DNA of 42,014 nucleotides from Pseudomonadota bacterium (GCA_021848705.1 JAJZTT010000004.1:1-42014), one strand, 5' to 3'; positions 1 through 42,014 are shown, counted from the stretch's first letter. A program made the numbers and translations. Notes: generated from the letters alone by a model not told the origin.

Positions 1-12
1 AATCATTTCCAT
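1..12 (-). CDS. First codons of a leftward gene, probably IS transposase (partial)
   Basis: The complement of the first 12 bases reads ATGGAAATGATT (M-E-M-I), preceded by a good ribosome-binding site (AGAGGTG, about 7 nt upstream). It points out of the window and sits where the first gene (istA) of an IS21 element would begin. Only four codons are visible, so the product is inferred from the adjacent terminal repeats alone. An inverted repeat, CCTGCC/GGCAGG at 31-51, lies in its leader and could act in expression control. Confidence 0.35.
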
Positions 13-126
13 AGTGATCACCTCTTATCTCCTGCCCACAAATTAGGCAGGACAAGTAGAACACCTGGGTCAATTTTCGATCAGCACAACGACTCTAGAT
101 GGGTCAATTTTCGGTCAGCGACAACA
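1..126 (-). mobile_element. End of an IS21-like insertion sequence (partial)
   Basis: Two near-identical 20-bp direct repeats, TGGGTCAATTTTCGATCAGC at 66-85 and TGGGTCAATTTTCGGTCAGC at 100-119, lie 34 bp apart beside a possible terminus that reads TGTTGTC on the minus strand (120-126). Multiple ~20-bp repeats inside the ends are characteristic of IS21-family elements, and the istA start usually lies about 100 nt inside the end, which fits the start codon at 10-12. The body of the element lies left of the window, so no transposase domain can be read. The family assignment rests on the repeat layout and on recall of similar IS21 ends. Confidence 0.5.
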
Positions 127-579
127 CTCCCATACAATTCGACGAATGCATCACCCTGTTTAGTATTTTATTTTTTCTTATTTTTCAAGGTGTGAGATTT
201 ATTTGTATCTCAGCATTCATAAAAATCCGGGGTATATCGCTCCGCCGTCAACCAGGCTCATGAAATCAATTTTTCCCCCGCGATATCAATTCGGAAGGGA
301 TATCACATCGCAGAAGTCAGTTTTGCGGAGTTTGAAGAAGAACGAGATTCCGAAGTTTCACAGTCCGAAATTACCACGTCATGCGTGAAATTTCTGAAAG
401 ACGAAGAAAGGGCGCACCTTTCTCCACGCCAAGGACGGCGCTCGTCCATTTTTCATATAAACATTATTAATCATTGTGTTACAAGAGCATTTGGGTTGCA
501 ATTCCGAGATTTTCCGCATAAAATATCCTCATGCGCCCTCTCTTCGTCAAATCTTTCAATAGATCTGACGAGGTTTCTT
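127..579. other. AT-rich gap between IS end and alpA; no gene recognised
   Basis: This stretch is visibly richer in A and T than the flagellar and sugar genes, with runs such as TTTTATTTTTTCTTATTTTT around 167-186. The reading frame of alpA stays open upstream from about 226 but has no convincing start or ribosome-binding site, and its translation (acidic around 330-400) matches nothing I recognise. It may be the tail of a disrupted gene. Two copies of GATATC (282-287 and 299-304) flank an 11-bp spacer and could be a regulator site, without further support. Confidence 0.4.
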
Positions 580-777
580 ATGCTTCCTAGCCAAATAATT
601 CGCATCAAGCAGGTCACAACGTTGGTTGGCCTGTCCCGCTCAACCATTTATCGTCTCGTTTCTTCAGGCAACTTTCCAGCGCCGGTCAGGCTCACTTCGC
701 GTTCGATCGGCTGGCGATCCAGCGATCTCCAGGCTTGGCTTAGCAGCCGCGTTGAAAGCCGGGGCAGGGGGAAGTAA
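580..777 (+). CDS. AlpA-family excisionase-like transcriptional regulator
   Basis: This is a 65-residue DNA-binding protein of the AlpA / MerR-like helix-turn-helix family, which in prophages and integrative elements activates integrase or excision genes. The helix-turn-helix is read in VGLSRSTIYRLVSSGNFPAP followed by the family-typical IGWRSSDLQAWL wing, and the length is normal for the family. The start ATG at 580 was chosen because it begins the conserved domain and has GACGAGG about 7 nt upstream; the same frame is open further upstream but without family similarity. No integrase gene is near it in the window, so it looks like the leftover of a mobile element. It ends 32 nt before a strong terminator. 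Confidence 0.85.
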   Translation: MLPSQIIRIKQVTTLVGLSRSTIYRLVSSGNFPAPVRLTSRSIGWRSSDLQAWLSSRVESRGRGK

Positions 778-809
778 CCAAATACGGAAACAAACGCTGG
801 AATCTGGCC

Positions 810-843
810 AAATAAAACAACGGGAGTCCCGTTGTTTTATTTT
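810..843. terminator. Strong palindromic, probably bidirectional terminator
   Basis: A perfect inverted repeat: AAATAAAACAACGGG (810-824), loop AGT, CCCGTTGTTTTATTT (828-842). The A-rich left arm and T-rich right arm give a U-tract in either direction. It closes the alpA transcript on the plus strand and would block leftward transcription arriving from lysC and the tRNA. Confidence 0.85.
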
Positions 844-1181
844 GTGGAATGGGTGAGGGTCCGCTGAAGATGCAGCCGCCCTTTTCGCTCACAAGAATAT
901 GAAATGCTTGATCCGGGTGAACCACATCAAGCGTCATGGGATGGAATCGGCGGCTCCCGCCGCCGAAAAAAACCTGATGGCAGGGGAGGCTTCGCCTCTT
1001 GCGCCTCCCGGCGCAGGCCGCTTCTGCGCGCATAACGCATCAGCAGGCAAGGGTTGGATACAACGATTCACCAGTTAGAAGAATGTCCTGTGCATCGCAA
1101 GTCAGACACTTCCCGTGATGATGGGTCTTATGATGGGTAAAGCAGAAAATACCCCTGAAACCCTCATAAAACCTTGCATAT
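844..1181. other. Gene-free region between terminator and tRNA-Ser
   Basis: No reading frame here gives a recognisable product on either strand. Visible features are a GC-rich hairpin (GGCGGCTCCCGCCGCC, about 948-963) and a pair of 9-bp direct repeats, ATGATGGGT at 1118-1126 and 1130-1138, 44 nt beyond the 3' end of the tRNA. The position is where an integrated element would abut its tRNA target. Confidence 0.4.
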
Positions 1182-1274
1182 TGGCGGAGAGCGAGGGATT
1201 CGAACCCTCGGTAAGGCTATAAACCCTACGCTCCCTTAGCAGGGGAGTACCTTCGACCACTCGGCCAGCTCTCC
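1182..1274 (-). tRNA. tRNA-Ser(GCU)
   Basis: A 93-nt serine tRNA that decodes AGC and AGU. The acceptor stem pairs GGAGAGC (complement of 1268-1274) with GCTCTCC (complement of 1186-1192); the discriminator base is G and the CCA end is encoded (complement of 1182-1184). The anticodon stem CTCCC/GGGAG encloses the loop CTGCTAA with anticodon GCT at 1238-1240. A long variable arm and the TTCGAATCCC T-loop are present, as expected for class II tRNAs. It lies 37 nt downstream of lysC on the same strand, an arrangement common in Betaproteobacteria. Confidence 0.98.
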
Positions 1275-1291
1275 GTAGAGTCGGCAAGAAT

Positions 1292-1312
1292 ACCTTTTTA
1301 TTCGAAAAAGGT
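1292..1312 (-). terminator. Hairpin between lysC and tRNA-Ser
   Basis: ACCTTTTT (1292-1299), loop ATTCG, AAAAAGGT (1305-1312) form a perfect 8-bp stem that begins at the lysC stop codon. It is A/T-rich and has no long U-tract beyond the stem on the minus strand, so it may be a weak terminator or a processing signal between the mRNA and the tRNA. Confidence 0.45.
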
Positions 1313-2538
1313 CAAACTTCCTGATCGAGCTGGAAGGCCTTGTGCAGGATCCGCACCGCGAGTTCCAGGTATTTCTCGTCTATCACCACGGAAATTTTGA
1401 TCTCGGAAGTGGAAATCATCTGGATGTTGATGCCTTCCTCGGCCAACGTCCTGAACATCTGGCTCGCCACCCCGACATGGGAACGCATTCCGACACCGAC
1501 GACCGAAACCTTGGCGATACTGCTGTCGCCGATCACTTCGCGTGCGCCGAGATGCTTCTGCACGTCTCTCAGGATGGCAATCGCCTTGTCATAATCGCTC
1601 TTGTTGACTGTGAAGGAGAAATCGGTGGTGCCTTCGACCCCTACGTTCTGGATGATCATGTCCACTTCGATGTTTGCATCCGCCACCGGACCCAGGATCT
1701 GGTAGGCGATGCCCGGTTTGTCCGGTACTCCCCGCACGGTGATTTTGGCTTCGTCCCGATTGAATGCGATGCCGGAGATGATCGGCTGTTCCATTTTGCC
1801 CTCTTCCTCGAAAGTGATCAGCGTGCCCTCCCCTTCTTCCTCGAACGAGGAAAGGACGCGAAGTTTGACCTTGTATTTGCCCGCGAACTCGACCGAGCGG
1901 ATCTGCAGCACCTTGGAGCCAAGGCTCGCCATCTCCAGCATTTCCTCGAAAGTGATCGATTTCAGCCTTCTCGCCTTCGGAACGATGCGCGGGTCGGTGG
2001 TATACACGCCGTCGACGTCCGTGTAGATCTGGCATTCGTCGGCTTTCAATGCCGCTGCGAGCGCAACGCCCGTGGTGTCCGAACCGCCGCGACCCAGGGT
2101 GGTGATGTTTCCGTCCGCATCCACTCCCTGGAATCCCGCCACCACGACCACATGACCGGAATCGAGATCCGCACGCATCCTCTCCTCGTCGATCGAAACA
2201 ATGCGGGCCTTGGTATGTGCGCTGTCGGTGAGGATCCTGACCTGAGCGCCGGTATAGCTTCTCGCCTTGATACCGAGCTCCTTGAGCGCCATGGCCAGGA
2301 GGGCAATGGTGACCTGCTCGCCGGTCGAGACCATCACGTCGAGTTCGCGCGGATCGGGACTGGACTGGATTTCACGGGCAAGCGCGATGAGCCGATTCGT
2401 CTCTCCGCTCATGGCGGAAACCGCAACGACGATGTCGTGCCCCTGCGCCTTGAATTTTGCGATGCGCTTCGCAACGTTCCGGATGCGCTCCGGAGAACCG
2501 ACCGAAGTGCCGCCGTATTTTTGGACGATGAGTGACAT
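1312..2538 (-). CDS. lysC: Aspartate kinase
   Basis: Cytoplasmic enzyme that phosphorylates L-aspartate with ATP, the first step towards lysine, threonine, methionine and diaminopimelate. At 408 residues it has the usual length of the monofunctional, lysine/threonine-sensitive type. The N-terminal kinase motif [15 protein letters not shown] is at residues 5-19, and the catalytic region [11 protein letters not shown] and the [15 protein letters not shown] stretch follow. Two C-terminal ACT regulatory domains occupy about residues 265-408 ([21 protein letters not shown] and [25 protein letters not shown]). ATG at 2538 begins the conserved N-terminus. The gene sits 45 nt behind the upstream radical SAM gene and may be co-transcribed with it; tRNA-Ser follows. 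Confidence 0.97.
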
Positions 2539-2583
2539 GCTGGGCCAGATTAAAACTCGATATCTTACCCGATTTCGCGCTTT

Positions 2584-3426
2584 TTAGAGGAACTTTTTGA
2601 CGGAAAGACCGGCCACCTCGATCCTTTTCGCGAAAGATTCCATCCATTCCCTGCTGACCGGGGAAAGCCTCTCCCCGCCCGGTTGCAGCGATTTGCGCGC
2701 AAGGCCGTAGAGGAGAACGCCCTCCAGTTTCGATGCGAGGGGGGCGAGCAATTCCACATAGGCATCGCATTCGTCTTCAGATGGGGGGATTCCGTCGGTT
2801 TCGAAAACGCAGGTCTGGATCCAGGTGGGACAAAGGGAGGAACAGGCCGAAAGATTGGAAAAGACACGCCGCGGACTTTCCGTCGTGTCGTTGATCCTTT
2901 TGCGCCCTTCTCCGGTTGCGCTGTCGAGCTTGAACCAGACCTCGCCGTTGAATTCCACCATCCTCGCGATCCCGGCCAGAACTTCCTTCCTGTGCATCAG
3001 ACTGCCGTTGGTGATCAGGACGAGCTTCACCTCTTCGGAAAGTCCGGAATGCTTCATGACGCTTCCCACGAGCTCCACGATTTCCTCGAAGCGGGCAGCG
3101 GAAGTCGGTTCCCCGTTTCCGGATATGGCGATGTCGTTGATTCTCCTCAATCCTTCCGGGACCCGCTCCTCCATGAATTTGCCATGAAGCAGTTCCTGCA
3201 GAAAACCGGATAGCTCGCTCTCGAGAAGCTGGAGATCGATTTCGGGCGCGGAACCCAAAGAAAGATCCGGTACCTGGCAATAGATGCAACGCCAGTTGCA
3301 GGCATTGTTCGGATTGAGATTGATCCCGACCGAAACCCCACCCGAGCGACGAGAGACGACAGGATAGACATAAACGAGACCGGCGGACTCCCGCGCATGG
3401 TCTCCGAAGTTCAAGGATTTCTGCAT
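2584..3426 (-). CDS. Radical SAM protein of unknown substrate
   Basis: A 280-residue iron-sulfur enzyme of the radical SAM superfamily. The cluster-binding motif CNWRCIYC (C-x3-C-x2-C) lies near residue 40 after the conserved stretch GINLNPNNACNWRCIYC, and ISGNGEPT is the SAM-contacting glycine-rich motif. The overall pattern resembles the COG0731-like group of Fe-S oxidoreductases. It is not QueE, which is shorter and has different flanking motifs, although queD is its divergent neighbour. An in-frame GTG at 3463-3465 would add 13 residues; I chose ATG at 3426 because the family-like sequence starts there and because the longer start would place a candidate -10 box of queD inside the coding region. 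Substrate unknown. Confidence 0.85.
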   Translation of the reverse strand: MQKSLNFGDHARESAGLVYVYPVVSRRSGGVSVGINLNPNNACNWRCIYCQVPDLSLGSAPEIDLQLLESELSGFLQELLHGKFMEERVPEGLRRINDIAISGNGEPTSAARFEEIVELVGSVMKHSGLSEEVKLVLITNGSLMHRKEVLAGIARMVEFNGEVWFKLDSATGEGRKRINDTTESPRRVFSNLSACSSLCPTWIQTCVFETDGIPPSEDECDAYVELLAPLASKLEGVLLYGLARKSLQPGGERLSPVSREWMESFAKRIEVAGLSVKKFL

Positions 3427-3452
3427 TTTTCCGGACAAAATCAGGCTGGTGT

Positions 3453-3458
3453 TATAAT
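3453..3458 (+). promoter_or_regulatory. Candidate -10 box for queD
   Basis: A perfect TATAAT lies 31 nt upstream of the queD start. No convincing -35 hexamer is seen at 16-18 bp, so the call is tentative. Confidence 0.35.
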
Positions 3459-3489
3459 TGCTCACCCGAAATTCAAATGCAAGCCGATC

Positions 3490-3927
3490 ATGCTCATCAC
3501 CAGACGCCTCGAATTCGACTCAGGCCACAGGATTCCCAACCACAAGAGCCAGTGCCGCCATCTGCACGGACACCGCTACGCCATCGAAATCACCCTCTCG
3601 GGCAAGGTGGTCGACACGGAAGGCGCGTCCGACCAGGGGATGGTCATGGATTATTCGGACGTAAAGGTGATCGCCAAGCGCGAGATCGTGGACCTTTGGG
3701 ACCACGCCTTCCTGGTCTGGGAACAGGACCGGAAAGTGCTGGAATTCCTGCAATCCATTCCGGGGCACAAGACGGTCGTGCTGGGCACGCCGCCCACTGC
3801 GGAAAATCTCGCCAGAATCGCCTTCGAAAAACTGGAGTCCGCCTACCGCGAAACGGGCCTCGAACTCGCCATGGTCAGACTCTACGAGACCCCCAACAAC
3901 TGGGCGGACGCGCACCCTAGCGCCTGA
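3490..3927 (+). CDS. queD: 6-carboxy-5,6,7,8-tetrahydropterin synthase QueD
   Basis: Converts dihydroneopterin triphosphate to 6-carboxytetrahydropterin in queuosine/7-deazaguanine synthesis. The 145-residue protein shows the PTPS-family zinc ligands in FDSGHRI and HLHGH, the catalytic cysteine just before them (SQCRHLHGH, QueD arrangement), and the C-terminal glutamate in RLYETPNNWA. ATG at 3490 begins the family-typical MLITRRLEFDSGH; the reading frame extends upstream to 3397 without family similarity. The ribosome-binding site is weak. Its 3' end overlaps the convergent SPOR gene by 11 nt. The other queuosine genes are not in the window. Confidence 0.93.
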   Translation: MLITRRLEFDSGHRIPNHKSQCRHLHGHRYAIEITLSGKVVDTEGASDQGMVMDYSDVKVIAKREIVDLWDHAFLVWEQDRKVLEFLQSIPGHKTVVLGTPPTAENLARIAFEKLESAYRETGLELAMVRLYETPNNWADAHPSA

Positions 3928-4801
3928 CCGGAATCGCCCGGATCCCTGCTTTCGAAAATCCCTTCGAGGCCCTTTCCGCTTCCTCGCGGCTGAGATAGCT
4001 CCCTCCGCGGATCCTTGACTGGATCATGACCGGTCGCCCTTCCAGCTTCAGCTTTCCGGCGAGATCATGTGCTTCCTCTTGCGGGCCGAAATCCCTGAAC
4101 TGAAGCGCATATTTCCCGCCCGGAAGGGGAAGCAGGGTGGATTCCATTCCGATCCTCTTCTTTTCGAGCAGCGCGGTCTCCCTGTCCGGATACGGGCCGA
4201 CCAGAACACGGAAATACACGATCGGGTTGACTCCCTGTCGCTTCAGCTTGTCCATCATCTTTTCGGTATTTTCGTCCGAGGAAAACACGCCAAACTGCAA
4301 GGTGAAATACCCGCTTTCACGGCGGACGACATGTTTTTCAGGCTTCTTGTGGAGCGGAGCCCTGACCGGATGCCGCTCCCTCGCCGCATGCTCATGTCCG
4401 GAAAGCTTCTTCGCAGCATGCTCGCTCCCCGCAGCCTTTGGCGGCTCTGGCGGACGGACTTCCCTGGGTTCTGGCGGAAGGGGAATCGGGGCGGGAACAG
4501 GCTGTGAAACAGGCACGGGGACGGGCGCAGACTGGGGAGCGGGTTGCGGCGCGGGATGAGGTGCAGGTTTCGGCGGAGCAGGCGGCGGGGGTGTATGGGT
4601 TTGCCCGCCCTCGAAACGCTGCATCACGGTCAGAACCCCGAGGGCCACGACCACCAGCCCCACCGCCACGATGAGACGGATGAAGAGTTTGGATTTCAGC
4701 AATTCCTTCTTGATCATTTTCGACAACACTTTCCGGATTGGTGGGGGACCGGGCGATGCATCTGGATCGATTCGCTTTTTTTCACGGTATGGATTTTCCA
4801 T
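3917..4801 (-). CDS. SPOR-domain inner-membrane protein with two tandem SPOR-like repeats
   Basis: A 294-residue predicted bitopic membrane protein. Residues 1-40 are basic and cytoplasmic, one transmembrane segment (FIRLIVAVGLVVVALGVLTV) spans about 40-60, and a long proline-rich periplasmic linker follows to about 150. The C-terminal half carries two repeats that align with each other: YFTLQFGVFSSDENTEKMMD and YALQFRDFGPQEEAHDLAGK. SPOR domains bind denuded peptidoglycan at division sites, as in FtsN and DedD. ATG at 4801 was preferred to an upstream in-frame start at 4849 because that extension overlaps the promoter region. A role in cell-wall remodelling or division is inferred from the domain only; it is not recognisable as FtsN or DedD by name. 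Confidence 0.82.
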   Translation of the reverse strand: MENPYREKKRIDPDASPGPPPIRKVLSKMIKKELLKSKLFIRLIVAVGLVVVALGVLTVMQRFEGGQTHTPPPPAPPKPAPHPAPQPAPQSAPVPVPVSQPVPAPIPLPPEPREVRPPEPPKAAGSEHAAKKLSGHEHAARERHPVRAPLHKKPEKHVVRRESGYFTLQFGVFSSDENTEKMMDKLKRQGVNPIVYFRVLVGPYPDRETALLEKKRIGMESTLLPLPGGKYALQFRDFGPQEEAHDLAGKLKLEGRPVMIQSRIRGGSYLSREEAERASKGFSKAGIRAIPVRR

Positions 4802-4819
4802 GAAGCCTGAACTTTGAAG

Positions 4820-4849
4820 ATTATAGCGACAAAACCGCAAGAATGACAT
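4820..4849 (-). promoter_or_regulatory. Candidate sigma-70 promoter of the SPOR gene
   Basis: On the minus strand a perfect -10 box TATAAT (complement of 4820-4825) follows ATGTCA (complement of 4844-4849, four of six matches to TTGACA) after 18 bp. It leaves only about 12 nt of leader before the ATG at 4801. Confidence 0.45.
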
Positions 4850-4879
4850 GAAGTCGGAAGGATTCCCGGAAAGACAGGG

Positions 4880-4908
4880 TTACCATCCGCTTCCGCATCG
4901 GGTATGAT
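4880..4908 (+). promoter_or_regulatory. Candidate sigma-70 promoter of the glycosylation operon
   Basis: TTACCA (4880-4885, four of six -35 matches), 17-bp spacer, TATGAT (4903-4908, five of six -10 matches). It lies 68 nt upstream of the diguanylate cyclase start and is the only promoter-like site I can see before the 15-gene run ending at 21065. Confidence 0.5.
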
Positions 4909-4975
4909 AAGAAAAGCCCTTGCAAAGGATGCGGGCAAACCCGGATTCCCATCACATCGTCCCGATCGATTGAGA

Positions 4976-6754
4976 ATGCAACAATTCAGCAATCCATCAG
5001 AAATTGCTCGCGAAACCCTGAAGGCTCTAGCACTGCGCAAGCTGCTGCCCACCCCCGAGAATTACCAGTCCATTTACAACGAGATCGCAGGAATCGCGGC
5101 ACCAACGGCCAGGCTGGAGATCGCACCGGTCCTGGAAAAGGTCCTGGAGCATGCCGCTCCCGGCACACCGAGGGCGGCGAAAGCATCCGAACAGCTCAGA
5201 AAATCGCTCGTTTCCGGAGACGCCGCAGCCGCAGAATCCGCCCTCGCCACCCTCATCAACATTCCCGCCCCGCCCGCCTGGGGAAATCTGGTCCGGGATC
5301 TGCTCAGGCTTTGGGAACTCAAGCACTCGGGCTGGACAACCGCAAGAAAGCGGGAAGGACTGGAGACGGTGCTGAACAATTTCGGAGCCAATCCGGAAAT
5401 TCTGCACGACAAGATCCAGTCGCTGCTGAAATCCTGGTCGGCAAGTCCAGTCCAGCAGTCCGAACTCGTGGAAGAGCCTCCTGAGAAACCGGTTGCGGCT
5501 GCATCTCAGCAGCCTGCTCCGGCTTCGCCGCAAGCTGTGCCGAAATCAGCGAGCTTTGCCGCATCGCTCCGGGATTTGCTTGCCCAGACCTATATGAATG
5601 GATTTCCCACCCTGCTGCAGCACAGTCCTGAACTCGCCGAGGAGGCCGTCTCGCTCGCAAAAATCGCAGTAGTCATTACCGACGAGAAGAAGGCGGAAGC
5701 TTTCCGTTCCAGCCTGAAGAAGTTCTGGTTCAAGCTGGAAATGAGGGCGGGAGACAATGCTGAAATCCAGGAAGGGCTGATCCGCCTGCTCCGCCTCGTC
5801 GCGGACAACATCAGCGAAATCGTGGTCGACGACCAGTACCTGCACGGGCAGATGGGCATGGTCCGAGAAATCATCTCCAGCCCCTTGAGGAGAGGAATGC
5901 TCGACGATGCGGAACGCAGCCTGAAGGCGGTGATCTACAAGCAGAGCATGCTGAAACAAAGCATCAACGAGGCGAAAACAAGCCTCAAGTCCCTGATTGC
6001 CGATTTCATCGAAAGACTGGGCGAATTCTCGGAAAGCACCGGGGAATACCACAGCAAGATCGATTTCTACTCGCACAAGCTGAGCGAAAGCGACGACATC
6101 GCCCAGATCACCTCCATCCTGGACGAGGTGATGAAGGAAACCAAGGCGATCCAGATGGACACTTTGCGCTCCAGGGCCTCCTTCCTGGAAGCACAGGAGC
6201 GGGTGGATGCAGCCAACCAGCGCATCATCGAACTCGAGGCGAAGCTCGAAAATCTTTCCGAAATGGTCAGGGAGGACCATCTGACCAGGACTCTCAACCG
6301 GCGCGGCATGGAAGAGGCATTCGAAAGGGAGGCCGCGAGATCGGACAGGAAAAACGCCCCGCTTTGCGTCGCAATCCTGGACATCGACGACTTCAAGAAA
6401 CTGAACGACACGCTCGGACACCAGGCCGGGGACGACGCCCTCGTGCATCTTGCCCTGACGATCAAGGAAATGACCCGGCCGAACGACGTGGTTTCGAGAT
6501 TTGGAGGCGAGGAATTCATGATCATCCTGCCGGACTCCGAACTCGACGATGCGGTCCAGGTCATCACCAGGCTGCAGCGGGAACTGACCAGAAAAATTTT
6601 CATGTACCAGAACCAGAAGCAGGTCATCACATTCAGCGCAGGTGTCGCCCTTCGGGGCGATCACGAAAACCGCGATTCGCTCATCGAGCGCGCCGACAAA
6701 GCGATGTACGAGGCAAAACAGGCGGGTAAAAACCGGGTTTTCGCAGCCCCATGA
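4976..6754 (+). CDS. Diguanylate cyclase (GGDEF domain) with RxxD inhibitory site
   Basis: Predicted to make cyclic di-GMP from two GTP. The 592-residue protein has a long helical N-terminal region without a recognised sensor domain (residues 1-400, including an alanine/proline-rich linker near 165-190 and a coiled-coil-like stretch near 390-430) and a C-terminal GGDEF domain at about 430-592. The active-site motif is GGEEF in SRFGGEEFMIILPDSE, a functional variant. RPND lies five residues before it, matching the RxxD product-inhibition site. No transmembrane segment is visible, so it is likely cytosolic. ATG at 4976 begins the conserved MQQFSNPSEIARETLKALAL; an upstream in-frame start at 4904 overlaps the candidate promoter. 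Its stop overlaps the next gene by ATGA. Confidence 0.92.
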   Translation: MQQFSNPSEIARETLKALALRKLLPTPENYQSIYNEIAGIAAPTARLEIAPVLEKVLEHAAPGTPRAAKASEQLRKSLVSGDAAAAESALATLINIPAPPAWGNLVRDLLRLWELKHSGWTTARKREGLETVLNNFGANPEILHDKIQSLLKSWSASPVQQSELVEEPPEKPVAAASQQPAPASPQAVPKSASFAASLRDLLAQTYMNGFPTLLQHSPELAEEAVSLAKIAVVITDEKKAEAFRSSLKKFWFKLEMRAGDNAEIQEGLIRLLRLVADNISEIVVDDQYLHGQMGMVREIISSPLRRGMLDDAERSLKAVIYKQSMLKQSINEAKTSLKSLIADFIERLGEFSESTGEYHSKIDFYSHKLSESDDIAQITSILDEVMKETKAIQMDTLRSRASFLEAQERVDAANQRIIELEAKLENLSEMVREDHLTRTLNRRGMEEAFEREAARSDRKNAPLCVAILDIDDFKKLNDTLGHQAGDDALVHLALTIKEMTRPNDVVSRFGGEEFMIILPDSELDDAVQVITRLQRELTRKIFMYQNQKQVITFSAGVALRGDHENRDSLIERADKAMYEAKQAGKNRVFAAP

Positions 6755-8952
6755 AACGCCTGTCCAGCAAAAAGGCCTCGAAGCTTTTCGGAGAAGCCCT
6801 GCTTCTTCATCAGCACGGAAAACTCGCCGAAGCGGAACAGATCTACCGCAAGGCGCTGGAAGAAGATCCCATCCATTTCGATTCCTGGCACATGCTCGGA
6901 GTGATCGCCATCCAGGCCGGCATGCCCTCGGAAGCAGTGGATATCCTCTCCCACGCGATCTCGATCCGCAGGGCGGATGCGCTTTCAAGGTACAACCTGG
7001 GCATCGCTTTCAGAGACCTCGGCAGGATGGAAGAGGCGATCTCCTCCTTCCGCAAGTCGATCGAGCTCAAGCCGGGGAACGCGGATGCCCACAACAATCT
7101 CGGCGTCGCCCTGCACAATACCGGAAGGACTGAAGAAGCGGCGACACAGTACCGCAAGGCCATCGCTCTACAGCCATCCAATGCAGATGCGCACAACAAT
7201 CTAGGCAACATCCTGAACGGTCAGGGAAAATTTCAGGAAGCCTTGCATCATCTGGAGCAGGCGGTGTCGATCAGGCCGGATTTTGCCGACGCATGGAACA
7301 ACCTTGGCAACCTGCTTTCCAGTCAGGGCAAATCTGCGCAAGCCATCGAATGCTACCTGAAAGCACTGGACATCCACCCCGCCCATCTCCTTGCACACAA
7401 CAACCTCGGGGCGGCGCTGATCGAAAGAAAGGAATATGCAGCAGCGCTCCGGCACCTCGGCAAGGCGATCGAAATTTCTCCCGACTATGTTCGGGCGCAC
7501 TACAACCTGGGCGTGCTTTTTCAGGAAATCGGGGAACCGAAAAAGGCGATCGACAGCTTCAGGAAAGTTCTGGAACTCGATCCGCAGTACCATTCAGCGA
7601 GATCCTATCTCCTCCACGAACTGCAGAGAATCTGCGACTGGAAGGAGAGCGGATCGCTGGCTGCAGCGGTGAGAAGCGCGGTTCGGGATGCGCCCGCCAC
7701 GGAACGGAACAGGATCTCCGCATTCGCGTTTCTCGCCGTACCCGGAGCCACGCCATCGGAGCAGCGCATCTGTGCGGAGAAATGGGCTGAAGTCATGTAC
7801 GGCCACCTTCAACCAGAAAATCCGGAGTTCTCGCCAGAACGCCTGAAAAGGCTGCATATAGGCTACATTTCGGCGGATTTCAGGGAGCATCCCGTATCCC
7901 AGTTGCTCTCGCAAGTCATCGAGTTGCACGACAGATCCCGATTCACCATTTCCGCCTATTCCTACGGAGTCGATGACGGCAGCGAAATGCGCAAGAGGGT
8001 GAAAAATGCTTTCGACAATTTCGTTGAAATTGGGGACATTTCCATAGAAGAAGCTGCCAAGAAAATCCGTTCGGACAAGGTGGACATCCTGGTCGACCTG
8101 ACCGGATACACCACTTCCTCCAGGACCGGCATCCTCGCCCTGAGGCCCGCGCCGGTGCAGATGAGCTACCTGGGTTATCCCGGCACGATGGGCGCTTCCT
8201 TCTTCGACTACCTGATCGCGGACCGATTTCTGGTCCCGGAAGGAAGCGAGGGAAATTATCGGGAAGACATCGCCTTTCTTCCGAGCTATCAGGCCAACGA
8301 CAGGAAATGTCCGATCGGCGAAACACCTTCCCGGTCTTCCCTTGGACTGCCGGAAGAAGCCTTCGTTTTCTGCTGCTTCAACCAGACCTACAAGATCTCC
8401 CCGGACATTTTCGGGATCTGGATGAACCTTCTGAACGAAGTACCGGGAAGCGTGCTCTGGCTCCTTGCATCGAATGCGGCCGCGGCTGAAAACCTGAAAA
8501 TGGAAGCGGGAAAACGAAACATTACGGAAGATCGCATCATTTTTGCACAAAGAGAATCTCTCGAAATGCATCTGGCGAGGCTGCAATGCGCAGACCTCTT
8601 TCTCGACACCCTTCCCTACAATGCAGGAACCACGGCGAGCAACGCCCTTTGGGCGGGGCTCCCCGTTGTCACCTGCCCCGGGGAAACCTTCGCATCCCGA
8701 ATGGCCGGAAGCCTGCTGACCGCGCTCGAAATACCCGAACTCATCGCGGACAGCCTCGAAGAATACCGTAGCATCGCGCTGAAAATCGCAACCGACGAGC
8801 ATTTCAGGACAGCGATCCGGAATCGCATCCGGAACCACCGGGACAGCGCGCCGCTCTTCGACAGCGCATCCTTCACCAGAAACCTGGAATCCATGTTCAT
8901 CGAAAAGGCCGCATTGTCAGGAAGAACGTTGCACGCTAACATCCCAATATAG
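6751..8952 (+). CDS. TPR protein with GT41 (O-GlcNAc transferase/SPINDLY-like) glycosyltransferase domain
   Basis: Predicted cytoplasmic protein O-glycosyltransferase of 733 residues. About nine tetratricopeptide repeats fill residues 5-300 (repeated ADAHNNLG, DAWNNLGNLL and YNLGVLFQEIGEPKKAIDSF units), the part that binds protein acceptors in this family. The GT41 catalytic domain starts near 366: HIGYISADFREHPVSQLL with the conserved histidine, VDILVDLTGYT, PVQMSYLGYPGTMG near 470, FCCFNQTYKISPDI, and the nucleotide-binding region DTLPYNAGTTASNALWAGLP near 618. It is translationally coupled (ATGA) to the diguanylate cyclase and lies 22 nt before pseB. Flagellin as acceptor is inferred from context; the donor could be UDP-GlcNAc, as usual for GT41, rather than CMP-pseudaminic acid. 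Confidence 0.9.
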   Translation: MKRLSSKKASKLFGEALLLHQHGKLAEAEQIYRKALEEDPIHFDSWHMLGVIAIQAGMPSEAVDILSHAISIRRADALSRYNLGIAFRDLGRMEEAISSFRKSIELKPGNADAHNNLGVALHNTGRTEEAATQYRKAIALQPSNADAHNNLGNILNGQGKFQEALHHLEQAVSIRPDFADAWNNLGNLLSSQGKSAQAIECYLKALDIHPAHLLAHNNLGAALIERKEYAAALRHLGKAIEISPDYVRAHYNLGVLFQEIGEPKKAIDSFRKVLELDPQYHSARSYLLHELQRICDWKESGSLAAAVRSAVRDAPATERNRISAFAFLAVPGATPSEQRICAEKWAEVMYGHLQPENPEFSPERLKRLHIGYISADFREHPVSQLLSQVIELHDRSRFTISAYSYGVDDGSEMRKRVKNAFDNFVEIGDISIEEAAKKIRSDKVDILVDLTGYTTSSRTGILALRPAPVQMSYLGYPGTMGASFFDYLIADRFLVPEGSEGNYREDIAFLPSYQANDRKCPIGETPSRSSLGLPEEAFVFCCFNQTYKISPDIFGIWMNLLNEVPGSVLWLLASNAAAAENLKMEAGKRNITEDRIIFAQRESLEMHLARLQCADLFLDTLPYNAGTTASNALWAGLPVVTCPGETFASRMAGSLLTALEIPELIADSLEEYRSIALKIATDEHFRTAIRNRIRNHRDSAPLFDSASFTRNLESMFIEKAALSGRTLHANIPI

Positions 8953-8974
8953 ACATTCCAAACAGGCAGGCAAT

Positions 8975-9958
8975 ATGCTCAACGGCAAGGCGGTCTTGAT
9001 TACCGGAGGGACGGGTTCCTTCGGAAAGGAATTCGTCAGGACCATACACGAAAGGTACCGCCCGAAACGCATCGTGGTTTTTTCGCGCGACGAACTCAAG
9101 CAGTTCGAAATGCAGCAGCAATTCAATTCGCACGAAATGCGCTATTTTCTGGGCGACGTCCGGGATGAAAGAAGGTTGCGCAGGGCACTCGAAGGCATCG
9201 ACATCGTGATTCACGCGGCCGCCCTGAAACAGGTCCCGGCTGCAGAATACAATCCGTTCGAATGCATCAGGACCAACATACTGGGGGCGCAGAACCTCAT
9301 CGAGGCCTGCCTGGACACCGGAGTGAAAAGCGTGGTCGCCCTTTCGACGGACAAGGCAGCCGCTCCGATCAACCTGTATGGCGCCACGAAGCTCTGTTCG
9401 GACAAGCTCTTCGTCGCCGCCAACAACATCAAGGGTTCCCGAGACATCCGCTTCAGCGTGGTGCGCTATGGCAATGTGATGGGAAGCCGCGGGTCGGTCA
9501 TCCCGTTCTTTCTCGAGCAGAAAAAAAACGGCGTTCTGCCGATCACCGACCCTGCAATGACCCGATTCAACATCAGTCTGCGCGACAGCATCAGCATGGT
9601 GCTCTGGGCGCTCGAATATGCCCTGGGAGGGGAAATCCTGGTGCCGAAAATTCCTTCCTACCGGATCCTGGATCTCGCCATGGCGATCGCCCCGGAATGC
9701 GAACACCGGGTGGTCGGAATCCGCCCCGGGGAGAAACTTCACGAGGAAATGATCACTTCCAGCGACAGCTTTCATACCGTGGACCTGGGAAGCTATTATT
9801 CGATCCTCCCGCCCGGAGTCGACAATTCGAAATACTGCGACGAAACCGGCGCCGTCCCGGTCGACCCCGGCTTCTGCTACAACAGCGGCACCAATCCCCA
9901 TTTCCTGACAGTGGAAGAATTGCGCCACCTGATCCGGATGAACCTCGGGCACGCATGA
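8975..9958 (+). CDS. pseB: UDP-N-acetylglucosamine 4,6-dehydratase (inverting) PseB
   Basis: First step of pseudaminic acid synthesis: converts UDP-GlcNAc to UDP-2-acetamido-2,6-dideoxy-L-arabino-hexos-4-ulose using bound NADP. The 327-residue short-chain dehydrogenase has the nucleotide-binding glycine motif ITGGTGSFGKEF at the N-terminus, the stretch VIHAAALKQVPAAEYNP, and STDKAAAPINLYGATK, whose Asp-Lys pair and Tyr/Lys are catalytic in the family. ATG at 8975 is preceded by AGGCAGG. Soluble and slightly shorter than the membrane FlaA1/CapD relatives, as expected for PseB. pseC begins 4 nt after its stop. Confidence 0.95.
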   Translation: MLNGKAVLITGGTGSFGKEFVRTIHERYRPKRIVVFSRDELKQFEMQQQFNSHEMRYFLGDVRDERRLRRALEGIDIVIHAAALKQVPAAEYNPFECIRTNILGAQNLIEACLDTGVKSVVALSTDKAAAPINLYGATKLCSDKLFVAANNIKGSRDIRFSVVRYGNVMGSRGSVIPFFLEQKKNGVLPITDPAMTRFNISLRDSISMVLWALEYALGGEILVPKIPSYRILDLAMAIAPECEHRVVGIRPGEKLHEEMITSSDSFHTVDLGSYYSILPPGVDNSKYCDETGAVPVDPGFCYNSGTNPHFLTVEELRHLIRMNLGHA

Positions 9959-9962
9959 ATCG

Positions 9963-11132
9963 ATGGACATGATTCCATACGGACGTCAGGACCTCTCGGA
10001 AGAGGACATCCAGGCAGTTGTCGAAATCCTTCGTGCCGATTACATCACCCAGGGGCCTGCAGTCCCGGTTTTCGAGGAATCTGTTGCCGGATATTGCGGA
10101 GCCCTTCATTCCGTTGCCACGAACAGCGCCACCAGCGCCCTGCACCTCTCCTGTCTTGCGCTCGATGTCGGCCCCGGGGACATCGTCTGGACCTCCCCGA
10201 TCACTTTCGTGGCAAGCGCGAACTGCGCGCTCTATTGCGGCGCATCGGTCGATTTCGTGGACATCGATCCGCTCAGTTGCAACATGAGCGCCGAGCGCCT
10301 GGAAGAGAAGCTCCGGTCGGCGGCAAGAAACGGTAAACTGCCGAAAGTCGTGATCCCGGTGCATCTTGCAGGCCAGTCCTGCGACATGGCGAAAATCCAC
10401 GAACTTGGCCAGGAATACGGCTTCAGGATCATCGAGGACGCATCCCACGCCATCGGCGGGAAATATCGCAATGAACCGGTGGGAAACTGCCGCCATTCGG
10501 ACATCACCATTTTCAGCTTTCACCCCGTCAAGATCGTCACGACGGGAGAAGGCGGAATGGCGCTCACCAACGACCCCGGCCTCGCCAGAGGCCTGCGCCT
10601 CAGGCGTTCGCACGGCATCACGAGCGATCGCGAAGAGATGAGGCCGAGACCATGCGACGAAATCTGGAATTACCAGCAGATCGATCTGGGCTTCAATTAT
10701 CGCATGACGGACATCGCTGCAGCCCTCGGAACGAGCCAGATGAAAAGGCTGGATGAGTTTGTCGCAAGACGCAACGAAATCGCCGGATTCTACGAAGAAT
10801 CACTTCGGGATCTGCCCATCGTCACGCAATGGCTGCATCCCGACTGTCATTCTAGCCGCCATCTTTACCTGATCCGTCCGAAACTGCAGGAAATCGGCAA
10901 GACCCATCGCGAAATCTATCAGGCGCTTCACGCCGAAGGGATCCTGGTCAACCTGCATTACATTCCCGTCTACCTCCAGCCCTACTTCGAAAAAATGGGC
11001 TTTTCGCGCGGTTACTGCCCTGAAGCGGAAAGATACTACGGAGAAGTGCTCAGCATCCCGATGTACTACGGACTCACGCGCGCTCAGCAGGAACAGGTGG
11101 TGTCCGCCCTGCAGAAGGTTGTCGGAAGATGA
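9963..11132 (+). CDS. pseC: UDP-4-amino-4,6-dideoxy-N-acetyl-beta-L-altrosamine transaminase PseC
   Basis: PLP-dependent aminotransferase of the DegT/DnrJ/EryC1/StrS family that aminates C4 of the PseB product with glutamate. The 389-residue protein shows the sugar aminotransferase motifs NSATSALHLSCLAL, the Asp of IIEDASHAIGG, and FSFHPVKIVTTGEGG carrying the PLP-binding lysine. The N-terminus IPYGRQDLSEEDIQAVVEIL is typical of PseC. ATG at 9963 is used; ATG at 9969 (MIPYGRQ) is an equally possible start. The stop overlaps pseF by ATGA. Confidence 0.95.
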   Translation: MDMIPYGRQDLSEEDIQAVVEILRADYITQGPAVPVFEESVAGYCGALHSVATNSATSALHLSCLALDVGPGDIVWTSPITFVASANCALYCGASVDFVDIDPLSCNMSAERLEEKLRSAARNGKLPKVVIPVHLAGQSCDMAKIHELGQEYGFRIIEDASHAIGGKYRNEPVGNCRHSDITIFSFHPVKIVTTGEGGMALTNDPGLARGLRLRRSHGITSDREEMRPRPCDEIWNYQQIDLGFNYRMTDIAAALGTSQMKRLDEFVARRNEIAGFYEESLRDLPIVTQWLHPDCHSSRHLYLIRPKLQEIGKTHREIYQALHAEGILVNLHYIPVYLQPYFEKMGFSRGYCPEAERYYGEVLSIPMYYGLTRAQQEQVVSALQKVVGR

Positions 11133-11815
11133 AGCTGGCCATCATTCCTGCCAGGGGCGGAAGCAAACGCATTCCCGGAAAGAACATCCGGGACTTCTGC
11201 GGCAAGCCGATGATCGCCTGGTCGATCGAAAAGGCGCTATCCTCGGGACTTTTCGATCAGGTCATCGTCTCCACGGACGATCCGGCAATCGCCGAAATCG
11301 CCGGGAATTTCGGAGCGCAAATCCCGTTTCTCCGCCCCCGGGAGCTTGCCGACGACCACGCAGGCACGACTGAAGTGATCGCTCACGCAGTGAAATGGGC
11401 CATCGATGAGGGATGGAAGATTTCTGCAGCATGCTGCATCTATGCCACCGCTCCCTTCATCCGGACGGAAGACCTGAAGAAGGGACTGGATCTTCTCGAA
11501 TCCGGTGACTGGGATTATGCATTCACCGTGACCGAATTCGAATCTTCCATCTTCCGCGCCTTTGGAAGGCTCCCCGAAGGAGGGCTGGAAATGTTCTTCC
11601 CTGAATATTTCGACTCCCGTTCCCAGGACCTGCCCGTCGCATTGCACGACGCAGGTCAGTTCTATTGGGGAAGACCCGAAGCATGGCTGAAGGAGCTCAG
11701 GATTTTCGACCGGCGCTCGACCCCGGTACTGATTCCCCGCTGGCGGGTCCAGGACATCGACACTCCCGACGACTGGACGAGGGCCGAATGGATGTTCAGG
11801 CAGATCGGGGCATGA
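11129..11815 (+). CDS. pseF: Pseudaminic acid cytidylyltransferase PseF
   Basis: Activates pseudaminic acid with CTP to CMP-pseudaminic acid, the glycosyltransferase donor. The 228-residue protein has the CMP-sialate-synthetase signature IIPARGGSKRIPGKNIRDFC at the N-terminus, VSTDDPAIAEIA, and YATAPFIRTEDLKKGLD; the C-terminal DIDTPDDW motif is typical of the family. The start overlaps the pseC stop and the end overlaps the radical SAM gene, both by ATGA. Placing the activation gene before the later-acting pseG and pseI is unremarkable, but an insertion of three tailoring genes separates them. Confidence 0.94.
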   Translation: MKLAIIPARGGSKRIPGKNIRDFCGKPMIAWSIEKALSSGLFDQVIVSTDDPAIAEIAGNFGAQIPFLRPRELADDHAGTTEVIAHAVKWAIDEGWKISAACCIYATAPFIRTEDLKKGLDLLESGDWDYAFTVTEFESSIFRAFGRLPEGGLEMFFPEYFDSRSQDLPVALHDAGQFYWGRPEAWLKELRIFDRRSTPVLIPRWRVQDIDTPDDWTRAEWMFRQIGA

Positions 11816-13776
11816 ACAAACCCGTCAGGATCTTCCTTGCCGACCTCGTCTACGACACGGTGAGGACGAATTATGTCGTGCCGCTCAACATCGCCTTCAT
11901 CGCAGCCTTCCTGCAGGAGAAGCACGGACAGGAAGTCGAGGTCAGCCTGTTCAAATACCCCTCCGAACTCGAGCGGCACATGAGATCTTCTCCGCCAGAC
12001 CTGCTCGGCCTAAGCCATTACAGCTGGAATGAAAGGCTCAACCGGGTATTCCTCTCGCTCGCGAAAACGCTCAACCCGGATGCGGTGACGGTGATGGGCG
12101 GTCCCAACATCCGGGTCGATGCGGACGGAATACGCACCCTGCTCGAGGAAAATCCGCTGCTCGACTACTACATCCTGTTCGAAGGGGAGGAATCCTTCTC
12201 GAGTCTGGTGTCGATGCTGCTGGAAGGAAAAAACGAGGTTCCGGATGGCTGCGCGAAGTTGTCCTGCGGCAAACTCGAGTATCGCCCCCAGGACCAGAAG
12301 AAAAAATCCAGGGAACTCGATTATCCCAGCCCCTATCTTTCCGGACTGCTGGACCGTTTCCTCTCCGACCCGGATTTCATCCCCCTCTTCGAGACCAATC
12401 GCGGCTGCCCATTCGGCTGCACCTACTGCACATGGGGAATCTCAGCACTTTCGAAGGTGAGGAAACGCCCCCTTCAGGTCGTTTTCGATGAATTCCAATA
12501 TGTGGCGGAGAAATCGGCTGGGCAGGTGAACTGGATATTCTGCGATGCCAATTTCGGCATGCTGGAGCGGGACGTGGAAATCGCGAGGAAAGTCCGCGAG
12601 ATCATGGACAGCCGGGGATTCCCCATCCATGTCACCCTCTGGCATTCCAAGAACACCAGCAGCCGGAACATCGAAATCGCAAAAATCATCAAAAACAGCG
12701 ACGGTTATATCGCGATCCAGTCCACGGACCCGGCAGTCCTGGATGCAGCCGGTAGAGGGACCATCCGTTTCGAACATCTCGTCAGACAGGTCGAATATTA
12801 CCGGGAGCAGGGGCTCGAAGTCCTCACCGACATCCTGATCGGCCTTCCCGGGGAAACGGCGCAAAGCCATCTGAAAACGCTAGAGGACGCATTCGATCTG
12901 GGCTTCGGGAAAATACAGCCCTACAACATCCGCATGCTACCCGGATCGCAGTATGAAAGCGCCATCGATCGGAAGAAATTCGGCGTGAAGACCAAATTCA
13001 GGCCGATTTTCGGAGCCTACGGCAGCTATGCGGGGCAGAACGTGTTCGAAATCGAGGAATCGGTCAGGGCGACTTCGAGCATGAGCGAATCCGAACTGGA
13101 GGACTTCAAGCTCCTGCACTGGCTCATCTATCTTTGCTGGAACAACGGTCTTTGCAAATCCATCCTACGCTTTGGAAAAATGCACGGACTCAATCCTGCG
13201 ACCGCGCTGGACAGGCTGAGAAACACCGACAAACCCGAGCTCAACGCGCTTTTTTTGAAAATGCGCAAACAGTCCATGTCGGAATGGTTCGAAACCAGGG
13301 AAGAGGCGATAGAATACTATCGCGACCCACTGAATTTCGAGACGATGAAAAAAAACTTCGTCAAGCTGAATCCCCTGTGGATCGCGCAGGTTTTCCAGGA
13401 TCCGCGGATCGTTTCGGCGCTTTTTTCCGAACTGGCCGGGATCATCGAATCTGCGATCGGAGAAGAGAATTCCAGGAACCTCCTTTCCGAACTCGCTTCC
13501 ATCGAAGGCAGGATGATCTCATCCAACCTGCTTCAGGAAGCATTCACGGAGGAAATTTCCGCAAGCGGGGAAGCGCTCGCCCTGCTGCTCGACGATCCTT
13601 CCCTTGCAGGGCAGGCGGTCGTCAAGGCACTGATTTACCGCGACCCGGAAGAAGTCGCCCTCTGCAATTATCATCTCAATTCGGGTGGAAAAAGGGATTT
13701 TTCCATCCAGAACCTGACCCGTTTCGTCGAGATGAACGGAAGCGCGCTCAGGAACAGGATCAGGTTGATCCGATGA
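11812..13776 (+). CDS. B12-binding-domain-type radical SAM protein in the pse operon
   Basis: A 654-residue enzyme with an N-terminal cobalamin-binding-like Rossmann region (residues 5-150: VPLNIAFIAAFLQE, LLGLSHYSWNERLNRVF, VTVMGGPNIRVDADGI) and a radical SAM barrel with the cluster motif C-x3-C-x2-C at Cys199, Cys203 and Cys206 (RGCPFGCTYC). ILIGLPGETAQSHLKTLEDA is the SAM-binding part typical of this class. A helical C-terminal extension of about 200 residues follows and is unassigned. Family members methylate or rearrange unreactive carbons, or act in other ways; the substrate cannot be read from sequence. Its ATGA overlaps on both sides tie it to pseF and the next gene, so I infer a role in sugar tailoring. 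A classic DxHxxG lower-ligand motif is not evident. Confidence 0.85.
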   Translation: MNKPVRIFLADLVYDTVRTNYVVPLNIAFIAAFLQEKHGQEVEVSLFKYPSELERHMRSSPPDLLGLSHYSWNERLNRVFLSLAKTLNPDAVTVMGGPNIRVDADGIRTLLEENPLLDYYILFEGEESFSSLVSMLLEGKNEVPDGCAKLSCGKLEYRPQDQKKKSRELDYPSPYLSGLLDRFLSDPDFIPLFETNRGCPFGCTYCTWGISALSKVRKRPLQVVFDEFQYVAEKSAGQVNWIFCDANFGMLERDVEIARKVREIMDSRGFPIHVTLWHSKNTSSRNIEIAKIIKNSDGYIAIQSTDPAVLDAAGRGTIRFEHLVRQVEYYREQGLEVLTDILIGLPGETAQSHLKTLEDAFDLGFGKIQPYNIRMLPGSQYESAIDRKKFGVKTKFRPIFGAYGSYAGQNVFEIEESVRATSSMSESELEDFKLLHWLIYLCWNNGLCKSILRFGKMHGLNPATALDRLRNTDKPELNALFLKMRKQSMSEWFETREEAIEYYRDPLNFETMKKNFVKLNPLWIAQVFQDPRIVSALFSELAGIIESAIGEENSRNLLSELASIEGRMISSNLLQEAFTEEISASGEALALLLDDPSLAGQAVVKALIYRDPEEVALCNYHLNSGGKRDFSIQNLTRFVEMNGSALRNRIRLIR

Positions 13777-14930
13777 AGAACTATTTCGAACTGGTGAAGG
13801 CGCTGCTCGAGAACCAGGGCTCTGCAGCGCTCTGCTACAAGGCGACCGAGGAACTTCTGCGCCAGGACGCGTTCAATCCTTCGCTGATTTTCGCCAACGG
13901 ACTTTCTGCTCTCCTCCTCAACCAGATGAACGCCAATTTCATCCAGGGAATGAAGGCGGACAAGGGCTGGATGCCGCCTGAATTCGCAGCCGAACTCATT
14001 CCCCAGCTCGAAGCGATCGTCGCACAGCACGAGGCGCAGCATGGAAGCTCCATCAGGACATTGAGGGAACCTGAAATCGCCGGCTCCGGCATCGTCGAAA
14101 TGGATTATTCGCGAAACCTCTCCGATTATTCCCCTGCCGAACTGATCGCGCTATCCTCCTCGGACATCGAGGAATATTCCAGATACCGGGATCTCTTCGA
14201 CAGGAATCCGGACCATCCTGCATTTCACGGTTTTCCGGAAAATTTTTCCGACAAGCCGGTCGGACAGGACCTGAAAATTGAATTTTCCGCAGAAAACAGG
14301 CCTCTTGTCCTTTTTTTTCAGGGATTTTTTTCCGCTCACTGTCCCAGCAACCTGAGGATCCCGAGTTTCAGGATTCCCTTCTCCCAGGCAGGAATCTGCA
14401 ACCGGCTGGATCCGGAAAGAAAAAAATTCAGCCGCATCTTCGTCCGCGACCACTTCCAGGTCTGGTACCAGGCGGGGCTCCATGGCCGGGGATCCCCTCT
14501 TACCCTCGCCAGTCAGTTGAAGTCGGCCATCCTATCCATCCGGCCGAGCCGGATCGTCACCTTCGGCGTCTCTGCCGGAGGGTTTGCGAGCCTGCTTTTC
14601 GGCCATCTGCTCGATGCGGACCGGATTCTTGCCTTCTCGCCGCAAACGCTCGTTTTCGAGGAAACGCCGGGAAGCTACCTGAACGAATACCGGAATCTTT
14701 TCCGCGAGCGTTTTCTCGACGGAAGGCCGTATGTCCTGAAAGACATCGCGAAACTCGAATTCCGCAAGGGCCGCGCAAGGCTTTTTTTCGCTGATCGATG
14801 CGAAGGGGACGAATACCATGCGATGCGCCTGGAAAAAAAGATGGAACTCGTCCCGAAACCATCCGCAACCCACGGTGGATATCTAGACAAACAGCTTGCC
14901 GGCGAAGCGCTCCTGGCCGCAATCGAATGA
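13773..14930 (+). CDS. Alpha/beta-hydrolase-fold protein of unknown function
   Basis: A 385-residue protein whose C-terminal 220 residues look like an alpha/beta hydrolase: beta-strand LVLFFQGFF near 178-186, nucleophile elbow GVSAGG at 265-270 (Ser267), and candidate acid and base in FADRCEGDEYHA (Asp341) and THGGYLD (His367). Residues 1-160 are helical and unlike anything I recognise. Such a domain could add or remove an acyl group on a sugar or protein; the accessory-Sec Asp2 acetyltransferase has the same fold, which is only an analogy. It is coupled to the radical SAM gene by ATGA, with its own ATG at 13773, and ends 13 nt before the methylase gene. No signal peptide, so cytosolic. Confidence 0.75.
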   Translation: MKNYFELVKALLENQGSAALCYKATEELLRQDAFNPSLIFANGLSALLLNQMNANFIQGMKADKGWMPPEFAAELIPQLEAIVAQHEAQHGSSIRTLREPEIAGSGIVEMDYSRNLSDYSPAELIALSSSDIEEYSRYRDLFDRNPDHPAFHGFPENFSDKPVGQDLKIEFSAENRPLVLFFQGFFSAHCPSNLRIPSFRIPFSQAGICNRLDPERKKFSRIFVRDHFQVWYQAGLHGRGSPLTLASQLKSAILSIRPSRIVTFGVSAGGFASLLFGHLLDADRILAFSPQTLVFEETPGSYLNEYRNLFRERFLDGRPYVLKDIAKLEFRKGRARLFFADRCEGDEYHAMRLEKKMELVPKPSATHGGYLDKQLAGEALLAAIE

Positions 14931-14943
14931 TGAGGATCTCGGA

Positions 14944-15567
14944 ATGAAAAAGGATTATTCAACGCCACAGGAAGCATTCTGGGCCGGGGAATTCGGGAAC
15001 GAATACGTGAGCCGCAACCGCAACGAGGCGCATGTCGCAGGCAATCTCGCCCTGTTTTCCAGGATCCTGAGCAGGACTTCAGGGATCCGGACCGCGATCG
15101 AATTCGGAGCCAATATCGGCCTCAACCTGGTCGCGCTAAAAGCACTCCTGCCGCAGGCGGAATTTTCCGCCATCGAAATCAACGAAAGCGCAGCCTCCGA
15201 ACTGGAAAAAATCGGCTACGTCGACGTACATCGCCAGTCGATCCTCGAATTCGGGTCGGGACCGGATTTCGATCTCGTCCTCATCAAGGGCGTGCTGATC
15301 CACATCCATCCCGAAAAGCTCCCGGAAGTCTATGACAGGCTGTACCATTGCAGCCGCCGCTACATCCTGATCGCGGAATATTACAATCCGACCCCCGTTG
15401 CCATTCCCTATCGTGGGCACGCAGACCGCCTTTTCAAGCGGGATTTCGCAGGAGAAATGCTGGACCGATTTGCCGATCTGACGCTCCTCGACTACGGTTT
15501 CAGCTATCACAGGGACTGCAATTTCCCCCAGGACGATCTCACATGGTTTTTGCTGGAAAAAAAATGA
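14944..15567 (+). CDS. Pseudaminic acid biosynthesis-associated methylase
   Basis: A 207-residue class I SAM-dependent methyltransferase of the type repeatedly found in pseudaminic acid loci (the family described as pseudaminic acid biosynthesis-associated methylase). Motif I is AIEFGANIGLNLVALKALLP, the acidic end of strand 2 is SAIEINESAA, and the family-specific VLIKGVLIHIHPEKLPEVYD and ILIAEYYNPTPVAIPYRGH stretches follow. The methyl acceptor has not been established for the family as far as I know. ATG at 14944 lies just downstream of GAGGATCTCGGA, while an upstream start at 14896 lies inside the previous gene. Its stop overlaps pseG by ATGA. Confidence 0.88.
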   Translation: MKKDYSTPQEAFWAGEFGNEYVSRNRNEAHVAGNLALFSRILSRTSGIRTAIEFGANIGLNLVALKALLPQAEFSAIEINESAASELEKIGYVDVHRQSILEFGSGPDFDLVLIKGVLIHIHPEKLPEVYDRLYHCSRRYILIAEYYNPTPVAIPYRGHADRLFKRDFAGEMLDRFADLTLLDYGFSYHRDCNFPQDDLTWFLLEKK

Positions 15568-16568
15568 GGGTCGTCTTCCGCGCAGACTCTTCCACCCGGG
15601 CGGGCGCGGGGCATGTCATGCGTTCCCTTGCGCTGGCAGACCGGCTCGCCGAATCCGGCGCGGAAATCTTGTTCCTTTGCAGGGACGAACCAGGCAACCT
15701 GAACAGCCTTGTCGCGGAAAAGGGATACCGGGTCCTCGGGATCGGGAACGATGGGAAGACCGACGGAATTGGGGGCTGCGACTGGCTCGTCGTCGATCAT
15801 TACGAGCTCGACGAGAAATGGGAAAAGGCGATGCGCCCCCAGGCCAGACTCATCATGGCGATCGACGACCTGGCGGACAGGAAACACGATTGCGACCTCA
15901 TCCTGGACCAGAATTTCGAGACGGGAAGCCGCTACGGCGGACTCGTTCCGGAAAGCGCGCAGGGGCTTTTCGGCCCCTCCTACGCGCTCCTCAGAAAGGA
16001 ATTCAGCATCATGCGCGAACGCATGGGCATCCGGGACGGATCGATCCGTCGTATCCTGGTTTTTTTCGGAGGAAGCGATGCGACCGATGAGACCTCGAAG
16101 GCGCTCGAAGGAATCAGGATGAGCATGCATGCGAAATGCCATGTCGACGTGATCGCGGGAAGCTCCAACCCGAACCGATCCCGGCTGGAGACCCTTTGCT
16201 CAGGTTTGCCGGATGCGTCCTTCCATTGCCAGGTGAACGACATGGCAAGATTCATGATGCAAGCCGATCTCTCGGTCGGCGCAGGGGGAACCTCGACCTG
16301 GGAGCGCTGCTGCCTGGGTCTCCCTTCGCTCGTCACCGTGCTGGCCGACAACCAGGAAATGGTCGCCGAAACGGTGGCTTCCAAAGGCGCCATATTGAAC
16401 CTCGGAAGATCCGAAACCCTCGCGAGCGAGGATTATCGCAGAGCGCTCGATTCCCTGGACGAGGGCAAAATGAAATCGATGTCCGGGAACGGCCTGCTCC
16501 TCGTGGACGGGAAGGGATGCGAAAGGGTCGCCTCGGTTTTATGGGAAATGTTCCGGAGCCTGCAATGA
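15564..16568 (+). CDS. pseG: UDP-2,4-diacetamido-2,4,6-trideoxy-beta-L-altropyranose hydrolase PseG
   Basis: Removes UDP from the diacetamido sugar to give 2,4-diacetamido-2,4,6-trideoxy-L-altrose, the PseI substrate. The 334-residue protein has the GT-B/MurG-like fold signature DSSTRAGAGHVMRSLALADRL at residues 7-27, with the catalytic-region histidine in GAGHVMR; VVDHYELDEKWE; and the C-terminal nucleotide-binding GAGGTSTWERCCLGLPSL. The substrate is N-acetylated at C4 in the known pathway, so the missing acetyltransferase step must be supplied somewhere. ATGA overlaps at both ends. Confidence 0.94.
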   Translation: MRVVFRADSSTRAGAGHVMRSLALADRLAESGAEILFLCRDEPGNLNSLVAEKGYRVLGIGNDGKTDGIGGCDWLVVDHYELDEKWEKAMRPQARLIMAIDDLADRKHDCDLILDQNFETGSRYGGLVPESAQGLFGPSYALLRKEFSIMRERMGIRDGSIRRILVFFGGSDATDETSKALEGIRMSMHAKCHVDVIAGSSNPNRSRLETLCSGLPDASFHCQVNDMARFMMQADLSVGAGGTSTWERCCLGLPSLVTVLADNQEMVAETVASKGAILNLGRSETLASEDYRRALDSLDEGKMKSMSGNGLLLVDGKGCERVASVLWEMFRSLQ

Positions 16569-17617
16569 ATGAATTGAAGATAGGGGAGCGCCTGGTTGGC
16601 GAGAAGCACCCGCCTTTCACCATCCTGGAAGCGGGAATCAACCACAACGGCGAAATCGCAAAGGCATTCGAAATGATTTCTTTGGCCCGCAGGCTCGGAG
16701 CGGATGCGGTCAAATTCCAGACCTTCAGGGCAGAGGAATTCGTGGGCGACCCCGAACTCACCTTCACCTACCGCTCAAAGGGACGCGAAGTCACAGAATC
16801 GATGCTGGAAATGTTCAGGCGTTACGAGTTTTCGAGGGAAGAATGGTTCGCGATCAGGAAGAGATGCGACGAGGAGGGAATCCTTTTCCTCTCCACGCCG
16901 CAAAATCGCTCAGACCTCGACCTGCTGCTCGAAATCGGCATTCCCGCGATCAAGGTTGGATCGGACGATTTCACCAATCTTCCCCTCCTGAGGGACTATG
17001 CATCCGAAGGACTCCCCATGCTGGTTTCCTGCGGAATGGCTGACCTCGCCGAAGTCCAACAGGCGCTCGATGCGCTGGGGACGCTCGACGGGCACCCGAC
17101 CGTCCTTTTCCTTTGCACTTCGCAATACCCCACTCCGCCGGAAGACGTGAATCTTTTGAAACTCAAAACCCTCTCCAGCGCCTTTCCCGGACTGGTGACC
17201 GGTTTCTCGGATCACACCCGGGGGCCGCTCGCATCTTCCCTCGCCTGCGCGCTGGGGGCGAGGGTCTTCGAGAAACATTTCACCCTCGACCACGATCTTC
17301 CCGGACCGGATCACTGGTTTTCCGAAGATACGGAAGGTGCGGCAAAATGGATCGATTCGATCCGGACCGCTGATGTCATGCTGGGAAGCCCGCTGGTTCG
17401 TCCGACCAGAGAGGAAATGGGGATGCGCATCCTGGCACGACGCAGTATCACTGCGCTCAAACCGATCGCGCCGGGAGAAGTGTTCAGCGCGATGAACACT
17501 GGCTTGAAAAGGCCCGGAAACGGACTCCCCCCCGCCCTTTATGACCAGGTGGTGGGAAAAAGGGCGAGGCATGCACTCGAAGCAGGAAAACAGATCACAC
17601 TGGGAGACCTCGACTGA
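16565..17617 (+). CDS. pseI: Pseudaminic acid synthase PseI
   Basis: Condenses 2,4-diacetamido-2,4,6-trideoxy-L-altrose with phosphoenolpyruvate to form pseudaminic acid. The 350-residue protein has the NeuB-type TIM barrel (TILEAGINHNGEIAKAFEMI, GADAVKFQTF, IPAIKVGSDDFTNLPLL, GFSDHTRGPLASSLACALGA, EKHFTLDHDLPGPDH) and a C-terminal antifreeze-like SAF domain from about residue 285 (ARRSITALKPIAPGEVFSAM). Relatives make sialic or legionaminic acid; assignment to PseI rests on the neighbouring pseB, pseC, pseF and pseG. A second in-frame ATG at 16569 is not preferred because the first overlaps the pseG stop in the ATGA pattern of the operon. Confidence 0.93.
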   Translation: MNELKIGERLVGEKHPPFTILEAGINHNGEIAKAFEMISLARRLGADAVKFQTFRAEEFVGDPELTFTYRSKGREVTESMLEMFRRYEFSREEWFAIRKRCDEEGILFLSTPQNRSDLDLLLEIGIPAIKVGSDDFTNLPLLRDYASEGLPMLVSCGMADLAEVQQALDALGTLDGHPTVLFLCTSQYPTPPEDVNLLKLKTLSSAFPGLVTGFSDHTRGPLASSLACALGARVFEKHFTLDHDLPGPDHWFSEDTEGAAKWIDSIRTADVMLGSPLVRPTREEMGMRILARRSITALKPIAPGEVFSAMNTGLKRPGNGLPPALYDQVVGKRARHALEAGKQITLGDLD

Positions 17618-18057
17618 TGGAAACTGGAGACTTCGGCCGTCTATTTTCGGAACTCACGCACTTTCGCGAAAACCGTTTCCATCCTCTGGTCTGGATCCTT
17701 GGAGAGCCCGAAATCGGTGAAAACGTCTATATCGGAGGATTTTCCGAAATCAACGCAACCGGAGCAAAAATCCGAATCGGCGAGCACTGCGACATCGCTT
17801 CGTTCGTCAGCATCAACTGCGCCGACTCGCACAGGAAATGCATCGGACTTTCCGAGGAAGTGGAAAGGCGCGACATCACCCTCGAAAACAACGTCTTCGT
17901 CGGGTCGCATTCGGTCATCAAGGGGGGCGCGAAAATCGGCCATCACAGCGTCGTGGCGGCCGGGACCATCGTCGATGGCGTACAAATCCCCCCCTATTCC
18001 CTGGTGATCGGCAACCCGATGCAGGTGAAGGCGGGATACTACCTCGACAAGAAATGA
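17617..18057 (+). CDS. Hexapeptide-repeat (left-handed beta-helix) acyltransferase
   Basis: A 146-residue acyltransferase with hexapeptide repeats folding as a left-handed beta-helix: IGENVYIGGFSEINATGAKI, IRIGEHCDIASFVSI, ITLENNVFVGSHSVIKGGAK, IGHHSVVAAGTIV, and the usual closing PPYSLVIGNPMQVK. These enzymes transfer acetyl or other acyl groups from CoA to amino or hydroxyl groups of sugars. The operon has no GNAT-type PseH, so this protein could acetylate N4 of the pseudaminic acid precursor. The alternative is that it acylates the amino sugar made by the DegT protein encoded next to it, a pairing known from dTDP-amino sugar pathways (FdtB/FdtC). TGATG joins it to pseI and ATGA to the next gene. 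Confidence 0.85.
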   Translation: METGDFGRLFSELTHFRENRFHPLVWILGEPEIGENVYIGGFSEINATGAKIRIGEHCDIASFVSINCADSHRKCIGLSEEVERRDITLENNVFVGSHSVIKGGAKIGHHSVVAAGTIVDGVQIPPYSLVIGNPMQVKAGYYLDKK

Positions 18058-19049
18058 TCCGGCACAACTGTCCCACCCTGGGCGAAGAAGAAAAACTCGC
18101 GGCTTCACGAGTCATCGAATCCCGCTGGCTCGCCCAGGGAATCGAGACATCGAGCCTCGAGGATGAGTTCTGCGAGTATCTGGGCTTGCCTGCTGGACAT
18201 GCCGTGGCACTATCGAGCGGAACGGCAGCGCTTTTCGTTGCGCTCAAGGTGCTCGATGCCGGAAATAAATCGGTCGCCTATCCCGCCTATGCCTGCTCTG
18301 CCCTCAGAAATGCCACCGCCATGGCAGGCGGGAAGGAAGTCCTCCTCGACATCCTTGCCGGTACGCCCAATCTCGACCTCGATGAGGCTGCGAAAAATCG
18401 CCCCGACATCCTGATCGCCCCCCATCTGTTCGGCATTCCCTCGAAGATTCCACACCTTCCCGGGATCCGGGTAATCGAGGATTGCGCCCAGTCCCTGGGC
18501 GCGAAAGTGGAGGACATACCGGTCGGCCTGCAAGGGGATATCGGCATTCATTCCTTCTACGTCTCGAAGCTCATGACTTCGGGGGGTCAGGGAGGAATGC
18601 TCGTTTCGAAGGACAGGTCCGTTGCCGATGCTGCGCGGGATTACCGTGAATTCGACTGCAGACGCGACAGGGTGCCGAGATTCAATTTCCAGATGACCGA
18701 TCTGCAAGCCGCGATCGGCAGGGTGCAACTTGGAAAACTTCCCTCCTTTTTGCAAAGGCGAGAGGAAATCTTCTCGCGCTACAGGCAGGCGGGGCTCGAT
18801 CTTCTGGATAGCGGATTCAGCCCGGTTCGCTATCGCGCAGTGCTGAAAACGGAACATCCCTCTTCGGTGATCGAAGCGCTCGCAAAAAGAAACATCCGCG
18901 CCATCGTTCCGATCGAGGACTGGGAGATTCTGGGAGAAGGTTTTCCCAATGCGCTTTCGCTTTCCAGAACCAGCGTATCGCTCCCGATCTATCCTTCCCT
19001 TTCCTTGGATGCGCTCGATTCGGTCATCGAAGGAGTGCTCCCGGCATGA
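18054..19049 (+). CDS. DegT/DnrJ/EryC1/StrS-family sugar aminotransferase
   Basis: A 331-residue PLP-dependent aminotransferase-like protein, shorter than the usual 360-390. The N-terminus PTLGEEEKLAASRVIESRWLAQG, ALSSGTAALFVALKVL, the Asp of VIEDCAQSLGA, and SFYVSKLMTSGGQGG with the PLP lysine are recognisable. The usual GEGG after the lysine reads GQGG here, and the C-terminal part is compact, so activity or substrate may be altered. It is a second family member beside PseC and not a recent copy, since the two are clearly diverged. Position suggests amination of a sugar or of a nonulosonic acid side chain. ATGA overlaps link it to the acyltransferase and the WbqC gene. Confidence 0.86.
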   Translation: MIRHNCPTLGEEEKLAASRVIESRWLAQGIETSSLEDEFCEYLGLPAGHAVALSSGTAALFVALKVLDAGNKSVAYPAYACSALRNATAMAGGKEVLLDILAGTPNLDLDEAAKNRPDILIAPHLFGIPSKIPHLPGIRVIEDCAQSLGAKVEDIPVGLQGDIGIHSFYVSKLMTSGGQGGMLVSKDRSVADAARDYREFDCRRDRVPRFNFQMTDLQAAIGRVQLGKLPSFLQRREEIFSRYRQAGLDLLDSGFSPVRYRAVLKTEHPSSVIEALAKRNIRAIVPIEDWEILGEGFPNALSLSRTSVSLPIYPSLSLDALDSVIEGVLPA

Positions 19050-19723
19050 TCCTCACCGCCCATCAACCCGCCTACCTACCCTGGCTCGGGTATTTCGACA
19101 AGCTGATCCGGAGCGATGTTTTTGTCTTTCTCGACAATGTGCAGTACGAAAAAAACAGCTACATCAACCGCAACCGGATCAAGACCCCGCAGGGGGCGAT
19201 CTGGCTCACCATCCCGGTGAAGACCCGCGGCCACACTTCCTCCACCCTTCGTGATACCGAAATCGACGGCGATCTGTGGAAGGCAAAGCACCTGAAATCG
19301 ATCTGGCTGAACTACAGGAAGGCACCGCGCTTCGAGACCTGCTATCCGCGTCTGGAGAAACTGTATTCGGAAAGGGATGACCGGTTATCCGATCTCTGTT
19401 TCAGGCATCTTGAATTCTGGCTCGCCGAAATCGGCATCGAAAAAAAAATCGTGAGGGCCTCCGAATTACCCATCAATGGCAGAAAATCCGATCTTATTCA
19501 TGAAATTTGCGCTTATTTCAGGGCAGATCGATACATTTCAGGGGCATTGGGAAGGAATTATCTGGAAGAGGAAAAGTTCGCTTCTTCCGGAATCAGCATC
19601 GAATATCAGCAATATTCCCACCCCACCTATCCCCAACTCCACGGCGAATTCATGCCCTTCATGGGCATCGTGGATTTCTGGATGAACACCGACCGTTTCG
19701 CACTGATCTCGGAGAACGCATGA
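19046..19723 (+). CDS. WbqC-family protein
   Basis: A 225-residue protein of the WbqC family, recognised from its N-terminus HQPAYLPWLGYFDKLIRSDV followed by FLDNVQYEKNSYINRNRIKT. Members occur in O-antigen and flagellin glycan loci; their reaction is not established to my knowledge. There is no signal peptide or transmembrane segment, so it should be cytosolic. It is embedded in the ATGA-coupled run between the aminotransferase and a methyltransferase gene, which suggests that it acts on the same sugar or its attached group. Confidence 0.88.
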   Translation: MILTAHQPAYLPWLGYFDKLIRSDVFVFLDNVQYEKNSYINRNRIKTPQGAIWLTIPVKTRGHTSSTLRDTEIDGDLWKAKHLKSIWLNYRKAPRFETCYPRLEKLYSERDDRLSDLCFRHLEFWLAEIGIEKKIVRASELPINGRKSDLIHEICAYFRADRYISGALGRNYLEEEKFASSGISIEYQQYSHPTYPQLHGEFMPFMGIVDFWMNTDRFALISENA

Positions 19724-20385
19724 GTTTCTCGAATGAATGGGAAGAGAGATACCGGGAAAATACCCATCTGAGCGTTTGGCCATGGAGCGATCTGGTCAGT
19801 TTCGTGATGCGCCATGCGAGACCGGACCGGAAAAATTTCAGGGTACTCGAGCTCGGATGCGGCGCAGGAGCGAACATTCCCTTTTTCGAATGGCTGGGAG
19901 TGGATTATCATGCAATCGAAGGCAGCAGATCCATCGTGGAAAGGCTGAAAACGACCCACCCGGAGCTTGAAGAGCGAATCGTCGCTGGAGATTTCACCAG
20001 GGGAATTCCGTTCCCGGGGCGTTTCGATCTGGTCGTGGACAGGGCTGCGCTCACCCACAACGACACGGCATCGATCGAAATGGCGCTCGAAGTGGTGAGA
20101 AACAAGCTTTCATCCGGGGGAAAATACGTGGGAATCGACTGGTTTTCCACCGATTACTGCGAATTCGAAAAAGGGACGACCGGGGGGGACGAAAACACCC
20201 GAACCGGGTACCGGGAAGGGTCTTTCTCGGGGGTCGGCAAGGTGCACTTTTCGGACAGGGAACACCTGCTCCATCTTTTCAGGAATTTTGAAATCATGGC
20301 GCTTGAGCACAAGATCATTCGGCGCGAAATTCCGCAAGACGGCTGGCATTTCGCTTCATGGAACCTGGTAGCGAGGAAAATATGA
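19720..20385 (+). CDS. Class I SAM-dependent methyltransferase
   Basis: A 221-residue methyltransferase with motif I VLELGCGAGANIPFFEWLG at about residues 42-60, the acidic residue after strand 2 in YHAIEGSRSIVERL, and FDLVVDRAALTHND as motif II region. The acceptor is unknown. It differs from the pseudaminic-acid-associated methylase of the same operon, so two separate methylation steps are likely. The end HFASWNLVARKI is typical of small-molecule methyltransferases of this fold. ATGA overlaps at both ends. Confidence 0.88.
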   Translation: MSFSNEWEERYRENTHLSVWPWSDLVSFVMRHARPDRKNFRVLELGCGAGANIPFFEWLGVDYHAIEGSRSIVERLKTTHPELEERIVAGDFTRGIPFPGRFDLVVDRAALTHNDTASIEMALEVVRNKLSSGGKYVGIDWFSTDYCEFEKGTTGGDENTRTGYREGSFSGVGKVHFSDREHLLHLFRNFEIMALEHKIIRREIPQDGWHFASWNLVARKI

Positions 20386-21065
20386 ACAGAAAAGTTCTGG
20401 TCGTGGCAGCCCACCCCGACGACGAAGTGCTGGGCTGCGGCGCAACGATGGCCAAGCATGTGCAGGACGGCGACGAAGTGCATGTGCTGATCATGGCCGA
20501 AGGAGTCACCAGCCGTGGAGGCACGAGGACGGAAGGAATGGATTCGGAGGCGCTTGTCGCGCTTTCCGATTCGGCCAGAAAAGCCTGCGGAACCCTGGGC
20601 GCAGCTTCCCTCACGATGCTGGGTTTCCCGGACAACCGGATGGATTCGCTGGACCGCCTGGACATCATCAAGGAAGTGGAAAAAGTCATCGAAACGGTTC
20701 GACCGGAAATCCTCTACACCCACCACGGGGCGGACGTGAACATCGATCACAGGATCGTTCACGACGCAGTGGTGGTCGCATCGAGGCCGGTTCCGGGACA
20801 ACCGGTCAAAACGCTGCTGTTTTTCGAAATTTCCTCGAGCACGGAATGGCAGGTTTCATCCCACGCATTTTCCCCGAACTGGTTCGTGGATGTCTCCGAC
20901 ACCATGCACCTCAAACTGCTCGCGCTAGAGGATTACCATGCGGAAATCAGGCCCTGGCCGCATGCCCGCTCGCTGAAGGCAATCGAGCATCTCGCAAGGC
21001 TGCGCGGCGCCACCATCGGACGCGAAGCCGCGGAAGCCTTCATCCTTGGACGGACAATCCTCTGA
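20382..21065 (+). CDS. PIG-L/LmbE-family deacetylase
   Basis: A 227-residue predicted zinc-dependent N-deacetylase. The metal-binding motif AHPDDEVLGCGA lies at residues 9-20, and the third ligand is in NIDHRIVHDAV. Family members remove acetyl groups from N-acetylglucosamine units or related amino sugars. In this operon it could free an amino group on the pseudaminic acid or another sugar for re-acylation by the hexapeptide acyltransferase, or for methylation. It is the last gene of the plus-strand run; its final 26 nt overlap the end of the convergent TPR-glycosyltransferase gene, so no terminator fits between them. Confidence 0.9.
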   Translation: MNRKVLVVAAHPDDEVLGCGATMAKHVQDGDEVHVLIMAEGVTSRGGTRTEGMDSEALVALSDSARKACGTLGAASLTMLGFPDNRMDSLDRLDIIKEVEKVIETVRPEILYTHHGADVNIDHRIVHDAVVVASRPVPGQPVKTLLFFEISSSTEWQVSSHAFSPNWFVDVSDTMHLKLLALEDYHAEIRPWPHARSLKAIEHLARLRGATIGREAAEAFILGRTIL

Positions 21066-23526
21066 GGTCCGAAGCGATTTTTTTCAGAACGGATTGCCAC
21101 GGAATTTCTGCAGATCTCAGATACATGCTCGCACTCGGCATCCAGGGATAACGTCCTGTTCCAAGCGTATCCCAGGCATCGCTCATCGCCATGATCCAGA
21201 CCGGAACGCCGAGTGCTCCGGCCGTCACGGCCACCGCAGTGGGCGCCGAAATCACCAGATCGAGCGCAGAAGTGATCGCCGCCGCCTCGTCAAGGTCGCC
21301 CCTCAAATCGACTTCCGGAAAGCCCCTGATTTCGACGCCGAAGCGCCTGCTTGCCGCATCCAGCTCGGCCCGGCATTCGTCGTACTGAAGATTGAAAAAA
21401 CGCACCCCGGGTACGGAAAAAATCTCCCCCCACTCTTCGAGCACGGAGTAATGCAGGTCCCGAAGCGCGCTCTTCAGGCTGCTCCTCCAGCAGATTCCGA
21501 CATTCAGCATTCCCGGGACGCTAATCCCGTTTCGCCAGTATGCCACCCTGCCAGGATCGGCCTGAAGATAGCCGCGACGGCTCGGGAAGGAGTCGATGGA
21601 GGACCTCAGGTGCCTCGCGAGGCTCGCCATTGGAAGCTGCAGATCCGCCTGCATGGCACGCTGATCCGGCGGAGTCGTCCTTGCAATCACCGTGGCTTCT
21701 GGAAAGGACCTGGCAAAGAGCGGGACCAGGCGGCGTTCGCATTCGATCACGACGAAGGAGGCGAGCGAAATGGCATCCTTCGCCATGCCCGCATAGAAAA
21801 TCTCGTCGCCCACCCCCTGCTCCCCCCATAACAGCAAGGTCTTTCCGGAAAGGTCTCCGCCATCCCACCAGGGCTGGGGGAAAGGCCGCTCCTGCCCCTT
21901 CTGGTTGGCCTGCCAGCGGGACTCGAATGCTTTCCAGCCCTCTTCGAGATTGCCGCTCGCAAGAAGGGACAAGGCAAGATTCCAGCGTATCACCGGCGCA
22001 TCCTGCAGCACGCCAAGCGCCCTTTCGTACAAAGCCACCGCTTCGCCGAATTTTCCCTGCATCTGCAGGATGGTGCCCAGATTGTTGAAAGCTTCCGTGA
22101 GGTCCGGTTCGATTTCGAGCGCGCGCTCATAGGCTCGCAAGGCATCCACAAGCCTCGCCGCCTTCCTGTACGCATTGCCGAGATTGAGATGGGCGAGCGC
22201 ATAATCCGGCTTCAGCTCGATGGCGCGCAGCAATACAGGCACCGCCTTTTCCGGTTGGTCCATGTCGACATGCACCACCCCCAGATTGTTGCAGCTTTCT
22301 GCAAAATCAGGCCGGATTGAAACGGCTGCTTCGAGCGGGACGATCGCATCCTCGTATCGTTTCAGTTCCCAGAGCGTCACGCCGAGATTGTTGAGGCTTT
22401 CCGCATGCGCGGGATTCTCCCCGACTGCACGGCGGAAATGCCCGATCGCCTCCTCAGACTCCCCCATTCCCCGACACGCCATTCCCCAATTGTTCCAGGC
22501 TGCAGCATATCCCGGCTTCAGGACCGTTGCCCGCCTTGCGGCTTCGGCCGCCTCCCCGTACCTCCCCCGACCGTTGAGAAGGGCTGCGAGATTGCTCCAA
22601 GCTTCGGCATAGTCCGGATCGATTCCAACGGCTTTGCCGACAAGGGCAATCCCCTCCTCATGCCTGCCCAGGAAATCCAGCAGCTTGCCCAGGTTGTTGT
22701 ACGCCTTGGGGTAGGCCGGATCGATGGAAAGCGCTTTCAGATAGGATTCCTCGGCCTCTTTCCAAGCTCCCTGCAGCTCCAATGCCGTGCCCAGATTGAG
22801 GTGGGGCTCGACGCTTTTACCGTCGATCAGGATGGCCTTGCGGTAGCATTCCACCGCCTCCTCCACTCTCCCCAGTTCCTGAAGGGCGCTGCCCAGATTG
22901 CTGTAGGGGACTGGCGAAAAAGGCGCGATTTTCACCGCCTTTTTCATCAGTTCCACAGCCTTCCCGTTTTCGCCTCTTTGATGAAAAACCAGGCCGAGAA
23001 GATGCAGCGCATCCGCATTTTCGGCCTCGGACCCGAGCACTTCCAGATAAATTCGCTCCGCCTCGTCAAGGCGGTTTTGCTGGTGAAGAGATACGGCGCG
23101 CCCGATTTTCTCGCCGATCGCGGCAGGAGAAAGCTTCTTTCCGGACTTTGGAATCCCGAGTTTTGTTTCCGGGTGGATGTTCGCAGGCGAAGTCATCGAG
23201 AAAATCGCCTCGCGCTCCAGTTCGTCCGCCTTCGCCAACCATTGCCGCGCGATCTCTTGCTGTCCGAGCGATTCGCAAATCCTGGCGCAGTCTTTCAGGT
23301 ATCCTGGAGCCGGATTCGCCTCGATCGCTTTCGCGATGAAATTCAGCGCCTGCTCAGGATGACCGAAATCCTGCGCGATAAGCGCGAGCAGATGGAGCGC
23401 TCCGTCGTGCAGGGGTTCGACCTGAACGATGGCGGCACAGAGTTCCGCCGCCTGCCCGGCCTCTCCCCGGCTGAGGCAAGCCCTCGCTTCTGCCAATGCA
23501 TCGTCGATCAGCTTGTTTTGGTCCAT
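21040..23526 (-). CDS. TPR glycosyltransferase (FlmG-like, candidate flagellin glycosyltransferase)
   Basis: An 828-residue protein. Residues 1-130 hold degenerate repeats, about 135-545 carry some twelve tetratricopeptide repeats (PYSNLGSALQELGRVEEAVE, AYNNLGKLLDFLGRHEEGI, AFNNLGTILQMQGKFGEAVA), and 560-828 is a GT9/GT-B-like domain (KTLLLWGEQGVGDEIFYAGM, GICWRSSLKSA, FFNLQYDECRAELD, LDLVISAPTAVAVTAGALGVPV). The layout matches FlmG of Caulobacter, where the TPR part binds flagellin and the transferase part adds pseudaminic acid. No Maf protein is present, so this is a strong candidate for the pseudaminic acid transferase. It converges on the pse operon and diverges from its paralogue at 23654. 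Confidence 0.88.
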   Translation of the reverse strand: MDQNKLIDDALAEARACLSRGEAGQAAELCAAIVQVEPLHDGALHLLALIAQDFGHPEQALNFIAKAIEANPAPGYLKDCARICESLGQQEIARQWLAKADELEREAIFSMTSPANIHPETKLGIPKSGKKLSPAAIGEKIGRAVSLHQQNRLDEAERIYLEVLGSEAENADALHLLGLVFHQRGENGKAVELMKKAVKIAPFSPVPYSNLGSALQELGRVEEAVECYRKAILIDGKSVEPHLNLGTALELQGAWKEAEESYLKALSIDPAYPKAYNNLGKLLDFLGRHEEGIALVGKAVGIDPDYAEAWSNLAALLNGRGRYGEAAEAARRATVLKPGYAAAWNNWGMACRGMGESEEAIGHFRRAVGENPAHAESLNNLGVTLWELKRYEDAIVPLEAAVSIRPDFAESCNNLGVVHVDMDQPEKAVPVLLRAIELKPDYALAHLNLGNAYRKAARLVDALRAYERALEIEPDLTEAFNNLGTILQMQGKFGEAVALYERALGVLQDAPVIRWNLALSLLASGNLEEGWKAFESRWQANQKGQERPFPQPWWDGGDLSGKTLLLWGEQGVGDEIFYAGMAKDAISLASFVVIECERRLVPLFARSFPEATVIARTTPPDQRAMQADLQLPMASLARHLRSSIDSFPSRRGYLQADPGRVAYWRNGISVPGMLNVGICWRSSLKSALRDLHYSVLEEWGEIFSVPGVRFFNLQYDECRAELDAASRRFGVEIRGFPEVDLRGDLDEAAAITSALDLVISAPTAVAVTAGALGVPVWIMAMSDAWDTLGTGRYPWMPSASMYLRSAEIPWQSVLKKIASDLRGLSVQG

Positions 23527-23653
23527 TGCAAGAAAACTCCGTCGTGGGGCCCCAGTATATTACAAAGGCGGCGCATTGGAATGCTGTGCGGCTTGAGCAA
23601 GCATCACAAGATGCTGCATGATAGTCGCACCAGCGACAGGACGGGATGGAAAG
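23527..23653. promoter_or_regulatory. Divergent promoter region between two TPR-glycosyltransferase genes
   Basis: A 127-nt intergenic region. For the plus strand, TTGAGC (23593-23598), 18-bp spacer, CATGAT (23617-23622) is a modest sigma-70 candidate. For the minus strand TATACT (complement of about 23555-23560) could be a -10 box, with no clear -35. A small palindrome, GCATC-ACAA-GATGC (23601-23614), lies between the plus-strand hexamers and could bind a regulator. No sigma-54 or sigma-28 motif is seen. Confidence 0.35.
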
Positions 23654-26599
23654 ATGCAAAAAAGCCGTGAAGAGCAGTGGTTCAATGAAGGGTTTTCGCT
23701 GCATCATGCAGGAAGGATCGAAGAGGCGGCGGAACGGTACCGCAAGGTTCTGAAAAAATATCCGGATCATGCAGAGACCCGGTATCTGCTCGGAACCGCC
23801 TGCAGTCAGCTCGGAAAACTGGAGGAAGCCGAGATCCATCTCGGAAGGGCGCTCAGGTTCCATCCCGATCACCCGGAAGCGCTCAACAATCTGGGGCTCA
23901 CCCTGAAAAAATTGAACCGCAACCAGGAGGCCATCCCCCTTTACCGCCGGGCCATCGAATTGAGGCCGGATTACGCCGATGCGCACAGCAATCTGGGTGG
24001 AGCGCTCGAATTTGCGGGCGAACTCGACGAAGCCGAAGAACACCTTCGTCTCGCCCTGAAGCTCAATCCGAACCTTGCCGATGCGCATTACCTGCTCGGC
24101 CTCGTGCTTCGCGACCGGGACAAATATGAGGAAGCATCGAAATGCTTCCTGCGCGGACTGGAACTGAAGCCGGATTTCGCCAGCGCCTATTGCGATCTCG
24201 GGGTCATTTACAAGATGTGGGGAAGGTACGAGGATGCACTTTCCTGCATGCAGCGATCGCTCCGGCTCGATCCTGATTTCTACAGCGCACAGTCGAACAT
24301 CGGCACGATCTACGAGGAGCTGGGCAGATTCGGGGAGGCGCTCGCTGCCTACCGCCGCGCATCCGAACTCAATCCTGAAGACATCATCGCGAGATGGAAC
24401 ATGGCGCTCCTTCACCTGAGGCAGGGTGTGCTCGAAGCAGGCTGGGAAGCCTACGAAATGCGCTTCGGAATGGGCATGGCGGCAAGGCGCTTCTCCTTCC
24501 CGGAATGGCAGGGCGAATCGCTGGAAGGAAAGAGGATCCTGGTCTATGCCGAGCAGGGACTGGGTGACGAAGTCTTTTTCGCTTCCTGCATTCCGGACCT
24601 GCTCCGGATTGCAGGAGACTGCATCATCGAATGCGATCCGCGACTTGCCCCCCTGTTCAGAAGATCGTTTCCCCGAGCCTCCGTCGTCGGCTCGAAAAAG
24701 AGCCAGACGGGGTGGCTCGCCACAGCACCGAAAATCGATGTGCAATCCCCTTCGGGAAGTCTGCCGCGATTCCTGCGTCCCACCCTGGAAAGCTTTCCGG
24801 AAAATCCCGCATATCTTCAGGCCGATCCTGCAAGGATCGAACACTGGCGCTCGAAAATCGCCCTGCTCGGCCCCGGCCTCAAGGTCGGGATCTGCTGGAG
24901 AAGCGGACTCGTCAAGGGAGAACGCTACAAGCAGTACAGCAGTCTTTCACAATGGGGCAGGATTTTTTCCACGGAAGGAGCGCATTTCGTCAACCTGCAA
25001 TACGACGAATGCGCTGAAGAACTGAGGCAAGCCGAGGCACAATTCGGCGTGCCGATCCTGGTACCGGAGCTCGACCTCAGGAACGAACTCGACGAGCAGG
25101 CTGCGCTCATTTGCTCACTGGACCTTGTGATCTCCGCCGCCACCGCCACTGTCGAACTCGCCAGTTCCCTCGGCATTGCCTGCTTCCGCCTCGACGCACA
25201 TGGAAAGCCATGGGAATGCCTCGGAACCGATTCCATGCCCTGGCATCCCTCGATGCGCTGCTTCGGCCAGCCGAGCCCCGGGGATTGGGACACCCCCCTT
25301 GCGCTCGCAGCCAACGCACTCCTCGAAATGGCAAAGGGAGAGGCGGAGTCGGTCGAATATTTGCCGCTTCCGGGCGGATCTGAAATCGCTGCCTCGCCTT
25401 CCCTGGAATCCCTTCCGACCTATGTCCTGAAAGAGCAGGACGGCTGGTTCAATCCTGAATACCACTTCCTGCCCCGCCTCCTTGGTCCGGGCGCAAAATT
25501 CGTCGACTTCGGTTGCGGAACCGGAGAAAACGCGGTTCCGGCTGCAAAATCGGGCTCAAGAGTGCATGCATTTGCTGAAACCGCACAGGATGCGGACCTG
25601 CTCATGAAATCGAGAAAAAGAAACGGGCTCGAAAAAAGCCTCTCGGTTTCCATTCTCGAAGAACACGCTTCCCTCGATCAGGAAATGGACCGGCATGGGC
25701 TCGATGGCGTTTCCCTGCTTCGCATCGCAACCGGATTGGCCAATCCGGCCACGCTGGATGGGGGGCTGCATTTTTTCTCTGCAAATTCCCCGCTCGTGAT
25801 GTTCGGGATCGACCGGGAAGAATGCCCTGCGGTGATCGAACGCTTCCGCCTGCAGGGATTCGGGGTCTATCATTTCGTTCCAGGCCTCGATCTGCTGGTT
25901 CCCCACCATGAGGAACTCGACGCCTTTTCGCTCAATCTTTTCGCTTGCAGGGAAGATCGAGCCGCCCTGCTCGAAGGCAGGATCGTCACGCGCCCCACCC
26001 CCATGGAATCTTTTCCCGGAGCGGAAGAGCCGCTCTGGCAGGAATATCTGAAAGGGAAAGACTACGCCCTGCGACACATCGAATCCTGGCAGCGATCCCG
26101 GGAAAGGGACTGGGAAGTGTATTTCATGGCGCTCAATCTTTTCGCCATGGCGAAATCGGCAACACATTCTCCGGAACGCCGCTACGCAAGCCTGCAGGCC
26201 GCAGCCACCACGCTGCACGCGCTGGTCCAGGAATCTGCCACCCTGCCCCGCCTGCTGAGCTTCAGCCGGATCCTTTCCGAACTCGGCATGCGGGAAGCCT
26301 GCGTCCACCTCCTGAATCATGTCTGCATCCATCTCGATTCCATCAGGGAAATTCCCGTGGAAGAACCCTTCCTCGCGCCCGATCCTTCCAGGGAAATGGA
26401 AAATCCCGGGGAAAGAATGGGCGAATGGATCGTCGCAATGCTCCTCGAAGAGAGGGAAAGGCTGCGCGCCTTCTCGAGTTATTTCACCGGAAGCGAATCC
26501 CTGCCGGTACTCAGAAGGGTGGCCGATTCCGGGTTTGCGAGCGAGGATGCAAAAAGGCGCATCGGATTGATCGAAACAAGGCTGGGAAGTTCGTCCTGA
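23654..26599 (+). CDS. TPR glycosyltransferase fused to a degenerate FkbM-like methyltransferase domain
   Basis: A 981-residue three-part protein. Residues 1-280 carry about eight tetratricopeptide repeats (ALNNLGLTLKKLNRNQEAIP, AHSNLGGALEFAGELDEAEE). Residues 290-540 form a GT9-like domain clearly paralogous to that of the 21040-23526 protein (ILVYAEQGLGDEVFFASCIP, VGICWRSGLVKGERYKQYSS, FVNLQYDECAEELRQAEAQF). Residues 610-760 resemble an FkbM methyltransferase: SAM-site-like KFVDFGCGTGENAVPAAKSG, but the usual acidic IKIDVEGAE strand reads VSLLRIATGLAN. About 200 helical residues end it. ATG at 23654 was chosen because an in-frame start at 23618 lies inside the candidate promoter. Probably a flagellin glycan transferase; the third domain may be non-catalytic. 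Confidence 0.87.
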   Translation: MQKSREEQWFNEGFSLHHAGRIEEAAERYRKVLKKYPDHAETRYLLGTACSQLGKLEEAEIHLGRALRFHPDHPEALNNLGLTLKKLNRNQEAIPLYRRAIELRPDYADAHSNLGGALEFAGELDEAEEHLRLALKLNPNLADAHYLLGLVLRDRDKYEEASKCFLRGLELKPDFASAYCDLGVIYKMWGRYEDALSCMQRSLRLDPDFYSAQSNIGTIYEELGRFGEALAAYRRASELNPEDIIARWNMALLHLRQGVLEAGWEAYEMRFGMGMAARRFSFPEWQGESLEGKRILVYAEQGLGDEVFFASCIPDLLRIAGDCIIECDPRLAPLFRRSFPRASVVGSKKSQTGWLATAPKIDVQSPSGSLPRFLRPTLESFPENPAYLQADPARIEHWRSKIALLGPGLKVGICWRSGLVKGERYKQYSSLSQWGRIFSTEGAHFVNLQYDECAEELRQAEAQFGVPILVPELDLRNELDEQAALICSLDLVISAATATVELASSLGIACFRLDAHGKPWECLGTDSMPWHPSMRCFGQPSPGDWDTPLALAANALLEMAKGEAESVEYLPLPGGSEIAASPSLESLPTYVLKEQDGWFNPEYHFLPRLLGPGAKFVDFGCGTGENAVPAAKSGSRVHAFAETAQDADLLMKSRKRNGLEKSLSVSILEEHASLDQEMDRHGLDGVSLLRIATGLANPATLDGGLHFFSANSPLVMFGIDREECPAVIERFRLQGFGVYHFVPGLDLLVPHHEELDAFSLNLFACREDRAALLEGRIVTRPTPMESFPGAEEPLWQEYLKGKDYALRHIESWQRSRERDWEVYFMALNLFAMAKSATHSPERRYASLQAAATTLHALVQESATLPRLLSFSRILSELGMREACVHLLNHVCIHLDSIREIPVEEPFLAPDPSREMENPGERMGEWIVAMLLEERERLRAFSSYFTGSESLPVLRRVADSGFASEDAKRRIGLIETRLGSSS

Positions 26600-26715
26600 T
26601 GCGGATTTTCATCTATATTGATTGGAGGAAGAAACCCGCCCGGATTGCCGATTCAGGAGGAGCGATGAAATTTTCCGGAAAGGACCCTAAAGTTTTCGAT
26701 TCTTCGTACCGATAA
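26599..26715 (+). CDS. Possible 38-residue small protein upstream of fliC
   Basis: An open frame of 38 codons starts at ATG 26599, sharing its A with the TGA stop of the previous gene, and ends at TAA 26715. An internal in-frame ATG at 26665 has a textbook ribosome-binding site, AGGAGG, at about 26657-26662, giving the 16-residue peptide MKFSGKDPKVFDSSYR. The frame runs across the sigma-28 promoter of fliC, so translation would cover the promoter. No family is recognised. It may be a leader peptide, a remnant or chance. Confidence 0.25.
   Translation: MRIFIYIDWRKKPARIADSGGAMKFSGKDPKVFDSSYR
26688..26715 (+). promoter_or_regulatory. Sigma-28 (FliA) promoter of fliC
   Basis: TAAAGTTT (26688-26695) followed after 12 nt by ACCGATAA (26708-26715) matches the FliA consensus TAAAGTTT-N11-GCCGATAA except for one extra spacer base and G to A at the first position of the -10 element. 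It lies 60 nt upstream of the flagellin start, as expected for a late flagellar gene. Confidence 0.8.
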
Positions 26716-26774
26716 ACGATCAAAAGGCGGACGATGAGGACCGCTGAAGACAACCTTCCACTAGGAGAACTGAA

Positions 26775-28796
26775 ATGCCCAGCTATATCAATACGAATAT
26801 CTCGTCGCTCCAAGCTCAGTTGAACCTGTCGAATTCGCAAAGCTCCCTTGCGACTTCGCTGCAGCGTCTGTCTTCAGGCCTCAGAATCAACTCGGCAGCC
26901 GACGACGCAGCGGGTCTTGCCATCGCAACCCGGATGACCTCCCAGATCAACGGCCTGACCCAGGCAACCCGGAACGCAAACGACGCCATCTCGCTGGCAC
27001 AGACCGCGGGCGGCGCGCTTTCCGGCATCACCAACATGCTGCAATCCCTGCGTAACCTCGCAGTCCAATCAGCCAACAGCACCAATACCGCGACCGACCG
27101 CGCGGCCATCCAGCAACAGGCTTCGGCGCTCGTCGCTGAAATCCAGCGTACCGCGACCACCACCCAGTTCAACGGACTGAACCTGCTCGACGGCACCTAC
27201 ACCAACCAGTCCTTCCAGGTCGGCACCGCAGCAGGACAAACCATTGCCGTTTCGATCGGCGCAGCCACCACCGACAAGCTCGGCAGCAGCACGACCGCTT
27301 CGCTCACCGCATCGAACAACGGCACTGCGATGGCTTCCGGCGACCTCGTCCTCAACGGCATCACGGTGGGCGCATCGCTCGCTTCCTCCGATTCCTCCTC
27401 GACGACTTCGCAGGCTTCATCGGCGATCGCCAAGGCAGCGGCCATCAACGCCGTCTCTGCCCAGACCGGCGTCACAGCGAAGGCGGATGCAACCGTCGCT
27501 TCCGGAACCGGACAGACCCTGCAGGCTTCTTCCGGCAGCATCGCCATCAACGGGGTGAGCGTCACCATCACCACCGGCGGAACCAGTGCATCGGCCGACC
27601 GTGCATCGATCGTCTCCGCGATCAATGCGGTCTCCGGACAGACCGGTGTCGTGGCGACCGACGGGGGCTCCTCCGCGAACGGCGTATCGCTGCAGGCTGC
27701 CGACGGCCGCAACATCAGCGTCTCCCTCGGATCCCTGACCTCTTCGGCAACCCTGGGCTTCGCCGCGACAACGAGTTACGGCACGTACACCCTGAGCTCG
27801 ACCAGCACGATCAACGTTTCCGGTTCCTCGACACTTTCGGATGCAGGTCTGGTTGCAGGCAGCTATTCGGCGATGACCGCATACGGCACCACCACCGCGG
27901 GAAGCACCACCGCATTCGCTGCCGGCGACTTCACCATCAACGGCATCCAGATAGGCGCATCGCTCGCTTCTTCCGACAACGCCTCGACCACCTCGCAGGC
28001 TTCCTCTGCGATCGCCAAGGCTGCTGCGATCAACGCGATTTCGGCACAGACCGGCGTGACCGCGAAGGCGGATGCGACCGTCTCGGGCACGGCTGCCCAG
28101 ACCCTGCAGGCCTCTTCCGGCACCATCGCCATCAACGGCGTATCGGTCTCGATCACCACGGCAGGCGTGAACGCCTCCACGGACCGGGCATCCATCGTCA
28201 CCGCGATCAATTCGGTTTCCGGTCAGACCGGCGTAGTGGCTTCCGACGGAGGCTCCTCGGCGAACGGCGTGGTGCTGACCGCGGCTGACGGACGCAACAT
28301 CAGCGTATCGCTCGGATCCCTGACCACTTCGGCCACCCTGGGCTTTGCAGCGACCACGAGTTATGGCACGCTGACCCTTTCTTCCGCCTCGCAGTTCACC
28401 GTGGGAGCGGGAACCACGGGCGCCAGCATCAGCGGAGAAGGCATGCTCGCGGCGGGAACCTACGGCGTCGGTCAGACCGGGCAGTCGCTCAACTCGATCA
28501 ACCTTTCGACGGCTGCAGGCGCAACCAACGCCATCGCCGCGATCGACAACGCGATCAACTCGGTGAACAGCACGCAGGCAACGCTCGGTGCGATCCAGAA
28601 CCGCTTCACGCAGACCATCTCCACGCTGCAGTCGACGACGCTGAATCTGACCGCGGCGAGAAGCCGGATCCAGGACACCGACTTCGCGGCGGAAACCGCC
28701 AACATGACCAAGGCCCAGATCCTGCAACAGGCCGGCACGGCAATGCTGGCACAGGCGAACCAGCTCCCCAACACGGTGCTGTCTCTCCTGAAGTAA
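26775..28796 (+). CDS. fliC: Flagellin
   Basis: Filament subunit exported by the flagellar type III system. At 673 residues it is long. The conserved D0/D1 N-terminus (INTNISSLQAQLNLSNSQSS, RLSSGLRINSAADDAAGLAI) and C-terminus (RIQDTDFAAETANMTKAQIL, QANQLPNTVLSLLK) frame a large central region rich in Ser, Thr, Ala and Gly. That region contains a tandem duplication of 195 residues (period 585 bp): GASLASSDSSSTTSQASSAI and GASLASSDNASTTSQASSAI are equivalent points. No cysteine is present. The many surface Ser/Thr are plausible O-glycosylation sites for the neighbouring transferases. The RBS is AGGAGAACTGAAATG, transcription is from the sigma-28 site, and a hairpin follows the stop. Confidence 0.97.
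   Translation: MPSYINTNISSLQAQLNLSNSQSSLATSLQRLSSGLRINSAADDAAGLAIATRMTSQINGLTQATRNANDAISLAQTAGGALSGITNMLQSLRNLAVQSANSTNTATDRAAIQQQASALVAEIQRTATTTQFNGLNLLDGTYTNQSFQVGTAAGQTIAVSIGAATTDKLGSSTTASLTASNNGTAMASGDLVLNGITVGASLASSDSSSTTSQASSAIAKAAAINAVSAQTGVTAKADATVASGTGQTLQASSGSIAINGVSVTITTGGTSASADRASIVSAINAVSGQTGVVATDGGSSANGVSLQAADGRNISVSLGSLTSSATLGFAATTSYGTYTLSSTSTINVSGSSTLSDAGLVAGSYSAMTAYGTTTAGSTTAFAAGDFTINGIQIGASLASSDNASTTSQASSAIAKAAAINAISAQTGVTAKADATVSGTAAQTLQASSGTIAINGVSVSITTAGVNASTDRASIVTAINSVSGQTGVVASDGGSSANGVVLTAADGRNISVSLGSLTTSATLGFAATTSYGTLTLSSASQFTVGAGTTGASISGEGMLAAGTYGVGQTGQSLNSINLSTAAGATNAIAAIDNAINSVNSTQATLGAIQNRFTQTISTLQSTTLNLTAARSRIQDTDFAAETANMTKAQILQQAGTAMLAQANQLPNTVLSLLK
27333..28385 (+). 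repeat. 585-bp tandem duplication inside fliC
   Basis: The segment starting at 27333 recurs at 27918 with a constant offset of 585 bp. Similarity is high for about 465 bp (27333-27800 against 27918-28385), then fades over the remaining 120 bp. The offset is the same at GGCGCATCGCTCGCTTC (27369/27954) and at ACGAGTTA (27771/28356), so there are no indels and the frame is kept at 195 codons. Confidence 0.9.
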
Positions 28797-28814
28797 GCGT
28801 CCAGCAGGCAACGA

Positions 28815-28839
28815 CCTGGCCAGCGTGAAGCTGGCCAGG
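28815..28839 (+). terminator. Hairpin after fliC
   Basis: CCTGGCCAGC (28815-28824), loop GTGAA, GCTGGCCAGG (28830-28839), a perfect 10-bp GC-rich stem followed by only TTATT. It may terminate or attenuate transcription into flaG, or protect the 3' end of the flagellin mRNA; no new promoter is seen before flaG at 28864. Confidence 0.7.
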
Positions 28840-28863
28840 TTATTCGCGTAAGGAGTTGCGATC

Positions 28864-29214
28864 ATGTCCATTTCATCTGTAGGCATGTCTCTTCCGGGAT
28901 CGATGGGAATGACCTCCCCGGCGTCGACTCCTGCCCAACCGGCACAGAATGCTCCACAGCAGGCAAACGCAAACACCGAACCGACCCACACGGTCGATCA
29001 GGTGAAGCAGGCGACATCCCAGATCAACAAGGTGATTCAGGCATTCGACCAGAGTCTCCAGTTCGTGGTCGACCAGAGCACAGGAAAAGTGCTGGTTCAG
29101 GTCGTGGACACGGCGAACAACCAGGTCATCCGCCAGATTCCCAGCAAGGAAGCAATCGCCATTTCCCAGGCGCTGGACAAGCTTCAGGGGTTGCTCATCC
29201 GCCAGCAGGCATAG
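28864..29214 (+). CDS. flaG: FlaG family flagellar protein
   Basis: A 116-residue protein of the FlaG family, which influences filament length in polar flagella. The variable N-terminal half is rich in Pro, Ala and Gln (TPAQPAQNAPQQANANTEP). The conserved C-terminal half reads QSLQFVVDQSTGKVLVQVVD and NQVIRQIPSKEAIAISQALD, the recognised FlaG pattern. The ribosome-binding site AAGGAG lies 8 nt before ATG 28864. Its place between fliC and fliD is the standard order. Transcription probably comes by read-through from the fliC promoter past the hairpin. Confidence 0.93.
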   Translation: MSISSVGMSLPGSMGMTSPASTPAQPAQNAPQQANANTEPTHTVDQVKQATSQINKVIQAFDQSLQFVVDQSTGKVLVQVVDTANNQVIRQIPSKEAIAISQALDKLQGLLIRQQA

Positions 29215-29226
29215 CAGGAGAACATC

Positions 29227-31296
29227 ATGTCCACTTCATCCGTAGGCATTTCAACGAGTCTTGGCGTCTCTTCACCAGGAATCGGCTCCGGCCTGGACGT
29301 CACCGGCATCATCTCCAAGCTGATGGCCGTGGAAAGTCAGCCGGTCAACCTGCTGAGTGCAAAGGAGGCGAGCTATCAGGCGCAAATCACCGCCTATGGC
29401 ACGCTCTCGGGTGCGCTTTCCTCTTTCCAGTCCAGCCTCTCCTCGCTGACCAATGCATCCACTTTCCAGTCTCTTTCGGCAACGCCGGCAGACTCTACGA
29501 TCTTCACGGCGAGTTCCTCCCCGGGAGCGACGCTCGGCAACTACGCCGTCAGCGTGAATGCGCTCGCGCAGGCACAGTCACTCACTGCCGCAGGACAGAC
29601 CAGCAGCACCGCGGCGATCGGATCGGGCACGCCGACCACGCTGACCTTTTCCTTCGGAACGATCAACGGAACCGCATCCAGCACAGGCGTGTATCCCAGC
29701 GGAACCACTTTCACGCAGGATCCGACCCAGGCCACCAAGACGGTCACCATCGACAGCACCAACAATTCCCTGCAGGGAATCCGCGACGCCATCAATGCCG
29801 CGAACATCGGCGTGACTGCGAGCATCGTCAACGACGGAAGTTCCACCCCATACCGTCTGCAGCTCACCTCCACCACCGGACTCACCCACAGCATGGAGAT
29901 CTCGGTGAGCGGAGACGCGACGCTCGGCAATCTCCTGAGCTACAACGTCACCCAGGCTGCCGGATCCGGGCAGAACCTGACGCAGGGTCTGGCAGCCCAG
30001 GATGCGAGCCTCACTGTGAACGGCCTGGCCATCACCAGTCCCTCCAACACGGTGACCGACGCGATTTCGAACACGACGCTCAATCTGCTCAAAACCGGCA
30101 CGACTTCCATGAGCATCGCCAACAGCACTTCGGGAGTCGCATCGGCAGTGCAGTCCTTCGTGACCGCATACAACTCCCTCAACAGCGCCATCAGCAGCCT
30201 CACTTCCTACGACGCAACCACGAAGCAGGCGGGACTGCTGAACGGCGACGTTACCACCATGACGATACAGAACCGGCTGCGGGGCGTCCTGACCCAGCCG
30301 ATCCCCGGTCTTTCGAACACCAGCTTCACCGATCTTGCGCAACTCGGCGTGAGCGTGAACCAGAACGACGGATCGCTTCAGCTCGACATGAACCAGCTCC
30401 AGGCGGCGATCGCATCCAACCCTTCCGACATCGCAGGGCTTTTCGCCTCGGTCGGCAAGACCACCGACAGTCTGGTGAACTATGCGAATTCTTCCGCCAA
30501 CACCCAGCCGGGAACCTATGCGGTGACGGTTTCGCAACTTGCAACCCAGGGCAATGATGTCGGCAGCGTGAATCTCGCTTCCGGGGCCACCCTCACCACC
30601 AGCAACAATACGCTCAATGTCACCCTGGACGGAAACACCCAGTCGATCACCCTGAATCCCGGCACCTATACTTCCTCCCAGCTCGCTTCGCTCGTACAGT
30701 CGACGATCAACGGCAACAGCACGTTCGCTGCGGCTGGCTCCTCGGTTTCGGTTTCGATCAACGGCACCAGCGGATTCATGACCATCCAGTCGAACAAGTA
30801 CGGATCGACCTCGAATGTTTCCGTTGCCGCATCTGGCGCGGGAGTCGCGCTCATGGGCGGGACCGGGACTTCCACTGCGGGCGTTGATGTCGCGGGCACC
30901 ATCAACGGGGTGGCCGCCACCGGCTCCGGCCAGTATCTCAACGGTGCGACCGGCACGGCCGTGGACGGTCTGCAACTGCAGATCAAGGGAGGGTCGCTGG
31001 GGTCGAGAGGCACCGTGAGCTATTCGCAAGGGTATGCGTCCACTTTCAACTCCATCCTGACCAATTACCTTTCGCCCAACAGCATCATTTCCGCCGCCCA
31101 GACAGGAATCAACCAGAACATCACCGACATCACCAACCAGATCAATGCGATGAACCAGTACCTCACGCAGGTTCAGAGCAATTATCAGGCCCAGTTCACC
31201 AATCTGGACGTGCTCATGGGGCAAATGCAGAACACCCAGAATTACCTGACCCAGCAGATCAGCCAGATGAGCTATACTTATAAAAACTACGGTTGA
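29227..31296 (+). CDS. fliD: Flagellar filament cap protein FliD (hook-associated protein 2)
   Basis: Caps the growing filament and folds exported flagellin. At 689 residues it is longer than enteric FliD (about 470). The N-terminal FliD domain begins GIGSGLDVTGIISKLMAVES, and the C-terminal coiled region ends QISQMSYTYKNYG. A flagellin hook-IN-type motif, GTINGVAATGSGQYLNG, lies near residue 555, and an extra segment at about 415-550 (NTQPGTYAVTVSQLATQGND onward) accounts for most of the added length, as in other betaproteobacterial FliD. The start at 29227 follows GGAGAACATC. fliS begins 13 nt later, giving a fliD-fliS-fliT-type unit. Confidence 0.95.
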   Translation: MSTSSVGISTSLGVSSPGIGSGLDVTGIISKLMAVESQPVNLLSAKEASYQAQITAYGTLSGALSSFQSSLSSLTNASTFQSLSATPADSTIFTASSSPGATLGNYAVSVNALAQAQSLTAAGQTSSTAAIGSGTPTTLTFSFGTINGTASSTGVYPSGTTFTQDPTQATKTVTIDSTNNSLQGIRDAINAANIGVTASIVNDGSSTPYRLQLTSTTGLTHSMEISVSGDATLGNLLSYNVTQAAGSGQNLTQGLAAQDASLTVNGLAITSPSNTVTDAISNTTLNLLKTGTTSMSIANSTSGVASAVQSFVTAYNSLNSAISSLTSYDATTKQAGLLNGDVTTMTIQNRLRGVLTQPIPGLSNTSFTDLAQLGVSVNQNDGSLQLDMNQLQAAIASNPSDIAGLFASVGKTTDSLVNYANSSANTQPGTYAVTVSQLATQGNDVGSVNLASGATLTTSNNTLNVTLDGNTQSITLNPGTYTSSQLASLVQSTINGNSTFAAAGSSVSVSINGTSGFMTIQSNKYGSTSNVSVAASGAGVALMGGTGTSTAGVDVAGTINGVAATGSGQYLNGATGTAVDGLQLQIKGGSLGSRGTVSYSQGYASTFNSILTNYLSPNSIISAAQTGINQNITDITNQINAMNQYLTQVQSNYQAQFTNLDVLMGQMQNTQNYLTQQISQMSYTYKNYG

Positions 31297-31309
31297 TCGA
31301 GGAGCCCTC

Positions 31310-31762
31310 ATGACCACCTCATACAACGCGGCGAGCGCCTATTCCTCAGTCGAAATGGAAACCGGAGTGAGCCACGCGGATCCCCACAGGCTGATTCTGA
31401 TGCTTTTCGAAGGCGCCATTCTGGCCGTGAGCAATGCCATCATGCATCTCGACAGAAAGGAAACCGCCGAGAAGGGCGCGGCGATCTCGCATGCAATCTC
31501 CATCATCGACAGCGGGCTGAACGCGAGCATCGATCTCAATTCCGGAGGCGAAATCGCGCAAAACCTCTCTTCCCTGTACCAGTACATGAGCAACCGGCTT
31601 CTGCTCTCCAACCTCAACAACGACCGGGGAGGAATGGAAGAGGTCAGGAAGCTGCTCATCGAACTGAAAGGGGCATGGGAAGAAATCGGCAGGAAGGAAA
31701 GCGTTTCGCCGGATTCGCCTGCGCCGGAGAAGCGGGCGAGCATCAGTTACGGGCAGTTCTGA
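31310..31762 (+). CDS. fliS: Flagellin export chaperone FliS
   Basis: Cytosolic chaperone that binds the C-terminal D0 region of flagellin and keeps it unpolymerised for export. The 150-residue protein shows the family pattern AYSSVEMETGVSHADPHRLI LM-like start, FEGAILAVSNAIMHLDRKET, and the central helix ISIIDSGLNASIDLNSGGEI followed by YQYMSNRLLLSNL. The start at 31310 is preceded by GAGGAGCCCTC. FliS binding is relevant to glycosylation because in other bacteria flagellin is glycosylated in the cytoplasm before or while bound by chaperone. Confidence 0.95.
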   Translation: MTTSYNAASAYSSVEMETGVSHADPHRLILMLFEGAILAVSNAIMHLDRKETAEKGAAISHAISIIDSGLNASIDLNSGGEIAQNLSSLYQYMSNRLLLSNLNNDRGGMEEVRKLLIELKGAWEEIGRKESVSPDSPAPEKRASISYGQF

Positions 31763-31764
31763 AC

Positions 31765-32088
31765 ATGGGCGATACCGGCATACTGTTCGAGTACGAGAGG
31801 GCATTCGCGATTGCGGAAAACATGCTGCTCGCTGCACAGGACGGCAACTGGGATGCGCTCATGAATCTCCGGCAGGACTACGAGGAACTGATGAAAAAGA
31901 TCCGGGCGCAAGACTCCAACCCTCCGGATGACCTCGTGTTCGCAAGGCGCAAGAGGGAACTCATCGAATCCATCCTCGGCCGCGAGCAAAGGATCGGCGA
32001 ACTCGTCAGCGCGAAAATGAACGACCTGCGCGGCGCGATCGACAGCACCTCCCAGGCCATCAAGCTGAATCAGGCCTATCGTCCCTGA
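31765..32088 (+). CDS. FliT-like flagellar chaperone
   Basis: A 107-residue all-helical protein in the fliT position, two nucleotides after fliS. FliT is the export chaperone for FliD and in enterics also binds FlhD4C2. Sequence conservation in this family is low, and the assignment rests on size, helical character (EYERAFAIAENMLLAAQDGN, LVFARRKRELIESILGREQR, INDST-like C-terminus) and place in the operon. The start ATG 31765 was chosen over an upstream in-frame start because the latter lies inside fliS. Its stop overlaps the next start as TGATG. Confidence 0.75.
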   Translation: MGDTGILFEYERAFAIAENMLLAAQDGNWDALMNLRQDYEELMKKIRAQDSNPPDDLVFARRKRELIESILGREQRIGELVSAKMNDLRGAIDSTSQAIKLNQAYRP

Positions 32089-33182
32089 TGTCCCCCCTAG
32101 ATGCACTCACCCGCATCCTGATCCTCAGCAGGGGGCTGGACACCACCTTCGCGGCAACCCCGGATGCCAAGCTGCCCCAGGTCGGAATCGGCCAGGTGGT
32201 GAATGCGAAGGTGCAGGAAGCGCTGGGTGGCGGCAATTTCAGGGTCAGCATCGAGAACCAGCCTCTGCAGATGAACCTTCCCCAGGGAACCAGGCCGGGA
32301 GACAGTCTGGCCATGGTGCTCGTTTCCAGGGAACCCAGGCTCACCTTCAGGATGGACCTGCCGCAGCAGACGCCTCCTTCCTCGCTCAGCCAGACGGGCA
32401 GGATGATCTCCCTGCTCCTTCCGGATACCTCCCGCCCCAATCCCCCGGTCACCCAGGGAAACCCGGTGCTTCCCTCAGCCCCGATCGATGCGAAAGTGCT
32501 GGCGCAATCATTGAAGGATGCCATTTCCGGAAGCGGATTGTTCTACGAATCCCACCTTGCGCAATGGACTAGCGGGAACAGGCCGCTCGAATCGATCCGG
32601 GCCGAGCCGCAAAACCGCTTGCAGACAGCTTTCTCGCCTGTCGCCGCCGCGACCTCCCCCGAAGCACCCGTCACCGCAGCGACCTCTGCCGGGGCGCCTC
32701 TCGCCGTGCAGCCATCCGTCTCCGGCCCGGCCGAAAAGACCACGACTGAAATCGCCCCTTCCTCTGTTCCTGATTCCGAAAAATCCTCCTCCCTTTCCTC
32801 CGGAGGCCAGATCGCGATCCACCATGATGCGTTGCCCATCGTCAGGCAGCAACTCGAGACCATGGAAACCCATCAGTTCTTCTGGAGCGGCCAGGTCTGG
32901 CCAGGCCAGGACATGCAATGGCAGGTGAAGGAAGACGGCGAAGGGCCCGGCGCATCGTCCGCCACCCCGGATCGCTGGCAATCCATGATCAGGATCAGGC
33001 TGCCCGCACTGGGGGAAGTCGAAGCCAATCTCAGCCTGGCCGGCCAGGGCGTGAGGATCACCATGAAGGTCGACAGCGAATCCACTGCAGAGCGCCTCAA
33101 GACCGGAAACCGCAGGTTCCAGGAAAGTCTCGATGCGAACGGCATCCCCCTGCTTTCGATGACGGTGAAGCGAAATGGCTGA
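32088..33182 (+). CDS. FliK-like flagellar hook-length control protein
   Basis: A 364-residue protein with a variable N-terminal two thirds, low-complexity and rich in Pro, Ser, Ala and Thr around 195-245, and a conserved C-terminal hook-length-control (Flg_hook) domain from about residue 285: WQSMIRIRLPALGEVEANLS, GVRITMKVDSESTAERLKTG, RFQESLDANGIPLLSMTV. FliK is a secreted ruler whose C-terminal domain touches FlhB and switches export from rod/hook to filament substrates. The next gene encodes an FlhB-like fragment, which fits such an interaction. A second, canonical fliK may lie beyond fliJ outside the window, so this could be a paralogue. Coupled to the fliT-like gene by TGATG. Confidence 0.82.
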   Translation: MSPLDALTRILILSRGLDTTFAATPDAKLPQVGIGQVVNAKVQEALGGGNFRVSIENQPLQMNLPQGTRPGDSLAMVLVSREPRLTFRMDLPQQTPPSSLSQTGRMISLLLPDTSRPNPPVTQGNPVLPSAPIDAKVLAQSLKDAISGSGLFYESHLAQWTSGNRPLESIRAEPQNRLQTAFSPVAAATSPEAPVTAATSAGAPLAVQPSVSGPAEKTTTEIAPSSVPDSEKSSSLSSGGQIAIHHDALPIVRQQLETMETHQFFWSGQVWPGQDMQWQVKEDGEGPGASSATPDRWQSMIRIRLPALGEVEANLSLAGQGVRITMKVDSESTAERLKTGNRRFQESLDANGIPLLSMTVKRNG

Positions 33183-33441
33183 AGACAGGCAGGCTGCGGT
33201 GGCACTCGCCTATCATGCGGGTGATGTCGCTCCTCGCGTGGTTGCAAAGGGACGCGGGATCGTCGCACAGATGATCATCGAGCGCGCCAGGGAGGCGGGC
33301 GTGTTCGTGCATGAATCGAAGGAGCTCGTCTCGCTGCTGATGCAGGTCGATCTCGACGAGCGGATTCCTCCGGAACTTTACCTCGTCGTCGCGGAACTGC
33401 TCGCGTGGCTCTACCGACTGGAAAAGGGACTCCCGGAATAG
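33175..33441 (+). CDS. Small FlhB C-terminal-domain homologue
   Basis: An 88-residue protein resembling only the cytoplasmic C-terminal domain of FlhB/YscU: AVALAYHAGDVAPRVVAKGRG, AREAGVFVHESKELVSLLMQ and DERIPPELYLVVAELLAWLY. In full-length FlhB the corresponding segment follows the autocleavage site NPTH, which is absent here. Such FlhX/FhlB proteins occur in many bacteria and can partly replace the FlhB C-terminal fragment. The start overlaps the end of the fliK-like gene by 8 nt. The gene ends this co-directional unit; ycgR follows after 61 nt. Confidence 0.9.
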   Translation: MAEDRQAAVALAYHAGDVAPRVVAKGRGIVAQMIIERAREAGVFVHESKELVSLLMQVDLDERIPPELYLVVAELLAWLYRLEKGLPE

Positions 33442-33456
33442 ATCCCTTTTGAGGAA

Positions 33457-33475
33457 GAATGTTTTGGGATACAAT
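33457..33475 (+). promoter_or_regulatory. Candidate promoter -10 region for ycgR
   Basis: TACAAT (about 33470-33475, five of six matches) lies 28 nt upstream of the ycgR start, with a poor TTTTGA 17 bp earlier. No sigma-28 or sigma-54 pattern is visible in the 61-nt gap. Confidence 0.3.
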
Positions 33476-33502
33476 TCCCTTGCAAGCCCATAAGAGTGCA
33501 CC

Positions 33503-34264
33503 ATGTCCATCAGCGAGCCCGTCCCTCTCAAATTCGAGCTGTCTTCGGTTGCAGACGACAGTCAGTACCACCTCCACTCCAGGACGGAAATTCTTTCCAT
33601 CCTGCGCAGACTCATCGATCGCAAGGAACAGTCGGCCCTCTATTACGACGAGGGAAGCCATGCCATTCTCACGATGGTGCTTGATGTGGTGCCAGAAAAG
33701 AACATGGTGATCCTGGACTGCAGCGCAAACGAGGCGCTGAATCGGCTTGTCGACCTCAGCCACAAGCTGGTATTCATTTCCTCGCTGGACAACGTCAAGA
33801 TCCAGTTCGTCGCCTCCAGGGCGGAAAGGACCGAGTTCGAGGAAAAATGCGCATTCAGGGTGGATCTCCCGGATACGCTGCTGCGCCTGCAACGCAGGGA
33901 GTATTATCGCCTCACCACGCCGAACCTGAAACCGCTCACCTGCTCCATTCCGGTCCAGGGCCGCGGGAATGTCGAAGTCAGCATCATCAACATCAGCGCA
34001 GGGGGAGTCGCCATCATCAGCTACAACGGCGATCTTGACCTGAAACTCAACGAAGTCTACCGGAACTGCCGCATCCAACTGCCGAACGTGGGCGCGGTAA
34101 CCGTCAACATTCAGGTTCGCGCCACCTTCGACATCACCATGAAAAACAGCGTCGTCAAGAAGCGGGCAGGATGCAAGTTCGTGGACATGCCCGGGGTCAC
34201 TCAGACCACCATCCAGCGCTACATCATGAAGCTGGAAATGGACAGGAAATCCGAACGGGCCTAG
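33503..34264 (+). CDS. ycgR: YcgR-type PilZ flagellar brake protein
   Basis: A 253-residue cyclic di-GMP receptor that in enterics binds the flagellar motor and slows it. Residues 1-120 form the YcgR N-terminal domain. The PilZ domain follows with LQRREYYRL near residue 130 (the arginine-containing binding motif) and NISAGGVAI near 160 (the D/N-x-S-x-x-G motif), so ligand binding should be intact. It provides an output for cyclic di-GMP made, for example, by the GGDEF protein at 4976. The gene lies between the fliC-flhB-like unit and the convergent fliE, which it overlaps by 4 nt at the 3' end. Confidence 0.93.
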   Translation: MSISEPVPLKFELSSVADDSQYHLHSRTEILSILRRLIDRKEQSALYYDEGSHAILTMVLDVVPEKNMVILDCSANEALNRLVDLSHKLVFISSLDNVKIQFVASRAERTEFEEKCAFRVDLPDTLLRLQRREYYRLTTPNLKPLTCSIPVQGRGNVEVSIINISAGGVAIISYNGDLDLKLNEVYRNCRIQLPNVGAVTVNIQVRATFDITMKNSVVKKRAGCKFVDMPGVTQTTIQRYIMKLEMDRKSERA

Positions 34265-34587
34265 ACCTGCATGTTCATGATGTCGTTGTAGGCGGTGACC
34301 AGCCTGTTTCTGACCTGAACCATTTCCTGGAAGGAAAGATTGGCCTTCTGCAAGGAAAGCATGACTTCGGTGAGGTTGGCGCTGGAAGAGCCGGTTTCCA
34401 TCGACTTCACCATGTTCTCTGACTGCTTCTGGGTGGCATTCACCTGGTCGATGGAATTCTTCAGGACGGAAGCGAAATCCGACCCGCCGCTCCGGGGCTC
34501 CGGCGCCTTGCCGCTGGCGGCGCTGGAAGCCGCCTGCAGCTGACTCAGCATTGCATCGATTCCGTTCAAGTCCATACCCTGCTCCAT
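34261..34587 (-). CDS. fliE: Flagellar hook-basal body protein FliE
   Basis: Joins the MS ring to the rod and is the first exported rod component. The 108-residue protein has the FliE pattern DFASVLKNSIDQVNATQKQS, the central LTEVMLSLQKANLSFQEMVQ and the C-terminal VRNRLVTAYNDIMNMQV. It follows flrC on the minus strand and has its own sigma-54 promoter at 34618-34633. It is separated from fliF, which lies 2.7 kb away and reads in the other direction; in Pseudomonas and relatives fliE directly precedes fliF. ATG at 34587 is used; a second ATG at 34575 is possible. Confidence 0.95.
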   Translation of the reverse strand: MEQGMDLNGIDAMLSQLQAASSAASGKAPEPRSGGSDFASVLKNSIDQVNATQKQSENMVKSMETGSSSANLTEVMLSLQKANLSFQEMVQVRNRLVTAYNDIMNMQV

Positions 34588-34617
34588 TTGCGGATTTTCC
34601 CACTTGCATGCAATTGC

Positions 34618-34633
34618 TGCAAGATGCGTGCCA
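34618..34633 (-). promoter_or_regulatory. Sigma-54 (RpoN) promoter of fliE
   Basis: On the minus strand the sequence reads TGGCACG-CATC-TTGCA (complement of 34618-34633), an exact match to the RpoN consensus TGGCACG-N4-TTGCW. The -24 element abuts the flrC stop codon (34634-34636), and the predicted start of transcription is about 20 nt before the fliE start codon. Being immediately downstream of its likely activator gene flrC, it implies that FlrC drives fliE. Confidence 0.9.
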
Positions 34634-35962
34634 TCAGTCCTTGCTGGACAACCTGTATTGCTGCAGCTTGTATCTCAGCGTCCTTTCGCTGATTCCGAGT
34701 ATTTTCACCGCTTCCTTCCTCGATCCGTTCACCGAGGCGAGCGTTTCCATGATGTGCTTCTTCTCCAGGGACTTGATGTCTTCCTTGCCGGCGGCAATTT
34801 TTTCCTCTTTTGCCGCAGGCTTTGCCTCGTCGAGAAAAAGGTCTTCCGCCTCGATCTCGGGTCCCGGCGCGAGAATCATCGCGCGCTGGATGACATTCTC
34901 CAGCTCGCGCACATTTCCCGGCCAGTGATGACGAAGCAGCCGTTCTTCCGCCTGCGCGGAAAAGCGGATCCCCGGTCGATCCAGACTGCCTGCCATGCGA
35001 TTCAGGAAGAACCTTGCAAGCGCGGCGATGTCCCCGGGATGCTCCCTGAGCGGCGGAATGACGAGCGGAATGACATTGAGGCGATAATACAGGTCTTCGC
35101 GGAATCCCCCCTGCGCCACGATTTCGGCCATGTCGCGGTTGCTCGTGGCAAGCACCCGGATATCGAGCGGAATCACCTTCTTGCCCCCCACCCGCTCCAC
35201 TTCTCGTTCCTGAAGCACGCGCAGCAGTTTTGCCTGAAGGGCGAGCGGCATTTCGGAAATCTCGTCGAGCAACAGCGTCCCTCCTTCGGCCTGTTCGAAT
35301 TTTCCAGGCTGTGCCTGCGTCGCACCGGTGAAGGAGCCCTTCTCGTAGCCGAAAAGGGTTGCTTCCAGCAGGTTTTCCGGGATCGCTGCGCAATTGATGG
35401 CGACGAAGGGACCGCTCGCCCTCCCCGAATTTCTGTGGATGAAACGGGCGAACACTTCCTTCCCAGTCCCGCTTTCCCCGGTGATCAGCACGGTGGCGGA
35501 AGATTTTGCAACCCTTCTCGCGAGCTGCAACAGGGATTCGATTTTCGGATCCTGGGCGATGATGCCAGCGCTTTCATCGTAGGGAAAGGGCAGCCGGTAT
35601 TTCTCCACATACTCGATGAGGCTGGCAGGCTCGAAGGGCTTGAGCAGATAATCGCTCGCACCGGAACGCATGGCATTGACCGCCTTTTCGACATCCCCGA
35701 AAGCGGTCATCAGCACCACCGGAATGCCCGGATAGGTTGTGCCGATCTCGACGAGCAACCTGTATCCGTCCATCGGGTGCATGTTGACGTCGCTCATCAC
35801 CAGGCCGATCTTTTCCTTCCTGAGGAGTTCTAGCGCTTCCTCTCCGTCGCCTGCGGAAAGGGCAGGGTAACCCGCCATTTCCAGCGTCGCCTCGATCGCC
35901 TCGCGCAGATCCGCATCGTCCTCCACGATCAGCACGGGAAGGTGCTTTCCCGCTTCACTCAT
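34634..35962 (-). CDS. flrC: Sigma-54-dependent flagellar response regulator FlrC/FleR
   Basis: A 442-residue NtrC-family activator of class III flagellar genes. The receiver domain (residues 8-125) has the acidic pocket EDD, phosphoacceptor Asp in VMSDVNMHPMDG, Thr in LMTAFGD and Lys in YLLKPFE. The AAA+ domain carries Walker A GESGTGKE and Walker B GTLLLDEISEMP. The sigma-54 contact loop reads GSFTGA, not the usual GAFTGA. A Fis-type helix-turn-helix closes the protein (SRKEAVKILGISERTLRYKL). The gene overlaps flrB by 8 nt. Alternative NtrC-family names cannot be excluded by sequence, but the flagellar context and PAS-kinase partner support FlrC. Confidence 0.93.
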   Translation of the reverse strand: MSEAGKHLPVLIVEDDADLREAIEATLEMAGYPALSAGDGEEALELLRKEKIGLVMSDVNMHPMDGYRLLVEIGTTYPGIPVVLMTAFGDVEKAVNAMRSGASDYLLKPFEPASLIEYVEKYRLPFPYDESAGIIAQDPKIESLLQLARRVAKSSATVLITGESGTGKEVFARFIHRNSGRASGPFVAINCAAIPENLLEATLFGYEKGSFTGATQAQPGKFEQAEGGTLLLDEISEMPLALQAKLLRVLQEREVERVGGKKVIPLDIRVLATSNRDMAEIVAQGGFREDLYYRLNVIPLVIPPLREHPGDIAALARFFLNRMAGSLDRPGIRFSAQAEERLLRHHWPGNVRELENVIQRAMILAPGPEIEAEDLFLDEAKPAAKEEKIAAGKEDIKSLEKKHIMETLASVNGSRKEAVKILGISERTLRYKLQQYRLSSKD

Positions 35963-37163
35963 CGATCACCTCCAGCCTGAGCAGATCGCTCGATCTCCTG
36001 TTCCAGTCGTCGGAAGGCAGTCTTGCGGCGGATTTCACGGGAAGATCGAGGATGAATTCGCTTCCCTTCCCGGGGGAGGATTTCACCCGGATCCCTCCTC
36101 CATGAGACTGCACCACTGCGCGTACGATGGCGAGCCCGAGCCCGGTTCCTTCCTGCCTCGTGGTGAAAAAGGGTTCGAACAGCCGCTCTCCGAGTGCAGC
36201 TTCCACCCCTTTCCCCTCGTCCTTCACTGAAAGCACGACATGCCCATCCTCCAATCTTCCGGACAAACCGATCCTCCCGCCCGCGCTGGAGGCCTGCATG
36301 GCGTTCTCGAGCAGGTTGAGCAGCGCGCCGGAAAGCGCCTTGCGGCTTCCCTTGATGACTGCAGCGCCGCATTCGTCCAGCACTTCGAAGCGAAATCCCT
36401 TCATCTGCGGCTCGATGACCTGCTGCAATTCGGCGAGCAGGCTGGAAACCGGGATGTCCTCTTCGCCTTCCGCTTCCCCCTTCACGAAAAGCAGCATGTC
36501 CTTGATGAGGAGCTCGAGATGCCTGAGCCTCGCGAGCGCCTTGGTCGAAAATTTTTCCCGGTCCTCCCTGGAAAGATTTTCCCTGCCGAGGTGGGAAGTG
36601 TAGAGCATCGCCGTGGCGAGCGGCGTGCGAAGCTGGTGAGCGAGGGATGCTGCCATCTCGCCCATCGCGGAAAGTCTCTGGTTGCGTTGCATCTGCATTT
36701 TCAGGTTGTGCGCCTCGGTGATGTCCTGGATCATGAGAATCTGGCCGTCGGATGCCCCCAGCCTGTTTCTCACGATGCTGAGCCTCCTTTCCGAATGCAG
36801 CCATTCCCCCGGGGTTCCGGTCTGGCGAAGCAAGGGTTCGATCTCCGCTTCCCAGGATTTCCCGATGAAATCCTCGCCGAACATGGATAGGGAGGCGGGG
36901 TTCGCCTCGACGACCCCCCCTTTCGCATCGAGCACCACGACCCCGCCCGGAAGCGCCTCCAGGATCAGCCCGAGCCGCTCGGAAAGCGCCTCCTTTTCCA
37001 GAAACTGGCTGCGCAATTCGCCGTTTGCCACTGCAAGCTCGGCGGTCAGCCGTACCACCTGCTGCTGAAGTTCCTGGTAGGCATTGGAAAGGTGTTCGGA
37101 TGCCTGGGTGAAAATCGTGAACGCTTCTTCGAGCTTCCTTTTGTTTCCGGGTATGGTATCCAT
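35955..37163 (-). CDS. flrB: Flagellar sensor histidine kinase FlrB/FleS
   Basis: A 402-residue soluble PAS-containing histidine kinase, partner of FlrC. A coiled coil (NAYQELQQQVVRLTAELAVA) precedes a PAS domain at about 75-180 (ILEALPGGVVVLDAKGGVVE). The dimerisation/phosphoacceptor helix has His in SLAHQLRTPLATAMLY, and the ATPase domain shows the N box LLNLLENAMQAS, G1 DEGKGV, F and G2 boxes FEPFFTTRQEGTGLGLAIV. No transmembrane helix is seen. ATG at 37163 (MDTIPGNKRK) was chosen; an in-frame start at 37217 would begin inside the divergent promoter region. Divergent from fliF. Confidence 0.92.
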   Translation of the reverse strand: MDTIPGNKRKLEEAFTIFTQASEHLSNAYQELQQQVVRLTAELAVANGELRSQFLEKEALSERLGLILEALPGGVVVLDAKGGVVEANPASLSMFGEDFIGKSWEAEIEPLLRQTGTPGEWLHSERRLSIVRNRLGASDGQILMIQDITEAHNLKMQMQRNQRLSAMGEMAASLAHQLRTPLATAMLYTSHLGRENLSREDREKFSTKALARLRHLELLIKDMLLFVKGEAEGEEDIPVSSLLAELQQVIEPQMKGFRFEVLDECGAAVIKGSRKALSGALLNLLENAMQASSAGGRIGLSGRLEDGHVVLSVKDEGKGVEAALGERLFEPFFTTRQEGTGLGLAIVRAVVQSHGGGIRVKSSPGKGSEFILDLPVKSAARLPSDDWNRRSSDLLRLEVIDE

Positions 37164-37280
37164 GCCTGATGACCCTAGCCCCCGATACGGGAGGCATGTA
37201 GAATATTCTTTTAACATGATAGCTGCAATGCAGGACTATTATAAAGTGTCTGTCCGCATTCATTCATTGGGCACAAACAC
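37164..37280. promoter_or_regulatory. Divergent regulatory region flrB / fliF
   Basis: A 117-nt AT-rich gap. On the minus strand TATAAT (complement of 37238-37243) is a perfect -10 box without a clear -35; on the plus strand TATAAAG overlaps it at about 37240-37246. No sigma-54 consensus was found here, although fliF operons of this type are often RpoN-dependent. The fliF leader lacks a Shine-Dalgarno sequence and contains the short repeat CATTCATTCATT (about 37258-37269). Confidence 0.4.
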
Positions 37281-38915
37281 ATGGCGGTAGCACCTTCCCC
37301 ATCCCTGCTTTCCCAGCTCAGGCTGCTGGGCGACCTGCCAATGCAACGGAAGATCGGACTGATGGTCGCGGCTGCGGCAATCATCGCCATCCTGGTGGGC
37401 GCATGGCTTTGGGAGACGAGCCCGGATTACCGGGTGCTCTACAGCAATCTTTCCGACAAGGACGGGGGGGAAATCATCGCTTCCCTGCAGCAGATGAACG
37501 TCCCCTACAAGTTCGCCGAGGGCGGCGCGGCGCTGCTCGTCCCCGCGGACAAGGTGAACGAGGTGAGGCTGAAGCTCGCCTCCCAGGGATTGCCGAAGGG
37601 CTCCCTCGTCGGATTCGAGCTGATGGAAAACGAGAAATTCGGCACCAGCCAGTTCCAGGAACAGGTCAATTACCAGAGGGGACTGGAAGGGGAACTCGCG
37701 AGAACCATCCAGTCGCTCTCACAGGTGCAAAGCGCAAGGGTGCATCTTGCCATTCCCAAGCCTTCCGTTTTCGTTCGCGAGCGCGAAAGCCCGAGCGCAT
37801 CGGTGCTGCTCGACCTTTATCCCGGAAAGATCCTCGACCCGGGACAAGTCGCTGCGATCGCGCATTTTGTCTCTTCCAGCGTGGCCGACCTTTCTGTCAA
37901 GAACGTGACCATCGTCGACCAGAACGGCAACCTGTTGAGCCAGCCTGCGGACTCCCTCCTGGCAAGCGGCCTCGACCCCACCCAGATGAAATACATCCAG
38001 GCCACAGAAAGGAGCTACATCAAGCGGATCGAGGACATCCTCACCCCGGTAGTGGGCGCCTCCAACATGCGCGCCCAGGTGACCGCGGATCTGGACTTTT
38101 CCCAGGTGGAAAACACATCCGAATCCTACAAGCCCAACCAGGCTCCCGGCACCGCCGCAGTGCGCAGCCAGCAAACCTCCGAAACCAGCTCGAACACCGA
38201 ACAGAAGGCGAGCGGGGTGCCGGGATCGCTTTCCAACCAGCCACCCGCTCCGGTAAGCGCTCCGGTCGCCGCATCCCCGACCCCCTCGAAGCCGACTTCC
38301 ACGAGCGGAAACAGCTCCAACCTGCAGAAGGACACGACCACGAACTATGAAGTCGACAAGACCATTCAGCATACCAGGCGCCCGGTGGGAAGCATCAGGC
38401 GACTTTCGGTCGCGGTGGTCGTCAACTACAAGAAAAACGTGGATGCCAAGGGCAAGGTCACTTACAAGCCGCTTTCAGGCAAGGAAATCGACCAGATCAC
38501 CGCGCTCGTCAAGGAAACCATGGGCTTCGACGCCACGCGAGGAGACACCGTGAACATCGCCAATGTCGCCTTCACGCCGCCCGAGTCCGAAGCAGTTCCC
38601 GCCCTGCCCTGGTGGAAGCAGCCTGAAATCATTTCGCTCGCCACCACGATCGCCAAAAATCTCGCGATCGCTGCAGTGGTCGGCTACCTGATCTTCGGGG
38701 TCATCCGTCCGGCCATGAACGGACTCAAGAACCAGGCAGCCGAAGCAGCTGCGAAGGAACAGGCTGCTGCAGATGCGGAGGCCGTTCACGATCACCTGGT
38801 GCATGCCCATCCCACTTCGGAAGGCAGCACCGTCGAGGCGGCAAGGGAACTTGCGCGACAGAATCCGCAGCTGGTGGCCAACGTGATCAAGGGATGGGTT
38901 TCGGGCAATGAGTGA
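37281..38915 (+). CDS. fliF: Flagellar MS-ring protein FliF
   Basis: Forms the MS ring in the inner membrane. The 544-residue protein has the N-terminal transmembrane helix (LMVAAAAIIAILVGAWLW, about 27-44), the ring-building motifs YRVLYSNLSDKDGGEIIASL and VPADKVNEVRLKLASQGLPK, the YscJ-like region with QEQVNYQRGLEGELARTIQS, a low-complexity Ser/Thr/Pro segment near 310-350, a second transmembrane helix at about 456-476, and the C-terminal FliG-binding tail ending NPQLVANVIKGWVSGNE. The start at 37281 has no good ribosome-binding site. It overlaps fliG by 8 nt, indicating coupling. Confidence 0.96.
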   Translation: MAVAPSPSLLSQLRLLGDLPMQRKIGLMVAAAAIIAILVGAWLWETSPDYRVLYSNLSDKDGGEIIASLQQMNVPYKFAEGGAALLVPADKVNEVRLKLASQGLPKGSLVGFELMENEKFGTSQFQEQVNYQRGLEGELARTIQSLSQVQSARVHLAIPKPSVFVRERESPSASVLLDLYPGKILDPGQVAAIAHFVSSSVADLSVKNVTIVDQNGNLLSQPADSLLASGLDPTQMKYIQATERSYIKRIEDILTPVVGASNMRAQVTADLDFSQVENTSESYKPNQAPGTAAVRSQQTSETSSNTEQKASGVPGSLSNQPPAPVSAPVAASPTPSKPTSTSGNSSNLQKDTTTNYEVDKTIQHTRRPVGSIRRLSVAVVVNYKKNVDAKGKVTYKPLSGKEIDQITALVKETMGFDATRGDTVNIANVAFTPPESEAVPALPWWKQPEIISLATTIAKNLAIAAVVGYLIFGVIRPAMNGLKNQAAEAAAKEQAAADAEAVHDHLVHAHPTSEGSTVEAARELARQNPQLVANVIKGWVSGNE

Positions 38916-39903
38916 GGAAGGTCTCAACAAAAGCGCCATCCTGCTGCTTTCTCTCGGCGAGAACGAGGCGGCAGAAGTATTCAAGTACCTGGGCCCCAAG
39001 GAAGTGCAGAAGCTCGGCATGGCCATGGCAAGCCTTTCGAACGTGTCCCGCGACGACATCGACCGGGTTTTCAAGGATTTTTATGTCGCTGCCGAAGAAA
39101 AGACCACCCTCGGCATGGATTCGGACGACTATATCCGTTCCGTCCTCACCAAAGCGCTCGGCGACGAAAAGGCGGCGAGTCTCATCGACCGGATCCTGCA
39201 GGGAGGGGACACCAGCGGCATCGAAAGCCTGAAATGGATGGACGCTTCTTCGGTTGCGGAACTCATCCACAACGAGCATCCCCAGATCATCGCCACCATC
39301 CTGGTCCATCTGGAGGCCGACCAGTCTTCGGAAATCCTCTCCCACTTCACCGACAGGCTGAGAAACGACGTGCTGCTCAGGATCGCCACGCTGGACGGCA
39401 TCCAGCCCACCGCGCTCAAGGAACTCAACGACGTGCTCGCGAAGCTCCTTTCCGGAGGGACCAACATCAAGAAGGCGACCCTGGGAGGGATCAAGGTTGC
39501 CGCAGACATCATGAATTACATGAGCGGCGGACAGGAAACCGCAGCCATCGAAAACATCCGCGACCACGACCCGGACATGGCTCAGCAGATCCTCGATGCC
39601 ATGTTCGTTTTCGAGAACCTGCTCGACGTGGACGATCGGGGCATCCAGCTCCTGCTTCGCGAAATCCAGTCCGAATCGCTCATCGTCGCCCTGAAGGGCG
39701 CTTCCGAAGATCTGCGCGAGAAGGTCTTCAAAAACATGTCGCAGCGCGCGGCTGAAATGATGCGCGAGGATCTCGAATCCAAGGGCCCTGTCAGGGTCAG
39801 CGAAGTCGAGGCGGAGCAGAAGGAAATCCTGAAGGTGGTGAGACGCCTGGCCGACGAGGGACAGATTATCCTGGGCGGCAAGGGGGAGGAAGGCTATGTC
39901 TAA
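38908..39903 (+). CDS. fliG: Flagellar motor switch protein FliG
   Basis: Rotor protein that links the MS ring to the C ring and generates torque with MotA. The 331-residue protein has the N-terminal FliF-binding domain (LNKSAILLLSLGENEAAEVF), the middle-domain EHPQ motif in HNEHPQIIATILVHLEADQS, and the C-terminal charged torque helix region DDRGIQLLLREIQSESLIVA. The length is typical. It overlaps fliF and fliH by 8 nt each. Confidence 0.97.
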   Translation: MSEEGLNKSAILLLSLGENEAAEVFKYLGPKEVQKLGMAMASLSNVSRDDIDRVFKDFYVAAEEKTTLGMDSDDYIRSVLTKALGDEKAASLIDRILQGGDTSGIESLKWMDASSVAELIHNEHPQIIATILVHLEADQSSEILSHFTDRLRNDVLLRIATLDGIQPTALKELNDVLAKLLSGGTNIKKATLGGIKVAADIMNYMSGGQETAAIENIRDHDPDMAQQILDAMFVFENLLDVDDRGIQLLLREIQSESLIVALKGASEDLREKVFKNMSQRAAEMMREDLESKGPVRVSEVEAEQKEILKVVRRLADEGQIILGGKGEEGYV

Positions 39904-40561
39904 GCCGGAGATCCCCAAGGGGCAGCTCACTCCCTATCAGCGCTGGGAACTCGATTCCTTCGACGAGAAGAGCGCAATCAAGGAGACCTCGATCGCCTAT
40001 CCGACCGCGAGCGAAATCGAACAGATCCACCAGGATGCCCACCAGGAAGGATACTCTGCCGGGCAGCGCGAAGGATACGATGCCGGGAAGAAGCTGGGAT
40101 ACGAGGAAGGATTCCGCGACGGGATGATGAAGGCGAAGGAGAAGGTGGATTCCCTGCACCTCGCGCTCACCGGACTCAACCAGGAACTGCAGCGCCTCGA
40201 CGAGGAAATCTCCCAGGAAATCCTGTCCCTCTCGCTTGCCATCGCCAGACAGGTCATCCGCAAATCACTGGACTGGAAGCCCGAAGTCCTGATCGAGGTG
40301 GTGCGGGAAGCCATCGGCAAGATCCCCCCTTTCAGCCAGCAGGCGCACCTCAGGCTCAATCCGGAAGACGCCGGACTCGTGAGGCAGGAAATGGGGGACG
40401 AACTGGAACATACCAACTGGAAAATCATCGAGGACGCCAGGATCGAGAGGGGAGGCTGCAGGATCGAGACGAGTTCCAGCGAAATTGACGCAACCCTTGC
40501 CAACCGCTGGTCCAGGGTCGTTTCCTCCATGGCGCGCAACGATGAATGGATCGCAAAATAA
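39896..40561 (+). CDS. fliH: Flagellar assembly protein FliH
   Basis: Cytosolic regulator of the FliI ATPase that docks it to the C ring. The 221-residue protein shows the glycine repeats of FliH in [20 protein letters not shown] (residues about 51-70), followed by a coiled coil and the C-terminal FliI-interacting domain with [16 protein letters not shown] and [16 protein letters not shown]. The C-terminal stretch W-x-I-x-ED-x-x-x-x-x-GGC ([20 protein letters not shown]) is typical of the family. Overlaps fliI by 20 nt. Confidence 0.95.
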
Positions 40562-41951
40562 ACCGCATACCGATCGCTGGAAGCACTACCTCCACGATTG
40601 CGCGAAGCTCGTTGCGGAATCCCGTCCCCTTCAGGTAACGGGGCACCTCACCAAGGTCGCCGGGCTCGTCATCGAGGCTGAAGGTTTGCAACTTCCGGTG
40701 GGAAGCGACTGCACCATCCGCCTTCCGGACGGAGAGACGGTGGATGCAGAAATCGTCGGCTTTTCCGGAAACAAGGTTTACATGATGCCGACCAACGACG
40801 TGTACGGACTCGTTCCGGGCGCCAAGGTGATGGCTATCGAACCCCCTCCGGGACAACCGAAGCTCGGGGCGCCGCTCCACCCGCAAAGAAGGGTGCAGGA
40901 TCATACCAAGCTCGTTCCGGTCGGGGAATCCCTGCTCGGAAGAGTGCTGGACGGCTCCGGCAGGCCGCTCGACAGCCTCGGGCCCTTCCACAACGTGCAG
41001 AGCGCGACCCTGCAGAACAGGCCCTTCAATCCGCTCAACCGCGAGCCGATCAGTGTTCCGCTAGATGTCGGCATCCGCGCGATCAATGCGCTCATGACGG
41101 TGGGGAGGGGACAGCGCATGGGACTTTTCGCAGGAAGCGGGGTCGGAAAGAGCGTGTTGCTCGGCATGATGGCGAGATACACCAGCGCGGACATCATCGT
41201 GGTCGGCCTCATCGGCGAGCGCGGCCGCGAAGTGAAGGAATTCATCGAGCAGATCCTGGGAGAGGAGGGACTCGCCCGTTCGGTGGTGGTCGCCGCCCCG
41301 GCAGACACTTCCCCGCTTTTGAGGCTGCAAGGCGCGGCATACGCCACCACGATCGCCGAATATTTCAGGAACCTTGGAAAACATGTACTGCTCATCATGG
41401 ATTCCCTGACCCGCTTCGCCATGGCGCAGCGCGAAATCGCGCTCGCAATCGGCGAGCCGCCTGCAACCAAGGGATATCCCCCGTCGGTGTTCGCGAGGCT
41501 CCCGCAGCTCGTGGAGCGGGCCGGGAACGGTCCGAAGGGGGGAGGATCGATCACCGCTTTCTATACCGTGCTCACCGAAGGAGACGATCTCCAGGATCCG
41601 ATCGCAGACAGCGCCCGCGCCATCCTCGACGGCCATGTCGTGCTCTCGCGCTCGCTTGCCGATCAGGGCCATTATCCTGCGATCGACATCGAGGCTTCGA
41701 TCAGCCGAGCCTTCACCAGCCTGGTCTCGAAGGAGCATGTCGATCTGGTGAGATCCTTCAAGCAGTATTATTCCAGGTACCAGAGGAACCGCGATCTCAT
41801 CAATGTCGGAGCCTATGTTCCCGGGTCCGATCCGGAACTCGACCGGGCCATCGCGCTCCGCCCGAGATTCGAGGCATTCCTGCAGCAGAGGATGAACGAA
41901 CGGGAAACCTACCTCGACAGCATCAACAAGCTTGCGGCCCTTCTGCTATAG
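40542..41951 (+). CDS. fliI: Flagellum-specific ATP synthase FliI
   Basis: Hexameric ATPase of the flagellar type III export apparatus, related to F1-ATPase beta. The 469-residue protein has Walker [21 protein letters not shown], the catalytic glutamate region [20 protein letters not shown], Walker [21 protein letters not shown], and the export-type signature [23 protein letters not shown] at 40542 was chosen because [13 protein letters not shown] begins the FliI-like sequence; an in-frame start at 40485 would extend it into fliH by 77 nt without similarity. fliJ starts 9 nt after its stop. Confidence 0.97.
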
Positions 41952-41960
41952 TCGATCATC

Positions 41961-42014
41961 ATGGCCAAATTTCCCCTCCAGAGGCTCGTCGACCTGGCAA
42001 AAGATCTTTTGCCA
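41961..42014 (+). CDS. fliJ: Flagellar export protein FliJ (N-terminal fragment, cut by window end)
   Basis: Eighteen codons are visible, MAKFPLQRLVDLAKDLLP. The start is a typical FliJ N-terminus (FPLQ-x-LVDLA) and the position directly after fliI matches the conserved fliF-G-H-I-J order. FliJ is the coiled-coil stalk of the export ATPase. The rest lies outside the window. Confidence 0.8.
   Translation, partial: MAKFPLQRLVDLAKDLLP

Follow-up and report, generated by a model that had tools for sequence, protein, structure and literature searches.

The locus analysed here carries nonulosonic acid (NulO) genes beside a flagellin gene and no gene for a Maf protein, which raises the question of which enzymes would place the sugar on flagellin. 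The window, meaning the whole 42,014 nt stretch that was analysed, is contig C27 of a Pseudomonadota genome (G000; 2.82 Mb in 263 contigs, 89.3% complete). Its gene order is lysC, a GGDEF gene, a TPR-GT41 gene, the NulO genes, two further TPR glycosyltransferase (TPR-GT) genes and then fliC, fliD, fliS, fliT, a fliK-like gene, a two-component pair, fliF, fliG, fliH and fliI (Table 1). The two TPR-GTs, here named A and B, are divergently transcribed. The original prediction read them as FlmG-like enzymes of a pseudaminic acid locus that, together with the GT41 protein, would build a multi-sugar glycan on flagellin sequentially or site-specifically.

Table 1. Features of the glycosylation locus, with positions counted from the first nucleotide of the window
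Feature	Position	Strand	Basis or remark
GGDEF gene	4904-6754		
TPR-GT41 protein, unrelated GT family	6751..8952	+	PF13844, E=5.6e-98
pseB	8975..9958	+	TIGR03589, 524 bits (cut-off 408)
pseC	9963..11132	+	TIGR03588, 530 bits (cut-off 424)
pseF-like cytidylyltransferase	11129..11815	+	PF02348
pseG	15564..16568	+	TIGR03590, 275 bits (cut-off 154)
NulO synthase, nearer NeuB/NnaB than PseI	16562..17617	+	
Decoration block: hexapeptide acyltransferase, DegT aminotransferase, WbqC-like, methyltransferase, PIG-L deacetylase	17617..21065	+	
Protein A, 828 aa	21040-23526	-	ORF confirmed open
A: GT-B/GT9-fold glycosyltransferase domain, FlmG clade (residues 509-828)	21043..22002	-	kinship with B, tree, invariant residues
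A: long TPR array, about 12 repeats, linker near residues 105-140	22003..23508	-	Pfam TPR_1 (E=3e-72), repeat scan
Divergent promoter region between A and B	23527..23653		sequence; 91 bp to ATG 23618, 127 bp to likelier ATG 23654
Protein B ORF, 993 aa	23618-26599	+	ORF confirmed open; likelier start 23654
B: TPR, GT, predicted degenerate FkbM, helical tail	23654..26599	+	
B: TPR array, 7 repeats	23669..24382	+	Pfam TPR_1 (E=8e-53), repeat scan
B: GT-B/GT9-fold domain, FlmG clade	24383..25357	+	FlmG identity, tree, model and fold search
B: predicted degenerate FkbM-type methyltransferase domain	25358..25972	+	homology to stand-alone PF05050 proteins, model fold
B: predicted helical C-terminal tail, conserved along with the degenerate FkbM	25973..26599	+	
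fliC flagellin, 673 aa, Ser/Thr-rich centre; presumed acceptor	26775..28796	+	PF00669/PF00700, composition

A Flagellin_N profile search found no second flagellin in the G000 genome. The one extra match is FlgL, which rules out a second flagellin as the acceptor for A. The true start of B is probably ATG 23654, as this position has a better-looking ribosome site and the resulting 981 aa come close to the 982 aa of the ortholog in G004. Promoter patterns for sigma-54 and sigma-28 were no more frequent in the window than expected by chance, and none was found at the A/B gap. Elsewhere in the window, a perfect sigma-54 consensus (TGGCAC-N5-TTGCA; 34618-34633, minus strand) lies directly upstream of the ORF at 33275-34609 and adjoins an FlrC-like regulator. 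An FlrB-type histidine kinase is encoded at 35955-37217 (minus strand), and a longer ORF that overlaps it in another frame (35959-37263) is spurious.

That the locus has no Maf was borne out: PF01973 and PF20157 gave no matches in it or in the rest of the G000 genome, and PF20157 gave none in nine genus members. The search is sound, as PF20157 does match G028, a genome of the same order. As the G000 genome is only 89% complete, a Maf gene could sit in its missing part, yet there is none in any genus member. With PF20157 present in 1/60 genomes, lack of Maf is normal for the order and not special to this locus. A and B have no Maf domain, and the job proposed for them, NulO transfer to flagellin, is equivalent to that of Maf.

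A TPR-GT that modifies flagellin is known from Caulobacter, where FlmG puts sialic-acid-like sugars on flagellin, its TPRs bind and choose the flagellin, the modification requires the pseudaminic acid pathway, and one FlmG, of 596 aa, suffices (PMC7591256). FlmG has also been co-expressed with flagellin and a sugar pathway in laboratory E. coli. By scanning named genomes, we found in Caulobacter vibrioides (L167) an ORF that, from its first Met, has the published length. B is 35% identical to it (263 bits) over 503 aa including the TPRs, and A is 31% identical (233 bits), also over 503 aa. In a GT-domain tree of 103 rows, a single clade of 42 rows (99/96) unites A, B and Caulobacteraceae FlmG, and the Caulobacteraceae members adjoin flagellin genes. 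Two other TPR-GTs of G000 (C86, C120) fall far outside this clade. Members of the FlmG clade have the stretch W[RK]S...R...[YF][ST], where other TPR-GTs mostly have W.G.....RS; as a W-x-S regular expression also catches a few rows outside the clade, the tree and not the motif was used to classify. Within the clade, A shares a branch with its G004 counterpart and a protein from the Alphaproteobacteria (98/95), and B one with its own orthologues (100/99). The pair is thus an old divergence, and recent tandem duplication as its origin is ruled out by the tree. In two other genomes of the comparison, single ORFs of about 2730 aa (L098 in G290) and 2562 aa (L102 in G174) contain four FlmG-clade GT modules each, and these are apparently fused TPR-GT units.

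The claim of two divergent paralogues at 21040-26599 that join TPRs to GT9-like domains also held, with both ORFs open, clear TPR matches and a GT9 fold. The repeat counts, about 12 in A and about 7 in B, come from a simple scan. Pfam and NCBIfam returned TPR matches only, with no Pfam GT model matching the C-terminal domain of either protein, and a PDB sequence search with the GT profile was likewise negative. The GT domain of B was modelled with AlphaFold (pLDDT 95.5), and the best PDB matches of the model are the GT9 heptosyltransferases 3tov, 1psw (WaaF) and 2h1h (WaaC), with E values from 3e-8 to 2e-7; as no Pfam GT model matches, 'GT9-like' is valid for the fold only. While GT9 heptosyltransferases (WaaC, WaaF, TibC) offer the nearest solved fold, the donor expected here is a CMP-NulO and not ADP-heptose.

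Sequence identity, tree position, architecture, linkage to fliC and NulO genes and the absence of Maf together support placing A and B in the FlmG class. Both combine N-terminal TPRs and a C-terminal GT-B domain in one soluble chain, as in Caulobacter, both are closer to Caulobacter FlmG than to generic TPR-GTs, and in both systems the genome also encodes NulO biosynthesis, in linkage with flagellin genes. The differences are that there are two paralogues here, that their TPR arrays are longer, that B carries a further C-terminal region of 410 aa, that the NulO synthase is not a clear PseI and that the host belongs to another class of Pseudomonadota. By analogy with FlmG, we infer that the TPRs of A and B may likewise guide the choice of flagellin.

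A strong NeuB-family synthase was found in 16/16 genomes with an FlmG-clade member, these being the genomes whose loci were examined; of the further TPR-GTs among the compared genomes, some were classified. Within the class, NeuB was present in 6/6 genomes with a clade member and in 7/27 with other TPR-GTs (Fisher p=0.0015, uncorrected for kinship), an association partly confounded by common ancestry. This co-occurrence is the best evidence in this analysis that the donors are CMP-NulOs.

Which NulO is used is less clear. PseB, PseC and PseG all exceed curated cut-offs, but the locus synthase scores below the cut-offs of both NeuB/NnaB (327 bits; cut-off 400) and PseI (222 bits; cut-off 340), and is the more NeuB-like, which weakens the original proposal of pseudaminic acid. 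Synthases in the G002, G004 and G007 loci are true PseI (494-511 bits). As the G000 synthase is not a clear PseI, the donor is uncertain, and we would call it a nonulosonic acid of pseudaminic or hybrid type that need not be pseudaminic acid. Among the genes of the locus none was recognised as PseH-like, and one encodes a hexapeptide acyltransferase (17617-18057). The block from the NeuB-like synthase through the hexapeptide acyltransferase, DegT, WbqC and methyltransferase genes to PIG-L is similar to a portion of a G002 cluster of legionaminic type. Also within the NulO block, a B12-dependent radical SAM protein (11812-13776) is nearest to KedN5-type C-methyltransferases (158 bits, far below the cut-off) and may act in sugar decoration. 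The 385 aa protein that follows (13773-14930) has no family match and contains a GxSxGG-like stretch; it is perhaps an alpha/beta hydrolase or acyltransferase. In G007, a probable N-acetyl-sugar amidotransferase (L023 12670-15217; identified by eye, without a Pfam match) sits between NulO genes together with partners resembling HisH and HisF, which suggests an acetamidino-NulO in that genome.

B directly precedes fliC in all four genomes that have it (G000, G002, G004 and G007), its stop codon lying 175 bp from fliC in G000, and is the conserved member of the pair, predicted to be the principal enzyme. In two genus members without FlmG-type GTs (G001, G008), a different TPR/RgpF/GT2 cassette occupies the same place beside fliC. 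The flagellins next to that cassette are shorter, 525-529 aa versus 673-692 aa plus one frame of 1580 aa. The latter (L026 672-5414 in G002) is more than twice the usual length and has a very long Ser/Thr-rich centre. Between G000 and G004, FliD is 95% identical, B about 60% and A about 53%. The locus thus looks like a glycosylation cassette that is swapped and changes fast while the flagellar genes around it stay stable. The same comparisons bear on the idea that the TPR-GTs modify another target, such as lipopolysaccharide intermediates or another protein, and adjoin fliC by chance. The wider TPR-GT family is common (46/274 class genomes), many of its members lie away from flagellin in the stretches examined, and the G000 genome has further TPR-GTs. 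Set against the constant position of B, the replacement of one TPR cassette by another at the same place and the FlmG-clade membership of A and B, we consider this idea highly improbable.

A is 40% identical to B over 545 aa, rising to 45% for the GT domains alone, and among genus members is present in two, G000 and G004. It is predicted to be an accessory paralogue that diverged anciently from B. It could also be a redundant or decaying duplicate, with flagellin modified by B alone, given that G002 and G007 keep B beside fliC and lack A, that A occurs in two closely related genomes only and that one FlmG is enough in Caulobacter (PMC7591256). This is unlikely, as A retains all of the residues (E-Q-G..D, G, W, Q and D) that are invariant across a 38-row alignment of the GT domain, has a full open frame in both genomes despite their 53% identity, and is no recent duplicate in the tree.

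A division by sugar, in which B would transfer a pseudaminic-type NulO to FliC and A a sialic- or legionaminic-type NulO or a DegT/WbqC sugar, either elsewhere on the protein or onto the sugar placed by B, is a real possibility that we nonetheless think somewhat improbable. A and B are separate lineages, A being the one that groups with an alphaproteobacterial protein, and the locus contains extra sugar genes. A NeuB-NeuC pair, with NeuC 94% identical, is found in exactly the genomes that have A (G000:C184, L235; G004:C210, L236) and was not found in G002 or G007. Some Mafs have a TPR domain and their paralogues differ in site choice (PMC13317340, which cites Unay et al. 2024 for the site-specific action of paralogous Mafs). 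However, G000 and G004 are also closest relatives, so that common descent may explain why A and the NeuB-NeuC pair occur together, and G002 lacks A but has extra sugar genes. With A and B as old, separate lineages and site-specific paralogous Mafs as precedent, site-specific or sequential action of the two enzymes is plausible.

The inclusion of the GT41 protein as a third enzyme fared less well. The protein is real, and its joint role with A and B in building one glycan is not established. In G002 and G007 the GGDEF gene is followed directly by pseB and the GT41 gene is absent from that place, so it is unsupported as a conserved third member, and A is present in just 2/4 loci with B. As the GT41 protein also belongs to an unrelated transferase family, its role in flagellin modification is unproven. 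The GGDEF protein opens the glycosylation cluster in G000, G002 and G007.

Residues 581-993 of B form a third domain that the original prediction missed. This region matches stand-alone proteins from further families within the order, which PF05050 identifies as FkbM methyltransferases (E values as low as 9e-15), so by likeness it belongs to the same domain family. The PF05050 profile itself did not match it. Its model (pLDDT 86) has a Rossmann methyltransferase fold followed by a helical tail, and the AFEP glutamate, a segment of approximately 35 residues and D(A/V)EG, kept in 10/10 stand-alone relatives, are all lost in 5/5 copies fused to TPR-GTs (four FlmG-type and the GT41-type of G052). 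The fused domains share 47-61% identity within the genus. Sequence and model thus indicate that the closing stretch of B, approximately 410 aa long, consists of a decayed FkbM methyltransferase and a helical tail, and the loss of the FkbM signatures from all fused copies makes a non-catalytic docking or scaffold role likelier than methylation. Enterobacterial flagellin islands are known to encode GT41 proteins that carry a methyltransferase domain (PMC4875605), so a GT-methyltransferase fusion is in itself not new; the fused copies here differ in that their FkbM signatures are gone. No description of FkbM decay, or of an FlmG fusion partner of this kind, was found in the open-licence literature. 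Given that precedent, the retained fold and the remaining part of motif I (DxGxGxG-like), the domain might still be an active sugar O-methyltransferase, but the lost signatures and the missing PF05050 match disfavour this, and we rate it very unlikely. In G037, a tandem pair of stand-alone FkbM genes lies near genes resembling flhF (SRP54 GTPase) and motC (MotA_ExbB), and a homologue of the GGDEF protein (40% identical) adjoins the pair (L029 7177-8949).

We therefore favour, as the likely overall reading, that A and B would be cytoplasmic flagellin O-glycosyltransferases of the FlmG class, whose N-terminal TPR arrays would bind flagellin before export and whose GT9-fold domains would transfer a CMP-activated NulO, made by the genes just upstream, to Ser/Thr in the centre of FliC. 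This TPR-GT route would stand in for Maf. B would be the principal enzyme beside fliC and A an accessory paralogue acting at other sites or with another NulO or sugar, and the third domain of B was probably retained for docking or scaffolding, without catalysis, and not as a methylating enzyme. Homology, fold, gene neighbourhood, Maf absence, NulO-synthase co-occurrence and the loss of methyltransferase signatures are the observed basis of this reading; flagellin binding, the donor, the division of labour and the role of the tail are its predictions. With considerable doubt, we suggest going further: a pseudo-FkbM module may have been recruited to TPR-type transferases of two unrelated GT families, the FlmG type of this genus and the GT41 type of G052. 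There it may help to select flagellin or read a site that is already glycosylated, with A and B thereby placing two different NulOs in a fixed pattern on one flagellin without Maf.

A and B extend the FlmG class beyond the Alphaproteobacteria and add to it a paired arrangement and a putative pseudo-methyltransferase domain. The contrast of intact stand-alone and decayed fused FkbM domains would be a clean case of an enzyme turned accessory domain. The pair offers a natural test of site and donor choice by TPR-GTs acting on one flagellin, and may supply parts for engineering sialylation-type modification in the cytoplasm of laboratory strains.
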